From Histomonas meleagridis (taxonomy: Eukaryota; Parabasalia; Tritrichomonadida; Dientamoebidae), in contig WSYJ01000001.1 in NCBI GenBank assembly GCA_020186115.1, forward strand, positions 806,001-870,000: 64,000 bases of DNA, written 5' to 3'. Both the position numbers and the translations under genes were made by a program. The notes beneath the pieces are model-generated. The model did no database searches, was not told the DNA's origin, and worked only from the letters and a program-made list of their open reading frames with translations. Positions 1-64,000 of this stretch are shown here, in pieces; the first letter of the stretch is position 1, and each line of letters begins with the position of its first letter.

Positions 1-1006
1 TTCTTTAAGTAAAAATGAAAAAATTTCATAATTATGATATAAAATACATTTCTTTCCTAAAATTGATAAGTCTTTAATTTTCTCAAGTTTGGTCTCATAA
101 ATATATTTAAAGACATTATTTAAATGAAATTTTATTGCTGTCTTAAATGCATTTTTAAATGATGAATGATTTTGTTCACATAAATGAATGATTTCAATAT
201 TTTCACCTGCAACTGCATATTTACCTGAATATTTTACATTTGCATCATTCATTAAAAAAAAATTTAAAACATTTTATTGATCCAAAAAATGATGCATAAT
301 CAATAAGTGAAACGCCTTCATATAATTTATTGATAAATGAGCATCTTTCATAAGGTGATGGTTCAATTTTATTAAAATTAAAATCATTTTGTGAAGATAT
401 TTCTTGAAGTTTTTCGATTTCATCGTTTCGAATTATTTTAGCAATTTTGTTTTGATTTACTCCTTCTCTAGTATATCTCTTATGAAGTTCCCAATTATTC
501 TTTGAAAGTTCTTTATAATTTTGATAGATTTCATCCATAAAATAAACATAGTTATAAAACAAATTTTGAATTTTTTCATATGAAGATATGTAATGTGCAA
601 AATATGCACCCTTTTGGTTTTTTACGATTTCTGGTTTAAGAAAATTATGTTCAATCATATAATTTAGAAGACAATGTGATTCTTGTGTGTTCTTATTAAG
701 AAGGAATTTTGCAAATTCATTAAAAATTTCTGATTTGATATTCTTTTTTTCTTGAATGATTTTAATTTCATTTATAAAATCTAAATACAAATCAAAATCA
801 AATATTTTCGTTTTTGATATAACAAGAATAGTGTATATCATTTGATAGAGAATTGGATTCAAAGATAATGGATGGTTCTGATTAAATTTTTTAACTATTG
901 ATTTTGCTGATTGAACAAGATTTTCTTTATTTAGATCAAAAATAATTTGCTTAATTGTTTGAAATTCCTCCCATTGATTTTGGTTTGTTTTTTTCCCTTC
1001 TTGCAT
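1..1006 (-). CDS. DUF3447/ankyrin-type protein, 3' end outside window, one apparent frameshift
   Basis: Its product matches the DUF3447 proteins elsewhere in this window, including the core NEIAKIIRNDEIEKLQE-like and PSxYERCSFIN blocks and the IDYAxFFGSIKCFKF segment. No biochemical role is established; such proteins are abundant in trichomonads and end in ankyrin repeats. An ATG at 1006 gives MQEGKK and fits the start of its relatives. The longer frame upstream begins only with TTG unless an A8 run near 1038-1045 is one base too long. The frame breaks at an A9 run (254-262). Shifting one base there continues the family sequence (GKYAVAG, then IIHLCEQNHSSF, then HNYEIFSFLLKE) to base 1. The gene therefore continues beyond the left edge, where an ankyrin array would be expected. 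Confidence 0.8.
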
Positions 1007-1065
1007 TTCAGAAATTATGAAAAATCCTCTATTGTCACTTTTTTTTGGCAATCATCATAATCTAA

Positions 1066-1800
1066 ATGATATACTTACTGGCGGATGTGAGAATAAGTAA
1101 TTTTGGAGTCGATTTTAACTTCATGAAAGAAACTCAGGTATTCGAAGAGAATAATAAAAGTAAAAAGATAATTTTCTATGTGTTCCTCAATAATTTCACT
1201 CAAGAATTAAATTTCCTTCTTAAAAATTTGATGAAACACAAATTTTTCAAACCCAATATTATAAAAGAGAAAAAGAATCTATATTTTATTCATTACAACT
1301 CAAATGAAAGTAAAACTGAATTCATTTAGAATTATTTTGAGGCTGATAACATTGAAGAACTTAAAAAGAATGATTGGGAACATCTTTCATGAAAGAAGAA
1401 AGTGATTTTGTTGCTTAAGGCGCAAGTAAATATACTATTACCAGTGGAAATCTTGAAATCATTCATTCATGTGTACAAAATTATTTGCTATTTGAAGGTC
1501 CATTAAGTAGCAATTGCTAAAAAATTTAAATTTTATAAAAATGATATTTTTCTTTATCTTTATGAAAGCAAAATATATAAAAGTAATAATTTTGAAGAAT
1601 TAAGAAAGAAAAGTATTTTACATCAAAACTACGAAATATTTTCTACAAAAAGAAGGTATCAAAGTTAACTCTTCAATAATAATTTAGCAGCGAGAATCGG
1701 TAAAATAATATTTGATTAAATATTTTCTGAAGTCATATTAAATTCCTAAATATATTTCAGCTTAATAAAACATATTAATAATTTCTGACCAATCCTTTTA
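1066..1800 (+). pseudogene. Decayed DUF3447 gene fragment
   Basis: A frame from 1066 to 1329 encodes FEENNKSKK, then MKHKFFKPNIIKEKKNLYF, which aligns with the middle of intact relatives (FEENNQIKS, then MIEHNFLEPNIVK). After the stop at 1327 the same family is still readable in pieces: EELKKNDWEH, then SGNLEIIHSCVQN near 1441-1480, then a YEIFS-like block near 1630. Several stops and frame changes separate the pieces. About 60 N-terminal residues found in relatives are missing. The fragment lies head to head with the DUF3447 gene starting at 1006, only 59 bp away, so its own promoter and 5' end seem to have been lost. It is best read as a relic, not an expressed gene. Confidence 0.7.
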
Positions 1801-1889
1801 TTGTAAATCTTTTCAAGCGAATTTGCAAATTTAATGTGATTCACATCCTAAAATTAAAATTTAATTCACTCCACTTTTATTATTTTAAT

Positions 1890-3134
1890 TTATTCGTGGG
1901 TACGACTTACAACTTCTTTACCCTTTTCAAGAATGACAAAGCAGTGCTCATGTTGTGATACATAAGATCCCTCTATATCGCACAGTGGTGGGTATGGGTC
2001 AACAGCCTTTAGTTTCACCAATTGGTCAAGTGTCAATTTGTAATCAGTTTGCTCCGCCTTGTCAAGGAACCGCTGGCAGAATGCTAAGGTCTTAAAGTTA
2101 CGTTGTATGCAATCGACAAGATCTTTTTGGCTGCCGTTTTTGACATGGATCTGATTTGAATGTGATGTCAGCATGAAATGTGATGGAGGTCCTTGATCAA
2201 ATACAACCCCATCACCAGTGGTAGCGAATGTTTCTAGTGCATATAGTTCGCCAATTTCCATCCTTTCATTATATTCTTGACCTGGTGGAGCTTTGGATAT
2301 TGGTATGAATTTACCACTATGAACTTTGTAATATGCCATTTGATGGCCTGTAAGGTTACGTACAGGCTTAAGTGGGATGATTTTGTTATTAAGTTCAATT
2401 TGATATGATGATATTATTTCATCAATTGTGTTGGAAATTTCGCATATGCGGACATCAGGGCCAGCCATACGAATGGCCTTGTTGGTAGCTTCACGAGACG
2501 CTTCAATGAGTGGTTTGAATCTATCATCAAAACAAACGGTAAAAGCAGAATCGATAATATGACCATTAATAGAAACGCCAAAGTCAATTTTCATTACGTC
2601 TGAGGTTCCGAGTACTGTTTCATCAGCAGCTGATATTGGGGTATAATGGGCAGCTGTATTGTTAAGAGAACATCCACATGGAAAAGCAAGACCTCTGTCT
2701 GGTGGGTGGAATTGAACTTGCCTGCGAACTGCCTCTTCAATTTGTGCGCACATATCAAATAATTTCACACCTGGTCTGATGATATCATGTTGAAGAGCCC
2801 AATCACGAACTTGCTCATGAATGAGTCCACCTTCACGAAGGTCTGGAAGAGCAGCTTCAATTTCTTCAAGTCGTTTCGCTTGCTCTTTATCTTTGGGACG
2901 AAATCCAGCATGCTCATTATACTCTAGAAAATCTCTATGTGGGAACTCTCTATTTTCATAGGTTTTACATGGAGCTTGTGGCAAGTCAACAAAAACTGAA
3001 TCTGGGATAATATGAGATTTCTTTTCCATTTCTTTCTGTTCTCTATTGTGAGCTGCTGCTGCCATCAGAAATTCTAGGTCATCATCCTCATTGGCTTTCT
3101 TATTATTGCCTTTCTTTTGGTTGCGCCTTGACAT
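1890..3134 (-). CDS. METAP2: Methionine aminopeptidase 2
   Basis: A 414-residue cytosolic metalloprotease that removes the initiator methionine from new proteins. The catalytic set of the MetAP2 family is present: His163 in AAHYTP, metal ligands Asp184 (MKIDFGV) and Asp195 (HIIDSAF), His264 (LTGHQMAYYKVHSG, with the second conserved His272), Glu301 (YALETFATTG) and Glu396 (SYVSQHEHCF). The basic and acidic N-terminal stretch of about 40 residues is a short version of the ribosome-associated extension of eukaryotic MetAP2. The terminal block CDIEGSY followed by KEVVSR is typical. The stop is part of TAAA. No frameshift is visible, unlike the repeat genes nearby. Identification is firm. Confidence 0.97.
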   Translation of the reverse strand: MSRRNQKKGNNKKANEDDDLEFLMAAAAHNREQKEMEKKSHIIPDSVFVDLPQAPCKTYENREFPHRDFLEYNEHAGFRPKDKEQAKRLEEIEAALPDLREGGLIHEQVRDWALQHDIIRPGVKLFDMCAQIEEAVRRQVQFHPPDRGLAFPCGCSLNNTAAHYTPISAADETVLGTSDVMKIDFGVSINGHIIDSAFTVCFDDRFKPLIEASREATNKAIRMAGPDVRICEISNTIDEIISSYQIELNNKIIPLKPVRNLTGHQMAYYKVHSGKFIPISKAPPGQEYNERMEIGELYALETFATTGDGVVFDQGPPSHFMLTSHSNQIHVKNGSQKDLVDCIQRNFKTLAFCQRFLDKAEQTDYKLTLDQLVKLKAVDPYPPLCDIEGSYVSQHEHCFVILEKGKEVVSRTHE

Positions 3135-3581
3135 GCAAAAAATGGATCATCTCACAAAATCACTGGTCGGCTAACTTTTTCTGAAACGAATCCGATCAAA
3201 AGTGGCTCGAATTCAAAAGGATAAAACGGTTGATAATATTTGGGATGTTTTCAATTTTTTGAATACATATGCTTTTAACGTCCTCCTGAAATTTGCACAA
3301 CAAATTTGTTCTTTCCAATGGAAAACCATCATCTGGTTTTGTTATTCATAATTTAGCATTTTTTTCTTCAAATTTTATTTATTCTAAACATTCGCACAAA
3401 GAGTTATGAAATTATTTTCCATAAAAATTATATAATTTTTCCTAAAAAATGACAAATAGGAAAAGTACGATTCATTCATTATATCATAAGTTAAGTACTC
3501 CGAATTTAAAAATTTCAAAAGCTCGATTCAAATTATTTTTAACTCATTATTATATATTTATATTTATTAAACAATTAAAAA
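3135..3581. promoter_or_regulatory. Intergenic region with MetAP2 upstream sequence
   Basis: No gene is supported here. The side next to MetAP2 holds AAACGGTTG at 3224-3232 (AACCGTT when read toward the gene), about 90 nt before the ATG, plus a second short GGTCGGCTAA block at 3168-3177. Both resemble the Myb-recognition type of core element known from trichomonad promoters. The remainder to 3581 is AT-rich and would include the 5'-distal side of the promoter and the 3' flank of the next gene. Confidence 0.35.
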
Positions 3582-4493
3582 TTATATAAGAAAAGGGTTT
3601 GTGGTTAATGAAAAACTCTGTGTATTGTTTTGCGTTTTCTGTCTTTCGCTTTTAATTTTTGTATTTTCGGAACTTTTCGAATTTAATTTTCTGTCGAATT
3701 TTGGCTTATTTTCTTCCTTTACATTGTTTCGATTTAATTTTCTGTCGAATTTTGGCTTTCGTTCTTCTGATGCTGAATCCTGTTTTGGCTTATAAACCTT
3801 ATTTGTTGTGTTTTCCCTTTGAATCCGCGAGTTTCGAGTTTTTGTATCTGTTTCTTCTGTTTGCTTGCGATGAGGATTTCTTTCATCTGTTTTAGATTGT
3901 GTTACTTCACTGTTATTTTTGGTACGATGATGATGCGAACTACTGTTGTTTGAATGTGTTCCATGTTTACGCTTATGTGTTGTGGAAGATGATGTATCAT
4001 CCTTGTGAATCTGATAATCTGTTTTTTGGGGATTCGTTTTTTGTATATCACTTTTTGATGGTTGAGTTGTCCGTGTTTGTTGTTTCCTTTGGGGAATTGA
4101 ATATTGAAAACCTTCGAATGATGTAGATTCATTTTTAGTCGAAGTTAATGATGGATCAAAAATTGGAGACCGCCTTTCAAATTTGTTTAACTCTGATGGA
4201 ACATGTTCCCATGGATCTAATTCAAGAATTTTTGGTTCATTTGAAAACCCAAGATTTCTTGATTGACCATTAACACGATTGTATTTATTAGGATTTTGCA
4301 GTATATGTGTTGTTCTTCTAAAAACAGGTGGGTAATATAAATTCTGTGGATTTCGCTTTTTCTGGATTGTTGGTTGATTTTTGTGAAAATAATGAAATAT
4401 TTCATGAAACCCATTTAAGGGAGAACAACTTAATGCAATTGATAGAAGAATAAATGTGAGAAAAATTAGAACACATAAACCAACTACAAACAT
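3582..4493 (-). CDS. Signal-anchored low-complexity protein, function unknown
   Basis: Predicted protein of 303 residues from an ATG at 4493. Residues 4-23 form a hydrophobic helix (VGLCVLIFLTFILLSIAL) that could be a signal peptide or an N-terminal anchor. The rest is hydrophilic and probably disordered, rich in Lys, Asn, Ser, Thr, Gln and Arg, with a His/Ser patch. A nine-residue motif KPKFDRKLN occurs twice near the C-terminus, separated by about nine residues, and is visible as a DNA direct repeat near 3680-3760. The opposite strand also has frames but they follow this composition. I do not recognise the family. Compositional bias makes the gene call less certain than its neighbours, but the ATG, the hydrophobic start and the length argue for a real gene. 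Confidence 0.6.
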   Translation of the reverse strand: MFVVGLCVLIFLTFILLSIALSCSPLNGFHEIFHYFHKNQPTIQKKRNPQNLYYPPVFRRTTHILQNPNKYNRVNGQSRNLGFSNEPKILELDPWEHVPSELNKFERRSPIFDPSLTSTKNESTSFEGFQYSIPQRKQQTRTTQPSKSDIQKTNPQKTDYQIHKDDTSSSTTHKRKHGTHSNNSSSHHHRTKNNSEVTQSKTDERNPHRKQTEETDTKTRNSRIQRENTTNKVYKPKQDSASEERKPKFDRKLNRNNVKEENKPKFDRKLNSKSSENTKIKSERQKTQNNTQSFSLTTNPFLI

Positions 4494-4726
4494 TCAGTTT
4501 TTGCCATTTTCTTTTTGTCACAATTTTTTATGCCATAGAAAAATAATGGTTATTTTAACAATTAACGTTTATCTTTACATTATATCTATAGGATATATAA
4601 ACAGAGCATCATGGAATCATGCACTTTAACATAGCTCACATTTATTTAATTGGATAAATGATATAAAACATTTGTTCTTATGCTAAAACATTGTTGTGAA
4701 TCTTTATTAAAAAAAAATTTCATTTT

Positions 4727-6056
4727 TTATTTAGTAAGCATTTGAATAATATCAGCGTATCCATTATTGGATGCATACATAATTGCTGTTTTGAATAATT
4801 TAAAAAAATTCCAAACATTTTCATGAAATATTAAATTATCAAAATAGACAAAAATTAAAATAAACAAATATCTTTAGCATTAATATCAATTCCTTTTTGC
4901 TTAACAAGTAATTTAACGATTTCTGTGTTACCACAACGAGCTGCATAAATAAGTTCTGTCCAAAATAATTAAAATAATTTCCAAATATTATATACAAATA
5001 TTATATTTTCAAAATAAACATTTAATAAAATTAATAAATATCCTTGGCATTAATATCAATTCCTTTTTGCTTAACAAGTAATTTAACGATTTCTGTGTGA
5101 TAAAAACGAGCTGCATTATTAAATGCTGTTCGCAATGATTATAAAGGATTTCATTAATTATTTTGAAATATCATATTATTAAAAGAAATTTTAAATGAAA
5201 TAAATAAATATTTTTAATATTAACATCAATTTTCTCTTGTTCAAGAAGTAATTTAACTGTTTCTATGTGACCATTTCGAGATGCCCAAATAAGAGCTGTA
5301 TCAAATATTTTCAATAATTTCCAAAATTTATTTTGAAACATTAAATTAATGTTGAAAAAATTATATATAATAAATATATATCTTTTGCATTGATATTGAT
5401 TCCTTCTTTTTCTAAAAGTAATTTAACGATTTCTGCATAACCTTGAGAAGATGCCCATATAAGTGCAGTGGAAAATATTTTATATAATTACCAAATATTA
5501 TTTTGAAACATCAAATTAATAAATTGAATTTTAAATAAAACAAAAATATATCTTTAGCATTAATATCAATTCCTTCTTGTTCAAGAACTAATTTAACAAT
5601 TTCTGTATAATCAAATTGAGATGCTCTCATAAGTGCTGTATCAAATAATTTAAATAATTTCCAAATATTATTTTGAAATATCAAATTATCAACACAAATC
5701 TTAAATAAAACAAATAAATATCTTTAGCATTAATATCAATTCCTTCTTGTTCAAGAAGTAATTTAACTATTTCTGTATAACCATTTAAAGATGCTTTAAT
5801 AAGTGCTGTTTTAAATAATTTAAATAATTTCCAAATATTATTTTGAAAATTTAAATAATTAAAATAAATATTAAATAAAACAAATAAATATCTTTAGCAT
5901 TAGTATCAATTCCTTCTTGTTCAAGAATTAATTTAACTATTTCTGTATGACCATTTTCAGATGCATATATAAGTGCTGTATTAAATAATTCAAATAATTT
6001 CCAAATATTATTTTGAAATATCAAATTATCAACACAAATCTTAAATAAAGCAAATA
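4727..6056 (-). repeat. Ankyrin exon/insert array, 170-bp period, eight units
   Basis: The conserved TGCTGT (codons for T-A, read on the minus strand) recurs at exactly 170-bp spacing from 5976 down to 4786. Units are diverged in sequence but not in length. Each has 99 nt coding for a repeat of the type TALxxASxNGHTEIVKLLLEQxGIDINAKDI and 71 nt of AT-rich sequence with stops. The TTTGGAAATTA-like element lies about 12 nt before each coding block. Confidence 0.9.
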
Positions 6057-7379
6057 AATATCTTTAACATTTACATCAATTTCTTTTTGGTCAAGAATAA
6101 ATTTAACAAGTTCAAAATTTTCTGATTCTATAGATTTAAGCAAAATATCCATAGGAATATTATTATTTTTGAGGAAATGTTTTACAAGATATAAGTTTCC
6201 TATTCTTACACACTCATTGATAGTAAAATCATCAATATCCAGACCTTCTTTTTCTAAAAACGAAAGAATTTCATAACTTCCATTGATGATACACAAATAA
6301 CCTAAGTCATTAATATTTTGGTACATTTCATCATTTTGCTGGTCGCGAAATAAATATGATAATGAACGTCTATATATTATTGAATTATTTTGAATATTTT
6401 CACTAAATTTTTCTAATTCTTTTTCATAAATATATTTAAAGACATCATTTCGATGATATTCAATTGCTGCTCCATATGAACCATAAAATGATGAATGATT
6501 TTGTTCACATAAATGAATAATTGCAATGTTTCCTCCTGCAACTGCATATTTACCTGTGTTATATACTTCAGCACCATTCATAAGCAAATATTTAAAACAT
6601 TTTATCGATCCAAAAAATGCTGCATAATCAATTAATGAAACATTTTCTTGATTTATAAAATCACATCTTTCATAAAGTGATGGTTCAATTGTTTGATTAA
6701 CATCAAAATCTTTTTGTGATATTATTTCTTGAAGTTTTTCTATTTCATCATTTCGAATTATTTTTGCAATTTCATTTGGATTATGCCCTTCTTTAACATA
6801 TTTCTTATGAAGCTCAAAATTATTCTGTGAAAGTTTTTCATAATTTTTTATAAATGATCTTTCAATTGGATCATGTATCACAAAAGCAAATCTAGAATTT
6901 CTGCATTGTTTGATTTCTTTATTTTCTTTATATTGCGCAAAATATTTTGATTTAATATTTTTTGTTATATCTTTATCAATTAAATTTCTTTCAATCATGT
7001 TCTCTATAAGATAAAATGCTTCATGAGTACTAATTTTTGTTGTGTGATTGATAAAAAAGTCGATGATTTTATAATTATTTTTACAAGTTTTTTCTTCTTT
7101 CTTTTGAATCGTTTCAAAATAATGTAAGTAAAAATTGAAACTTGAACTTGTTATATTCTTTTGAGATGAAATTGAATAATAAGTCAAATAACTTATTATA
7201 AAATTAAAAGAATACGAAAATATTGGATCATATAAATTCATTGTTTTTTGAACTGATGATTCAAAATTTTCTTCTGATAAATTAAATATGATTTGTTCAA
7301 GCAAGATAAGTTTTTCCATTTCTGGGTCATTCCCTTCTCTCTTTTTGAAAAAAATACGATTCCTATTGTTAGAGTACAT
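4727..7379 (-). CDS. DUF3447 protein with eight downstream ankyrin units, apparently multi-exon
   Basis: The first block, 7379-6057, encodes 441 residues: a helical N-terminus, the DUF3447 core (IRNDEIEKLQEIISQKDF, PSLYERCDFIN, IDYAAFFGSIKCFKYLL, KYAVAGGNIAIIHLCEQN) and the start of the ankyrin region (KFILDQKEIDVNVKDI). That frame stops 12 codons later. Removing 71 nt (6056-5986) rejoins it to an ankyrin repeat beginning FNTAL at 5985. Further 33-residue repeats begin at 5815, 5645, 5475, 5305, 5135 and 4965, each after 71 nt, and a terminal half-repeat runs 4795-4727, ending IIQMLTK and TAA. The joined product would be about 694 residues. Function is unknown; ankyrin repeats suggest protein binding. 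Whether the 71-nt pieces are really removed is inferred from frame logic only. Confidence 0.75.
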
Positions 7380-7615
7380 ATTTAAAAAAGTGATCTAACA
7401 AATATATAAACGTGCTTCTAATATTAAAATTTAAAAACACAAATATTAAAATATAAAAAAATTATCATAATATAAATTAAGAATGTAACTTCATACTAAT
7501 GTAAGGAAACATATTTGATAATTTTTTATATTAATCAATGATTAAAAAAAAAAATCTAAAATACAATTTACAATTAAAATTTAATAAAAATTATATACTT
7601 TTATATAATATTTAA

Positions 7616-9985
7616 TTAAACGAAAATTCCCAACAATTTTTTAGCGTTTTCTTTACACTTTTCATCACCATTTTCCGCCGCCATTTGTAGTAATCTTTTA
7701 ACTCCATTTATTTTGACCAAAAAGTCCTTCTGTTCTTGCTGACATACAGTCAACACAACTATTAACAAATCCACGAATTCATACAACAAATTTAATGACA
7801 ATTCTGTTAATTTGACCACTTCATTAATTATTTTAAAAGCGATTACAATCATTTTACTTCTAATTTCTATGTTATCTATTTTTAATAAAGAAGTACAACA
7901 TTCGACAACTGAAACAATGAAAGATAAATTTGGTTTATCATCATCCGAAGTTTCCATCATTACTTCAGACGCAGAATCCACAACATCAGTCAATGTTAAA
8001 GTATAATTTAATATTAAATTTGGATAATAAAATAAAATGGAACTAATTGTATCAAGTGTCGCAGGCATTATTTGTTGAGACAAATCAGGATTAGCCAATA
8101 AAATCAAACAATGTTCGATAAATGTCGGAACAAATTTAGAGATATCAAATCTTCGTATGATAAATGTTAAACAATTTAATGCGGATATAACTTCATTAAA
8201 GTTATTACCTTCGATAAGTTTATTATTAATAACTTCTAATGTAGTTTGTAAAAATGGTAAAAAGTTTTGATTCAAAACTACACTTAAAACTCCTATTAAA
8301 TGTAATCCTGCTGAAGATGAAAAGGTATTAATTGCCGCCAAAGAAATTTGAAAAATTTGTTTGAAGTCAATTAAATTCATATCCATTTTTTCACATGAAT
8401 GAATTAATATCGATGAAAGTAAATCTAATGAAAAAGATAAAACTTCATCATTTGGACATTTCTCTAAAAATATCGAAGTAAATTGTATAACATAAGGTAA
8501 TATTGATAAACATAAATCTGGATCAGCCATTATACGTATATAAGAGATTAAAAATTCGATTAAAGTTATTGATAAAAATGAATTTTCATATGATGCTATC
8601 ATTGATATAATTGATGGTAATAAAGGTGAAATATTTACAAGTGTTGTAAGTTCTAATAAAGCTTCAGATGCATTATGAACTAATATTTCATCATTACTTG
8701 ATAATGCCTTTAAACATATCTCAATATATTCACTTGGATTATTTAAATATTTCACTATTTCTATCAGAATTAATATTCCATAATTCATGATGCGTGGAAT
8801 CGGACTTTGAAGTGATATTTTTGTGACTTGTAAAGATAATTCAAGAATAAATTCAATGACGTTTTTGTTTTTAGTTAATAATAATGAATATATCGAATGA
8901 AGTGTTATTATGATGTTATCTTTGTTTTGTTGAATAAAATTAAATAAAAACTTACAACAATCTTCAGGACATACACGACAATATGAGATAATTGCGGTAT
9001 ATGAAGCTGATGTTAAACTCCATTCTTCTTCAGGAAAACAATTTTCTCGTTTATCTTCAATTAGAATTTGAAAAAATAATGGAATCATTTGCATATAACT
9101 ATTTAATATAAACTGATGTGAATTGTTTTTATGACTTTGCTCTGTTTTCGATAATGTAATACAAAAGCGTAAAATGTTAAGCGTTAAATTAGAATTAATG
9201 CTTTTATAATTAAGTAATAAATTATATGAAATTTCAATAATTTGTGTGAAATTTTGGAGATATGAATAACATTTAGGTACAATCTCTGACCATAAAAGAA
9301 AACATGAATCAGAGAGAAGTGGAACCGTGGTAAAATGAAGAAGATTTAGAAGATAAAATTGTGGATTTTCTGATAGAATTTGGAAAAACTCATTTTTGAA
9401 ATCGGAAAAAATTGGAAGACAAACGCCACGACTAAAGTCAGATGTGGTTTCAAGACACATGTACTGAAATATTGAGCGGAATATAAATTGTTTTTGCTCA
9501 AAACTAAGATAAAGATCATTTGTAATGATTTCTAAGGCCATAACAGAACATACTATTAATGGCTCAGGCGAATTGTTTTGAATTGAAACAATAAGTTGAT
9601 TAAGATCAGGACATGCTGGATTAGCATGGAGTCGAAAAATTGCAAAACGTCCATATGATACAGCAGCATGAAAACGGACATTTTCATTTGGGTGGTTAAA
9701 TAAGTTATAAAGTGTGGCAACTATAGCGTCCAATAAAGTTTCATTAAAAATTGCAATTGGATTTCCATGAAGCGGGATTTTAGATGGAAGAACTTTGCGT
9801 AATAAAATTATTGCGAGGTTTAATGCCGACTCATGAAGCTTATTTGAATTTATTGCGTTTAATAAATACTCTAAATAAATCGGTGGACTTTCTTGATAAA
9901 GTTTAATAAATATTTGATCTGCTTGCTGAGAGGTACCATTTGGGTTATATGAATTTAGAGCAAGAATTATTTGATCAAATTCCAT
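7616..9985 (-). CDS. HEAT-repeat protein, importin-beta/karyopherin-like
   Basis: A 789-residue all-helical protein from an ATG at 9985. The first 120 residues resemble the N-terminal region of importin-beta family receptors: a spread of short helices, LAIILLRKVLPSKI matching the AxxLLRxxL pattern, then DAIVATLYNLFNHPNENVRFHAAVSYGRFA. The rest is a series of leucine-rich helix pairs consistent with HEAT repeats up to the C-terminus. Importins carry cargo through the nuclear pore under control of Ran. At 789 residues it is shorter than typical IPO4/IPO5 proteins (about 1,050-1,100), so it could be a reduced karyopherin or another HEAT scaffold. It is transcribed divergently from MOB1. Confidence 0.6.
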   Translation of the reverse strand: MEFDQIILALNSYNPNGTSQQADQIFIKLYQESPPIYLEYLLNAINSNKLHESALNLAIILLRKVLPSKIPLHGNPIAIFNETLLDAIVATLYNLFNHPNENVRFHAAVSYGRFAIFRLHANPACPDLNQLIVSIQNNSPEPLIVCSVMALEIITNDLYLSFEQKQFIFRSIFQYMCLETTSDFSRGVCLPIFSDFKNEFFQILSENPQFYLLNLLHFTTVPLLSDSCFLLWSEIVPKCYSYLQNFTQIIEISYNLLLNYKSINSNLTLNILRFCITLSKTEQSHKNNSHQFILNSYMQMIPLFFQILIEDKRENCFPEEEWSLTSASYTAIISYCRVCPEDCCKFLFNFIQQNKDNIIITLHSIYSLLLTKNKNVIEFILELSLQVTKISLQSPIPRIMNYGILILIEIVKYLNNPSEYIEICLKALSSNDEILVHNASEALLELTTLVNISPLLPSIISMIASYENSFLSITLIEFLISYIRIMADPDLCLSILPYVIQFTSIFLEKCPNDEVLSFSLDLLSSILIHSCEKMDMNLIDFKQIFQISLAAINTFSSSAGLHLIGVLSVVLNQNFLPFLQTTLEVINNKLIEGNNFNEVISALNCLTFIIRRFDISKFVPTFIEHCLILLANPDLSQQIMPATLDTISSILFYYPNLILNYTLTLTDVVDSASEVMMETSDDDKPNLSFIVSVVECCTSLLKIDNIEIRSKMIVIAFKIINEVVKLTELSLNLLYEFVDLLIVVLTVCQQEQKDFLVKINGVKRLLQMAAENGDEKCKENAKKLLGIFV

Positions 9986-10320
9986 AATTTTTGCGATTTT
10001 AGCTCTCGACCAGAAACGAAAACGTTTATTTTCTAATGGGGTGCCTTATATTACAACGTTGAGACTTAACGGCTGATAAATGAAAAATTATGGTTTTATC
10101 TTATTCACAATCAAAGATAAATCAATTTTAACTATGGTATTAAAATTTAATTTTATAATAAGTATTATGTTTCAAATTTAAACATTTTCAAGTTTGTTTT
10201 CAATAAGAAATGACAAGAAAAACATTGGCTTTGCTTTAATCATAAATGTAAACTATTGTAAAATTTCTTCCTCAATATTCGGTTTAATTCAATTGAAATC
10301 TATCGTATATAAATAATCGA
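9986..10320. promoter_or_regulatory. Divergent promoter region, importin-like gene and MOB1
   Basis: 335 bp separate two start codons pointing away from each other. TTAACGGCTG at 10066-10075 lies about 85 nt upstream of the importin-like ATG and reads as GCCGTTAA toward it. TCGGTTTAA near 10279-10287 lies about 35 nt before the MOB1 ATG. Both are variants of the Myb-site-like motif seen near many starts in this window. No RNA gene is visible. Confidence 0.4.
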
Positions 10321-10953
10321 ATGGATTGGTTCAGATCCAAACAATCAACCTTCAAACCAATGAAGAAATTCTTTTCCAACCCTAAGCGCCAAGCACTACA
10401 ACAGCATGCAATGGATACTCTCGGATTCGGAAATATGAAAGAAGCTGTTCAACTTCCAGAAGGAGAAGATCTTAATGAATGGCTTGCTGTTAATGTTGTG
10501 GATTTCTACAAACAACTATCAATGCTCTATGCAACAGTCACTGAATTTTGTACTCCAGAAACATGTCCACAAATGACAGCTGGTCCTGGCTACAAATACC
10601 TTTGGTCAGATGGTCGTTCTAAACCAAGGGAAGTTCCTGCATGTGAATATATTAGACTCCTCTTTGAATGGGTTGAAAATCAACTTGATGATGAAACAAT
10701 ATTCCCATCTATGATAGGCGTTTCTTTCCCAAAGAACTTTGAATCAATCGTTAAAAACATAATGAAGAGGTTATTCCGAATTTATGCACATTGCTATTAT
10801 CATCATTTGGAAAACTTCAAAGAATTGGGAACAATGGTGCACTTGAACACATCCTTTAAACAGTTTATATACTTCACAAAAGAATTTAACTTGATACCAC
10901 AAGAACAACTTGATCCACTGAAAGACATAATTGATGGAATTTTGAAAGGTTAA
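10321..10953 (+). CDS. MOB1: MOB1 kinase activator
   Basis: A 210-residue protein matching MOB1 along its full length. MOB1 binds and activates NDR/LATS-type kinases that control cell division and polarity. The zinc site is complete: Cys77 and Cys82 (FCTPETC) with His157 and His162 (RIYAHCYYHH). Other signatures are MTAGPGYKYLW, FPSMIGVSFPKNF, LNTSFKQFIYFTKEFNLI and the terminal LDPLKDIIDGIL. The start is an ATG directly preceded by AT-rich leader, and length is normal for the family (about 210-220). The stop TAA is followed by AA, giving a TAAA poly(A) signal that overlaps it. Identification is firm. Confidence 0.97.
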   Translation: MDWFRSKQSTFKPMKKFFSNPKRQALQQHAMDTLGFGNMKEAVQLPEGEDLNEWLAVNVVDFYKQLSMLYATVTEFCTPETCPQMTAGPGYKYLWSDGRSKPREVPACEYIRLLFEWVENQLDDETIFPSMIGVSFPKNFESIVKNIMKRLFRIYAHCYYHHLENFKELGTMVHLNTSFKQFIYFTKEFNLIPQEQLDPLKDIIDGILKG

Positions 10954-12039
10954 AAGTGGCCTTTGTTTTACTTTTTTCTTTAATATTTTTGTTTTTTACT
11001 ATATATTCTTACAAATTAGTTAGTGTTGATCAAAGAAAAAGGTTGAGAAAATTGGTCAGCATTTTTGCTTTTGTTTAAAGTGAGTATCTTCTTAAGTATA
11101 AATACAAGCATGCAAGGTAGTGTATTAAACAGTGGGATTTAATTGTTTTTCTCATATATTTGGAAACACTCAACATAGATATTAACACAAAATATTTATA
11201 TAACATGAAATTGATTCATCACAGTGTTTTTATTAGAAAATAAAAATATATCTTTATTTGATATATTTAAAAGTTTGAGTTTTTTTCTAAAAGTATAATA
11301 TAAAAACATCATACAAGAAGTTTAACAATATCAATGTTACCGCTTTCTGATGCTATTGCAAGTGCATTATTAAATATGTAAAACAAACTCCAAAAATGAT
11401 GAAATTTAAATTTAGTATTTTAATACTAAAAATTATATTAAAAAAAAAATCAAATCAATCGCTTGCGTACATTTCAACAAAAAATCCAATTTTTACCTTT
11501 TTTTTACAAATATGTTACTCTTTAGTATATTTATTATTATACATAAAAGAAGCGAGTTCATATGAAAGACAATTTCTCATATATCTTCAATATATAATTG
11601 TCTTTACCAAATAATGTCAAACAACCATCCTCTTCACGAAATATTTTGAATCATTACCACATATTATTTGAACCATTAAGATATCAAAATAAGCGTTCAA
11701 TGAAAGAAAAGTAATGAGTAAGGATTAATTTAGCAGCTGGTGCACCAAACCGGACCTGAATGTATCACACTAGTCACTTTTCTCGAAAAAGTAAAAAGTT
11801 CATTTTACACTTTTTGTAAAATAAACAAATATTGTGATTGCATCAAAAAAGTGAAAAGAATCGGACATTTGATATGAAAAATACTGTTCGCCAGTTTAAT
11901 AATTTTTGTGTACTTTATTTCGGCCGTTAAGCAAAAGGCTTCATTTTTTGTTGTTCCCCGGTTTATCTCATTTATGTTTTAGCTAACACAGTTTCTACTT
12001 AAAAAGGCAAGAAAATTTTATGTATTAGATTCCATTTTT
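10954..12039. other. Gene-poor region with one ankyrin remnant
   Basis: Apart from the short ankyrin relic at 11309-11374 described separately, I find no convincing gene in these 1.1 kb. A 72-codon frame at 11396-11614 on the plus strand is Ile/Leu/Phe-rich, has no family resemblance and is probably chance. A GCTAACACAG at 11982-11991 resembles the trichomonad intron 3' consensus but no matching 5' site or exon was found. Confidence 0.4.
11309..11374 (-). pseudogene. Isolated terminal ankyrin exon remnant
   Basis: Read on the minus strand, 11374-11309 encodes FNNALAIASESGNIDIVKLL, then V and TGA. This is the terminal half-repeat that ends each complete ankyrin array in this window. The bases just upstream (near 11375-11395) contain TTTGGAGTTTG, a variant of the element that precedes every ankyrin coding block. 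No DUF3447 body is present nearby, so it looks like the leftover 3' end of a deleted gene, or a piece moved on its own. Confidence 0.6.
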
Positions 12040-12768
12040 TTAAAAGTTATTCATAATTACGTAATGAAGAGCTTCTGATGCTGGAATTCTTTGAAAAGGA
12101 TTTAGACAAAGCATTTGTGAAATCAGGTTGACTAACAGTGGGTCTGTATTCTTATTATTTTGTTGCAAAAGCAATTCTATCCTATATTTGGTCTCATTAA
12201 ACGTTTCACCAACGATTCTTTTTATACGATTGAGGGTACAGTATTCGTCTCTTTCTAAAAACAAAGGCTTTCTAAAGATCATCTCAGCGATGATGCATCC
12301 CATACACCAGATTTCTGATGAAAATGTATACAGTGCATCTGGATTTTCAATGAGTTCTGGTGCTCGATAAAGCAACGGTACATAATTATGTGCACCACCG
12401 AATTTTACATAGTGGAATGAAGATATTTTAATATTGTTATTTTCATCGATAAAAATTGTTGCTGGGCTTAAGTTACAATGAAGAAGTTGGTTGGAGTGAA
12501 AGGTATACAAACATGAAAGCATTTGACGTGCATAATGTTTGATTTGTTCAGGACGTAGTTCACTCATAAGGTAAAACTGACATATATTGACAGGAATTTG
12601 CTCATATTCTATAAAAAATTTCCCATTATTGTATTGAACATTGAATCTAATAATGTTTGGATCATTGAATTTAGCCAAAATACAAAATGCAGAAATTGTT
12701 TGCATATCTTCATTGCTTATGTTGTTTTCATTTGTGAATGTGTGATTTGAAAAAGACAAGTTAATCAT
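12040..12768 (-). CDS. CDK-like protein pseudokinase
   Basis: A 242-residue product with the C-lobe of a CMGC/CDK-type protein kinase. Recognisable blocks are YARQMLSCLYTFHSNQLLH (helix E), RAPELI (residues 135-140), FSSEIWCMGCIIAEMIFRKPLF (helix F) and NPFQRIPASEAL. Catalytic residues are replaced: the HRDLKP loop reads HCNLSP (residues 97-102), so the catalytic Asp is Asn, and the DFG motif reads SSF (116-118), losing the metal-binding Asp. The N-terminus is short and lacks a recognisable glycine loop and VAIK lysine. It is therefore predicted to be inactive and to act as a scaffold or regulator. The reading frame is undamaged, which suggests retention and not decay. Confidence 0.85.
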   Translation of the reverse strand: MINLSFSNHTFTNENNISNEDMQTISAFCILAKFNDPNIIRFNVQYNNGKFFIEYEQIPVNICQFYLMSELRPEQIKHYARQMLSCLYTFHSNQLLHCNLSPATIFIDENNNIKISSFHYVKFGGAHNYVPLLYRAPELIENPDALYTFSSEIWCMGCIIAEMIFRKPLFLERDEYCTLNRIKRIVGETFNETKYRIELLLQQNNKNTDPLLVNLISQMLCLNPFQRIPASEALHYVIMNNF

Positions 12769-12898
12769 TTATATTAAAATTTGACGTTCATCTCTACAAA
12801 AAGTAAAAAATATAAAAGTGACTAAGCATTTCAATTACGCTTGCATGGGACACCCCAAAAGATAAATTATTTTACCTCACATTTCCGAAATTGTTCTA

Positions 12899-14068
12899 AT
12901 GTCCAACAAGCTCCAAGAAGCATTCGTAGCATTCATTAATACATTTGAAGGACATGGAATTAAATGCGAAGATTTTAATTCTTTGTTTGGTGGCGTTGCC
13001 ATTGTCGGCTTATTTCAATATTTACAAGGAATTCCAATTAACACTGAAGTAATCCAAACAGCAGTTGCCAAAAATGATTGGTTTCCAAGGCTCAAAGAAA
13101 TCAGAGCTGTTTATACAAAATTAAATGAAATATTTAAAGGCACACAAACCATCGAAGTTACTGCCATTGTCAGAAGAAATGATGCGACCCAACTCGAATC
13201 TCTTCTTCGGCTTCTTGTTTTGTATGCATTTCAGTCACCAAAGAAGGATGAAGTTGAACAAAATATCAAAACCTTACCATCTGATATTCAAGAAACGCTC
13301 AAATCGCTCCAATCTTCCACTCCATCGTCCCTTTCATCCAGCACTACCACCACACCCACGAAAACGCCCACCAAACCCAAATCCACAGATCTTTCGTCAT
13401 CACAAATTGTTCATTCTGATGTCGCTGACACAGAAATTCGTGAACTTAAGTCACAAATCGAAACTTTACAGAAATCTAACAGCCAACTCAAACAAGAAAA
13501 TGAAAAACTCAAATCACAGATCAAAGAATTAGAAGACTCATTCGAGATAATCGATGACAAAATCATTGCTAAGACTGCGCAGATGAATGCCGAACTTTTT
13601 ACCCTTGAAGTAGCCAATAAATCCAAAGAAGAAAAGAAGCAACAACTCCTTAACACGCAAAAGCAACTTGAAACACTTCAGAAAGAAATTGACGAAGCGA
13701 AATCGAAAGCCAAATCACTTGAAACAGAAGTTTCATCACAAGATAGCACTGGTACGAATTATTCTGTTCTCACTGAGCGTTTACAAGAACTACGAATTGA
13801 TCCACAGCAACAACTTGTTACCGAATTACAAAACAAAATTAAGGCTCTCGGAAAGAGAATTAGAGCCGACAAAGCACAGAAACAGTTACTGGAGGCGAAA
13901 CTCGCCGGAAAACAAGGAATAATTGTGCTGGAGGAGAGAAGAGAAATGCTGAAGCAGATGAAGGAAATTAATGAGAAAAGAAGACAAAGAGCAAAAATGG
14001 CATTGAGAGGAGAATTGAGAACAATGAGAATCGAGGCTTTCCAGAAGGAAATGCAGACAATTGTCTAA
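12899..14068 (+). CDS. Coiled-coil protein with possible HOOK-like N-terminal domain
   Basis: A 389-residue protein from an ATG at 12899. Residues 1-125 are globular and helical, with NDWFPRLKEIRAVYTKLNEIF and RRNDATQLESLLRLLVLYAF. The second block resembles the ELxKLLQLxLGCA helix of HOOK-type calponin-homology domains that bind dynein light intermediate chain. A Ser/Thr/Pro linker follows (about 140-165), then a long coiled coil from about 175 to 375 rich in Lys, Glu and Gln. The layout matches a HOOK or activating-adaptor protein for dynein cargo, but the protein is shorter than animal HOOKs (about 700). The coiled coil is secure and the HOOK assignment tentative. The stop lies within TAAA. 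Confidence 0.6.
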   Translation: MSNKLQEAFVAFINTFEGHGIKCEDFNSLFGGVAIVGLFQYLQGIPINTEVIQTAVAKNDWFPRLKEIRAVYTKLNEIFKGTQTIEVTAIVRRNDATQLESLLRLLVLYAFQSPKKDEVEQNIKTLPSDIQETLKSLQSSTPSSLSSSTTTTPTKTPTKPKSTDLSSSQIVHSDVADTEIRELKSQIETLQKSNSQLKQENEKLKSQIKELEDSFEIIDDKIIAKTAQMNAELFTLEVANKSKEEKKQQLLNTQKQLETLQKEIDEAKSKAKSLETEVSSQDSTGTNYSVLTERLQELRIDPQQQLVTELQNKIKALGKRIRADKAQKQLLEAKLAGKQGIIVLEERREMLKQMKEINEKRRQRAKMALRGELRTMRIEAFQKEMQTIV

Positions 14069-14509
14069 AGATATTTTTAAACATCGATTTCTTTAACAGT
14101 CGAATTGAATAAGAAACGATCAAATTTTTCACAAATATGTTTGAATGAAAGACGATAAATTATGTGATGGGAAATATGTTTCGGCGTCTTACAGTGAATC
14201 CAAGCAAATTTAGACTTAACAAATGTGTTAATGGAATACCCTATGCAAGGCCATTTGGAAAGTTGCATTTAAAAGAGTATAATTTGTTATATTATAAAAA
14301 TGAATTTCAATTTCCATTTTTATTTTGTGCTTACATTAAAGATTATAACAAGAGCTGGTTAAATAATAATACTATCATATAAAATAATAATACTATCATA
14401 TAAAAATAATACTATCATATAAAATAAATGCATACCTCATGCGATTAAAAAATGATATTATGGAAGAATATATGTGAATATTTAAAGCTACTTTTAATGA
14501 AAAACTGTT
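14069..14509. repeat. Intergenic region with a short tandem repeat
   Basis: Between two convergent genes. About three copies of a 20-22 bp AT-rich unit, AATAATACTATCATATAAAA, lie at roughly 14365-14425. Overlapping frames of about 60-70 codons on both strands at 14077-14382 show no family features and are not called as genes. Confidence 0.6.
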
Positions 14510-15076
14510 TCAGTTTGTAGTTCTGGACGCTTCGAGTGATGCATCTTTAAGAGCAGCAACAAGTGCTGTCATTTCTTCTTCATTGCATGTAAAATTGATT
14601 GAGTCACCACCCTCGAGATTAAGTTTAATGAAAAACAAAGGAGCTAAAATGGAACCGCTTTCAGAATTTGATACATTGTAATCAAGTCTCCATTCACATC
14701 CAATAATACGTGGGTAAGTAAATCCTACATTAGCTAATTTAGCCCTTAAGAGATCTACATTTGCCTTGTATAAATCTAAAATATAATTTACAGATGCATC
14801 TGGAATTCCATTATGTTGGAGAATCGGCTTAAGAGAATCAGGAGAAGAAGCTTGACGTACAAAAATTGCAATCAACGTGGCAAAACCAATTTGTGCTTTG
14901 CTTTCTGCTTCATTCAAATCAGACTCGGTTTCTTGATTTACAAAAGATTTGAAAGTAAGATCTACAATTTTCTTGATAGTTTTTTCATCAAACTTTGATA
15001 ATGATTTTAGTGCAGCTGCATTAGAAGGAGACAAAGTCGATCCCATTCTAATATGAACAGACCTTGTCAAAAACAT
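14510..15076 (-). CDS. COMM-domain protein, COMMD3-like
   Basis: A 188-residue protein with a variable helical N-terminus and a C-terminal COMM domain (about 118-183). Diagnostic features are the tryptophan-centred strand CEWRLDY (126-132), the strand FFIKLNLEG (147-155), INFTCNEEEM (159-168) and the helix LVAALKDASLEA. The end of the domain is closest to COMMD3, which has WRLEY and INFSC plus LVGKLKDAS. COMMD proteins form the ring of the Commander complex, which recycles membrane proteins from endosomes. Start is uncertain: ATG at 15076 or the in-frame ATG at 15046 (MGSTLS). Confidence 0.8.
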   Translation of the reverse strand: MFLTRSVHIRMGSTLSPSNAAALKSLSKFDEKTIKKIVDLTFKSFVNQETESDLNEAESKAQIGFATLIAIFVRQASSPDSLKPILQHNGIPDASVNYILDLYKANVDLLRAKLANVGFTYPRIIGCEWRLDYNVSNSESGSILAPLFFIKLNLEGGDSINFTCNEEEMTALVAALKDASLEASRTTN

Positions 15077-15399
15077 TTATATCAAATTTTTAACTATGCA
15101 CACAATTCCACTTGCGATTAATAAAAGCAACATTGTGTTTTATTAGCTGGCCATAGTATCAGTTCCAGCTCCATAATCCTGTTGCATACAATTGGACTTA
15201 ATGCAGAAAAAAGTACTATAAATTTATAATTGTATCACTAAGTAAAATAAAATTAACATAAAATAATTTTTTTATCATCGAAAAATATAGCAAGCTGGCA
15301 TAACACAATAAATGAATCTAAGGATTTATACTTTGAAATCCAAATAAAAATAATTTCACATAGCATGTCACTTTAAAAAAAAAAGAGCTATTATTGACT
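15077..15399. other. Intergenic region, nothing recognised
   Basis: 323 bp of AT-rich sequence between the COMMD3-like start and the end of the next DUF3447/ankyrin gene. I see no gene, RNA or strong repeat here. A short AAAAAAAAAA run at 15375-15384 lies just beyond the ankyrin gene's stop. Confidence 0.5.
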
Positions 15400-16228
15400 T
15401 TATTTAATAGCATTTTCAAGAAGTTCAATAATTTCAGTGTTTCCTTTATCTTTTGCAATTTCAAGTGCAGTTTTCAATAAAGTAAATAAACATGAATTAT
15501 ATATTTGAAACCCAAAATTGTAAATATAAGCACACAATAAGAGATATATTCATTTATAGCATTAAGATTAATGTCATCATGTTTAAGAAGTGCTTTAATT
15601 ATCTCAACATTTTCACGTTCAGTAGCAAATAAAAGTGCTGTTTGGAACTTTATGAATAAATTCCAAATTTTAATGTAAAATATTAAATTATTGAAATAAG
15701 CCATAATTAAAATTAAGAAACATCTCTAGCATTTATATCAATTCCTTCTTGTTCAAGAAGGAGTTTAGCAGCTTCAGTGTGATTTTTTGCACAGGAAGAC
15801 ATAAGAGGAGTCCAAAATATTTATTATATATTCCAAATATTATATTGATATCAGAAACTATTTAATTAATTTTCATATGTACAAAACAAATATCTTTTAC
15901 ATTAATATCAATTCCTTCTTGTTCAAGTAATATTTTAACAATTTCTATATTACCAAAAAAGGATGCACAAATAAGTGGAGTATTAAACAATTTTATGAAA
16001 TTTGAAAATAATTTATCAAATAATAAATTATTAAAATAATCATTAAAATAATAATAAAAATATCTTTAGAATTAATATCTATACCTTTTTGCTCAAGAAG
16101 TAATTTAAAGATGTTTGTATATCCATATTCAGATGCAATATGAATAGCTTTCCTAAATAATTTGAATTATTTCCAAATTTTATTTTTAAATATTAAATTT
16201 CTTGAATTAACTTTAATCAATTCAATAA
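15400..16228 (-). repeat. Ankyrin exon/insert array, 170-bp period, five units
   Basis: Coding blocks begin at 16157, 15987, 15817, 15647 and 15477 (minus strand), spaced exactly 170 bp. One block reads FWTPLMSSCAKNHTEAAKLL, a clean ankyrin consensus with TPL. The inserts differ strongly in base sequence from the array at 4727-6056 but have the same length. Confidence 0.9.
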
Positions 16229-17422
16229 AACATCTTTAGCATTTATATTTATACCTTTTTGATCAAGAAAATATTTCACAAGTTCAATATTTCCTGAAGA
16301 TGTTGAGTAAGCTATAATATTACTTGGGATTTCTGTTTTTTCCATAAAATATTTAGAAAGATAAAGGTTTCCGTTACTTGCTGCTGTATTAAACATTGAT
16401 TCATTAATATTTATTCCTTCATCTAGTAAAAATGAAAGAATTTCATAATTATCAAAAAAAACGCATTTCATTCCTAAATCAGTTAGATCAGGTACTTCAA
16501 TTATCTTATTATTATACAAATATTTAAAGATATCATTTCGATGAAATTCAATTGCTGCTTCATATGAACTATATTTTAATGAATGATTTTGTTCACATAA
16601 ATGAATTATTTCAGTATTTCCTCCTGCGATTGCATATTTACCTGTGCTTTCTAATTTTGCTCCATTCAACATCAAAAATTTAAAACATTTAATTGATCCA
16701 AAAAATGCTGCATAATCAATCAATGTAACATGATTATAGTTAACAAATGAACATTTCTCATAAAGTGATGGAATAATTCGTTGATTAAAATCAAAGTTCG
16801 CTTGTGATGATATTTCTTGAAGTTTTTCGATTTCATCATTTCGAATTATTTTAGCAAGTTCATTTGGATTAATTCCTTCATGCATTAATTTCTGATGAAG
16901 TTCCCAATCATTCTGAGAAAGGTCATTGATGTTTTCTACAAGATTTTTCCAAAACAAACTTTTGTTTTCATAATCAAAAAATTCATCCATCATTGGTGTT
17001 TTGTTTTTTATTGAGTTTGCTGTTTTTTCAATTCTATATTGTGCAAAATAAATTGAATTCTTACTTTTTATTATATCTGATGATATTAAGTTTTCTTCAT
17101 ACATACTCCAAAGAAGATAATTTGCTCCATTTTTAGAAAAGAAATGACATATAACATAAAGAAAAATTTCTATAATATCAATGCCTTTTTCATTAATATG
17201 TTTTCTTAATTCTTTTAAAAAAAGCAAAAGCTGATTTTTATCATATCCTGTAGAGCAATAAAAAGAAAAGGCAATTCTGCATATATTAAGAGAAAAAGAA
17301 TATGGATTTGTTTTATCAAATAATGAAATGATTTTATGAATTGATGAATCGATGCCTTCTTTTACAGAATTAAAAATAATATGTTCAAGAGATAAAATTG
17401 TGCTAAGGTTTTGCTGTGACAT
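15400..17422 (-). CDS. DUF3447 protein with five downstream ankyrin units, apparently multi-exon
   Basis: The first block, 17422-16229, encodes 398 residues with the family core (NELAKIIRNDEIEKLQEISS, PSLYEKCSFVN, IDYAAFFGSIKCFKFLM, GKYAIAGGNTEIIHLCEQN) and ends in LDQKGININAKDV. The frame stops three codons later. Skipping 71 nt (16228-16158) rejoins it to FRKAIHIASEYGYTNIFKLL. Later repeats start at 15987, 15817 and 15647, each after 71 nt, and the terminal half-repeat 15477-15400 ends LLENAIK and TAA. The sequence is clean: exon 1 is exactly divisible by three and no frameshift is needed inside exons. The joined product would be about 555 residues. This is the clearest complete example of the layout in the window. 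Confidence 0.8.
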
Positions 17423-18202
17423 TTAAAAAATGACATGTCATATATACAATTTTTTATATTCTATGGTCATATAGAATTATTTGAATCACCAAAAATTGAA
17501 AGAGAGAATGACAGTGAATGTCATTTTTTCTTTCAAAATTTCTATGACATGTTCTAAGGTTGCTGTAGCTTCACATAGTGTAAGAAAAGAGAAAGTATTA
17601 ATGGTCAAGATAATGATTGCAATGGTTTTAAATCGCGATTATTATTGAAAAGGTGTAAACTACATGGAATATAGAAGAAGCAGTACTTTTTCTTTCCAAA
17701 TCATTCATATCAAATGTTATCTTAATTTAATTGAAGAATAATAAAAAACGAATTAAACTATTATAAAAAATTTCAACTCGCATAAGCAAATTAAAAATTG
17801 GTTAAGCTAATGATTTTGCTGAATTACAACAAAAAATTGCAGAACCGAATCAATTCTCAATAAATTTAAACTCAATTGGTTATTTTTGATTAAGATGCTA
17901 TCTAGCATGTTTTTTGGCTTGATTTTACGTTTGGATCGATGATAATTTAAATTAGTAAAATTTATACATAAAAGCAATTATTTCATTTGAATTTTTTCCG
18001 ATGCCATCTACTAAAACTTATTCATATAACATTGTGGAACATATTTATTCTTCTTATTAATAAAGAATAACATAATTTCATCATATTTGAATTGAGGATC
18101 ATTTAATCGCCCTTCCAAAATATTATCAAATTTTTTACGAACGATACATATGGAAACCGATGATTTATATTGAAAATATCATAATAAAACGGTTAGTTTC
18201 CA
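17423..18202. promoter_or_regulatory. Intergenic region with Rap-GAP gene promoter
   Basis: Most of these 780 bp hold nothing I can identify. A stretch near 17790-17890 reads ANDFAELQQKIAEPNQFSIN in one frame with stops on both sides, possibly a decayed coding fragment. AAACGGTTAG at 18187-18196 sits about 7-16 nt before the ATG at 18203 and is one of the clearest Myb-site-like promoter motifs in the window. Confidence 0.4.
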
Positions 18203-21200
18203 ATGTCGCACGAAGCACATGCAAACCTGAAAAATATTATGAATTTGCTTGAAGCATTTCCACCAGACACAGTACAATGTAGTAAACTTAGTGCGCTAAG
18301 GAATTTTTTGGATTCTCTTCTCAGTTTTTTCTTAATTAGCAAATCGAAAACTAGCTCAATTGAAATCAGGAATCATTACCTTAATCGCCTTGAAAGTACA
18401 TGTCCAAAGATTGAAAGAATTCTTATCAGATATAAAGATTCTTTAGAATCTCTTGATGATGATGAATCAAAACGAAATGTCATTGCGTGTGGTGCATGTC
18501 TCTTTAACAGTCAAATTCCTTATAAATATTTTTCTACATGTGAAAAAGTTGCATTTTTATTGCTTAGCATTGGTGTAACTTTTGATCCCGATCAATATAA
18601 TGTATTTTCTGAAATTCTTCCCAACACAGAAGAGTCACGAGTCTCTACCATTTTCCAACAATTATTATCAGGTGTTGATAATAAAGTATTTACATTATGG
18701 ATCCATCATCTATCAGTCTTCATAATGTCAGATTCGTCAACGAAAATCGAAGATTCCTTTATCCTTAACTTTTTTGAGAATTCGGTTGAGAAGCAATATT
18801 CGTTATATGATAATGAGCAAGCGCGAGTATTAGTTCTTGGTTTTTTATCACGAAACACAAAACATGCATTACCCACAGTCATCAAATGTTTCACTGATTT
18901 TTTAAATCGACAATGGCGATATCCACGATTTGAAATTAAGCCAGCCATATTACTTCTCGTTAAGTTAATTAAAGAGTCATCCAGTCAATACATTGGTCAA
19001 CTCTGTTTCCGCCAATTATGGTTTGGTACAAAGATACCCGAAAACTTAAGTTTCATATCGAACACATTTAATATGTATTCGAAGAATCCTATTGTATATA
19101 TCAATTGGATTTTCTTATTTTATGACATTATGGTCTTAGATGATACATTATGGAGTAACATTTTAACAAAAGTCGAAGGTGAACATCTTGAAATTGTTAA
19201 ACAATTTTCAGTATTTGCAGCGACTGATTTATTTCCGAGTTTCTTTGGGTTAAACAAGAAGAAATATTTAGAAATTAAATTCGATTTATCATCTACATGT
19301 TTATTATCATTATCACAACAAAATGGATTATTCATACAGAACTTATCATTATTCTTTGAGAAGCCATGGAGCTTTGCAAAAGCGTTAAATTATTTCGATT
19401 TATGTACACCAGTACAAATCCTTGATGAATTTACATTTGATTTACCTAATAAACCTAATAACTCAATGCCAATTGAAACAATGACCAAATTATTCTGTTG
19501 TAAGAGGCCACAATTATTTGGTTCGTTTTTATTAGCAATGAAATATTTAATTAAAGTTATTCCTCCAGTATTTCCATTCGATAATTCAAAGTTATTAACA
19601 GACGTTTTCTTAATGGAATTACTTCAAGGTTTAAATTCATTAGAAATTTTAGAATCGAAATTATTACTTGAAGCATTAATCGAAATTTTGAATGAACCTA
19701 TAGTTAGGAAATCATTTCCATCGAATGTTTTTTCTTATTATCATCAAATTTGTATATGTTATTGTTGTTCGAATGATAATAATTTACAAATTTTAGCATT
19801 TAAAGGTATATGTAATTCAATAATATATGCATTTCCAGGATTTGAATATTCATCGACGGCATTTTTATGTTTATATAAGAACTTTTATAAGAACTTTGAT
19901 ATTAATTTAATATCAAATACATTTTCATCATTAATTACATTATATAAAACTTATCCAATGAATTTAAACTCATTAAAGAGTTATCTTGAAACACGATTTA
20001 AATCAAATGGATCATTCTTTAATTCACGAATTATACATCGTATTCTTAAAAAGAAGAAAATTGAACCCATTAAATCATATATTAAATTCTGTGAGAAATT
20101 TAATGATTCGAATGTCTATTTATCATTATTCCATTCATTAATTGAGTTACGATTATTACATGAAGATACAAATTCTATTATTAAATTCATTTTAAAAAAT
20201 ATTTCCATAATTAAGAAATGTGATTTTAATATTTTTACATTATTATTTACATTTTCTGATTTAACTAAAGATATATTACCATTAATTTCTAATTCATTAT
20301 TAAATTTACAATTAGAAAAACCCGAATTAGAATTATTAATATCGAATATAATATCAACGCAAAATGATTGTGATTATAAATCAATAAATGATACATTATA
20401 TAAGACATTAATTAAACCTGATAACATTGATTTACAAAAGCGATTTTTATCAGATAATTTACGTTATCCATATTATATGGGCATATATTTTGATTCATCA
20501 TATATTAATCCATTTGACCTTAAAGAACATCCATTTACATTAATCACTGATGAGAATGTATTATATTCATCGATTAATGAAGGTAATAATATATTATTAA
20601 CACAAACATCAGAATATTGTATATCGACAACTAATGTTCGTCAATATATTCAACCTCATAATCGTAGAGCTTCATCATTCTCTATCCCAATGTTTACTGC
20701 TATGCCACCATTAGATAGTGATGAAGTATGGCCCACAAAAGAAAGTTATAAATTAAAATGTTTCGAAGATATTACTGAAGAACAATCAGATGTAATACTT
20801 GCACGGATTCAAACTCCGGCACAAAATCAACAAAATTATTCAATATCTGCAGCATTTGATCAATTAGGAATTATCGAAAATGAAAATGTTCAAACTCCTT
20901 ATCCACGATTAATTCAAACCAAGAATAACTTAAATAACATTAACTTATGTAAGAAAATATTCGATCAACATTTACGGAAACAAGAAACTATTAGTATTAT
21001 ATATATAAATATTGGTCAACATGATGAAGATAAAATTTTAAGTAATAATATACAAAACGTTTCAACAAAATTTTATAACTTCTTAAAACGAATCGGATTT
21101 TTAGTCGACTTAAATACACATATTGGATTTAATGGGAATTTGGATCTAACAAAGAATGAAACGTCGGTATATTTCGCAGATTATTTAATAGAAGTTATGT

Positions 21201-21643
21201 TTAATGTTGCGCCTTTAATAGGACAAAAGATGGAAAATGATGAAGTAATATTAGAAGAAAGAAAGAAAATCATTTCAAATAACTCAGTACATATTGTCTG
21301 GTGTGAAGATGACCAAACATTTAAACAGTTTTCATTGATTTCGATGTTAAATCATTTCCATATTGTAATATATCCTTTTGATGATAACTTTTATGCAGTT
21401 CAAGTTTATGCCAAAGATACAATGCCAAAATGCGCCGGAATGAATGGTACTAAAATTGTAAGTCAAGGAGCATTAGCTGGATATGTTCGATGTTTAGCTA
21501 CAAGAGCTCAAGCTGTATCGAACTATAAAATGTTGGCAGAAAATGCTAAAATTAAGGAAAAAGTGACACTGGAACAAATTCATGAAATACCGATAGAAAC
21601 AAGTGAACAACTTTTCGTATCGTCGCTTATATATGAGGAGTAA
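18203..21643 (+). CDS. Rap-GAP domain protein, RalGAP/tuberin-like
   Basis: A 1146-residue protein. The first 850 residues form a long helical region without clear motifs, consistent with the HEAT-like scaffold of RalGAP-alpha or TSC2. A Rap/Ran-GAP domain lies at about 925-1110: ISIIYINIGQHDEDKIL, FLKRIGFLVDLNTHIGFNGN, VYFADYLIEVMFNVAPLI and IISNNSVHIVW. In this family an Asn in the HIGND helix (the Asn thumb) drives GTP hydrolysis; here the matching residue is Asn1026, so activity is plausible. The expected substrate is a Ras-family GTPase such as Ral, Rap or Rheb. The frame is intact across 3.4 kb, and the stop lies in TAAA. Confidence 0.85.
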   Translation: MSHEAHANLKNIMNLLEAFPPDTVQCSKLSALRNFLDSLLSFFLISKSKTSSIEIRNHYLNRLESTCPKIERILIRYKDSLESLDDDESKRNVIACGACLFNSQIPYKYFSTCEKVAFLLLSIGVTFDPDQYNVFSEILPNTEESRVSTIFQQLLSGVDNKVFTLWIHHLSVFIMSDSSTKIEDSFILNFFENSVEKQYSLYDNEQARVLVLGFLSRNTKHALPTVIKCFTDFLNRQWRYPRFEIKPAILLLVKLIKESSSQYIGQLCFRQLWFGTKIPENLSFISNTFNMYSKNPIVYINWIFLFYDIMVLDDTLWSNILTKVEGEHLEIVKQFSVFAATDLFPSFFGLNKKKYLEIKFDLSSTCLLSLSQQNGLFIQNLSLFFEKPWSFAKALNYFDLCTPVQILDEFTFDLPNKPNNSMPIETMTKLFCCKRPQLFGSFLLAMKYLIKVIPPVFPFDNSKLLTDVFLMELLQGLNSLEILESKLLLEALIEILNEPIVRKSFPSNVFSYYHQICICYCCSNDNNLQILAFKGICNSIIYAFPGFEYSSTAFLCLYKNFYKNFDINLISNTFSSLITLYKTYPMNLNSLKSYLETRFKSNGSFFNSRIIHRILKKKKIEPIKSYIKFCEKFNDSNVYLSLFHSLIELRLLHEDTNSIIKFILKNISIIKKCDFNIFTLLFTFSDLTKDILPLISNSLLNLQLEKPELELLISNIISTQNDCDYKSINDTLYKTLIKPDNIDLQKRFLSDNLRYPYYMGIYFDSSYINPFDLKEHPFTLITDENVLYSSINEGNNILLTQTSEYCISTTNVRQYIQPHNRRASSFSIPMFTAMPPLDSDEVWPTKESYKLKCFEDITEEQSDVILARIQTPAQNQQNYSISAAFDQLGIIENENVQTPYPRLIQTKNNLNNINLCKKIFDQHLRKQETISIIYINIGQHDEDKILSNNIQNVSTKFYNFLKRIGFLVDLNTHIGFNGNLDLTKNETSVYFADYLIEVMFNVAPLIGQKMENDEVILEERKKIISNNSVHIVWCEDDQTFKQFSLISMLNHFHIVIYPFDDNFYAVQVYAKDTMPKCAGMNGTKIVSQGALAGYVRCLATRAQAVSNYKMLAENAKIKEKVTLEQIHEIPIETSEQLFVSSLIYEE

Positions 21644-21706
21644 ACGGTTATTTAATCTGGAAAAAAAAAATGTTTTATAACATGTGAACAACAATTAATA
21701 AATTTT

Positions 21707-22631
21707 TTATTTTGTGTATTCTTCTTCAGTATATTCTTCTTCGTCATAGTAATCAGAATAATCTGATACTGAGTAATATGATACACTTTCATCATCAAGT
21801 TCTAATGTTTTAAAATAATTTATTTCATTGTCTTTGGTTTCACGTACATTTTTAAGTAATAAATTTGCAATTGTATAATTTTTCATTTTATAAGCAATTG
21901 AAAATGTTGAATCAAATTATTAAAATAAACACCATCAAATTGTAGAAATTAAATTTTAATATGATATAAAAACATTTTTTGCATTAGTATCAATATCTTT
22001 TTGTCTTAAAAGTTTTCGAACTATTCCATAATGATTACATCGTGACACTTTTATAAGAACTGTATTAAATTTATGAAATAAATATAAAATTTTCTTTTGG
22101 AACAGAAAAAAAATCATATTAACAAGAAAACTTAAAAATAAATATCTTTACAATTAATATCGGTATTTTCATTTTCAACAAGAAATTTAACAACAGTATA
22201 AAATCCTTTTTCAGATGCTTCCATTAAAGCTGTATAAAATTAATTTGAAGAACGCCAAATAATAAAACAAAACAAAGAATTTTATATTTTAATATTATAA
22301 CAATCAAAAAAATATCTTGATTATTTATTTCAAGATCTTTATGTTGAAGTAAGACTTTAACAGCTTCAACACTTCCATTTTCACAAGCAAATGCTAATGC
22401 AGAACAAAATCATATAAATAAATTCCAAATCAAAAAGAAAAATATCACAAAATAATTTATAATAACATTTCTTTCATTTAATAGTTTTGGATATTTTTTA
22501 AGTATATAATTTATAACTTCAACTGATCTCTTTGAACGAGCACTCATAAGAACTGTAAAAAACAAAATGAATAAATTCCAAAAATATCATAAAAACATCA
22601 AAACAAGAAAAAAAACTGGTAAAAAAACTAA
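21707..22631 (-). repeat. Ankyrin exon/insert array with 71- and 54-nt inserts
   Basis: Five coding blocks. Three are complete 33-residue repeats ending in a D-I or N-V pair, for example FYTALMEASEKGFYTVVKFL. Two inserts are 71 nt and two are 54 nt; the shorter ones are 17 nt short. The TTTGGAATTTA element is kept before the block at 22409. Confidence 0.75.
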
Positions 22632-23760
22632 AAAACATTAGGATTTGAAGCCTTACCATCTTTTTTTTAAGATAAATATTTAATGAATTCAAGATTCTCT
22701 GATACGCCACACATATAACCTATTTTTCTTGAGATATTTTTATTTCCTATATAACTCTTTAAAGAAATGGATTTCCATTTACCAATTATTTTCTTAGAAG
22801 TCATTTTTAATCCATTATTAATTAAATAAGTAAGAATTTTACAACAATAATTTTCAATACATTCATTAACAACTCCATCATTAAATTCTTCGAGATTATT
22901 TTCATAAATATAATTAAATATTTCATTTCGATGATATTTAATTGCATACATATAAGAACGTTTAAAACTTAATCCTCGTTTAGCACATAATTTAAGAATT
23001 TCAATTTGATTTCCAGCAACTGCAAATAAAACAGAACGAGCAAAATGCATTTCATCTGATTTCTCAGCAAAATATTTAAAACATTTCATAGCTCCAAAAT
23101 ATGCACAATATTCTATTAAGAAATTTGGACTATTCTTTAATATAAAGTTATTTCTTTCATAAAGGAAAAATCCAATTGCATTAACATTTTCTTTTTGAAT
23201 TATTCCTTTCAGTTTTTCAAGATTATCTTTACAAATTGCATCTACAATTGGTGATGGTTTTCTTCCTGGATGAATAAATGTAATATGTCTTTCCCAATTA
23301 TTTCTTTTAAGATTTTCAATTCCAACAGCCAATTCTTTTCCATAAGGATAATCATAAAGATTAAATTTTTCTTTCCGATGTGCAAAATATAATGAATTTA
23401 TATCTGCAACAAACTCTGATTGAATGAGATGCTGTTCTATCATTGTTTCTAAAAGAAAATATGCTTCTTGTGGATTTAAACCATAAAGAAATTGACTAAA
23501 TTGTTGAATTAATGAAATATTAACATTATAAAGTTCTTTTTCCTTAGATTCAACTAATTGTAAATAAACTAAATATACTTTTTCATTTTTTGTAACTGAA
23601 GCATATCCATCATAAGTTAATTTAATAAGAATTTTATTGAATGAATATGGAAAGACAGAATTATAGTTTCTTGTACAGAAGTTCCAATATTTTCTTGCTT
23701 ATATAAATCAATTGTGATTTTTTCAGATGTTTGAGTAACTTGATTTCCAGCAATCCACAT
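21707..23760 (-). CDS. DUF3447 protein with divergent ankyrin units and acidic C-terminal tail; frameshifts
   Basis: The body (23760-22632) holds divergent family blocks: FLLETMIEQHLIQSEF, YFAHRKEKF, LFAVAGNQIEILKLCAKRG and AIKYHRNEIFNYIYENN. An ATG at 23760 (MWIAGNQ) is preferred to the TTG upstream. One frame change lies near 23645-23660, and another at an A8 run near 22658-22665. Ankyrin blocks follow at 22562, 22409, 22239 and 22069, separated by about 69, 54, 71 and 71 nt. The last block, 21916-21707, encodes a half-repeat (FDSTFSIAYKMKNYTIANLL) followed by about 45 residues with an acidic Asp/Glu/Tyr/Ser tail and TAA. A genuine C-terminal tail at the end of the array argues that the units belong to one gene. 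Confidence 0.65.
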
Positions 23761-24679
23761 TTTTAAGCTAAAACGAATATTTCTTCGATCCTTCTCAATT
23801 GACTTGTTTTCACACAAACAACTCCAACCGCCAAAATAACCTCATTTAATATTAAACAACTGTTTAATTGTTATTAAGATTTGGGAAAGTGGTTACGTCT
23901 AATTATTTTCACAAAAAATTTTTTAGCTTCTCTTTGTTTTTCCATTGGTAAAAAGTGACGATATATTTCTTTTTCAACGAAAAACACATTATTTAAATCA
24001 AGAATAAAAAAATCGACTCTTTTTTCTATCATTTTCAGATATGATTGTGACTATGATTTGATTGAAATGATATTAAGGTTTCATTAAGATTCTTCTGCTG
24101 AGTTTTGAGAAAAAGTTGTTAGAATATGCATATAAAACATGTTTTCTTATACCAACGAGTATTTTCTATCCAAAAAGTTTATAACCATAAAATATTTGAA
24201 TAATAAATTACGGTTTCTAAACCGTCGTACAAAATACTAATTTTTTATCGAAATTCAGCAGAAAAAATCTTTAAATATTTCGAATTAATGAAATATAGCA
24301 AATGTAAATTATTATATGAAATTTTAAATAGAAAAAAAAGTGAGTTTCTAGAGTCTTAATGATCTTTCGGCATGTAAATTTTCATAATAAATTCACTTTT
24401 TCTCAAAATCGATAATATTTATTTTAGAAAAAACCTAATAGCATATTTAGCAATGTTATTGTGCATATTAATATATATAAACAATCAAAAAATTATTTCA
24501 TAATTTGTTGATCAAATTTCGAAATATTCAATTCATATAAATAAAAGTCATATGCTCAAATAATCCGAATCTAGCCAAATAATTTTTACTACAAAATTCT
24601 TTTAATGTTTTAAGTGTATATACTTGAAAAAGTAATTACAAATTTTCTGAAGGTACATCTCCGAGTCTGAACAATCTGA
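23761..24679. other. Gene-free AT-rich region next to the inverted duplication
   Basis: 919 bp without a supportable gene. Upstream of the DUF3447 start, CCAACCGCC near 23825-23833 is a weak relative of the promoter motif. The rest is simple AT-rich sequence with scattered T and A runs. No tRNA, transposase remnant or terminal repeat was recognised. The edge of the inverted duplication is reached at about 24680. Confidence 0.4.
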
Positions 24680-25407
24680 TTTGGGTTCAAACGATTTTCG
24701 GTTTAACCACAAAAAGTGATTGTTCCTGTTTGAATTCCTTGGGGTTGAACAGCCCATGGTCTCCATTAATCTATGTGTAACAAATATTTTTAATTCTAAA
24801 GTTTTGAAAAGAAAATATTATTTAAATATATATCATATGTTATATACTATGAAAATGGATGGTGTTAGTCCAAATTTTTGGAGAATTTAATTTAGAGATT
24901 GAAAATTGAAGAAATATAAAATAAGTCGTGTAAACTATCATAAAATTAATATCATGATTATACTCATTTTTTTATGAATAGCTTTTATATAAAATTTCAT
25001 ATGGAAATTATTTATTATCTTTTATTTTGGATCATTTTAATATATTTAAAAAATAATTCAAGTATTATTTTACTTCGTGGATACATGTTGCCATATAAAA
25101 TTAATAATTTTCACAATAAATACAACTTATGTCATAAAACTTTTTTATTTGACTTTAAGAAAGAATTATAAGATCATATTTAACAGATTTTTTATCATTC
25201 TAGTGGACATATCAAAAATTTTGACTGTATTTGATATAATTTACTTAACCTTAGGTATAACATACATTTTATTATAAATGTCTAACTACCCCCCTACGAA
25301 TTTGAACAAAAGATTTTTTACAGGCACCTCCCAATTGGTGATATGTGTACTTTACATCAAATTCGAATATTATCGGAATTGGTCTGCGGTTGTGCAATTT
25401 ACCCATT
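24680..25407. other. Outer part of left arm, no gene recognised
   Basis: Mirrors 47771-48462. Overlapping frames of 65-66 codons (24974-25277) are conserved between the arms only because the DNA is duplicated. They are rich in Ile, Leu, Lys and Asn and match nothing I know. The boundary with the ankyrin array at about 25408 is abrupt: the last insert breaks off after AAATTATTAATGG and no terminal ankyrin exon follows. Confidence 0.5.
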
Positions 25408-26321
25408 AATAATTTCCAAATATTATTTTGAAAATTTAAATAATTAAAATAAATTTCAAATAAAACAAATAAATATCTTTAGCATTAATATCAATTCCTT
25501 CTTGTTCAAGAAGTAATTTAACTATTTCTGTATAACCATTTTCAGATGCATACATAAGTGCTGTTTTAAATAATTTAAATAATTTCCAAATATTATTTTG
25601 AAATATAAAATTATCAACACAAATCTTAAATAAAACAAATAAATATCTTTAGCATTAATATCAATTCCTTCTTGTTCAAGAACTAATTTAACTATTTCTG
25701 TATGACCATTTGAAGATGCTCTCATAAGTGCTGTATTAAATAATTTAAATAATTTCCAAATATTATTTTGAAATATTAAATTATTAAAATAAATTTCAAA
25801 TAAAACAAATAAATATCTTTAGCATTAATATCAATTCCATTTTGTTCAAGAACTAATTTAACTATTTCTGTATGACCATTTCTAGATGCATAAATAAGTG
25901 CTGTATTAAATAATTTAAATAATTTCCAAATATTATTTTGAAATAAGAAATTATTAAAATAAATTTTCAATAAAACAAATAAATATCTTTAGCATTAATA
26001 TCAATTCCTTCTTGTTCAAGAAGTAATTTAACTATTTCTGTATGACCATTTTCAGATGCATATATAAGTGCTGTTTTAAATAATTTAAATAATTTCCAAA
26101 TATTATTTTGAAATATAAAATTATCAACACAAATCTTAAATAAAACAAATAAATATCTTTAGCATTAATATCAATTCCTTCTTGTTCAAGAACTAATTTA
26201 ACTATTTCTGTATGACCATTTCTAGATGCATACATAAGTGCTGTAAAAAATAATTTAAATAATTTCCAAATATTATTTTGAAATATTAAATTATTAAAAT
26301 AAATTTCAAATAAAACAAATG
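25408..26321 (-). repeat. Ankyrin exon/insert array, left arm, five units
   Basis: Units are exactly 170 bp and nearly identical, typified by TALMYASRNGHTEIVKLVLE then QEGIDINAKDI. Neighbouring units alternate between MYASRNG, MYASENG and RASSNG variants. The right arm has eleven units at the same place. Confidence 0.92.
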
Positions 26322-27488
26322 AATATTTTTAGCATTAATATCAATTCCTTCTTGTTTTAAAACGTATTTAACAAGTTCAATATTTCCTGATCCAGATGAA
26401 AATACCAATGTGTCATGAGGAATTGCATGCTCTTTTAGAAAATATTCAACTAAAAAAATATTTCCAATAATTGCTGCTTCATTAATAATATCATCATTGG
26501 TTTTCATTCCTTCTTTAACTAAAAATGAAAATATTTCATAATTATGATATAAAATACAAAGCTTTCCTAATTCTTCTAAATTATTAATTTCTTTTAATTT
26601 ATTTTCATAAATATATTTAAAGATATCATTTCGATGGAACTCAATTGCTGCTTCATATGCATCTTCAAATGATGAATGATTTTGTTCACATAAATGAATG
26701 ACTTCAAGATTTCCACCTGCAACTGCATATTTACCTGTGTTTATTACTTTTGCACCATTCATAAGTAAATATTTAAAACATTGAATTGATCCCAAAAAAT
26801 GCTGCATAATCAATTAATCTAACATTTCCTTTATTAACTAAAGAACACATTTCATAAAGTGATGGAACAATAAATTGATTAAAATCAAAATTTGTTTGTG
26901 ATGATATTTCTTGAAGTTTTTCTATTTCATCATTTCTAATTATTTTTTGCTATTTCATTTGGATTATGTCCTTCTCTGATTAATTTCTTATGTAATTCCC
27001 AATCATTCTTTGAAAGTTCTTCATAATTTGGTAAGACATGTACAAATAAATGTTTCCTTAAACCGATTGATTCTTTATCTTTAGACACATGATGCCCAAA
27101 ATAAGCACTCTTGTTGTTTTTTTACAATGTTTGGTTCAAGAAAATTATGTTCAATCATAGCTTCAAGAAGATAAAATGATTCATATGTATGTTTATTATT
27201 AAGAAATCGCCCAAATATATCAAATATATTCGATTTGATTTGATTATTCTCTTCAAATGTTCTTATTTCTTTTATAATATTTAAAAATAAATCCACTTTA
27301 TTATTTTTAATCACAAAGGAATAATATATCATTTGAATAATAATTAAATCATAAGATAAAGGATGGATTTTATCAAATTTGTTGACTATTAAATTTAAAG
27401 ATTTAGAGGAATTCTCTTCATTCAAACTAAAAATTGCTTGATTTATTGATATAAATGTTTCCCATTTGCAAAGTTCATTTGGCCTCAT
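25408..27488 (-). CDS. DUF3447 protein with ankyrin array, left-arm copy, three frame-breaking insertions
   Basis: Left copy of the gene at 44671. The ATG at 27488 begins MRPNELCKWETF. Compared with the undamaged right copy, three extra bases break the frame: a T in the T run at about 27118-27123, a T at about 26942-26947 and a C in the CCC at about 26791-26793. Exon 1 otherwise ends at 26322 with GIDINAKNI. Five ankyrin units follow, with coding blocks starting at 26250, 26080, 25910, 25740 and 25570, each after a 71-nt insert. No terminal half-repeat or stop exon is present before the array breaks off at about 25408. It is either a decaying copy or intact with residual sequencing errors. 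Confidence 0.65.
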
Positions 27489-28266
27489 GTGGAAAATATT
27501 AATAACGGATATACCAATTCAAATTTGAATTAAAATTTGAGAGTATAAACCAGTGAAAAAGTTGAATTTATCAAGCAAAAATGAAAATGCCATATTTCAT
27601 AAAATAAAATAATAAAAGTAAGCTTATTATTATCGCCAATTAAAAGTACATTCCAAATTATTAAAACATATTATAAAATATTCAAAATAATAAATTTTGG
27701 ATTAACATCAATTCCTTCTTTATCTTAAAGTTATTTTATTATTTCTAATTGATATATAAAGTGCTGTTTCAAATTATTAAAACAGTCAACGAACGATCCT
27801 CTTTCCAGAATTCCTTTTAATTATTAATTTATATGCACAGTCAATACTACTGATCAGGCTATCCTAAAAAACTTTCTAACACAATTCTACATCAAAATAT
27901 TTAAGGGAATCGTTTATTCCGTCGGACAGACCTAGTCAAAATCTATGATTCAAAAAAATTTTTGCGGGCAATAACAACAACAGAAACCATGGCAAACCGA
28001 CAAGAAATTAAAGCAAAATATTGTACTTTGGGTAAATAAAAAATTACCTAAATCAATAAAATAAATACAATTTGAGTAATTAAAAAAATGTTAAAATATT
28101 CAATAATATCAATTATAATTCTAATCTTTCATCAATCTGATTTTTTATTGCCAATTTGCAAGTGTGTGTTTGGCGAAACAATAACGGCCACCACGTAAAG
28201 TTATGAAAAAATGGTACGATAGAGCATCACAGAAAAGTATTTGAAACCGTTAATCTAATTTCTTTT
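27489..28266. promoter_or_regulatory. Divergent promoter region with an ankyrin relic, left arm
   Basis: Head-to-head DUF3447 genes flank this region. At 27690-27773 (minus strand) a degenerate ankyrin block reads FETALYIS, then a frame-broken remainder ending near a GIDVNPK-like sequence. ATAACGGAT at 27499-27507 lies 11-19 nt before the ATG at 27488, and GAAACCGTTAA at 28243-28253 lies 14-24 nt before the ATG at 28267. Both are copies of the Myb-site-like motif. The mirror copy is 43895-44670. Confidence 0.45.
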
Positions 28267-31065
28267 ATGATAAACAATCCAACTCATCTTCAAATAGTAG
28301 ACACTGAATTCTTGCAAAATGAAATTGAAAGACAACAATCTTTTTTGTTATATAAAACAATATTTTCATTAAATGAAACGAATATAAAAACTTCAGTCAA
28401 AACGACGATTTCTTTAATTGATTCAGAATATACATTTTCTTTTAATAAAATGATTTGTAGATTAATATATTCTGCTTTTTTATCAAGAATGAATCAAGAA
28501 GAAATATATTTTCAATATTTAAATCTTCTTCAAGATCAAATAAAACAAATAAAACGAAATGACAAAGGAATTTTTTGAAATATTATCAGAAATACTTCTA
28601 AATATACATTCGAATGAATCTTATTATCTTCTTGAAAAGATGATTCAACAAAAATACATTAAAACAAAAATGATTCAAGAACAAGATTTCCCTATTTATA
28701 AAGAAGTTTCAAATAATGATAATGAAATTCATAATCAATTAATTTTAGAAGGAGTTAATCCGAATGAAATCTCAAAAATTATTCGAAATGATGAAATAGA
28801 AAAACTTCAAGAAATAACATCACAAAATAATTTTAATTTTAATCAAATGATTAAACCATCAGTTTATGAAAGATTTTCATTTATTAACAAAGAAAATATT
28901 CCATTAATTAATTATGCAGCATTTTTTGGCTCAATTGAATGTTTTAAATATTTATTATTGAATGGTGCAAAATTAAAAAACACAGGAAAATATGCAATTG
29001 CAGGTGGAAATCTTGAAATCATTCATTTATGTGAACAAAATCATTCATCATTTGAAGATGCATATGAAACATCAATTGAGTTTCATCGAAATGATATTTT
29101 TAAATATCTTTATGATAATAACATTTTAAGTCAATATAATTTAAATGAAATGAGTTATAAAAGTATTTTCTATAATAATTATGAAATTTTACTATTTTTT
29201 GAAAGAGAAGGGCTCAAAATAAACAATCGAATAATTCGAAAGTTAATCATGAATGATAATATAATTTTGATTAAGTTATATCTTAAAAGAAAAAACAAAT
29301 TCAATTTCATGAAATTATATCAATATCAAAAACTTGAAATCATGAAATTAATTCTATCACAAGAAGGAATTGATATTAATTTACAAGATATTTCTTATAT
29401 TATTTTAAAATTTCATTGAATAATATAAAATTTCAAAATAAACATTGGGGATTAAGTTTAATATTTAATACATCACTTATGCAAATAATTAAAGATAATC
29501 GTAAAGGAATATTTAACTTTCTTGTTGAACAAAATAAAATTGATTTTAATATTCAAAACATGAATTTCTTTTATATAATTTTTCTTTTAATGTAATAATA
29601 TTTCTTCATAATAATTGGAAATTCTTATAAATATTTGAAACAGCATTAATGATAGCGTCACAAAAAGGAAATATTCAATTTTTGAAAAAAATTCTTGAAT
29701 ATAAAACAATTGATATTAATATTAAAAATATGAAATTCTTTTATTTAAAATTTGTTTTAATAAAAATGATGTTTCAAAACAATATTTGGAAATTAATATA
29801 AAAATTTGAGACAGCATTTATGATCGGATGTAAATATAATCAATATAATATTGTTAAAGAACTTCTTGAACAAGATAAAATTGATATTAATTCTAAGAAT
29901 ATTTATTTGTTATAAATAACATTTATTTAAATAAAACATTTTTTCATTTTTATATTTGGAAATTATATGAATTATTTACGACAGCATTAATGATTGTATG
30001 TGACTATAATCATTATAATATTGTTAAACTACTTCTTGATCAAAAACAAATAGATATTAATGCCAAAGATGTTTCTTTATTATAATAAAATGATATTTCA
30101 AAATAATATTTGAAAGTTAAGCAAATTATTTGAAACAGCACTTATTTATGCAGTATTTAAAGGAAATACAGAAATTGTTAAAATTCTTCTTGAACAAAAA
30201 GGAATTGATATCAATAATAAAAATGATTTTTTTTTTATTATTTAATATTTATTTCAATAAATTTATAATATAAAATTTTATTTGGAGATTAACTAAATCA
30301 TTTGAAACAGCATTAATGATTTCATGTAAGTATAATCATTATGATATAGTGAAAATACTTATTGAACAAAAAAGAAATTGATATTAATGCTAAAGATATT
30401 TATTAATTATATATAAAATTTAATTATACTAAATGATATTTCAAAATAATATTTGGAAATAATTAAATTTATTTGAAACGGCACTTATTTATGCAGTACT
30501 TAAAGGGAATATAGAAATTGTTAAAATTCTTCTTGAACAAAAAGGAATTGATATCAATTATAAAAATAATAATTTGTATTATTTAATATTTTTTTTAATC
30601 ATAATATTTTAAAAAATAATATTTGGAATTTAATTAAAATATATAAAACAATACTTTTTATAGCATCATGGAAAAGTTTTGATAAAATATTTAAATTACT
30701 TCTTGAACAAGAAAATATTGATATTAATTCACAAAATATTTCAACATTATCATTAAAATATCATTTAATAATTACGAATTTCAAAATGAATTTTGGTGAT
30801 TCTAATAAATATTTAATACATCACTTATGGTTGCATGTAAAAATGGACATTTATCGATTGTACAAATTCTTCTTAAACAAAAAGGGATTGATATCAATGC
30901 AAAAAATATATCTTTTTTGATCACAAAACATCTTTTAAATATTTAATACATAAAATTAATATTTGGGGATTAAACGAAACATTTGAAACAGCGCTTATGA
31001 TTGCAAATAAAAAGCACCACATTTTAATAGTTCTTGAAATACAGAAGTACAAAGAATCACAATGA
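28267..31065 (+). CDS. DUF3447 protein with ten downstream ankyrin units, left-arm copy, one frameshift in exon 1
   Basis: Exon 1 (28267-29392) encodes about 375 residues: MINNPTHLQIVDTEF, the DUF3447 core (NEISKIIRNDEIEKLQEITS, PSVYERFSFIN, INYAAFFGSIECFKYLL) and an end at GIDINLQDI. An extra T in the run at 28571-28576 breaks the frame; the right copy lacks it. Ankyrin blocks start at 29464, 29634, 29805, 29975, 30129, 30300, 30472, 30642, 30812 and 30982. Inserts are 71-72 nt, with one of 55 nt. The block at 30300 has an extra A in its AAAAAA run. The last block ends LIVLEIQKYKESQ and TGA at 31063-31065. Units here are old and diverse, yet spacing stays at 170-172 bp in nearly all cases. 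Confidence 0.72.
29393..31065 (+). repeat. Diverged ankyrin exon/insert array, left arm, ten units
   Basis: ACA codons marking each block lie at 29470, 29640, 29811, 29981, 30135, 30306, 30478, 30648, 30818 and 30988. Conserved insert features are a T-rich 5' part and TTTGGAAATTA-type sequence about 12 nt before the coding block. Examples of blocks are FETALIYAVFKGNTEIVKIL and FETALMIANKKHHILIVLE. Confidence 0.85.
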
Positions 31066-31531
31066 TTATCATAATAAATAATATAAGCCATAAATTTTGA
31101 GATGAAAAATGATACTAAAATATTTTCATGGTAATATATAAACATTATTAAAACGTAAAATTTTGTAAATTTTTATTCAATAAACATTGTTTTATAATAA
31201 AATGAAATAGAAATAAAAATAATGATTGAATCAATATCTCATTACTTATTTTTATCATATCTCGAGAAAGTGTTTGAAATGTGGTGAAAATACATATCAA
31301 AAAAAATCATAGATATAATTATCTTCAAATTTTTATTTACATTCCTTAACACCATCATAAATTTGAAAATAAGTCTAATAAATGCATAAAGAGTAAATCG
31401 AAATCTGACGAGTGAATTGAATTGAACAACGAAGAAATAACCGTCACCGAGATAAAGTAAAGAAACGATTGAATTGAAAGAAGTTAAGTGTTCGGTTATT
31501 TACAAAACAATTTTTCAACATTAAATAAGTT
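31066..31531. promoter_or_regulatory. Upstream region of phosphoglycerate mutase, left arm
   Basis: 466 bp between a DUF3447 stop and the ApgM start. TAACCGTCACC at 31437-31447 and TTCGGTTAT at 31491-31499 lie about 90 and 35 nt before the ATG and resemble the recurring promoter motif. No other feature was recognised. The mirror copy is 40626-41091. Confidence 0.4.
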
Positions 31532-32859
31532 ATGCAACAGCAACAACGAAAGCCAGCGAAAATTCTTCTTATAATTTTAGATGGACTTGGAGATACTACA
31601 CAAGAAATTGAAGGCCGTCAAGGGACATGTTTAGAACTTAGTCGACATCCAACGTTTGATTCTTTTACACGCACAGGTTTAGTTGGATTGATGGATTCAG
31701 TATCACCAGGGTTACCATGTGGTAGTGACACAGCACATTTATCGTTATTTGGTTATCCACCTTTTACTTATTATAACGGTCGAGGAGCATTTGAAGCATT
31801 AGGAGGAGGTATGCCTATGGAACCAGGGGACATTGCATTTAAATCCAATTTTTCTACTATGTATGGAGATGTCGTTCGATATCGTCGTTGTGATCGACAT
31901 TTTGAAGTTGAAGGTCCAATATTATGTCAATATTTAGATGGAGTTAAGATTCCAGAATTTCCTGAAGTACAAGTTTCCATCGCTTATGCCACAGAACATC
32001 GTTGTGCAGTTCGAATTCGTGCTCCTAACATGAGTGATCACATTACAGGCACTGATCCAATTCATGACAATTTACCATTACTTCGATCAGAGCCATTAGA
32101 TGATGATCCGAAGTCATTTTATACTTCTAATATTGTTAATAAGTTATCTGATGTTTTACGGGAGAAACTTAATTCACATGAAATCAACAAGAAACGTATT
32201 GAAGAAGGGAAAGAACCAGCGAATGTTATTTTTGCTTCGTGGTCCAGGGGATGCGTATGAATGTTGAAACATTTGAAAAGCGACATCAAGTTCGTACATT
32301 TTTGATAGCGCCGACAGCCATCATTGCCGGCTTAGGGATCAGCGTTGGTTTACCCATTGTTAAAGTCGACGGAGCGACCGGTGACATGGACAGTAACTAC
32401 AAAGCTAAATCCAAATCAGCGAGTGATCATATTATTAGTGAAGAATATGATATGGGTATTGTTCACATTAAAGGTACAGACGACGCTGCGCACGACGGGA
32501 AACCGAATAAGAAAGTTGAACTTATTGAACGAGCTGACGAAGCCATTGGAGAACTCATTAAGACATTAAGTGCATATGAAGTTGAACACGACGAACGCTT
32601 TATCATTGGTGTTGTTGCAGATCACACGACGTCGTCGAAGTGGCTTGACCACACATTCGAACCTATTCCAGTTTGTTTTACAGAAATCTCTAAAGCAGCA
32701 GAAGCGTTGGGATATCAGCACAAGCGTAACGAGACACCGTACATTCCATCAGATCATATTGAAAGTTATAACGAAATTACTGCCGCGCGTGGAAGTTTAG
32801 GACGCTTTTGTGGATCGAAACTTATGGAACTTTTATTGAAATTGTCCGGAAGGAAATGA
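31532..32859 (+). CDS. Archaeal-type cofactor-independent phosphoglycerate mutase, left-arm copy, frame broken
   Basis: Interconverts 2- and 3-phosphoglycerate in glycolysis. The product belongs to the alkaline-phosphatase-fold ApgM family, about 442 residues. Metal and nucleophile motifs are present: LDGLGD (Asp17), CGSDTAHLSLFGY with the presumed nucleophile Ser65, VDGATGDMD, HIKGTDDAAHDG and VVADHTT. Compared with the right copy, the left has an extra T at about 32228-32232 and an extra G at about 32248-32250. This splits the frame into 31532-32260 and 32239-32859. Each arm is broken at a different place, so one intact gene may underlie both. Confidence 0.85.
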
Positions 32860-33093
32860 AATGAAACAAAAGCATGAATGAATAAACAAATAAATTCCAT
32901 ATTTTATGTAAACATCTGTAAGGGGAAATTCAGTAATCACAACATAAAGATTAAATACATTTCCTCATGCATTATTTATCTCAAATGTAGAGCTTCAAAC
33001 TTATCGTGACACTTTTTCTTGAATGAATTTATTTAATGAAATTTCAATGGGATATTGTCAGAAAAACCAAAAAAGTTGAATCAAGGATATCGT

Positions 33094-34637
33094 TTATACG
33101 ATCTGTGAGAAGACATACGACAAGCTAGCAGCCGAACCGTAAAAGAATGCCGCAATCGGGAGTGCCACGGTGCAAAGGATGCTATATAATTTTAATGTTT
33201 TGACACCATCAGGATCTTCCTCAATTTTTATTTTTTCTTCTTCTTCTTTGCTATCATTTCCCTCAGGGTCATATTGTCCAGCCACAACTGTTATATCTTC
33301 GTTATTAAGTTCTTCATCATCAAGTTGGTTATCTTCATTTTCTCCTTCATTCTTACCATCTATAATATCTTTTTCTTCACTCATGAAATCGAACACGAAG
33401 AATGTATACATATAACCTATTACAGGCAAACATGCAATGACAAACAGAAGGTAAAGGACATTCTTACTAAATGTGATGTTAGGGATCTGAATTTTCATAT
33501 CCAATTGTTAATGAATTAGAAGCTATCAAAACGAAGGCTTCTATTATATCTTTCACATTATCAGATACTGCAGAGTGTGGTCTACAAATCCCAAGAACTA
33601 CAACCCAAACGCATTCAATTACAAGACACCCTATTGGAATGTCAAACCCACCAACGACTGCATAAACAATTTGGTGTGCAGTCGATGCTAACTCGAACCA
33701 ACGCCAATTTTTACTTTTATAATCCTCAGCGATACTTTCATGTCCACCTAAAATGAGGCAAACTTTTGTAGCGAAAGGAAAAGCGACATTAAAAATTGCA
33801 TAAAATGAAACTACTGGCCAATATAATCCATATGATGATTGTATTACATCCAAGAAGAGTTCAGTTGTTGGTATCAACAAATAATTTGAAATAGATATCA
33901 CCAAATTTAACATTTTCTTGGCAACAAAAAGGATATTATCTTTACAATATGCCACTACATTAATTATTACTGACAAAACTATTATTATTGCATAACATAT
34001 ACAAGCCACTATGGTTAAATTTGTTTTCACACTATAAATAGGTGCAGCTATTATATGAAATATAAATAGTCCCATTATCACCGATGAAAACACTTGAATT
34101 GGAGTAATATGTGGTAATACAGTTGCGTTTGTCATTGATATAATTAGGGAAAAACCCAGGGAAGCCAAATATCATGAAGAAGAATATTAATTTACTTTCA
34201 CATTTTCCAAGTGCATAAACTAATCCTCCAGCCGCTAACACGCCAATACCGACATAAACGAAAATCATGAAATTAAATGAAATTCCGGCGCCTATTAATG
34301 CTAATGCTGCAGCGCCTGGAACATTAACAAATGAACCTGAAACACCACGACATGTATTAATGACAAAGAAAAGTTGAAATAAAGTCCACGCCATTGAATA
34401 TAAAACAAAATTGTCGACGTTTGACATTTGTTCAATTGGCGTAAATTGACTTTTAATTACTTCTATAAGGTTATAAGCCCATGAAAATAGTTGAATGGAT
34501 GACTCACTTACTTTAGAACGAAAGATTTTAGTTGCCGCCATTCTTTGGAATGTTTGAATAACTGATATAGTTTCTTCAAGAAGTGATTTTGATTCCTTAA
34601 ACAGGCCAAAGATTTGACCTAATGCTTCTATCAACAT
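33094..34637 (-). CDS. Multi-pass membrane protein, left-arm copy, two frameshifts, full-length middle
   Basis: Unknown family. The ATG at 34637 begins MLIEALGQIFGLFKESK. About eight hydrophobic segments follow, and near the C-terminus an acidic loop (EEKDIIDGKNEGENEDNQLD) precedes the last transmembrane stretch ending SLSYVFSQIV. The frame breaks at an extra C near 34145-34148 and again near 33480-33484. This copy contains a 102-bp in-frame segment (about 33780-33881, including LLIPTTELFLDVIQSSYGLY) that the right copy lacks, and keeps the natural C-terminus. No signal peptide is obvious. Its function cannot be assigned from sequence. It lies next to a type I membrane protein gene in both arms. 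Confidence 0.65.
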
Positions 34638-34972
34638 ATTTCGTAATGATGATAAATTGAAAGAATTATTTCAAAGGATTTAATAACATCGTTGAAATTT
34701 CTTAACAACCGAATTCGATTCAAACAACTCTCTGACAAGTGTCACAATTTCAATTAAATTGTAACGTATTTTAATTCAAATGGTTTCTCAAATCAAATAT
34801 TCGTAACGACAATTTCAATTGAATTGTAACGTATTTTAATTCAAATGGTTTCTCGAATCAGGTTTTCCTATCAAAAAGTTTATAACGACATCACCTACAT
34901 CATTTTCAGAACAAAATTTAACTACAATATTTCATTAGTTTTATTTATTAAATCTTGCAGAAAAGAGAAACC
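34638..34972. repeat. 65-bp direct repeat upstream of the membrane protein gene, left arm
   Basis: Two copies of a block containing CAATTTCAATT, then GTAACGTATTTTAATTCAAA and TGGTTTCTC, lie at about 34744-34860 with a 65-bp period. Each includes the near-palindrome CAATTTCAATTGAATTG. The mirror copy is at 37404-37517. Its position in the 5' flank of the multi-pass membrane gene suggests regulation, but this is inference. Confidence 0.6.
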
Positions 34973-35374
34973 TTAACAATGCAAGAATGTGTGGAATATT
35001 TCCATTCCTTTCATTTCGACTTCCCAATCATGTTTACATTCGCATATAGTAACTATAATCATAGTAATTAATAAAATGACGAATGTAACGAAATAAGCTA
35101 AAAAGAAAACACTATCACCACCACCAGCGTCATCAGTATATAAAATTGGATTATTACCCGATGATACGATTGACTGTCTTGGGCCAACTGGTTTATATAA
35201 GTTATAAGGATTTTGAACATTTTCGTATGTGCCGCAACCTAAAACAAATACATTTGAATGATTTATTGTATATTTTGATTCAAAAATGCTGTGAAAAGCC
35301 ATCAAAAAGCTCAATTGAATAATTAACGGCTTCAAAATCTGACATGAGTTCACAAAAACATTGTTCAGCATCAT
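34973..35374 (-). pseudogene. Truncated C-terminal copy of a type I membrane protein
   Basis: From 35266 to 34973 this is identical in sense to the end of the gene at 36685-37275: INHSNVFVLGCGTYENVQNP, a transmembrane helix FFLAYFVTFVILLITMIIV and the cytoplasmic tail ending FHTFLHC. The bases before 35266 are unrelated to that gene, so the N-terminal half and promoter are missing. An ATG at 35374 opens a frame that overlaps the stop of the upstream gene in TAATG, but the first 36 residues are probably accidental coding. This marks the inner breakpoint of the inverted duplication. Confidence 0.75.
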
Positions 35375-36561
35375 TAATCATTTTTTACTTTAATTGGTCT
35401 GCAGCAGCACAATTTTTTACACCTACAAAAGCAAATTGCACCGAAAGAAATGAAAACCACTGCCAGCACCACTCCAACAGCAATCAAAAACGTAGTGAAA
35501 TCGTTTTTTTCGATTACGATAATTATTTCGGTCTCTGGTGTGTCCGACGGCACGAGCGCCCAGTACGTGCGATTCAAGCAAAACGATTCAATTGTCATGT
35601 TTTCGACAGCATTTGGATACATTTCGACTTCTTTTTCATTTGTTATTAAAGGGCAATTTTTATTTATAGGAATTTTATCGCCTTTTTTTGTCATGTTATG
35701 TAAATATAAAATTTTATTATTTAAATTTGTTGTTGTTATACCACAAGGGTTCGTGTTATTATAAAAACAAGAATGAAAAATTTGTTCAATTATTGGATTC
35801 CCATATATTTCAATTTTATGAGTTTCTTTATTTCCAATAATTGTTAAATTTTTTATTATTAATTTACCGTTATAATTATTTATTGTATGATAATGTATTG
35901 ATGAATCATATTTCGTTACATTCTTAAAGTTTGCAGATTCGATTAAAAAAGAAGAAGAAGATTCATTAAAATGAAAATTCATATCATCAGCAAGAACAAA
36001 ATTTTGAGTAATGAAATTCCCATAAATAAAAAGTTCAGATGTATCTACAAATGTTATTATATTACTAATGTTAATAGGATTTAATGTATTTGATGTTAAA
36101 GAAGATGTTTCTGAAATACGTAATGGAAATGGTGGAACACTATTAACTAAAATGACATTGATAAATAATGGTAAATGATATGGAATTTGTTGTGTTATGA
36201 TATAATTTGTAAATGTTATGTTTTTAATGAATGTACATGAACGACTTATACCTTTTGTTATAGAATTGATTTGTTCTGATAGTGTTTCTTGATTTTGGTT
36301 TTGATTTTCGAAGTAAACACCTTCAAAGTTATTACCGCAAATAGATAATGTAAATTCACTAAAATAAGAATAGTTTCCAGGCAAAACATTAGCAGTATAA
36401 TTATTATCAATGATTGTAATTCGGTCAGAATACATTATAAACTTTGCAAAGGTATCAAATTGAAGAAATTGATCTGTGCCTGAATGATATTCGTAATTAT
36501 AATCATTTAAATCTTTAACAGTAATTTCGGAGGTAAGTTGAATGAGAAAAAGAATGACCAT
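35374..36561 (-). CDS. Type I membrane protein, large extracellular domain, unknown family
   Basis: A 395-residue protein from an ATG at 36561. The N-terminus VILFLIQLTSEI is a likely signal peptide. A Ser/Thr/Asn-rich domain of about 330 residues follows, with many N-glycosylation sites (NNYT, NGNF-like, NISN, NVTK, NLT, NMT) and beta-rich segments of the kind found in polymorphic-membrane-protein-like surface proteins. One transmembrane helix (TTFLIAVGVVLAVVFISFGA) is followed by a short Cys/Lys/Arg tail (CFCRCKKLCCCRPIKVKND) that could be palmitoylated. It spans most of the unique spacer of the inverted duplication, so it is single-copy here. The stop is at 35374-35376. Confidence 0.75.
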   Translation of the reverse strand: MVILFLIQLTSEITVKDLNDYNYEYHSGTDQFLQFDTFAKFIMYSDRITIIDNNYTANVLPGNYSYFSEFTLSICGNNFEGVYFENQNQNQETLSEQINSITKGISRSCTFIKNITFTNYIITQQIPYHLPLFINVILVNSVPPFPLRISETSSLTSNTLNPINISNIITFVDTSELFIYGNFITQNFVLADDMNFHFNESSSSFLIESANFKNVTKYDSSIHYHTINNYNGKLIIKNLTIIGNKETHKIEIYGNPIIEQIFHSCFYNNTNPCGITTTNLNNKILYLHNMTKKGDKIPINKNCPLITNEKEVEMYPNAVENMTIESFCLNRTYWALVPSDTPETEIIIVIEKNDFTTFLIAVGVVLAVVFISFGAICFCRCKKLCCCRPIKVKND

Positions 36562-36684
36562 TGTTTAAAAATGGTTTGACGGAATTATATCACAAATTCA
36601 AATTTTAATCTCAAACGAATTGTATTTGTCTCAAAAAGTTGGATTTCATCTCAATTTTGACTATTTCGTTAAAACCGTCGACAG
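36562..36684. promoter_or_regulatory. Divergent promoter between two type I membrane protein genes
   Basis: 123 bp separate two ATGs that point apart. AAAACCGTCG at 36671-36680 lies 5-14 nt before the plus-strand ATG at 36685, with TCGTTAAAACC just before it. TTCCGTCAAACC near 36577-36588 (minus sense) lies about 16-27 nt before the minus-strand ATG at 36561. Both carry the Myb-site-like core. Confidence 0.45.
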
Positions 36685-37275
36685 ATGTTTCTTTGCTTTC
36701 TGTTGTCCATTAAACAAATAGATTACATTAGTTCGCATGAATGCCCAATCATTACATCAATATTACCAAGCGATAGTGCAATTTTTAATGTTCCAAGATT
36801 TGCAGAAGTCTCATTCTGTAATTGGGTTGATGATTTCGAAATATTAATTCAAATCCCAATCAATGATAAAACATAAGAATACGGACCATTCACAAACAAA
36901 GACAATGTTTTTGGTTTCGATATGTCAAAAGCAGATGTAGAAAGAGAAACAAAATATAAAATCGAAGTGAAAAACACAAACATAAATCATTCAAATGTAT
37001 TTGTTTTAGGTTGCGGCACATACGAAAATGTTCAAAATCCTTATAACTTATATAAACCAGTTGGCCCAAGACAGTCAATCGTATCATCGGGTAATAATCC
37101 AATTTTATATACTGATGACGCTGGTGGTGGTGATAGTGTTTTCTTTTTAGCTTATTTCGTTACATTCGTCATTTTATTAATTACTATGATTATAGTTACT
37201 ATATGCGAATGTAAACATGATTGGGAAGTCGAAATGAAAGGAATGGAAATATTCCACACATTCTTGCATTGTTAA
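36685..37275 (+). CDS. Type I membrane protein interrupted by one in-frame stop
   Basis: Start ATG at 36685: MFLCFLLSIKQIDYISSHEC, a likely signal peptide. A single in-frame TAA at 36874-36876 interrupts the frame. The same frame then continues without a break (EYGPFTNKDNVFGFDMSKAD) through INHSNVFVLGCGTYENV, a transmembrane helix (VFFLAYFVTFVILLITMIIV) and a short tail ending FHTFLHC, about 196 residues in all. The stop lies in the spacer, so there is no second copy to compare with. It may be a nonsense mutation, a base error or readthrough. The family is not recognised, but it resembles its divergent neighbour in layout (signal peptide, ectodomain, single helix, short tail). Confidence 0.6.
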
Positions 37276-37623
37276 GGTTTCTCTTTTCTGCAAGATTTAA
37301 TAAATAAAAAAAAAAAAAAAAACTAATGAAATATTGTAGTTAAATTTTGTTCTGAAAATGATGTAGGTGATGTCGTTATAAACTTTTTGATAGGAAAACC
37401 TGATTCGAGAAACCATTTGAATTAAAATACGTTACAATTCAATTGAAATTGTCGTTACGAATATTTGATTTGAGAAACCATTTGAATTAAAATACGTTAC
37501 AATTTAATTGAAATTGTGACACTTGTCAGAGAGTTGTTTGAATCGAATTCGGTTGTTAAGAAATTTCAACGATGTTATTAAATCCTTTGAAATAATTCTT
37601 TCAATTTATCATCATTACGAAAT
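37276..37623. promoter_or_regulatory. Intergenic region with A17 run and 65-bp direct repeat, right arm
   Basis: After the type I membrane gene's stop (37273-37275) comes TAAATAAA and a run of 17 A at 37306-37322; the left arm has only four A there. Two 49-bp blocks starting TTCGAGAAACC and TTTGAGAAACC lie at 37404-37452 and 37469-37517, 65 bp apart, upstream of the membrane gene at 37624. Confidence 0.6.
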
Positions 37624-39064
37624 ATGTTGATAGAAGCATTAGGTCAAATCTTTGGCCTGTTTAAGGAATCAAAATCACTTCTTGAAGAAACTATATCAGT
37701 TATTCAAACATTCCAAAGAATGGCGGCAACTAAAATCTTTCGTTCTAAAGTAAGTGAGTCATCCATTCAACTATTTTCATGGGCTTATAACCTTATAGAA
37801 GTAATTAAAAGTCAATTTACGCCAATTGAACAAATGTCAAACGTCGACAATTTTGTTTTATATTCAATGGCGTGGACTTTATTTCAACTTTTCTTTGTCA
37901 TTAATACATGTCGTGGTGTTTCAGGTTCATTTGTTAATGTTCCAGGCGCTGCAGCATTAGCATTAATAGGCGCCGGAATTTCATTTAATTTCATGATTTT
38001 CGTTTATGTCGGTATTGGCGTGTTAGCGGCTGGAGGATTAGTTTATGCACTTGGAAAATGTGAAAGTAAATTAATATTCTTCTTCATGATATTTGGCTTC
38101 CCTGGGTTTTTCCTAATTATATCAATGACAAACGCAACTGTATTACCACATATTACTCCAATTCAAGTGTTTTCATCGGTGATAATGGGACTATTTATAT
38201 TTCATATAATAGCTGCACCTATTTATAGTGTGAAAACAAATTTAACCATAGTGGCTTGTATATGTTATGCAATAATAATAGTTTTGTCAGTAATAATTAA
38301 TGTAGTGGCATATTGTAAAGATAATATCCTTTTTGTTGCCAAGAAAATGTTAAATTTGGTGATATCTATTTCAACTTTTCCTTTCGCTACAAAAGTTTGC
38401 CTCATTTTAGGTGGACATGAAAGTATCGCTGAGGATTATAAAAGTAAAAATTGGCGTTGGTTCGAGTTAGCATCGACTGCACACCAAATTGTTTATGCAG
38501 TCGTTGGTGGGTTTGACATTCCAATAGGGTGTCTTGTAATTGAATGCGTTTGGGTTGTAGTTCTTGGGATTTGTAGACCACACTCTGCAGTATCTGATAA
38601 TGTGAAAGATATAATAGAAGCCTTCGTTTTGATAGCTTCTAATTCATTAACAATTGGATATGAAAATTCAGATCCTAACATCACATTTAGTAAGAATGTC
38701 CTTTACCTTCTGTTTGTCATTGCATGTTTGCCTGTAATAGGTTATATGTATACATTCTTCGTGTTCGATTTCATGAGTGAAGAAAAAGATATTATAGATG
38801 GTAAGAATGAAGGAGAAAATGAAGATAACCAACTTGATGATGAAGAACTTAATAACGAAGATATAACAGTTGTGGCTGGACAATATGACCCTGAGGGAAA
38901 TGATAGCAAAGAAGAAGAAGAAAAAATAAAAATTGAGGAAGATCCTGATGGTGTCAAAACATTAAAATTATATAGCATCCTTTGCACCGTGGCACTCCCT
39001 GATTGCGGCATTCTTTTACGGTTCGGCTGCTAGCTTGTCGTATGTCTTCTCACAGATCGTATAA
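37624..39064 (+). CDS. Multi-pass membrane protein, right-arm copy with 102-bp deletion and shifted C-terminus
   Basis: Right copy of 33094-34637. The frame is open from 37624 to 39033 (469 residues), with MLIEALGQIFGLFKESK at the start, about seven hydrophobic helices and the acidic loop EEKDIIDGKNEGENED. Compared with the left, 34 residues are missing after VISIS (junction near 38372-38375), removing roughly one membrane segment. An extra T near 38999-39001 changes the last residues to PDCGILLRFGC; without it the protein would end SLSYVFSQIV at 39064 as on the left. Loss of one helix would change topology, so the two copies may not be equivalent. Family unknown. Confidence 0.65.
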
Positions 39065-39298
39065 ACGATATCCTTGATTCAACTTTTTTGGTTTTTCTGA
39101 CAATATCCCATTGAAATTTCATTAAATAAATTCATTCAAGAAAAAGTGTCACGATAAGTTTGAAGCTCTACATTTGAGATAAATAATGCATGAGGAAATG
39201 TATTTAATCTTTATGTTGTGATTACTGAATTTCCCCTTACAGATGTTTACATAAAATATGGAATTTATTTGTTTATTCATTCATGCTTTTGTTTCATT
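39065..39298. other. Convergent intergenic spacer, right arm
   Basis: 234 bp between the convergent ends of the membrane protein and ApgM genes, mirroring 32860-33093. No RNA gene or repeat was recognised. Confidence 0.5.
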
Positions 39299-40625
39299 TC
39301 ATTTCCTTCCGGACAATTTCAATAAAAGTTCCATAAGTTTCGATCCACAAAAGCGTCCTAAACTTCCACGCGCGGCAGTAATTTCGTTATAACTTTCAAT
39401 ATGATCTGATGGAATGTACGGTGTCTCGTTACGCTTGTGCTGATATCCCAACGCTTCTGCTGCTTTAGAGATTTCTGTAAAACAAACTGGAATAGGTTCG
39501 AATGTGTGGTCAAGCCACTTCGACGACGTCGTGTGATCTGCAACAACACCAATGATAAAGCGTTCGTCGTGTTCAACTTCATATGCACTTAATGTCTTAA
39601 TGAGTTCTCCAATGGCTTCGTCAGCTCGTTCAATAAGTTCAACTTTCTTATTCGGTTTCCCGTCGTGCGCAGCGTCGTCTGTACCTTTAATGTGAACAAT
39701 ACCCATATCATATTCTTCACTAATAATATGATCACTCGCTGATTTGGATTTAGCTTTGTAGTTACTGTCCATGTCACCGGTCGCTCCGTCGACTTTAACA
39801 ATGGGTAAACCAACGCTGATCCCTAAGCCGGCAATGATGGCTGTCGGCGCTATCAAAAATGTACGAACTTGATGTCGCTTTTCAAATGTTTCAACATTCA
39901 TACGCATCCCTGGACCACGAAGCAAAATAACATTCGCTGGTTCTTTCCCTTCTTCAATACGTTTCTTGTTGATTTCATGTGAATTAAGTTTCTCCCGTAA
40001 AACATCAGATAACTTATTAACAATATTAGAAGTATAAAATGACTTCGGATCATCATCTAATGGCTCTGATCGAAGTAATGGTAAATTGTCATGAATTGGA
40101 TCAGTGCCTGTAATGTGATCACTCATGTTAGGAGCACGAATTCGAACTGCACAACGATGTTCTGTGGCATAAGCGATGGAAACTTGTACTTCAGGAAATT
40201 CTGGAATCTTAACTCCATCTAAATATTGACATAATATTGGACCTTCAACTTCAAAATGTCGATCACAACGACGATATCGAACGATCATCTCCATACATAG
40301 TAGAAAAATTGGATTTAAATGCAATGTCCCCTGGTTCCATAGGCATACCTCCTCCTAATGCTTCAAATGCTCCTCGACCGTTATAATAAGTAAAAGGTGG
40401 ATAACCAAATAACGATAAATGTGCTGTGTCACTACCACATGGTAACCCTGGTGATACTGAATCCATCAATCCAACTAAACCTGTGCGTGTAAAAGAATCA
40501 AACGTTGGATGTCGACTAAGTTCTAAACATGTCCCTTGACGGCCTTCAATTTCTTGTGTAGTATCTCCAAGTCCATCTAAAATTATAAGAAGAATTTTCG
40601 CTGGCTTTCGTTGTTGCTGTTGCAT
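39299..40625 (-). CDS. Archaeal-type cofactor-independent phosphoglycerate mutase, right-arm copy, one frameshift
   Basis: Right copy of 31532-32859, with the same active-site motifs. The ATG at 40625 begins MQQQQRKPAK. An extra A near 40283-40286 (GATGATCG against GATGTCG on the left) breaks the frame after YGD. Downstream the reading is continuous to 39299, including ANVILLRGPGMRMNV where the left copy is broken. Because the two breaks fall in different places, the pair supports one functional sequence of about 442 residues. It would be an essential glycolytic step if no other phosphoglycerate mutase exists in the genome. Confidence 0.85.
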
Positions 40626-41091
40626 AACTTATTTAATGTTGAAAAATTGTTTTGTAAATAACCGAACACTTAACTTCTTTCAATTCAATCGTTTCTTTAC
40701 TTTATCTCGGTGACGGTTATTTCTTCGTTGTTCAATTCAATTCACTCGTCAGATTTCGATTTACTCTTTATGCATTTATTAGACTTATTTTCAAATTTAT
40801 GATGGTGTTAAGGAATGTAAATAAAAATTTGAAGATAATTATATCTATGATTTTTTTTGATATGTATTTTCACCACATTTCAAACACTTTCTCGAGATAT
40901 GATAAAAATAAGTAATGAGATATTGATTCAATCATTATTTTTATTTCTATTTCATTTTATTATAAAACAATGTTTATTGAATAAAAATTTACAAAATTTT
41001 ACGTTTTAATAATGTTTATATATTACCATGAAAATATTTTAGTATCATTTTTCATCTCAAAATTTATGGCTTATATTATTTATTATGATAA
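40626..41091. promoter_or_regulatory. Upstream region of phosphoglycerate mutase, right arm
   Basis: Mirror of 31066-31531, with the same two Myb-site-like motifs, GGTGACGGTTA near 40710-40720 and ATAACCGAA near 40658-40666. A 74-codon frame at 41012-41236 on the plus strand overlaps the antisense of the ankyrin exon and is not a gene. Confidence 0.4.
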
Positions 41092-43894
41092 TCATTGTGA
41101 TTCTTTGTACTTCTGTATTTCAAGAACTATTAAAATGTGGTGCTTTTTATTTGCAATCATAAGCGCTGTTTCAAATGTTTCGTTTAATCCCCAAATATTA
41201 ATTTTATGTATTAAATATTTAAAAGATGTTTTGTGATCAAAAAAAGATATATTTTTTGCATTGATATCAATCCCTTTTTGTTTAAGAAGAATTTGTACAA
41301 TCGATAAATGTCCATTTTTACATGCAACCATAAGTGATGTATTAAATATTTATTAGAATCACCAAAATTCATTTTGAAATTCGTAATTATTAAATGATAT
41401 TTTAATGATAATGTTGAAATATTTTGTGAATTAATATCAATATTTTCTTGTTCAAGAAGTAATTTAAATATTTTATCAAAACTTTTCCATGATGCTATAA
41501 AAAGTATTGTTTTATATATTTTAATTAAATTCCAAATATTATTTTTTAAAATATTATGATTAAAAAAAATATTAAATAATACAAATTATTATTTTTATAA
41601 TTGATATCAATTCCTTTTTGTTCAAGAAGAATTTTAACAATTTCTATATTCCCTTTAAGTACTGCATAAATAAGTGCCGTTTCAAATAAATTTAATTATT
41701 TCCAAATATTATTTTGAAATATCATTTAGTATAATTAAATTTTATATATAATTAATAAATATCTTTAGCATTAATATCAATTTCTTTTTGTTCAATAAGT
41801 ATTTTCACTATATCATAATGATTATACTTACATGAAATCATTAATGCTGTTTCAAATGATTTAGTTAATCTCCAAATAAAATTTTATATTATAAATTTAT
41901 TGAAATAAATATTAAATAATAAAAAAAAAATCATTTTTATTATTGATATCAATTCCTTTTTGTTCAAGAAGAATTTTAACAATTTCTGTATTTCCTTTAA
42001 ATACTGCATAAATAAGTGCTGTTTCAAATAATTTGCTTAACTTTCAAATATTATTTTGAAATATCATTTTATTATAATAAAGAAACATCTTTGGCATTAA
42101 TATCTATTTGTTTTTTGATCAAGAAGTAGTTTAACAATATTATAATGATTATAGTCACATACAATCATTAATGCTGTCGTAAATAATTCATATAATTTCC
42201 AAATATAAAAATGAAAAAATGTTTTATTTAAATAAATGTTATTTATAACAAATAAATATTCTTAGAATTAATATCAATTTTATCTTGTTCAAGAAGTTCT
42301 TTAACAATATTATATTGATTATATTTACATCCGATCATAAATGCTGTCTCAAATTTTTATATTAATTTCCAAATATTGTTTTGAAACATCATTTTTTTTT
42401 TTTTTTATTTTAAATAAAAGAATTTCATATTTTTAATATTAATATCAATTGTTTTATATTCAAGAATTTTTTTCAAAAATTGAATATTTCCTTTTTGTGA
42501 CGCTATCATTAATGCTGTTTCAAATATTTATAAGAATTTCCAATTATTATGAAGAAATATTATTACATTAAAAGAAAAATTATATAAAAGAAATTCATGT
42601 TTTGAATATTAAAATCAATTTTATTTTGTTCAACAAGAAAGTTAAATATTCCTTTACGATTATCTTTAATTATTTGCATAAGTGATGTATTAAATATTAA
42701 ACTTAATCCCCAATGTTTATTTTGAAATTTTATATTATTCAATGAAATTTTAAAATAATATAAGAAATATCTTGTAAATTAATATCAATTCCTTCTTGTG
42801 ATAGAATTAATTTCATGATTTCAAGTTTTTGATATTGATATAATTTCATGAAATTGAATTTGTTTTTTCTTTTAAGATATAACTTAATCAAAATTATATT
42901 ATCATTCATGATTAACTTTCGAATTATTCGATTGTTTATTTTGAGCCCTTCTCTTTCAAAAAAAATAGTAAAATTTCATAATTATTATAGAAAATACTTT
43001 TATAACTCATTTCATTTAAATTATATTGACTTAAAATGTTATTATCATAAAGATATTTAAAAATATCATTTCGATGAAACTCAATTGATGTTTCATATGC
43101 ATCTTCAAATGATGAATGATTTTGTTCACATAAATGAATGATTTCAAGATTTCCACCTGCAATTGCATATTTTCCTGTGTTTTTTTAATTTTGCACCATT
43201 CAATAATAAATATTTAAAACATTCAATTGAGCCAAAAAATGCTGCATAATTAATTAATGGAATATTTTCTTTGTTAATAAATGAAAATCTTTCATAAACT
43301 GATGGTTTAATCATTTGATTAAAATTAAAATTATTTTGTGATGTTATTTCTTGAAGTTTTTCTATTTCATCATTTCGAATAATTTTTTGAGATTTCATTC
43401 GGATTAACTCCTTCTAAAATTAATTGATTATGAATTTCATTATCATTATTTGAAACTTCTTTATAAATAGGGAAATCTTGTTCTTGAATCATTTTTGTTT
43501 TAATGTATTTTTGTTGAATCATCTTTTCAAGAAGATAATAAGATTCATTCGAATGTATATTTAGAAGTATTTCTGATAATATTTCAAAAATTCCTTTGTC
43601 ATTTCGTTTTATTTGTTTTATTTGATCTTGAAGAAGATTTAAATATTGAAAATATATTTCTTCTTGATTCATTCTTGATAAAAAAGCAGAATATATTAAT
43701 CTACAAATCATTTTATTAAAAGAAAATGTATATTCTGAATCAATTAAAGAAATCGTCGTTTTGACTGAAGTTTTTATATTCGTTTCATTTAATGAAAATA
43801 TTGTTTTATATAACAAAAAAGATTGTTGTCTTTCAATTTCATTTTGCAAGAATTCAGTGTCTACTATTTGAAGATGAGTTGGATTGTTTATCAT
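41092..43894 (-). CDS. DUF3447 protein with ten downstream ankyrin units, right-arm copy, frame breaks in exon 1
   Basis: Right copy of 28267-31065. The ATG at 43894 begins MINNPTHLQIV. Exon 1 ends at 42766. It is four bases longer than a readable frame: an extra T near 43383-43388, an extra T near 43181-43187 and two extra A near 42957-42965. The left copy's own extra T (28571-28576) is absent here. Ten ankyrin blocks follow with the same variants and insert lengths, ending in LIVLEIQKYKESQ and TGA at 41092-41094. As with ApgM, the two arms break at different sites, so either copy can be read only with help from the other. Confidence 0.7.
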
Positions 43895-44670
43895 AAAAGA
43901 AATTAGATTAACGGTTTCAAATACTTTTCTGTGATGCTCTATCGTACCATTTTTTCATAACTTTACGTGGTGGCCGTTATTGTTTCGCCAAACACACACT
44001 TGCAAATTGGCAATAAAAAATCAGATTGATGAAAGATTAGAATTATAATTGATATTATTGAATATTTTAACATTTTTTTAATTACTCAAATTGTATTTAT
44101 TTTATTGATTTAGGTAATTTTTTATTTACCCAAAGTACAATATTTTGCTTTAATTTCTTGTCGGTTTGCCATGGTTTCTGTTGTTGTTATTGCCCGCCAA
44201 AATTTTTGAATCATAGATTTTGACTAGGTCTGTCCGACGGAATAAACGATTCCCTTAAATATTTTGATGTAGAATTGTGTTAGAAAGTTTTTTAGGATAG
44301 CCTGATCAGTAGTATTGACTGTGCATATAAATTAATAATTAAAAGGAATTCTGGAAAGAGGATCGTTCGTTGACTGTTTTAATAATTTGAAACAGCACTT
44401 TATATATCAATTAGAAATAATAAAATAACTTTAAGATAAAGAAGGAATTGATGTTAATCCAAAATTTATTATTTTGAATATTTTATAATATGTTTTAATA
44501 ATTTGGAATGTACTTTTAATTGGCGATAATAATAAGCTTACTTTTATTATTTTATTTTATGAAATATGGCATTTTCATTTTTGCTTGATAAATTCAACTT
44601 TTTCACTGGTTTATACTCTCAAATTTTAATTCAAATTTGAATTGGTATATCCGTTATTAATATTTTCCAC
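43895..44670. promoter_or_regulatory. Divergent promoter region with an ankyrin relic, right arm
   Basis: Mirror of 27489-28266. TTAACGGTTTC near 43908-43918 and ATCCGTTATTAA at 44649-44660 lie close to the two ATGs. The degenerate ankyrin block is at about 44386-44470 on the plus strand (FETALYIS, then frame-broken). Confidence 0.45.
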
Positions 44671-47600
44671 ATGAGGCCAAATGAACTTTGCAAATGGGAA
44701 ACATTTATATCAATAAATCAAGCAATTTTTAGTTTGAATGAAGAGAATTCCTCTAAATCTTTAAATTTAATAGTCAACAAATTTGATAAAATCCATCCTT
44801 TATCTTATGATTTAATTATTATTCAAATGATATATTATTCCTTTGTGATTAAAAATAATAAAGTGGATTTATTTTTAAATATTATAAAAGAAATAAGAAC
44901 ATTTGAAGAGAATAATCAAATCAAATCGAATATATTTGATATATTTGGGCGATTTCTTAATAATAAACATACATATGAATCATTTTATCTTCTTGAAGCT
45001 ATGATTGAACATAATTTTCTTGAACCAAACATTGTAAAAAACAACAAGAGTGCTTATTTTGGGCATCATGTGTCTAAAGATAAAGAATCAATCGGTTTAA
45101 GGAAACATTTATTTGTACATGTCTTACCAAATTATGAAGAACTTTCAAAGAATGATTGGGAATTACATAAGAAATTAATCAGAGAAGGACATAATCCAAA
45201 TGAAATAGCAAAAATAATTAGAAATGATGAAATAGAAAAACTTCAAGAAATATCATCACAAACAAATTTTGATTTTAATCAATTTATTGTTCCATCACTT
45301 TATGAAATGTGTTCTTTAGTTAATAAAGGAAATGTTAGATTAATTGATTATGCAGCATTTTTTGGATCAATTCAATGTTTTAAATATTTACTTATGAATG
45401 GTGCAAAAGTAATAAACACAGGTAAATATGCAGTTGCAGGTGGAAATCTTGAAGTCATTCATTTATGTGAACAAAATCATTCATCATTTGAAGATGCATA
45501 TGAAGCAGCAATTGAGTTCCATCGAAATGATATCTTTAAATATATTTATGAAAATAAATTAAAAGAAATTAATAATTTAGAAGAATTAGGAAAGCTTTGT
45601 ATTTTATATCATAATTATGAAATATTTTCATTTTTAGTTAAAGAAGGAATGAAAACCAATGATGATATTATTAATGAAGCAGCAATTATTGGAAATATTT
45701 TTTTAGTTGAATATTTTCTAAAAGAGCATGCAATTCCTCATGACACATTGGTATTTTCATCTGGATCAGGAAATATTGAACTTGTTAAATACGTTTTAAA
45801 ACAAGAAGGAATTGATATTAATGCTAAAAATATTCATTTGTTTTATTTGAAATTTATTTTAATAATTTAATATTTCAAAATAATATTTGGAAATTATTTA
45901 AATTATTTTTTACAGCACTTATGTATGCATCTAGAAATGGTCATACAGAAATAGTTAAATTAGTTCTTGAACAAGAAGGAATTGATATTAATGCTAAAGA
46001 TATTCATTTGTTTTATTTAAAATTTATTTTAATAATTTTATATTTCAAAATAATATTTGGAAATTATTTAAATTATTTAAAACAGCACTTATGTATGCAT
46101 CTAGAAATGGTCATACAGAAATAGTTAAATTACTTCTTGAACAAGAAGGAATTGATATTAATGCTAAAGATATTTATTTGTTTTATTTGAAATTTATTTT
46201 AATTATTTAAATTTTCAAAATAATATTTGGAAATTATTTAAATTATTTAATACAGCACTTATGATTGCATCTTCAAATGGTCATACAGAAATAGTTAAAT
46301 TACTTCTTGAACAAGAAGGAATTGATATTAATGCTAAAGATATTTATTTGTTTTATTTAAAATTTATTTTAATAATTTGATATTTCAAAATAATATTTGG
46401 AAATTATTTAAATTATTTAATACAGCACTTATGTATGCATCTAGAAATGGTCATACAGAAATAGTTAAATTAGTTCTTGAACAAGAAGGAATTGATATTA
46501 ATGCTAAAGATATTTATTTGTTTTATTTGAAATTTATTTTAATTATTTAAATTTTCAAAATAATATTTGGAAATTATTTAAATTATTTAATACAGCACTT
46601 ATGATTGCATCTTCAAATGGTCATACAGAAATAGTTAAATTACTTCTTGAACAAGAAGGAATTGATATTAATGCTAAAGATATTTATTTGTTTTATTTAA
46701 AATTTATTTTAATAATTTGATATTTCAAAATAATATTTGGAAATTATTTAAATTATTTAATACAGCACTTATGTATGCATCTAGAAATGGTCATACAGAA
46801 ATAGTTAAATTAGTTCTTGAACAAGAAGGAATTGATATTAATGCTAAAGATATTTATTTGTTTTATTTGAAATTTATTTTAATAATTTGATATTTCAAAA
46901 TAATATTTGGAAATTATTTAAATTATTTGATACAGCACTTATGTATGCATCTAGAAATGGTCATACAGAAATAGTTAAATTACTTCTTGAACAAGAAGGA
47001 ATTGATATTAATGCTAAAGATATTTATTTGTTTTATTTGAAATTTATTTTAATTATTTAAATTTTCAAAATAATATTTGGAAATTATTTAAATTATTTAA
47101 TACAGCACTTATGATTGCATCTTCAAATGGTCATACAGAAATAGTTAAATTACTTCTTGAACAAGAAGGAATTGATATTAATGCTAAAGATATTTATTTG
47201 TTTTATTTGAAATTTATTTTAATAATTTGATATTTCAAAATAATATTTGGAAATTATTTAAATTATTTAATACAGCACTTATGTATGCATCTAGAAATGG
47301 TCATACAGAAATAGTTAAATTAGTTCTTGAACAAGAAGGAATTGATATTAATGCTAAAGATATTTATTTGTTTTATTTGAAATTTATTTTAATAATTTGA
47401 TATTTCAAAATAATATTTGGAAATTATTTAAATTATTTGATACAGCACTTATGTATGCATCTAGAAATGGTCATACAGAAATAGTTAAATTAGTTCTTGA
47501 ACAAGAAGGAATTGATATTAATGCTAAAGATATTTATTTGTTTTATTTGAAATTTATTTTAATTATTTAAATTTTCAAAATAATATTTGGAAATTATTTA

Positions 47601-47770
47601 AATTATTTAATACAGCACTTATGATTGCATCTTCAAATGGTCATACAGAAATAGTTAAATTACTTCTTGAACAAGAAGGAATTGATATTAATGCTAAAGA
47701 TATTTATTTGTTTTATTTGAAATTTATTTTAATTATTTAAATTTTCAAAATAATATTTGGAAATTATTAA
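44671..47770 (+). CDS. DUF3447 protein with eleven ankyrin units, right-arm copy, exon 1 intact
   Basis: Exon 1 (44671-45834) encodes 388 residues without frameshift: MRPNELCKWETFISINQAIF, NEIAKIIRNDEIEKLQEISS, PSLYEMCSLVN, IDYAAFFGSIQCFKYLLMNG, KYAVAGGNLEVIHLCEQN and the end GIDINAKNI. The frame stops 11 codons later; skipping 71 nt (45835-45905) rejoins FFTALMYASRNGHTEIVKLV. Ankyrin blocks start at 45906 and then every 170 bp to 47606, eleven in all. No terminal half-repeat follows: the last insert breaks off near 47770 into unrelated sequence. The gene thus lacks the normal end. If the inserts are removed, translation would run into the flank. Confidence 0.7.
45835..47770 (+). repeat. Homogeneous ankyrin exon/insert array, right arm, eleven units
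   Basis: ACAGCACTT lies at 45912, 46082, 46252, 46422, 46592, 46762, 46932, 47102, 47272, 47442 and 47612, exactly 170 bp apart. Units are nearly identical and come in alternating types (MYASRNG with VLEQ, MIASSNG with LLEQ), which suggests duplication of two- or three-unit blocks. Both coding and insert parts are conserved here, so this array is young. Confidence 0.95.
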
Positions 47771-48462
47771 TGGGTAAATTGCACAACCGCAGACCAATTC
47801 CGATAATATTCGAATTTGATGTAAAGTACACATATCACCAATTGGGAGGTGCCTGTAAAAATCTTTTGTTCAAATTCGTGGGGGTAGTTAGACATTTATA
47901 ATAAAATGTATGTTATACCTAAGGTTAAGTAAATTATATCAAATACAGTCAAAATTTTTGATATGTCCACTAGAATGATAAAAAATCTGTTAAATATGAT
48001 CTTATAATTCTTTCTTAAAGTCAAATAAAAAAGTTTTATGACATAAGTTGTATTTATTGTGAAAATTATTAATTTTATATGGCAACATGTATCCACGAAG
48101 TAAAATAATACTTGAATTATTTTTTAAATATATTAAAATGATCCAAAATAAAAGATAATAAATAATTTCCATATGAAATTTTATATAAAAGCTATTCATA
48201 AAAAAATGAGTATAATCATGATATTATAATTCTATGAGATGATAATTAAATTCTCCCACTCCAAAAATTTGGACTAACACCATCCATTTTCATAGTATAT
48301 AACATATGATATATATTTAAATAATATTTTCTTTTCAAAACTTTAGAATTAAAAATATTTGTTACACATAGATTAATGGAGACCATGGGCTGTTCAACCC
48401 CAAGGAATTCAAACAGGAACAATCACTTTTTGTGGTTAAACCGAAAATCGTTTGAACCCAAA
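47771..48462. other. Outer part of right arm, no gene recognised
   Basis: Mirror of 24680-25407. It begins with AATGGGTAAATTGCACAACC, replacing the terminal ankyrin exon. No coding or RNA feature is supported. Differences from the left arm cluster near 48210-48260. Confidence 0.5.
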
Positions 48463-49807
48463 CCGAGAAAATTCTCTAAACGGTCGTTTGATACCAAATA
48501 GAATAAAATTATCTCGTTGTTCTCATCATTTCAATCCTCAAAAAAATATGGCAAGATTAATAATAACATTTAATCAATATTCTCATATCTTTATTAGACA
48601 AAAACTTTTATTTAAAAATTTGACATCTAAAAATAAAACTAATATATCTTCATATCAAATTTATTTATAGATATAATTTTAGGTGTTTTATATATATCAT
48701 TATATATTATTTTTGGTATTAAAAATAATCAAATTTTTATAAGAGAATTATTGACTTTCTAGTTAAAATTGAAAAGTCAGAATATTATTTTGCATCTTTA
48801 TCCTCACTTTTTGAATTAGTAAAACATAATTTCATAATAAGTTGTACAAGAGAATACATAAACATGAACCATGTCGCCAACTTTTTGAATGATTCATACA
48901 ACAGGATACCTCGAAAATTTAGATGATACCACTTTTTGATGTGTAAAGGGAAGGTGAGATAAAAACACCTTCAAAACACGACTTTCCTATTACGAAAATC
49001 AACCAAACTTTTCAATGTTATATATAAGGAGGATTATTGTGGTCAAAACCGAATTTTTTGGGCAAATCTTTTGCCCTCCAGTGGGCAATATCTAAACACA
49101 TGGTATCAGAAAAAGTATTAAGTGAACCTGCATTACAAGATAAAAGTACGCAAAAATCAACAACAAAATATTGCGGGAGAGCCTCGGAGAATCCAATATT
49201 TGGATTATTGAATGAAGGTCAAATAAAAGCATTGGAAGAAAAACAGTGTCCATTTAGGACAATCAAAATCTACCAAAACATTTTAGATTTAATTAAACAT
49301 TTATTATAAGCTAGAATATTAAAATTCTTTAATTATATTTTAAAATCTTGAGATATTAGAAATTAAAAAAATTTATCAAATTTTTATGCTAAAAAAATGT
49401 TGGTTTTTGGATTTTCGGGGATTTTGTCACTTTTAAATTTTTTTTCCGCGAAAAAGCAATCGATAGAAAAAGTTTGCTTTGTTTCTCGCGCGTCACTTTT
49501 TGTCTATTTTAATTTCTTAATAAGGCCTTGTTAATTTTTAATGTAATTGCAGTTGAAATAGATATGAAATCAAAAATATAAAACAAATGAACCATCCTAT
49601 TATTCATTCTTTATTTTGGATGTAACTTTATAAAGAGAGTCACTATCCTGAAAAGCTCAAATTTAAATGAAAAATTACGTCAAATTCGTGACTCTGACTA
49701 TCTATCGGAGAGGAAATTGAATACATATATCGGTAAAAACCGACTTTTATTAACGGATTTTGGTGCCAAAAGAACGATCATTTAGATATTGAATTGCTTT
49801 TTTTGGA
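48463..49807. other. Gene-poor region, one unrecognised small frame
   Basis: 1.35 kb between the right arm edge and the Sac-phosphatase gene. A frame at 49037-49309 lacks an ATG at its start (first ATG about 49100). It reads MVSEKVLSEPALQDKST, then CGRASENPIFGLLNEGQIKA, more varied than chance AT-rich frames, and may be a fragment of an unknown gene or element. Upstream of the Sac gene, TTAACGGATT near 49750-49759 is a promoter-motif candidate about 50 nt before the ATG. Nothing else was recognised. Confidence 0.35.
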
Positions 49808-52800
49808 ATGAGTGTGTTGTTCTATGGCAATAAAAATTCTCTTTATCACCTTATAGTCAAACGTCCAACTTTCCAAAACTATATTGTAATTACAATATTT
49901 GGTGGGACCGGCGGTCCTCTTTTTTCAGGAATTCCAAATTGTGATTTTTTCAAAGAACAAAAAGATGCAATTGACATGGTAGTAGCTAATTATCAATCAA
50001 CTCTCATTTTAGAAGCGGAAGCACTTATCGGGATGGTTGAAAATGCTGATCATTCCTATGTTCTTTGTTTTGTTACTGCTACCAAAACCACATGTAAAAT
50101 CCCTGGTGGCGCCATAGTTAAAAAAGTCACAGATGTTTCATATATTACAATTACTTTAAATGGATATCAAGTTGGATCAGAATTTTCTGACTTTACAGTT
50201 GCACATTTTCATTATTATTGTGACACATATGACATAACCAATTGTTATCCCAACAATAATGATCCCAATTTACCCTCCCCCGAATTTTGTTGGAATCGTC
50301 GTTGGCGTCAAATCTTTGAAGAACTAGATTTATCATTTCTTTGTATTGTTTTATTACAAGGATACACGTCCACATTAACATTTGACCAATATAATATTAG
50401 TTATATAGTTCGTCGATCAGTCCTTAATCCTGGAGTACGTTATTTTGCGCGCGGTTTGAATGATGTTGATTCGCCAGGGAATGAAGTTGAATGCGAACTT
50501 CTGTTTGCGAAGCTTGATCAACCAGATGAATTTTGGGAACATTGTTGGCGTCGTGGTTCTGTACCATTTTATTGGGAAACAATTTTATCCGGTGCATCAG
50601 CACGTATTCATATCAATTCCAATTTTTGTCAAGGGACAATACATTATTTCCAACATTTACGCAAACGATTTAATAATTCGACCATTTTTTTATTATCATT
50701 ATTACAATATTCCGCCAAAAATCCGAATGCACCTGAGAACGAATTATATTTACAATATCAACAAACAGTTGCAGAACTTTTAAGAGAAGGAATTGATTAT
50801 GTCACATTTTATCCGTTTGATTTAAACGAGAAATTCTCAACAGAAGGAAAAGGCGGAGTTGTAGATTTATTAAGTTATTTATCACCATTAGCAATATTAA
50901 GTGATTTTACTACACACGAACGTAAGCAAGCAGGTTTACTTCGAGTGAATTGTGCTGATTCATTAGATAGAACTAATTTAGCAACGTTTTATTACGCGTT
51001 ATTAATTACTGCCGAATGGTGTCGAAGAGTATCATTAGCTAAAAGTAATAATATTCCATTTTCACCAGAGAAACCTGATCAATATATACCGCCAACAATT
51101 CTTGATTTCTTAGCTAAAGCATTTGTTGGAAGTGGCGATGTGATATCTTTAATGTATACGAATACTCCATCAATTAAAACATTTCAAATTCGACAATTCT
51201 CTAAATCTTTAGGAAGTCAATCATCAGATAAAACAATATCAGTTAAACGACGACTAATAAACGTATTTAGTGATCCTCAACGACAAGAAAACATATTAAA
51301 ATGGACTACAAAAGATCAGCCGAAGAACCATTCGATATTATTAGATAATTTACATATTTCTTTTTTGTTTTGTGATTACGCAAGTTCATATTTTAATATT
51401 AATGATCAAGCGTTTAATTGCGTTGTTACTAAATCGAAATCAATTACATTAGTTATCCCAAATGGTTATTACTTAAGAGCGATTTGGGTTTATCAATTTC
51501 CTTCTTTATCTATAGCTACAATCGAAATTAATACGATTGAAATCTTAGCGCCTTTTGTACATTCGCCTTTATGGTGTCGATATGAAATACCTTATAACTT
51601 AAATCGATTTCTTGATATCCAAATTAAATCAAGTGATTTCCGCATAGGAAAAATTGCTTTAGAATGTGTTAAAAAATCATTTAACTCATTAAATAATGAA
51701 AACATTAAAAATAATAATAATTATAACGATCAAAAAAATGTTTCTTCTGCTATTAAATCATTTAATAAAAAAAATACGAAATCAATGATAAAGAAAATGA
51801 TCGAAAAACCTTTTACATTTAAGGATTTGTTATCATTTAAACGATTAATTAATCAATTCGAATTAAACTTTTTGGATTTCGTCAAGATTTGTATCGAAGA
51901 AAAAATTAATCCTTGGCTATTCAATGCTGAAAACTTCTTTCTACAAGATAAAAATAAATGTTTAGGATGTTCACAACCAGTAGAAAACCCTTATAAAATA
52001 TATATCTCCTCTTATTTCCAAGATAAAATTTCTTTTCATAATTTCGATCGTCGATTTGTCAATGTCTGTTCGAATTGCGTAGATCTATTAACTCAAGAAG
52101 CTAATAACACTATAAAAATTGAAGAAAAATTGGATAAAAGTCCCCCGTTTAAATACCAATATGATTTTAGGAATTATGAATTCGGTCAAATGGAAAACGT
52201 TTCAGTATACCCTTATTCATATATAGTAAAACCTGAACAACCGAATGTAAACCAAATAATTTCTGAAGAAGGAGGTAATTGGCCCGTTATAGACAGTTTT
52301 TCAACAATGATTTCACTCAATGCAGTTTCAATGGTTTATAAGATATCGATAACATTGAAAGACCAATATAAACCTTTCATTTTTAATGTGGAATTGAATG
52401 GTTATTTCCAAGAAATTTCAAACCCTGAAATTCAAGATAATGAAGTAATATTTACATTGCCACAACCAATTGTAACGAAGAGTTTACACTTAATAATTGC
52501 AACAAATGAATTAATCGAAATTTATAAATTAAAAGTATTGGGAATTATTACAAAAGAAAAAACAAATATATCATTCGATGGTGAAAATGATTCCACAAAA
52601 ATTGTTCACCCTAAAATATCGTATGCTTCATCTCAAACAGATCAAAAAAATCGGATGCAAACATTTTCATATAAAGGTCAACCTAATTTACCTTTAGTAA
52701 TAACAATTCTAATAGATAAGGATTTATCTGCAAAACATTTAATCTTCGCACTTTATCAAAATGATAAATTTATTAATTATCTAATAATCAAAACTCCATC

Positions 52801-52924
52801 TTTACGTGAACAAGGAAAGATTTCATACATTATGTGCAATACAAAAGCATTTGATACAATTGTTTTATATCATTTGACTGTTACTGAAAACTTTTATCCA
52901 TTATATGTATCATTTTCACAATGA
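49808..52924 (+). CDS. Sac-domain phosphoinositide phosphatase, long C-terminal extension
   Basis: A 1038-residue protein. The Sac domain occupies about residues 1-480 and includes PFYWETILSGASARIHIN-type sequence and the catalytic CX5R motif Cys382-Arg388 in RVNCADSLDRTN. Sac enzymes remove phosphate from phosphoinositides on ER, Golgi or endosomal membranes. The C-terminal 500 residues are unusual. A possible zinc-binding set lies at Cys718, Cys721, Cys754 and Cys757 (CLGC and CSNC), followed by beta-rich sequence. No C-terminal transmembrane pair of Sac1 type is visible. A large Sac protein with extra C-terminal domains recalls plant SAC9, but I cannot confirm orthology. The frame is intact. 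Confidence 0.85.
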   Translation: MSVLFYGNKNSLYHLIVKRPTFQNYIVITIFGGTGGPLFSGIPNCDFFKEQKDAIDMVVANYQSTLILEAEALIGMVENADHSYVLCFVTATKTTCKIPGGAIVKKVTDVSYITITLNGYQVGSEFSDFTVAHFHYYCDTYDITNCYPNNNDPNLPSPEFCWNRRWRQIFEELDLSFLCIVLLQGYTSTLTFDQYNISYIVRRSVLNPGVRYFARGLNDVDSPGNEVECELLFAKLDQPDEFWEHCWRRGSVPFYWETILSGASARIHINSNFCQGTIHYFQHLRKRFNNSTIFLLSLLQYSAKNPNAPENELYLQYQQTVAELLREGIDYVTFYPFDLNEKFSTEGKGGVVDLLSYLSPLAILSDFTTHERKQAGLLRVNCADSLDRTNLATFYYALLITAEWCRRVSLAKSNNIPFSPEKPDQYIPPTILDFLAKAFVGSGDVISLMYTNTPSIKTFQIRQFSKSLGSQSSDKTISVKRRLINVFSDPQRQENILKWTTKDQPKNHSILLDNLHISFLFCDYASSYFNINDQAFNCVVTKSKSITLVIPNGYYLRAIWVYQFPSLSIATIEINTIEILAPFVHSPLWCRYEIPYNLNRFLDIQIKSSDFRIGKIALECVKKSFNSLNNENIKNNNNYNDQKNVSSAIKSFNKKNTKSMIKKMIEKPFTFKDLLSFKRLINQFELNFLDFVKICIEEKINPWLFNAENFFLQDKNKCLGCSQPVENPYKIYISSYFQDKISFHNFDRRFVNVCSNCVDLLTQEANNTIKIEEKLDKSPPFKYQYDFRNYEFGQMENVSVYPYSYIVKPEQPNVNQIISEEGGNWPVIDSFSTMISLNAVSMVYKISITLKDQYKPFIFNVELNGYFQEISNPEIQDNEVIFTLPQPIVTKSLHLIIATNELIEIYKLKVLGIITKEKTNISFDGENDSTKIVHPKISYASSQTDQKNRMQTFSYKGQPNLPLVITILIDKDLSAKHLIFALYQNDKFINYLIIKTPSLREQGKISYIMCNTKAFDTIVLYHLTVTENFYPLYVSFSQ

Positions 52925-52955
52925 GTTAAAAATAAAACATGTCAATACCAAATGT

Positions 52956-53288
52956 TTAGATTGTACTTGGGAAAAGCATAACGCGAACCTTTTTACCAAG
53001 CATGATTGGTGGGAGATTACGATCAAATTTAGCACGAACAACACCACTGTTTCCATTAGGTTGTGTGATAACACCCCAGTTAATATGGGCGTCAATCTTC
53101 TTTCCATCCTTGCCAACTTTAGCTTTAACATATGATGCAACTTTCTTTCCAACATAAAATTGTGCTTCTTCTTTTGAATTTACTCCACTGATTTGAAGAA
53201 GTGCTTGATTTGGATTGATTTGACGCTTGCTACGACGGAATGATGTGAAAACAGCACTAACCCAAAGTTTTGGTTCTTGTGTAGACAT
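52956..53288 (-). CDS. RPL35A: Ribosomal protein eL33 (L35Ae)
   Basis: A 110-residue protein of the 60S ribosomal subunit, the same length as the human protein. Family signatures are LWVSAVFTSFRRSKRQINPN, ALLQISGVNSKEEAQFYVGK, KKIDAHINWGVITQPNGNSG, VVRAKFDRNLPP and GKKVRVMLFPS. The start is the ATG at 53288 (MSTQEPKL); an upstream extension of 13 codons is not conserved. GTTTAACCGTTTA at 53362-53374 lies about 75-86 nt upstream. The gene converges on the Sac gene with only 31 bp between stops. TAAA overlaps the stop. Confidence 0.95.
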   Translation of the reverse strand: MSTQEPKLWVSAVFTSFRRSKRQINPNQALLQISGVNSKEEAQFYVGKKVASYVKAKVGKDGKKIDAHINWGVITQPNGNSGVVRAKFDRNLPPIMLGKKVRVMLFPSTI

Positions 53289-53823
53289 CTGATGAAAAAG
53301 GCCGACCAAACCTCCGATAAAGGGCAAAATTTATCCCTTTGTGGTTTTTATTAAAAAAACAGTTTAACCGTTTATTTGTAAATTACTCAAAAATTCTGGC
53401 GAAAGAAAGCTTGCTGTTAACAGTTATTTGACAAATAAATTTCAGCCGGTGTTGTAATCTTATCATCAAAAAACAACGAAATAAATAATTGAAATTTTCA
53501 TAAAAAAAACTGATATATGTGTTCAAAATTTGACAATCTCGAAATTGAATGTTATATTCAATTTTTGTCTGACAGGGAAATTCAGGCATCTTGCCCTGCA
53601 ATTTTCTCTCGTTATAGCTGTAACAAGCCATGATTTTATCCCTATAATTCATTGCCATGAAATAGACTATCATTTGCTCAATTTTTGAAGAGGTTTTAGG
53701 AATAATATATTTTTAAATTCGAGTAAAAAATTGTTTTTAGACAATAAAAACCATATCATTGGCAAGTAAATTTTAACATAAACAAGACTTCATATAAAAA
53801 ATAATCAATAAAATGATTTTTTT
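53289..53823. promoter_or_regulatory. eL33 promoter and intergenic region
   Basis: The 5' flank of eL33 has the Myb-site-like AACGGTTAAAC (minus sense) at 53362-53374. A 96-codon frame at 53383-53673 on the minus strand begins with an ATG but has no family resemblance and overlaps this promoter. I treat it as doubtful. Confidence 0.4.
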
Positions 53824-54201
53824 TTAGATACAATTTTCAAATGCCTGAATAAACATCTGATATGATTGGTCTCCGAAGTCAAGATCAAGCATATTCTGTA
53901 ACGTTTCGATTGTATGCTGCTTATGGCTATAAATTATACCATTAATAAGAGAATTTTTTTCCATGGCTATTACGGAAAAAAGTTGAGCAATTTTGAACCT
54001 AATTTTCCCCATTATATCATCTGATACGGCGAAAATGAAAAGATCGTTAATTAGTTTGTTTAAATTTTCTTCATCAAGTGAAGCAATTTGTCTATTAATT
54101 CTTCTAATGATCTCGAAGCTCCAAGCCCTATTCATCTGATTTGCCTCTGATATTATATCTTGTCTTATCTTCTCTGTATCAGGTTTTATCACGTAGCACA
54201 T
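53824..54201 (-). CDS. Small helical protein, function unknown
   Basis: A 125-residue frame from an ATG at 54201. It is almost entirely helical by composition: IRQDIISEANQMNRAWSFEI, LDEENLNKLINDLFIFAVSD and TIETLQNMLDLDFGDQSYQM. Balanced charge and lack of low complexity favour a real gene. The N-terminal MCYVIKPDTEK and helix pairs faintly suggest an armadillo/HEAT-like or regulatory subunit, but I do not recognise the family. It sits downstream of the RasGEF gene on the same strand, with about 200 bp between them. Confidence in the gene is moderate and in any role nil. Confidence 0.5.
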   Translation of the reverse strand: MCYVIKPDTEKIRQDIISEANQMNRAWSFEIIRRINRQIASLDEENLNKLINDLFIFAVSDDIMGKIRFKIAQLFSVIAMEKNSLINGIIYSHKQHTIETLQNMLDLDFGDQSYQMFIQAFENCI

Positions 54202-54401
54202 TAATTTGAATTTGTCAAAAATGTGTTAAAAAACTGATATTGAAAAATTGGATTTTTCTGCGTTGAAAAAGTGAACACAACCGACGATGAAAGCTGAAAA
54301 TTTGTACTTGCCAACGACCAACAGAAAAATTGTGAGTTTTATAAGCACAAAAATTGAACGCTAAAGTCCGGTGTATTGAAAACGAAACCAAATTTGAGTT
54401 T

Positions 54402-57218
54402 TTACTCGGTTTCACATTCACGTGACATTTTCAACAAATTATACTCTTTACCTTCCTCGTCCACACTTCTAAATGAGTTGATATCGCTCACAATTTGTTG
54501 GTTAATGTCAAAGTTGATATCCTTTCCCCAATCCTTCAACAAGAACGAGCATGGAGAGTAATAATACTTTTGCTTCGTGAAGTTAATACCTTCTTCGTTG
54601 TTAGGAAGCGTTTTCCTCGTCGGATTACCATCTTCGACAAATGTCATATCTGTCAGCCATGGTCCGAGATATGGCAGCGTCATATTCACAGGACAACTGT
54701 TGAGCGCCGCTTTGTACTTGCCGAACTTACGGAATGGCGCTGTCAGGTCGGAAAGTTTTGTGTATCGATCTTTCAATTCTTTGTCGATCTTTGACCACGT
54801 CTTCTTGAGACGGATAATCGCAGGGTTTGTCAGCGCCCCATCGATTTCGAACAACAGGTTAAAGTTATTAACATTCAGTGCTGCATCCATAACACTAATC
54901 CATCCGCCCAAAATTTTCGCTCGTTCTTTTAGACGCTTTTCAGTCAAAATAGTATAACCGACAAGTACAGATGTCTTGTTGAAATGCCTCGTTAGCTCAG
55001 ACAGGTTTGGCGATATCGTGTCGCGATTCGGCCTGCTCCAGTTACACTTCACAAATTCGTATCGTTCTATTGAAACGAACTTTTTCAATTCGACGAACAT
55101 GAAATGCTTTGCGAGAATTACCGGATCTGTTCGCAATGGGAATGGCTTTGTTGAGTCGTAAGGTAGATCCAAAAATGTCGGCTGCTTAATTGATCTTGGT
55201 GGTTGATAAGTTTTCGTATTATTGAATAAATCAATTGATTTCACAAATGTATCAATAGCACCTTCTTGTTTCTTAGACTTATCTAATTGACTGAGTGTAT
55301 TAAATATCAAGTGCACATTCAATCTCAAATCTTTTGATTCAGGTAACCCCACAAAATCATGCGTGAAGTCATATCTCCATGTATAGAAAAAGTTGATCGT
55401 ATCGTTGACGATAGCGTCCGTTAATTGATCGGTGTTCGGCAACCCGTAGGGGTTGGAACCGTTTTGGTATTCCTTCAGGAAGCCGTTAATCATTTCAGTC
55501 AACAACGTTAACGAAGTACCTGTGTTGTGCCACCCCAAAATGAACTGGTGGTGGTAACGGTCTTTGAACACGTGTGGATGAAACAGCAAAGCAACGAGTG
55601 CATTCAATGAGGCCACTTCAATGTTAGCCTCGTTTTCATTCGTAAGACTAATCTCACACTCATCCGGCATGAAGCCAACAAGTCCTTCGTCGCCGTGGAA
55701 CAAACTCTCTGACTGCTCCTTGAGTATTCTCTCCGACTGCTGCGAGAAACTCTTCTCTGGATCGACACTTCTCAGTAAGTCACTCATAGCCTTCTCGAGA
55801 CGCCGTTGTAATTCTTCAATTTGATTTGTGATGTTTTGTAATGATTTCGCATTGTTATTTGCTAAGTCATTCAGTAAGTTATGTTGCTGCTCAAACAAAC
55901 TCTCTAATTCGCCAACAAGTCGACGGCGCGCAACTGTACTTGTCTCGCTTCGGAACCGATTGTAGATGTCTTGGACAGTGGCGATTCCTTGGTCATACTT
56001 CTGGATGAACGTTTGGTTGTATGCGATACTGTTGTTCTGATGCTCAATGTTAACGCGAATGGAATCGATTTTCTCGTTGATGCTTTCGTATTTGGAGATG
56101 AGCTTCTTGTTGAGGAATTTGTTTTGGTGTTTGGATTTCGCTTCTTCATCAAGTTTCTCTGTCTCTTTATGAAGTTGTTGATTAGTTTCTTTGAGTTGAT
56201 TTTGAATTGTTTCAAGTTCTTTAAGTTCTTCTTGATTATCTGATAGAACTTTAAGTACATCGGATTTCTGTTCAATGTGGTCCTTAAGAGTCTGATGGAT
56301 TAAGACATCAACTTTCTTGTAATGGTTTAAGTAGTCGTCCCGGATTTCGGAATATATTTGCTTCACTTCACTTTCTTGTTGCTTGGCTTGTTGAAGCTGG
56401 AAATTGGCCGAAAGGAGTTTGCTGTACTCTTCCGAACGCTCTTGAAGTGCTGTTACTTCTGATTGGAGTTGTTTGACTAATTGAATATTGGAGCTGGGAA
56501 TACCCTTCTTGGTAAGACAGAGGTTCAAATCTTCTTGGAGCTTCGAAAATTGGCGTTGATATTGGTTGTTAAAGAGATTTAATTCGATGGAATCAACATC
56601 GGCTTTGATACGTTTCTTCTCGGTTTCAATAAGTTCTTTCTGATAGGTTTCATCAAGTTGTTTGATTTGTTCTTTATGCTTCATTAATTTTTGCATTCCG
56701 GCTTGCGTTTCAGATGCAAGCTTTTCTTCCATTTCATTGGCCCATTTACGGTCTTCGGCAAGCTGGGCTTGAAGGTCATCTCTTTCATCTCTAAGATTTG
56801 TTGATTCACGTTCTAAATAATCTATTGACTTTTTCAATGATTCTTTTCGTGCGTATAATTGACGTACGGTCTTTGCTATGCTCTTAAATTCGTTCATTTT
56901 TTGACTTTGATAAATTTCAGGGATTTCCATTTTTGTATCTGGAACAAGACGATTAAGAATTTCTTGAGCTTTTACTGCTTTAGCTTGTACTCCTGCAAGT
57001 CTTTTATATTGTACTTGAACAAGTTCTTCTTCATCAGGGCGCACAGGATGTGTTTGAACATATTGATAAAAATTGTGAATATCTGCTTCAAGTTGATTTT
57101 TCTTTTGAACTAATGTTTGATTATAATCAGTATATTGTTTGCAAGCTTGAACATATTGACTCAGTTGATTAGTATATTCATTATATTGTCTATTAAGTTC
57201 AGCAATGTCATTATCCAT
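54402..57218 (-). CDS. Coiled-coil RasGEF protein
   Basis: A 938-residue protein. About residues 1-500 are a long coiled coil rich in Gln, Glu, Lys and Leu (for example RESTNLRDERDDLQAQLAED). A RasGEF N-terminal-like helical module follows at about 545-640 (SLNALVALLFHPHVFKDRYH). A CDC25-homology RasGEF domain lies at about 690-890: PVILAKHFMFVELKKFVSIE, LSELTRHFNKTSVLVGYTIL, KILGGWISVMDAALNVNNFN, PAIIRLKKTWSKI and PYLGPWLTDMTFVEDGNPT (about 848-866), then INFTKQKYYY. It would exchange GDP for GTP on a Ras-family GTPase. AACGGTT (minus sense) at 57242-57252 lies 24-34 nt before the ATG. The stop is in TAAA. Confidence 0.88.
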   Translation of the reverse strand: MDNDIAELNRQYNEYTNQLSQYVQACKQYTDYNQTLVQKKNQLEADIHNFYQYVQTHPVRPDEEELVQVQYKRLAGVQAKAVKAQEILNRLVPDTKMEIPEIYQSQKMNEFKSIAKTVRQLYARKESLKKSIDYLERESTNLRDERDDLQAQLAEDRKWANEMEEKLASETQAGMQKLMKHKEQIKQLDETYQKELIETEKKRIKADVDSIELNLFNNQYQRQFSKLQEDLNLCLTKKGIPSSNIQLVKQLQSEVTALQERSEEYSKLLSANFQLQQAKQQESEVKQIYSEIRDDYLNHYKKVDVLIHQTLKDHIEQKSDVLKVLSDNQEELKELETIQNQLKETNQQLHKETEKLDEEAKSKHQNKFLNKKLISKYESINEKIDSIRVNIEHQNNSIAYNQTFIQKYDQGIATVQDIYNRFRSETSTVARRRLVGELESLFEQQHNLLNDLANNNAKSLQNITNQIEELQRRLEKAMSDLLRSVDPEKSFSQQSERILKEQSESLFHGDEGLVGFMPDECEISLTNENEANIEVASLNALVALLFHPHVFKDRYHHQFILGWHNTGTSLTLLTEMINGFLKEYQNGSNPYGLPNTDQLTDAIVNDTINFFYTWRYDFTHDFVGLPESKDLRLNVHLIFNTLSQLDKSKKQEGAIDTFVKSIDLFNNTKTYQPPRSIKQPTFLDLPYDSTKPFPLRTDPVILAKHFMFVELKKFVSIERYEFVKCNWSRPNRDTISPNLSELTRHFNKTSVLVGYTILTEKRLKERAKILGGWISVMDAALNVNNFNLLFEIDGALTNPAIIRLKKTWSKIDKELKDRYTKLSDLTAPFRKFGKYKAALNSCPVNMTLPYLGPWLTDMTFVEDGNPTRKTLPNNEEGINFTKQKYYYSPCSFLLKDWGKDINFDINQQIVSDINSFRSVDEEGKEYNLLKMSRECETE

Positions 57219-57612
57219 TTTATTTTGTCACTTTTATGCGGGAACCGTTAAATATGTAACAACTTTCATCAACTCAATTTCTTTCTGCAATCTTCTTCAA
57301 AATCGTTCAAATAATAATTTTTCATAAATAAACTTTTTTTATTTATTTTATATTCCAAATACATTGTATTTGGGATTTATCTGAAAATGATAAAATGTCA
57401 AATACTATAAAATATAAAATATAAATTACATAACTAAAATGTTTGTTACATAAAAAAAGAAAAACCAAAATTAAATGCTTTTAATGTTCACATTTTAAAT
57501 TTGGTGGAATCAATTTTCATTTTGTTGAATAATATTCATAAATTGTTAACGTGCACATTTACCACTTTTTGAATATTTTCATATATTAACGTATTTATTA
57601 GAACGTTTGCAG
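57219..57612. promoter_or_regulatory. Divergent promoter region, RasGEF and meckelin genes
   Basis: 394 bp between divergent starts. GGAACCGTTAA at 57241-57251 is close to the RasGEF ATG. On the meckelin side, TTAACGTATTTATTAGAACG at about 57587-57606 is a weaker motif. The middle is very AT-rich and holds nothing else recognised. Confidence 0.4.
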
Positions 57613-60249
57613 ATGTTTTTCTTGCTTTTACAAATTATTAATTCTGCAGACAATTCACCCCTTAACGAAACAACATGTACAGAAGGACAATATTATAGTT
57701 GGTATACTTTAGATTGTAAAACATGCCCAGGAACAAATCAAATAGTCAAAGATGGTTCATGTGCCTGCAATGATGAATCTTTATATATTGATCCAACAAC
57801 TGGTAATTGCGTTTCATGTGATAGTGGCAAAATATTCAATAATTTTTGTTATGATACAAATAATTTTGAAACAACACGAAATTCCATTACTACATATAAC
57901 AGTATTAGTGTCTCTTTTAACAAAAATAAAATTCTTTCCGATAGATTTGTAACTGCAACAGCAAGTGTAAATCAAACACAACTTGATAAATTAAAAGATG
58001 CTTATGCCTCTTGTTCATTAAGTAATAAACTTGATCAAAAGAGTTGTGAATTGGTTGCAAATTTTTATGCTTATTCAAGTTATCGAACAGATTCTTTAAT
58101 ATCTCAGTATACCAATATAATTCAACCAACAACAGGAGGACAACATGGAATCATTGCTTGGCCTGTTGATGAGCCTTTTATTACATATACGATATCATAT
58201 CAAAGTGCGCTTGATGATCATTACATCAATTCCAATTTTAATTATGACTCACTTATTACGCTTTATCTTGCTAAGTTTAAAGCAGATGGAACTTTTATTG
58301 GTCTTAGTGAAGTTACAACAGATCTAAATTATTGTAATGAAACAAATCGAAATAGTCAACTTTGGAGAAGATTTGGTACAAACTTTTATAGCTCTTGTTA
58401 TTTTAATTTACTTAATGAGCTTACATCACATGAAGATGAACTATTTGATCTTTACATTGCTGATGGGGAAATAAACGGTCACCAAATTCTTCGTCCTGTT
58501 CCAGTTCTTATTCGTAATTATTATGATAGTTCCATGGGATATGTAAATTCCGTTGATAGTAGTTCTTCACGATATAGGCTCTTTCGCCGATTTTTTGTCA
58601 AAGATACATTTCTTACCAATGATTATATTCAATATGCGTCTGATATCACACTTCAACTTCAAATTGATGATACTGATCCACAAAAAATGATTCCACCAGT
58701 ATTAATCATTGAATATGAACAATGTTCAATTGCTACACTTACTACAACAGCAACTACTCAATCAGAATTAATTAATTCTGTTGATCCTAAAAACATAACG
58801 AATGATCATGAAGAAATTGGCATTCCAAGTTTTTCTTTTAATGTTTTATATACGCGTGATATTTCTAGTTTTTGGCGAAGTGCTATTATAGCATTAATAG
58901 TTATATTTGTATTAGCATTTGCTTTATGGGTTGGTCGATCATTTATATATGCAAAGAACCACAAGAACGATCAAACAATAGTGTTAAAGTTCATAACATT
59001 TTTCTGTGTAATTTTTGGATATGCGATTTTATTACTATGTTTTATAATGACCTTCTTTTTCTACTTTATCTTTTATAAATGGCAATCCGTAGGTTATCGA
59101 TGTTTACCACCTGAAGATGAATTATGGCTTTTATCATTATTTGTATGGATTGGATTTGGTTTATTATTTATTGGTTCTATTTTACATATCTTTTCACAAA
59201 CTAATTCAAGGATATTCATGATTGATTGGGAGAACCCACATAAAGAAGGCGTAAGTGTATCTGCATGGAGACGTATAATGGTATCTAATGAATGGAATCG
59301 AATTATCTCAATTCGAAGTTATTCAATGAGTTTTACTATTTTGTTTTTATTGTTTTTACTTGAGGGATTCGATTTACAATTATTAGCATCGCCTATACCT
59401 CGAACGGATTTAATTGATGTTGGTATAACATATAAAATATTACGTTTTGCTTTCACAACTTTTCTTTGGATCCTTTTAATGATTTTCGAATATATTGTTA
59501 ATATCATTTTTTGGGTAATTTTCGGTAATCCATTTTTGAACTTCATTGATCTTTGTGCGACTTCAAATATATCCGTTTTAATACTTTCAAGTCCTACAAC
59601 TGGATTTTATATTCATGGACGTTCGATACATGCACATGCTGATGATGAAATGTCGAAATTACATGAACAATTAACTAATGAAGCTAAAGATAACGTCGGA
59701 TTACGTGGTTTAGTACAAAATACTAATGATCAAGTTTTCCATATTTATCTTTCACAGAATTTCGGGTTATCATCAAAGGCTATGTATGAAGCTATTCGAC
59801 AAAGATATAGTAAAAAGGCTATAGCTATAGCTAAAGCACAAAACATACGAAGTAAAATCGAAGTCGAAGCTATGGCTGCTTATAATGGTTTGAACCAATA
59901 TTTTAGGCGATTCTTTGAGGCTTCAGAATCAGAACATAAATATATAATACAAAAGGAATCAATGATGGAAAAAATTTTGGATTGGGGACCACAAGTTAAT
60001 GAAGAAACTATATTAACGATTAGTGGCGATTACTCGTATAGAAAATCTTTGATGTGTGGTATAGAATGGACTTTATGTGCAATGTGTTTGTTGTTGTTCG
60101 CAGGTATAGAAATGGAAACTCAATCTCCAACTATAGCTGCATTCATGACATTCATTGTGGATCAGATATTAGTGAGATTCTTTAGATATAGAGCGAAACG
60201 AAATTTGGCTGAAAAGGCAATTCTTGATAAGAAATTCCTTATTTCGTAG
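57613..60249 (+). CDS. TMEM67: Meckelin (TMEM67/MKS3) homologue
   Basis: An 878-residue membrane protein from the ATG at 57613 (a TTG six bases earlier is not used). After a signal peptide comes a Cys-rich region (about 20-90, with CKTCPGTNQIVKDGSCAC and CVSCDSG), a beta-rich ectodomain, a first membrane helix near 418-445 (SAIIALIVIFVLAFALWVG) and several more. The C-terminal part is diagnostic of meckelin: NPHKEGVSVSAWRRIMVSNE, SNISVLILSSPTTGFYIHGR, SIHAHADDEM (about 668-680) and GLRGLVQNTNDQVFHIYLSQ. Meckelin sits at the ciliary transition zone, so a role at flagellar bases is expected. The length is near the usual 995. Confidence 0.93.
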   Translation: MFFLLLQIINSADNSPLNETTCTEGQYYSWYTLDCKTCPGTNQIVKDGSCACNDESLYIDPTTGNCVSCDSGKIFNNFCYDTNNFETTRNSITTYNSISVSFNKNKILSDRFVTATASVNQTQLDKLKDAYASCSLSNKLDQKSCELVANFYAYSSYRTDSLISQYTNIIQPTTGGQHGIIAWPVDEPFITYTISYQSALDDHYINSNFNYDSLITLYLAKFKADGTFIGLSEVTTDLNYCNETNRNSQLWRRFGTNFYSSCYFNLLNELTSHEDELFDLYIADGEINGHQILRPVPVLIRNYYDSSMGYVNSVDSSSSRYRLFRRFFVKDTFLTNDYIQYASDITLQLQIDDTDPQKMIPPVLIIEYEQCSIATLTTTATTQSELINSVDPKNITNDHEEIGIPSFSFNVLYTRDISSFWRSAIIALIVIFVLAFALWVGRSFIYAKNHKNDQTIVLKFITFFCVIFGYAILLLCFIMTFFFYFIFYKWQSVGYRCLPPEDELWLLSLFVWIGFGLLFIGSILHIFSQTNSRIFMIDWENPHKEGVSVSAWRRIMVSNEWNRIISIRSYSMSFTILFLLFLLEGFDLQLLASPIPRTDLIDVGITYKILRFAFTTFLWILLMIFEYIVNIIFWVIFGNPFLNFIDLCATSNISVLILSSPTTGFYIHGRSIHAHADDEMSKLHEQLTNEAKDNVGLRGLVQNTNDQVFHIYLSQNFGLSSKAMYEAIRQRYSKKAIAIAKAQNIRSKIEVEAMAAYNGLNQYFRRFFEASESEHKYIIQKESMMEKILDWGPQVNEETILTISGDYSYRKSLMCGIEWTLCAMCLLLFAGIEMETQSPTIAAFMTFIVDQILVRFFRYRAKRNLAEKAILDKKFLIS

Positions 60250-60314
60250 ATAATTATATAAATAATTTGTTTTATTTAAAATTGTTTAAAAAAAAATGTG
60301 TGTGAAAAACTTTT

Positions 60315-60878
60315 TTATTCCTCTTCTTCCTTGGAGTATTTAACTTTGTTGGCTTTGATTGATCCATCTTCGCTCAAGGTGTAAATGTAAGCAATGGCAG
60401 TTGTCCCTTGGACATTTAAAAGTATAAATGATGGAACTGGGTGTGATTGTGTTGATGTAAAGGCACCTGTTGCTGATCCAGGATCTAAATAAAAACATCC
60501 GTCATATATATAAGCAGATGCTTTGTGAGTGCCTCCATGAACAAGGATGTCAACATCAAGTTCACGTTGCTTAATTGCGAGTCTTGATTTATCTTCAAGT
60601 GGGAAAAGATTATAACTACTAACAAGTCCAACACGAAAACCGCCGATAGTAAGAACTGTTTGTTCAATATTGCTAATGCAATCATCATCGTTTTCACCAC
60701 GAACAACAACAATTTCATTACATATTGTTCTCAAGTAATCCATTTCTGATTTAACGCAAACATTACCAGTACAAAGAATCTGATGAATCTTTCCTGGGAC
60801 AAGGTTTTCTCTGAATATTTTGGATATTTCGTGAGCCTTGTAAGGAATATGGAGATCGCCAATTATGAGGACAAGCAT
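60315..60878 (-). CDS. VPS29: VPS29 retromer subunit, degenerate metal site
   Basis: A 187-residue protein with the metallophosphoesterase fold of VPS29, a core part of the retromer coat that recycles cargo from endosomes, and also of the retriever complex. The ATG at 60878 (MLVLIIGDLHIPYKA) matches the family start exactly; a 60-residue upstream extension of the frame overlaps the neighbour's promoter and is rejected. Conserved blocks are VPGKIHQILCTGNVC, LDVDILVHGGTHKASAY, FYLDPGSATGA and PSFILLNVQGTTAIAYIY. Two metal-site positions differ from human: HGH becomes SSY and GHTH becomes GGTH, as expected for a non-catalytic scaffold. The stop is in TAAA. Confidence 0.95.
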   Translation of the reverse strand: MLVLIIGDLHIPYKAHEISKIFRENLVPGKIHQILCTGNVCVKSEMDYLRTICNEIVVVRGENDDDCISNIEQTVLTIGGFRVGLVSSYNLFPLEDKSRLAIKQRELDVDILVHGGTHKASAYIYDGCFYLDPGSATGAFTSTQSHPVPSFILLNVQGTTAIAYIYTLSEDGSIKANKVKYSKEEEE

Positions 60879-61033
60879 GAACGTGATGGCGGTTTTGACA
60901 CTGTGTTTTTTTAGATTGACTTGATATTGATCGTCAATGGTTTCAATCTCTCTCAACTCAAAAATTTGTAAACAATTGAATTGAGGGGTGCTCCGATTTT
61001 TGATAATCTTTATTTGGACGATAAAATTCAAAT
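60879..61033. promoter_or_regulatory. Short shared promoter, VPS29 and BAR/SH3-like gene
   Basis: 155 bp lie between divergent start codons. The close, shared arrangement suggests co-regulation of two membrane-traffic genes. CCGATTTTTGATAATC near 60992-61007 and TTTGACACTGTG near 60893-60904 are present; no strong AACGGTT motif is seen. Confidence 0.4.
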
Positions 61034-62305
61034 ATGGACTTTGCTGCTGTTGAAGCACAGTATAACCAAATTCAAGCTGAATATGACAAATCGATCAACT
61101 ATGCTAAACTCTCGAGCTATAGGTTACAAGTAATATATGATTATTTTACATCATTAATATCAACTTATAATAATTATAAAAAATTACCACGAATTAAGAC
61201 TACTAAAGACGAAACAAAATCAAACTCAATCGGATGTCTTGGAAGACAAAATGTTCATTTTTCATACTTTGTTGAATTTTCAGAAATGATAAAGAATCAA
61301 CAGACATCAATGTATGATTTTCTCACCACTACAATAATTGAAGTTCTTAAAAACCTTATTGATCAACGAGAAAATTTTATTGAGGAAATACGTAAAAATG
61401 TTAGTGAAGCCTGTAAGAAACGGAACAACCTTCTGTCAGAAATCAAGAAACTTTATTCTAATTATGCCAGTCTTGCAAAAAGCATTGAAAAGCAATATGT
61501 AAAATTATCAAAAACCACAGATCAAAAACTCCTTGCAAAACTCCAAGCCGATTTCACTGCTTCCATTACTAGTTACAGTAACCATGCGTCTCGGATCAGT
61601 AGTACTATACAATTTTTCAATTCAGCAAATCAATTTTACATGTCACAAGTCATTGCCGCCAAACAAACCATTTATAATCAAGAGCCACAGCGCCTTGTTG
61701 TTGTTCAGCAACTTTTGCAACAAATTGTGCCCACATTTCAACAAAGTTCATCATTATATAATCAATTTATCCAAAAGATTTCATCATGTCCTGTCACATG
61801 GGAGAGTGAATTCTTAGAATTCATCAACGCGAACAAGATCGTACGATTTGAAATGACGCCGAAACATTTTCAATCATTTCCATTGACATTTGACGATCCC
61901 CAATTCACAATCGAAATCATATATCCGCACGCGTGCATTGATTTCCCATTATACATTGCCGAAGTTATCAACGACTGTACCGATAATTCGGAGAAATATC
62001 ACTTGAAAGTTAGAAAAGGCGAATTTTTGTTTTTGTTCGATTCGCCGAACCAAAAATTCGTTCTCGCGAAGAACCCTAAAGACGGAACGAAGGGATATGT
62101 TCCGACGGACGTTTTGCAGGTCTCACAAAGGAAAACAGTACTTGTGAAAGCGCCGCAACTGAAGCTTTCGAAGGACGACTTGGAAGTGCAGACGGGCGAA
62201 ATGCTGTTTTTGATCAGCGAGAAAGATGATATGTTTATGTGCGAGAACGTTTTTGGAGATAAGGGTAACGTGAGAAGCGAATTCATATTCATGGACAACA
62301 TTTGA
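61034..62305 (+). CDS. Helical (BAR/F-BAR-like) protein with two C-terminal SH3-like domains
   Basis: A 423-residue protein. Residues 1-260 are long helices with heptad-like spacing (MDFAAVEAQYNQIQAEYDKS, ENFIEEIRKNVSEACKKRNN, LLAKLQADFTASITSYSNHA), as in BAR or F-BAR membrane-bending domains. Two SH3-like modules follow. The first, at about 300-365, includes LKVRKGEFLFLFDSPNQKFV and GTKGYVPTDVLQV (the YVP end of SH3). The second, at about 370-423, includes LEVQTGEMLFLISEKDDMFM. SH3 domains bind proline-rich partners, and this layout is common in endocytic and actin adaptors. The helical domain type is inferred. GC content rises toward the 3' end. Confidence 0.7.
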   Translation: MDFAAVEAQYNQIQAEYDKSINYAKLSSYRLQVIYDYFTSLISTYNNYKKLPRIKTTKDETKSNSIGCLGRQNVHFSYFVEFSEMIKNQQTSMYDFLTTTIIEVLKNLIDQRENFIEEIRKNVSEACKKRNNLLSEIKKLYSNYASLAKSIEKQYVKLSKTTDQKLLAKLQADFTASITSYSNHASRISSTIQFFNSANQFYMSQVIAAKQTIYNQEPQRLVVVQQLLQQIVPTFQQSSSLYNQFIQKISSCPVTWESEFLEFINANKIVRFEMTPKHFQSFPLTFDDPQFTIEIIYPHACIDFPLYIAEVINDCTDNSEKYHLKVRKGEFLFLFDSPNQKFVLAKNPKDGTKGYVPTDVLQVSQRKTVLVKAPQLKLSKDDLEVQTGEMLFLISEKDDMFMCENVFGDKGNVRSEFIFMDNI

Positions 62306-62834
62306 TTATGAAATAAACTTAGGATTCTAATTAAGTTTTGACGCTTTTAATTGGAAATATTTACGATCGAAATTTAAGCGGAAATAAAAAATCTGATGAT
62401 TCCAAAATAATAAAATGATAAGTAACTATCTACTAAAGCATTTAATATTTAGTTGAAATATTTTATTTAATTACTTTTTAAAAATTCATTGTGAACTTTA
62501 ATCAAATTTTATTAAAATTTATTATAACACACAATTGTAATTCATGTAATACCAATATAATATTAATCTTCTTTGCAAAACCCTTGTAAAAATTTTGTCT
62601 AAACAGCTTTATTATATCTACAAAAATTTGTGTGATGTTATTGTTTTGCTTAATGTTAAAAAATCTTTAGTGAATTATAATTAATACTTCAAAAATTGAA
62701 TATTATACTGCAATATAATAATAAAACTTTCCATTTAAATAAAATCCACAATATTGCATGGTATATTAGGTAATCAGATATTTAAAATAAAAAGAAATAT
62801 AATTCATTGAATTTTACTTCAATTTGTTTTTAAT
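62306..62834. other. Convergent intergenic region, nothing recognised
   Basis: 529 bp of AT-rich sequence between convergent gene ends. No frame, RNA or repeat could be supported. Confidence 0.5.
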
Positions 62835-63689
62835 TTAGTCAGGAAGAGCCATATTTGTATACATCGCTTCTTGTTGAGAAAGTGACATATTGTAAAATCT
62901 TACTCCTTTATCTATAGCCCGGATTTCATTCATTTCTTCTGGTGTTAGTTCGAAGTCAAAGATATCGATATTATCTTTGATATGTTGAGGATTTGAAGAC
63001 TTAGGGATAGCAATATTACCTTCTTGAATATGCCAACGAAGGATAATTTGTACATTGTTTTTCCCATATTTCTTAGCAAGTTTTGTGAAAACTGCTTCAT
63101 TAATTAACCTATGATTTCCATGTCCAATTGGATACCAACTTTCAAGAATTGTTCCGTAAGGTGCAATTCGTTTTTTAAGGTCATTTTGTTGATAATATGG
63201 ATGGCATTCAACTTGGAGAACAGATGGTTTTATAGTAGCAAAGTTAAAAACTTCTTCCAAACGTTCTGATTCAAAGTTACTTAATCCAATTGATCTAACT
63301 TTACCAGCATGTACAGCTTTTTCCATATCTTTCCATGCACCTTTATAATCTCCAACTTGTTGATGAAGAAGTAAAAGATCAATGTAATTGGTTTGAAGAC
63401 GTTGAAGCATTTTATCAATGGCTGCTGTTGTTTTTCCTTCACCATAATCACTTGGCCAAAGCTTTGATGTAACCCATATTTCTTCACGTGGAATTCCACT
63501 TTCTTTAATTGCTGCACCAACGCCGCGTTCATTTTGATATGCATGTGCTGTATCAATATGGCGATAACCAAGTGAAAGTGCTTGAAGGCATGCATTCTTG
63601 GTATTAGAATCACCATGAATCATAAAAACGCCAAATCCGAACTGAGGAATTTTTGTTCCATCATTTAGAGTGATATAAGTTTGATTCAT
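62835..63689 (-). CDS. Aldo-keto reductase
   Basis: A 284-residue (beta/alpha)8-barrel NADPH-dependent carbonyl reductase. The catalytic tetrad is complete: Asp46 and Tyr51 (HIDTAHAYQNE), Lys76 (WVTSKLWP) and His109 (DLLLLHQQ). The nucleotide-binding signature IPKSSNPQHIKDN is present, as are VRSIGLSNF and VLQVECHPYYQQ. The ATG at 63689 (MNQTYITLNDGTKIPQFGFG) fits the family start; the longer frame begins with TTG and is rejected. It resembles the 2,5-diketo-gluconate/aldehyde reductase group used for small aldehydes or prostaglandin-like substrates, but the substrate cannot be told. The stop is in TAAA. Confidence 0.93.
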   Translation of the reverse strand: MNQTYITLNDGTKIPQFGFGVFMIHGDSNTKNACLQALSLGYRHIDTAHAYQNERGVGAAIKESGIPREEIWVTSKLWPSDYGEGKTTAAIDKMLQRLQTNYIDLLLLHQQVGDYKGAWKDMEKAVHAGKVRSIGLSNFESERLEEVFNFATIKPSVLQVECHPYYQQNDLKKRIAPYGTILESWYPIGHGNHRLINEAVFTKLAKKYGKNNVQIILRWHIQEGNIAIPKSSNPQHIKDNIDIFDFELTPEEMNEIRAIDKGVRFYNMSLSQQEAMYTNMALPD

Positions 63690-64000
63690 AAATAAGTGAA
63701 GCGTAGAATTTGAACAATAAATTTCCAAATTAATTCATTTTTCAATGAGTTGATTCTGAATTACCGATAAATTTTGAATTAACTAAAAGCCGACCAAAAA
63801 AAAATTGAAAAATGATAATAAAATAATAAAACCATTTAATTGATTTTTATTGTTGTGCATTCATTCTTTATTAAATTTAGCTGGTTTAATTTTTATGTTA
63901 TGTAAAATATTAGGAAGCAATATATATCATGTGTATTTTTTAATTCGAGATCAGATCTGTTCCTGCTATTTATTTTACATGAACAATTTTTTCAAATTGT
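63690..64000. promoter_or_regulatory. Upstream of the aldo-keto reductase, right edge of window
   Basis: 311 bp with no gene. The first 100 bp should hold the reductase promoter. No clear AACGGTT motif; TACCGATAA at 63763-63771 is the closest match. Confidence 0.3.

What the first reader, a model, noticed from the sequence alone, without database searches (positions are those of the whole stretch)
4727..7379. Ankyrin arrays follow a strict 99-nt coding plus 71-nt insert rule that restores one reading frame
In this gene the frame of exon 1 stops 12 codons after the first ankyrin start. Skipping exactly 71 nt there, and 71 nt after each following 99-nt block, joins exon 1, seven full 33-residue repeats and a terminal half-repeat into one frame. 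The same arithmetic works independently at 16228-16158, 29393-29463 and 45835-45905. 71 is not a multiple of three, so without removal every repeat is out of frame with the last. This looks like one exon per ankyrin repeat in an organism group known for very few introns.
Basis: partly seen in the sequence, partly recalled or inferred. Interest (0 to 1): 0.93.

Follow-up and report, generated by a model that had tools for sequence, protein, structure and literature searches.

The report
Ankyrin exons split by unusual introns
In a poultry gut parasite thought to have almost no introns, a large protein family appears to be built from one small exon per ankyrin repeat, separated by short inserts that must be removed but lack the normal splice signals, and the repeats vary at positions expected to touch a partner.

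Summary
The window is from Histomonas meleagridis (parabasalid, 43 Mb; an nr protein of that species is 100% identical in the same assembly). In the gene at 7379-4727, eight 71-nt inserts separate exon 1, seven 33-codon ankyrin blocks and a terminal half-repeat. The unit is genome-wide: at least 1,300 insert-bearing junctions, and no insert-free ones with the two exact patterns tried. Coding constraint stops at the block edges. Five hypervariable codons hold 0 stops in 360 blocks (195 expected). Codons one base from a stop are stops at 0.05% in blocks but 4-5% in inserts. Insert lengths fall in all three residues mod 3, so neither read-through nor one fixed frameshift works. I conclude that the inserts are excised, most likely as introns, giving one exon per repeat. 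They are not ordinary parabasalid introns: the commonest GT/AG pair breaks the frame, CTAAC is absent, and the ends do not pair. '71' is the modal length (266 of 344; 54 nt in 35), not a strict rule. The variable codons lie at ankyrin surface positions, like a natural DARPin library. No RNA or peptide evidence was available; excision is inferred from DNA alone.

The parts
6057..7379 (-). exon 1 of array 1 (ankyrin repeats and a DUF3447-like stretch), ends ...VNVKDI
   Evidence: ORF; Pfam (Ank families over cutoff, DUF3447 26.5 bits against cutoff 26.9)
4796..6056 (-). array 1: eight 71-nt inserts (6056-5986, 5886-5816, 5716-5646, 5546-5476, 5376-5306, 5206-5136, 5036-4966, 4866-4796) alternating with seven 99-nt ankyrin blocks (starts 5985, 5815, 5645, 5475, 5305, 5135, 4965)
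   Evidence: TRF period 170
4727..4795 (-). terminal half-repeat FKTAIMYASNNGYADIIQMLTK and stop
16229..17422 (-). exon 1 of array 2
   Evidence: ORF 16217-17422; Pfam (DUF3447 5.6e-14)
15400..16228 (-). array 2: inserts 16228-16158, 16058-15988, 15888-15818, 15718-15648, 15548-15478; four full blocks and a terminal half-repeat LKTALEIAKDKGNTEIIELLENAIK*
21971..22480 (-). short divergent array with three blocks (starts 22409, 22239, 22069) behind the gene at 22667-23443
25401..26420 (-). array c (left arm of the inverted repeat): last exon-1 repeat, then five blocks with 71-nt inserts
28559..29392 (+). exon 1 part of array d; the open frames of the two arms break at different places
29393..31065 (+). 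array d: divergent blocks with inserts of 71, 72 and other lengths, terminal half-repeat FETALMIANKKHHILIVLEIQKYKESQ*
41092..42765 (-). array e, mirror copy of array d
44671..45834 (+). exon 1 of array f, ends ...INAKNI
   Evidence: ORF 44671-45870; Pfam
45835..47775 (+). array f: eleven open 33-codon blocks, eleven 71-nt inserts, then a twelfth insert broken off at about 47769 by unrelated sequence

Best explanation
Each unit is a 99-nt symmetric (phase 0-0) exon coding one ankyrin repeat plus a short T-rich intron, modally 71 nt, of a non-canonical kind. A transcript runs from exon 1 through the array to a terminal exon. Every insert is taken out of the RNA, so the repeats join into one solenoid, ended by a half-repeat or, in one gene, by a long Ser/Thr/Pro-rich tail. 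Units multiply and recombine as whole 170-bp exon+intron blocks, and the codons on the ankyrin binding face diversify, giving a large family of binding proteins with a shared N-terminal exon. Shown from sequence: block coding constraint, its sharp edges, genome-wide recurrence, hypervariable codons. Inferred: transcription, removal at RNA level, function as binders.
For: (1) Stops: 0 observed against 195 expected at five hypervariable codons in 360 blocks; 0 against 181 in 329 unique blocks, and 0 against 23-30 in three draws of one block per locus-strand, n=49. (2) Codons whose commonest form is one base from a stop: stops in 2 of 3,960 in blocks; 114 of 2,394 (downstream frame) and 119 of 2,926 (upstream frame) in 266 inserts. 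The codon just after codon 33 is a stop in 8 of 266 and the one just before codon 1 in 13 of 266, so constraint ends within about one codon of the borders. (3) Insert lengths cover all three residues mod 3; 29 of 45 locus-strands with two or more inserts mix residues. (4) 53 of 66 arrays have an exon-1 match within 900 nt upstream. Behind the last insert, 31 of 66 arrays gave a terminal-repeat candidate by a loose motif score, 71 nt behind the last block in 23. The P0013 gene keeps an open frame of 306 codons, to the end of the fetched sequence, behind its fourth insert (inserts counted by eye). (5) Composition: inserts T 52%, C 2.8%; blocks T 34%, C 11%. Inserts differ pairwise 0.205, close to framework third positions 0.188; hypervariable codons 0.51. 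(6) A Prp8 U6-binding domain in a 2,333-aa open frame indicates a spliceosome. (7) P0015, on an unnamed ENA contig and 44% identical to the query, reads through a stretch very like the 54-nt insert (NKIYFNDFIFQNNIWGFLKLFKTAL), so the insert is probably shared with another species.
Against: No RNA or peptide was available. GT at offset +5 (70%) and the exonic ACAG (81%) would remove 76 nt and break the frame; any frame-compatible GT-AG near the borders exists in 67 of 266 only; CTAAC in 0 of 266. The ends do not pair. Two protein searches over sizes that would include joined products returned no Histomonas protein (6 and 12 hits), though such databases may not hold spliced products and one search scored a capped candidate list. 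No insert-free copy exists for the two patterns tried, so no natural empty site marks the junction. 11 of 360 blocks do contain a stop, and 91 of 451 anchored blocks were left out for lacking the in-frame T-A-L motif.
Confidence: 0.68

Rival explanations
1. The arrays are silent cassettes: never read as a chain, but kept open because they recombine into an expressed ankyrin gene.
For: Whole 170-bp units duplicate, and array length differs between the two 99.1% identical arms (5 against 11 blocks). No splice signals.
Against: No insert-free acceptor array seen: 0 pairs at spacing 85-115 against 1,464 at 145-175 and 0 insert-free junctions against 1,336, exact patterns only. 53 of 66 arrays sit right behind an exon-1 match, and by my count 93 of 101 scored exon-1 copies list no internal stop. 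A long coding tail lies behind the inserts of one gene.
Confidence: 0.12
2. Inserts are kept in the mRNA and the ribosome changes frame or hops over each one.
For: In 213 of 266 inserts a single frame switch could give an open path. The 54-nt inserts are a multiple of three, and 26 of 35 have no in-frame stop.
Against: Insert frames show no stop avoidance. Lengths need different shifts at different sites. Take-off and landing triplets match in at most 15 of 266 at any offset from -6 to +6. Up to 20 scored blocks stand in one array.
Confidence: 0.06
3. Spliceosomal introns of a known type (GT-AG, or AT-AC) whose true borders lie elsewhere in the unit.
For: Spliceosome present. Some of the 8 GTATGT...ACTAAC..AG strings in the genome look like normal introns by eye. 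P0022 (T. foetus) and the unnamed P0029 and P0030 turn from an ankyrin repeat into tails beginning with or soon holding Val-Leu, which would fit an intron starting with GT (inference). AT...AC pairs in a fitting frame lie near the borders in 246 of 266, without a control.
Against: GT passes 11% at one offset only, +5, of those from -9 to +17, and its AG partner breaks the frame. The only common AC is the Thr codon of the block, and using it would cut out codon 2, where 37 stops are expected and 0 occur. No CTAAC in 266.
Confidence: 0.08
4. Decayed repeats: the arrays are pseudogene tracts and only exon 1 is translated.
For: 11 of 360 blocks contain a stop, and 91 of 451 lack the motif in frame. 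Arrays d and e and one or both arms of the inverted repeat carry breaks.
Against: 0 stops against 195 expected at codons that vary freely is not what decay gives.
Confidence: 0.04

Closest known systems
Trichomonas spliceosomal introns, types A and B (PMC12316389: outline, abstract and passages seen)
   Same: Short introns in an intron-poor parabasalid; the type A length range (56-196 nt) covers 71.
   Different: The 63 T. vaginalis introns are GT/AG with an ACTAA branch site fused to the 3' end, and the most per gene reported is two (three T. stableri genes). Here up to 20 scored blocks per array, no fitting GT/AG in most inserts, no CTAAC. Their pipeline drops junctions without the motifs, so it would miss these.
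Non-canonical introns of diplonemids and euglenids (PMC12621601: abstract and outline; PMC4770533: start of abstract in a search listing)
   Same: Non-GT-AG nuclear introns; in diplonemids beside a nearly complete U2-type spliceosome.
   Different: Those bring their ends together by base pairing; here end pairing equals that of swapped partners.
Vertebrate ankyrin genes with about one 99-nt exon per repeat (recalled, not looked up)
   Same: Exon equals ankyrin repeat.
   Different: There ordinary introns of varied length; here near-uniform short inserts duplicated together with the exon.
Designed ankyrin repeat proteins (DARPins, ANK-N5C; PDB sequences)
   Same: Fixed framework with variable positions; codons 7 and 10 of the block align with residues that differ between ANK-N5C repeats.
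   Different: Natural, exon-coded, one residue longer before the D-I-N-A loop, Phe just before the variable residue ahead of T-A-L.
Lamprey VLR and Dscam type modular receptors (recalled)
   Same: Repeat or exon modules with variable faces.
   Different: No evidence here for somatic assembly or alternative splicing.

Membership tests
Parabasalid spliceosomal intron (T. vaginalis type) | GT...AG borders that keep the frame | tested here: not met
   fitting pair near the borders in 67 of 266; the dominant GT/AG pair would remove 76 nt and break the frame
Parabasalid spliceosomal intron (T. vaginalis type) | CTAA(C) branch site fused to the 3' splice site | tested here: not met
   CTAAC 0 of 266, CTAA 12 of 266 against 37 in letter shuffles
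Parabasalid spliceosomal intron (T. vaginalis type) | removed from RNA | not testable with these tools
   no RNA data
Nuclear intron in general | interrupts a coding frame whose constraint stops at its borders; insert itself non-coding | tested here: met
Euglenid/diplonemid non-canonical intron | ends brought together by RNA pairing | tested here: not met
   duplex energy of the ends equals swapped partners at 12, 18 and 24 nt (slightly better than letter shuffles at 12, worse at 18 and 24); first-12/last-12 pairing in the MFE 41 of 230 against 67 shuffled
Programmed translational bypass | matching take-off and landing codons | tested here: not met
   at most 15 of 266 at any offset from -6 to +6
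Programmed frameshift | one fixed shift and translated flank | tested here: not met
   lengths in all residues mod 3, mixed in 29 of 45 locus-strands; no stop avoidance in the insert
Ankyrin repeat protein with DUF3447 region | Pfam/PDB similarity | tested here: met
   four window exon-1 proteins: Ank families over cutoff in 3 of 4, DUF3447 over cutoff in 2 of 4; a block sequence matches designed ankyrins in PDB

The most novel reading that the evidence does not exclude
Histomonas has well over a thousand nuclear introns of an undescribed non-GT-AG class, confined as far as sampled to ankyrin arrays and marked by a T-rich insert with a conserved ATTTGGAA element. Because the exons are symmetric and interchangeable, the arrays form a natural DARPin-like library whose repeats can be added, lost, shuffled or skipped in frame, by recombination and possibly by alternative splicing.
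Probability: 0.45. Interest if true: 0.92.

Novelty: new variant of a known kind. Interest (0 to 1): 0.8.

Why it matters
The published annotation of this genome counts 573-638 introns with at most one per gene (PMC8529796). If these inserts are introns, that count is low by a factor of about three or more and genes with many introns are common in a parabasalid. How a spliceosome, or something else, finds introns without GT, AG or a branch site would become testable in an organism with more than a thousand nearly identical cases. Separately, a family with a constant framework and hypervariable binding-face codons looks like a natural repertoire of binding proteins, of which only two members turned up in the Histomonas proteins searched.

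Tried and rejected
Frame read-through and fixed frameshift: rejected. Translational hopping: rejected. GT-AG or AT-AC with other borders: rejected on frame and on codon-2 stop avoidance. Excision leaving one TA, as in ciliate internal eliminated sequences (recalled): it would remove 69 nt and leave 101, out of frame (arithmetic). RNA structure: four typed units fold no better than dinucleotide shuffles (z -0.48 to 0.47); 60 inserts have mean MFE -6.23 against -6.33 shuffled. T. vaginalis type intron strings in the genome: ACTAACACACAG 3 against 2 control; GTATGT..ACTAAC..AG 8 against 98 for the reversed pattern, which is a poor control. U1 snRNA by Rfam: nothing, but the control genomes were silent too, so uninformative. 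Viral contigs: 0. Joined proteins in the protein database: one search gave 6 hits (two named Tritrichomonas, four unnamed; only the 7,998 best candidates were scored) and one search gave 12 ankyrin proteins (three named, one of them as a fungus; I did not read them). An early 34-residue register (removal of 68 nt) was dropped because the codon after codon 33 tolerates stops. The first stop test (independent columns) has little power where one codon dominates; the near-stop test replaces it there.

Rows dropped or doubled: 91 of 451 anchored blocks without the T-A-L motif in frame were left out of the 360. L001-L008 and L010 were skipped as overlapping, so 39 of the 40 fetched regions were used. 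L052 and L055 are the same gene, so a few blocks count twice; the unique-block test removes this. The 40 regions were chosen by an insert-core match, so insert conservation is biased upward.

Full report
Source. The window is C1:806001-870000 of a 43,276,120-base, 121-contig assembly. Protein P0013, named in nr as Histomonas meleagridis, is 100% identical over 506 residues in this assembly, and the size fits the published genome (43 Mb, 28.7% GC; PMC8529796, passages seen). That paper reports 573-638 introns and at most one per gene; its gene models come from AUGUSTUS trained on a transcriptome.

Observation. The coordinates in the finding were confirmed block by block. In array 1 each of eight inserts is 71 nt and each of seven blocks is an open 33-codon ankyrin repeat of the general form FxTALMxASxxGHTEIVKLLLEQEGIDINAKDI, followed by a half-repeat and a stop. 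In the window, 39 of 40 regions chosen by an insert-core match and 7 loci from exon-1 searches, a profile scan found 418 blocks (0 in reversed sequence) and 344 inserts: 266 of 71 nt, 35 of 54, 10 of 74, the rest 14-139.

Genome-wide. The insert core occurs 2,054 times with up to 2 mismatches, reversed control 0. Two exact exon 15-mers lie 145-175 apart 1,464 times and 85-115 apart 0 times. The exact junction pattern from GCTAAAGAT to ACAGCACTT has 1,336 hits with an insert-sized gap (control 1) and 0 with a gap of 3-33. So, for copies that match these patterns, each repeat junction carries an insert. Of 341 core hits in the sample, 300 are followed by a scored block; by eye most of the other 41 are degenerate or terminal repeats, and a few are not ankyrin at all, such as the array edges at 25400 and 47776.

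Are the blocks translated? Positions 2, 7, 10, 11 and 13 of the block vary freely (301 different five-residue signatures in 360 blocks), which makes a strong test: 195 stop codons are expected there from the column frequencies and 0 occur. The result survives unique blocks only (0 against 181) and one block per locus-strand (0 against 23-30, n=49). Among codons whose commonest form is one base from a stop, blocks have 2 stops in 3,960, inserts 4.8% and 4.1% in the two neighbouring frames. Over all positions 11 of 360 blocks hold a stop, several of them in degenerate ends. The blocks are therefore selected as protein in this frame and the inserts are not. Because insert lengths fall in all residues mod 3, and 29 of 45 locus-strands with two or more inserts mix residues, the blocks can be read as one chain only if each insert is removed.

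Does the chain start and end properly? 53 of 66 arrays have an exon-1 match within 900 nt upstream. After the last scored block, 31 of 66 arrays gave a terminal-repeat candidate by a loose score that itself disfavours early stops; it lies 71 nt behind the last block in 23. In the P0013 gene the terminal exon runs open for 306 codons, to the end of the fetched sequence, as a Ser/Thr/Pro-rich repeat region; the other two frames hold 10 and 15 stops. Exon 1 itself is a large family: 101 copies were scored out of 6,906 first-look candidates for P0003, and by my count 8 of the 101 list an internal stop.

What kind of insert? T-rich (52% T, 2.8% C). Pairwise differences (0.205) are close to framework third positions (0.188), so most of it behaves as near-neutral, apart from a few conserved letters: TTTGG is in 231 of 266 against 12 in shuffles, a figure inflated by choosing loci on the insert core. 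T. vaginalis introns are GT/AG with an ACTAA branch site fused to the 3' end, and at most two per gene are reported in its relative T. stableri (PMC12316389, abstract and passages). The inserts differ in all three respects: a fitting GT-AG in only 67 of 266, no CTAAC, and up to 20 scored blocks in an array. They also fail the end-pairing feature of diplonemid and euglenid non-canonical introns. A Prp8 domain is present. The mechanism of removal is therefore open; RNA splicing with unusual borders is the most likely, and the exact border is uncertain by about one codon.

What the proteins may do. The hypervariable codons 7 and 10 align with positions that differ between repeats of the designed ankyrin ANK-N5C; that codons 2, 11 and 13 also correspond to DARPin variable positions is recalled. 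Among 10,303 block pairs with at most four framework codon differences, pN is 0.484 at hypervariable and 0.040 at framework codons (pN/pS 1.30 against 0.59). Synonymous difference is also higher at the hypervariable codons (0.374 against 0.069), so raised mutation or shuffling there is not excluded beside diversifying selection. Partner and location are unknown.

Relatives. Proteins P0001-P0012 on unnamed ENA contigs match the query exon 1 at 46-55%; of the ten I read, five end right at the K(D/G)(I/V) border. The best full-length match of P0003 in this genome is 60% (partial rows up to 65%), so it probably comes from another species. P0015 reads through an insert very like the Histomonas 54-nt class. 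Two Histomonas proteins, P0013 and P0018, were among the 28 hits and none among the 6, so this family seems largely missing from the public protein set in the sizes searched.

Literature. Searches for Tritrichomonas+intron+ankyrin, trichomonas+introns+'71 nt', Histomonas+ankyrin, DUF3447, and parabasalia+ankyrin repeat+intron+trichomonad (capped listings) showed no paper that by its title or the start of its abstract describes such arrays. PMC10063853 mentions one KANK1-named ankyrin protein in Histomonas proteomics. T. musculus and T. foetus genome papers report few or at most one intron per gene on average figures and no ankyrin introns in the passages seen.

Noticed in passing
25408-35266 against 36982-46748: Large inverted repeat (99.1% over 8.4 kb plus a second 1.4-kb stretch at 99.0%) with a 1.7-kb spacer. 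The ankyrin array differs in length between the arms (5 against 11 blocks). Real palindrome or assembly effect not settled.
   Followed up: partly
27081-28559, 32239-32859, 42300-42400: Frameshifts and runs of A that differ between the two arms suggest homopolymer errors or decay; some apparent breaks in arrays may be assembly errors.
   Followed up: partly
25400 and 47776: Both mirror arrays end abruptly at the same base inside an insert, joined to a non-ankyrin sequence (MGKLHNRRPIPIIFEFDVKYTYHQ...). Possible insertion or recombination edge.
   Followed up: no
all sampled arrays: Repeats share a near-identical framework but vary at five positions, as in a designed ankyrin library.
   Followed up: yes
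L049 (P0013 gene): The array gene carries a long Ser/Thr/Pro-rich C-terminal tail with internal repeats, unlike the short ends elsewhere in the sample.
   Followed up: partly
P0022, P0029, P0030: Related ankyrin proteins (one from Tritrichomonas foetus, two unnamed) run from a repeat into hydrophobic tails with Val-Leu near the inter-repeat position, as if reading into an intron that starts with GT.
   Followed up: no
L017, L023, L026: Arrays that mix 54-nt and 71-nt inserts; the 54-nt form lacks a 17-nt piece near the 5' border. One 14-nt insert in L042.
   Followed up: partly
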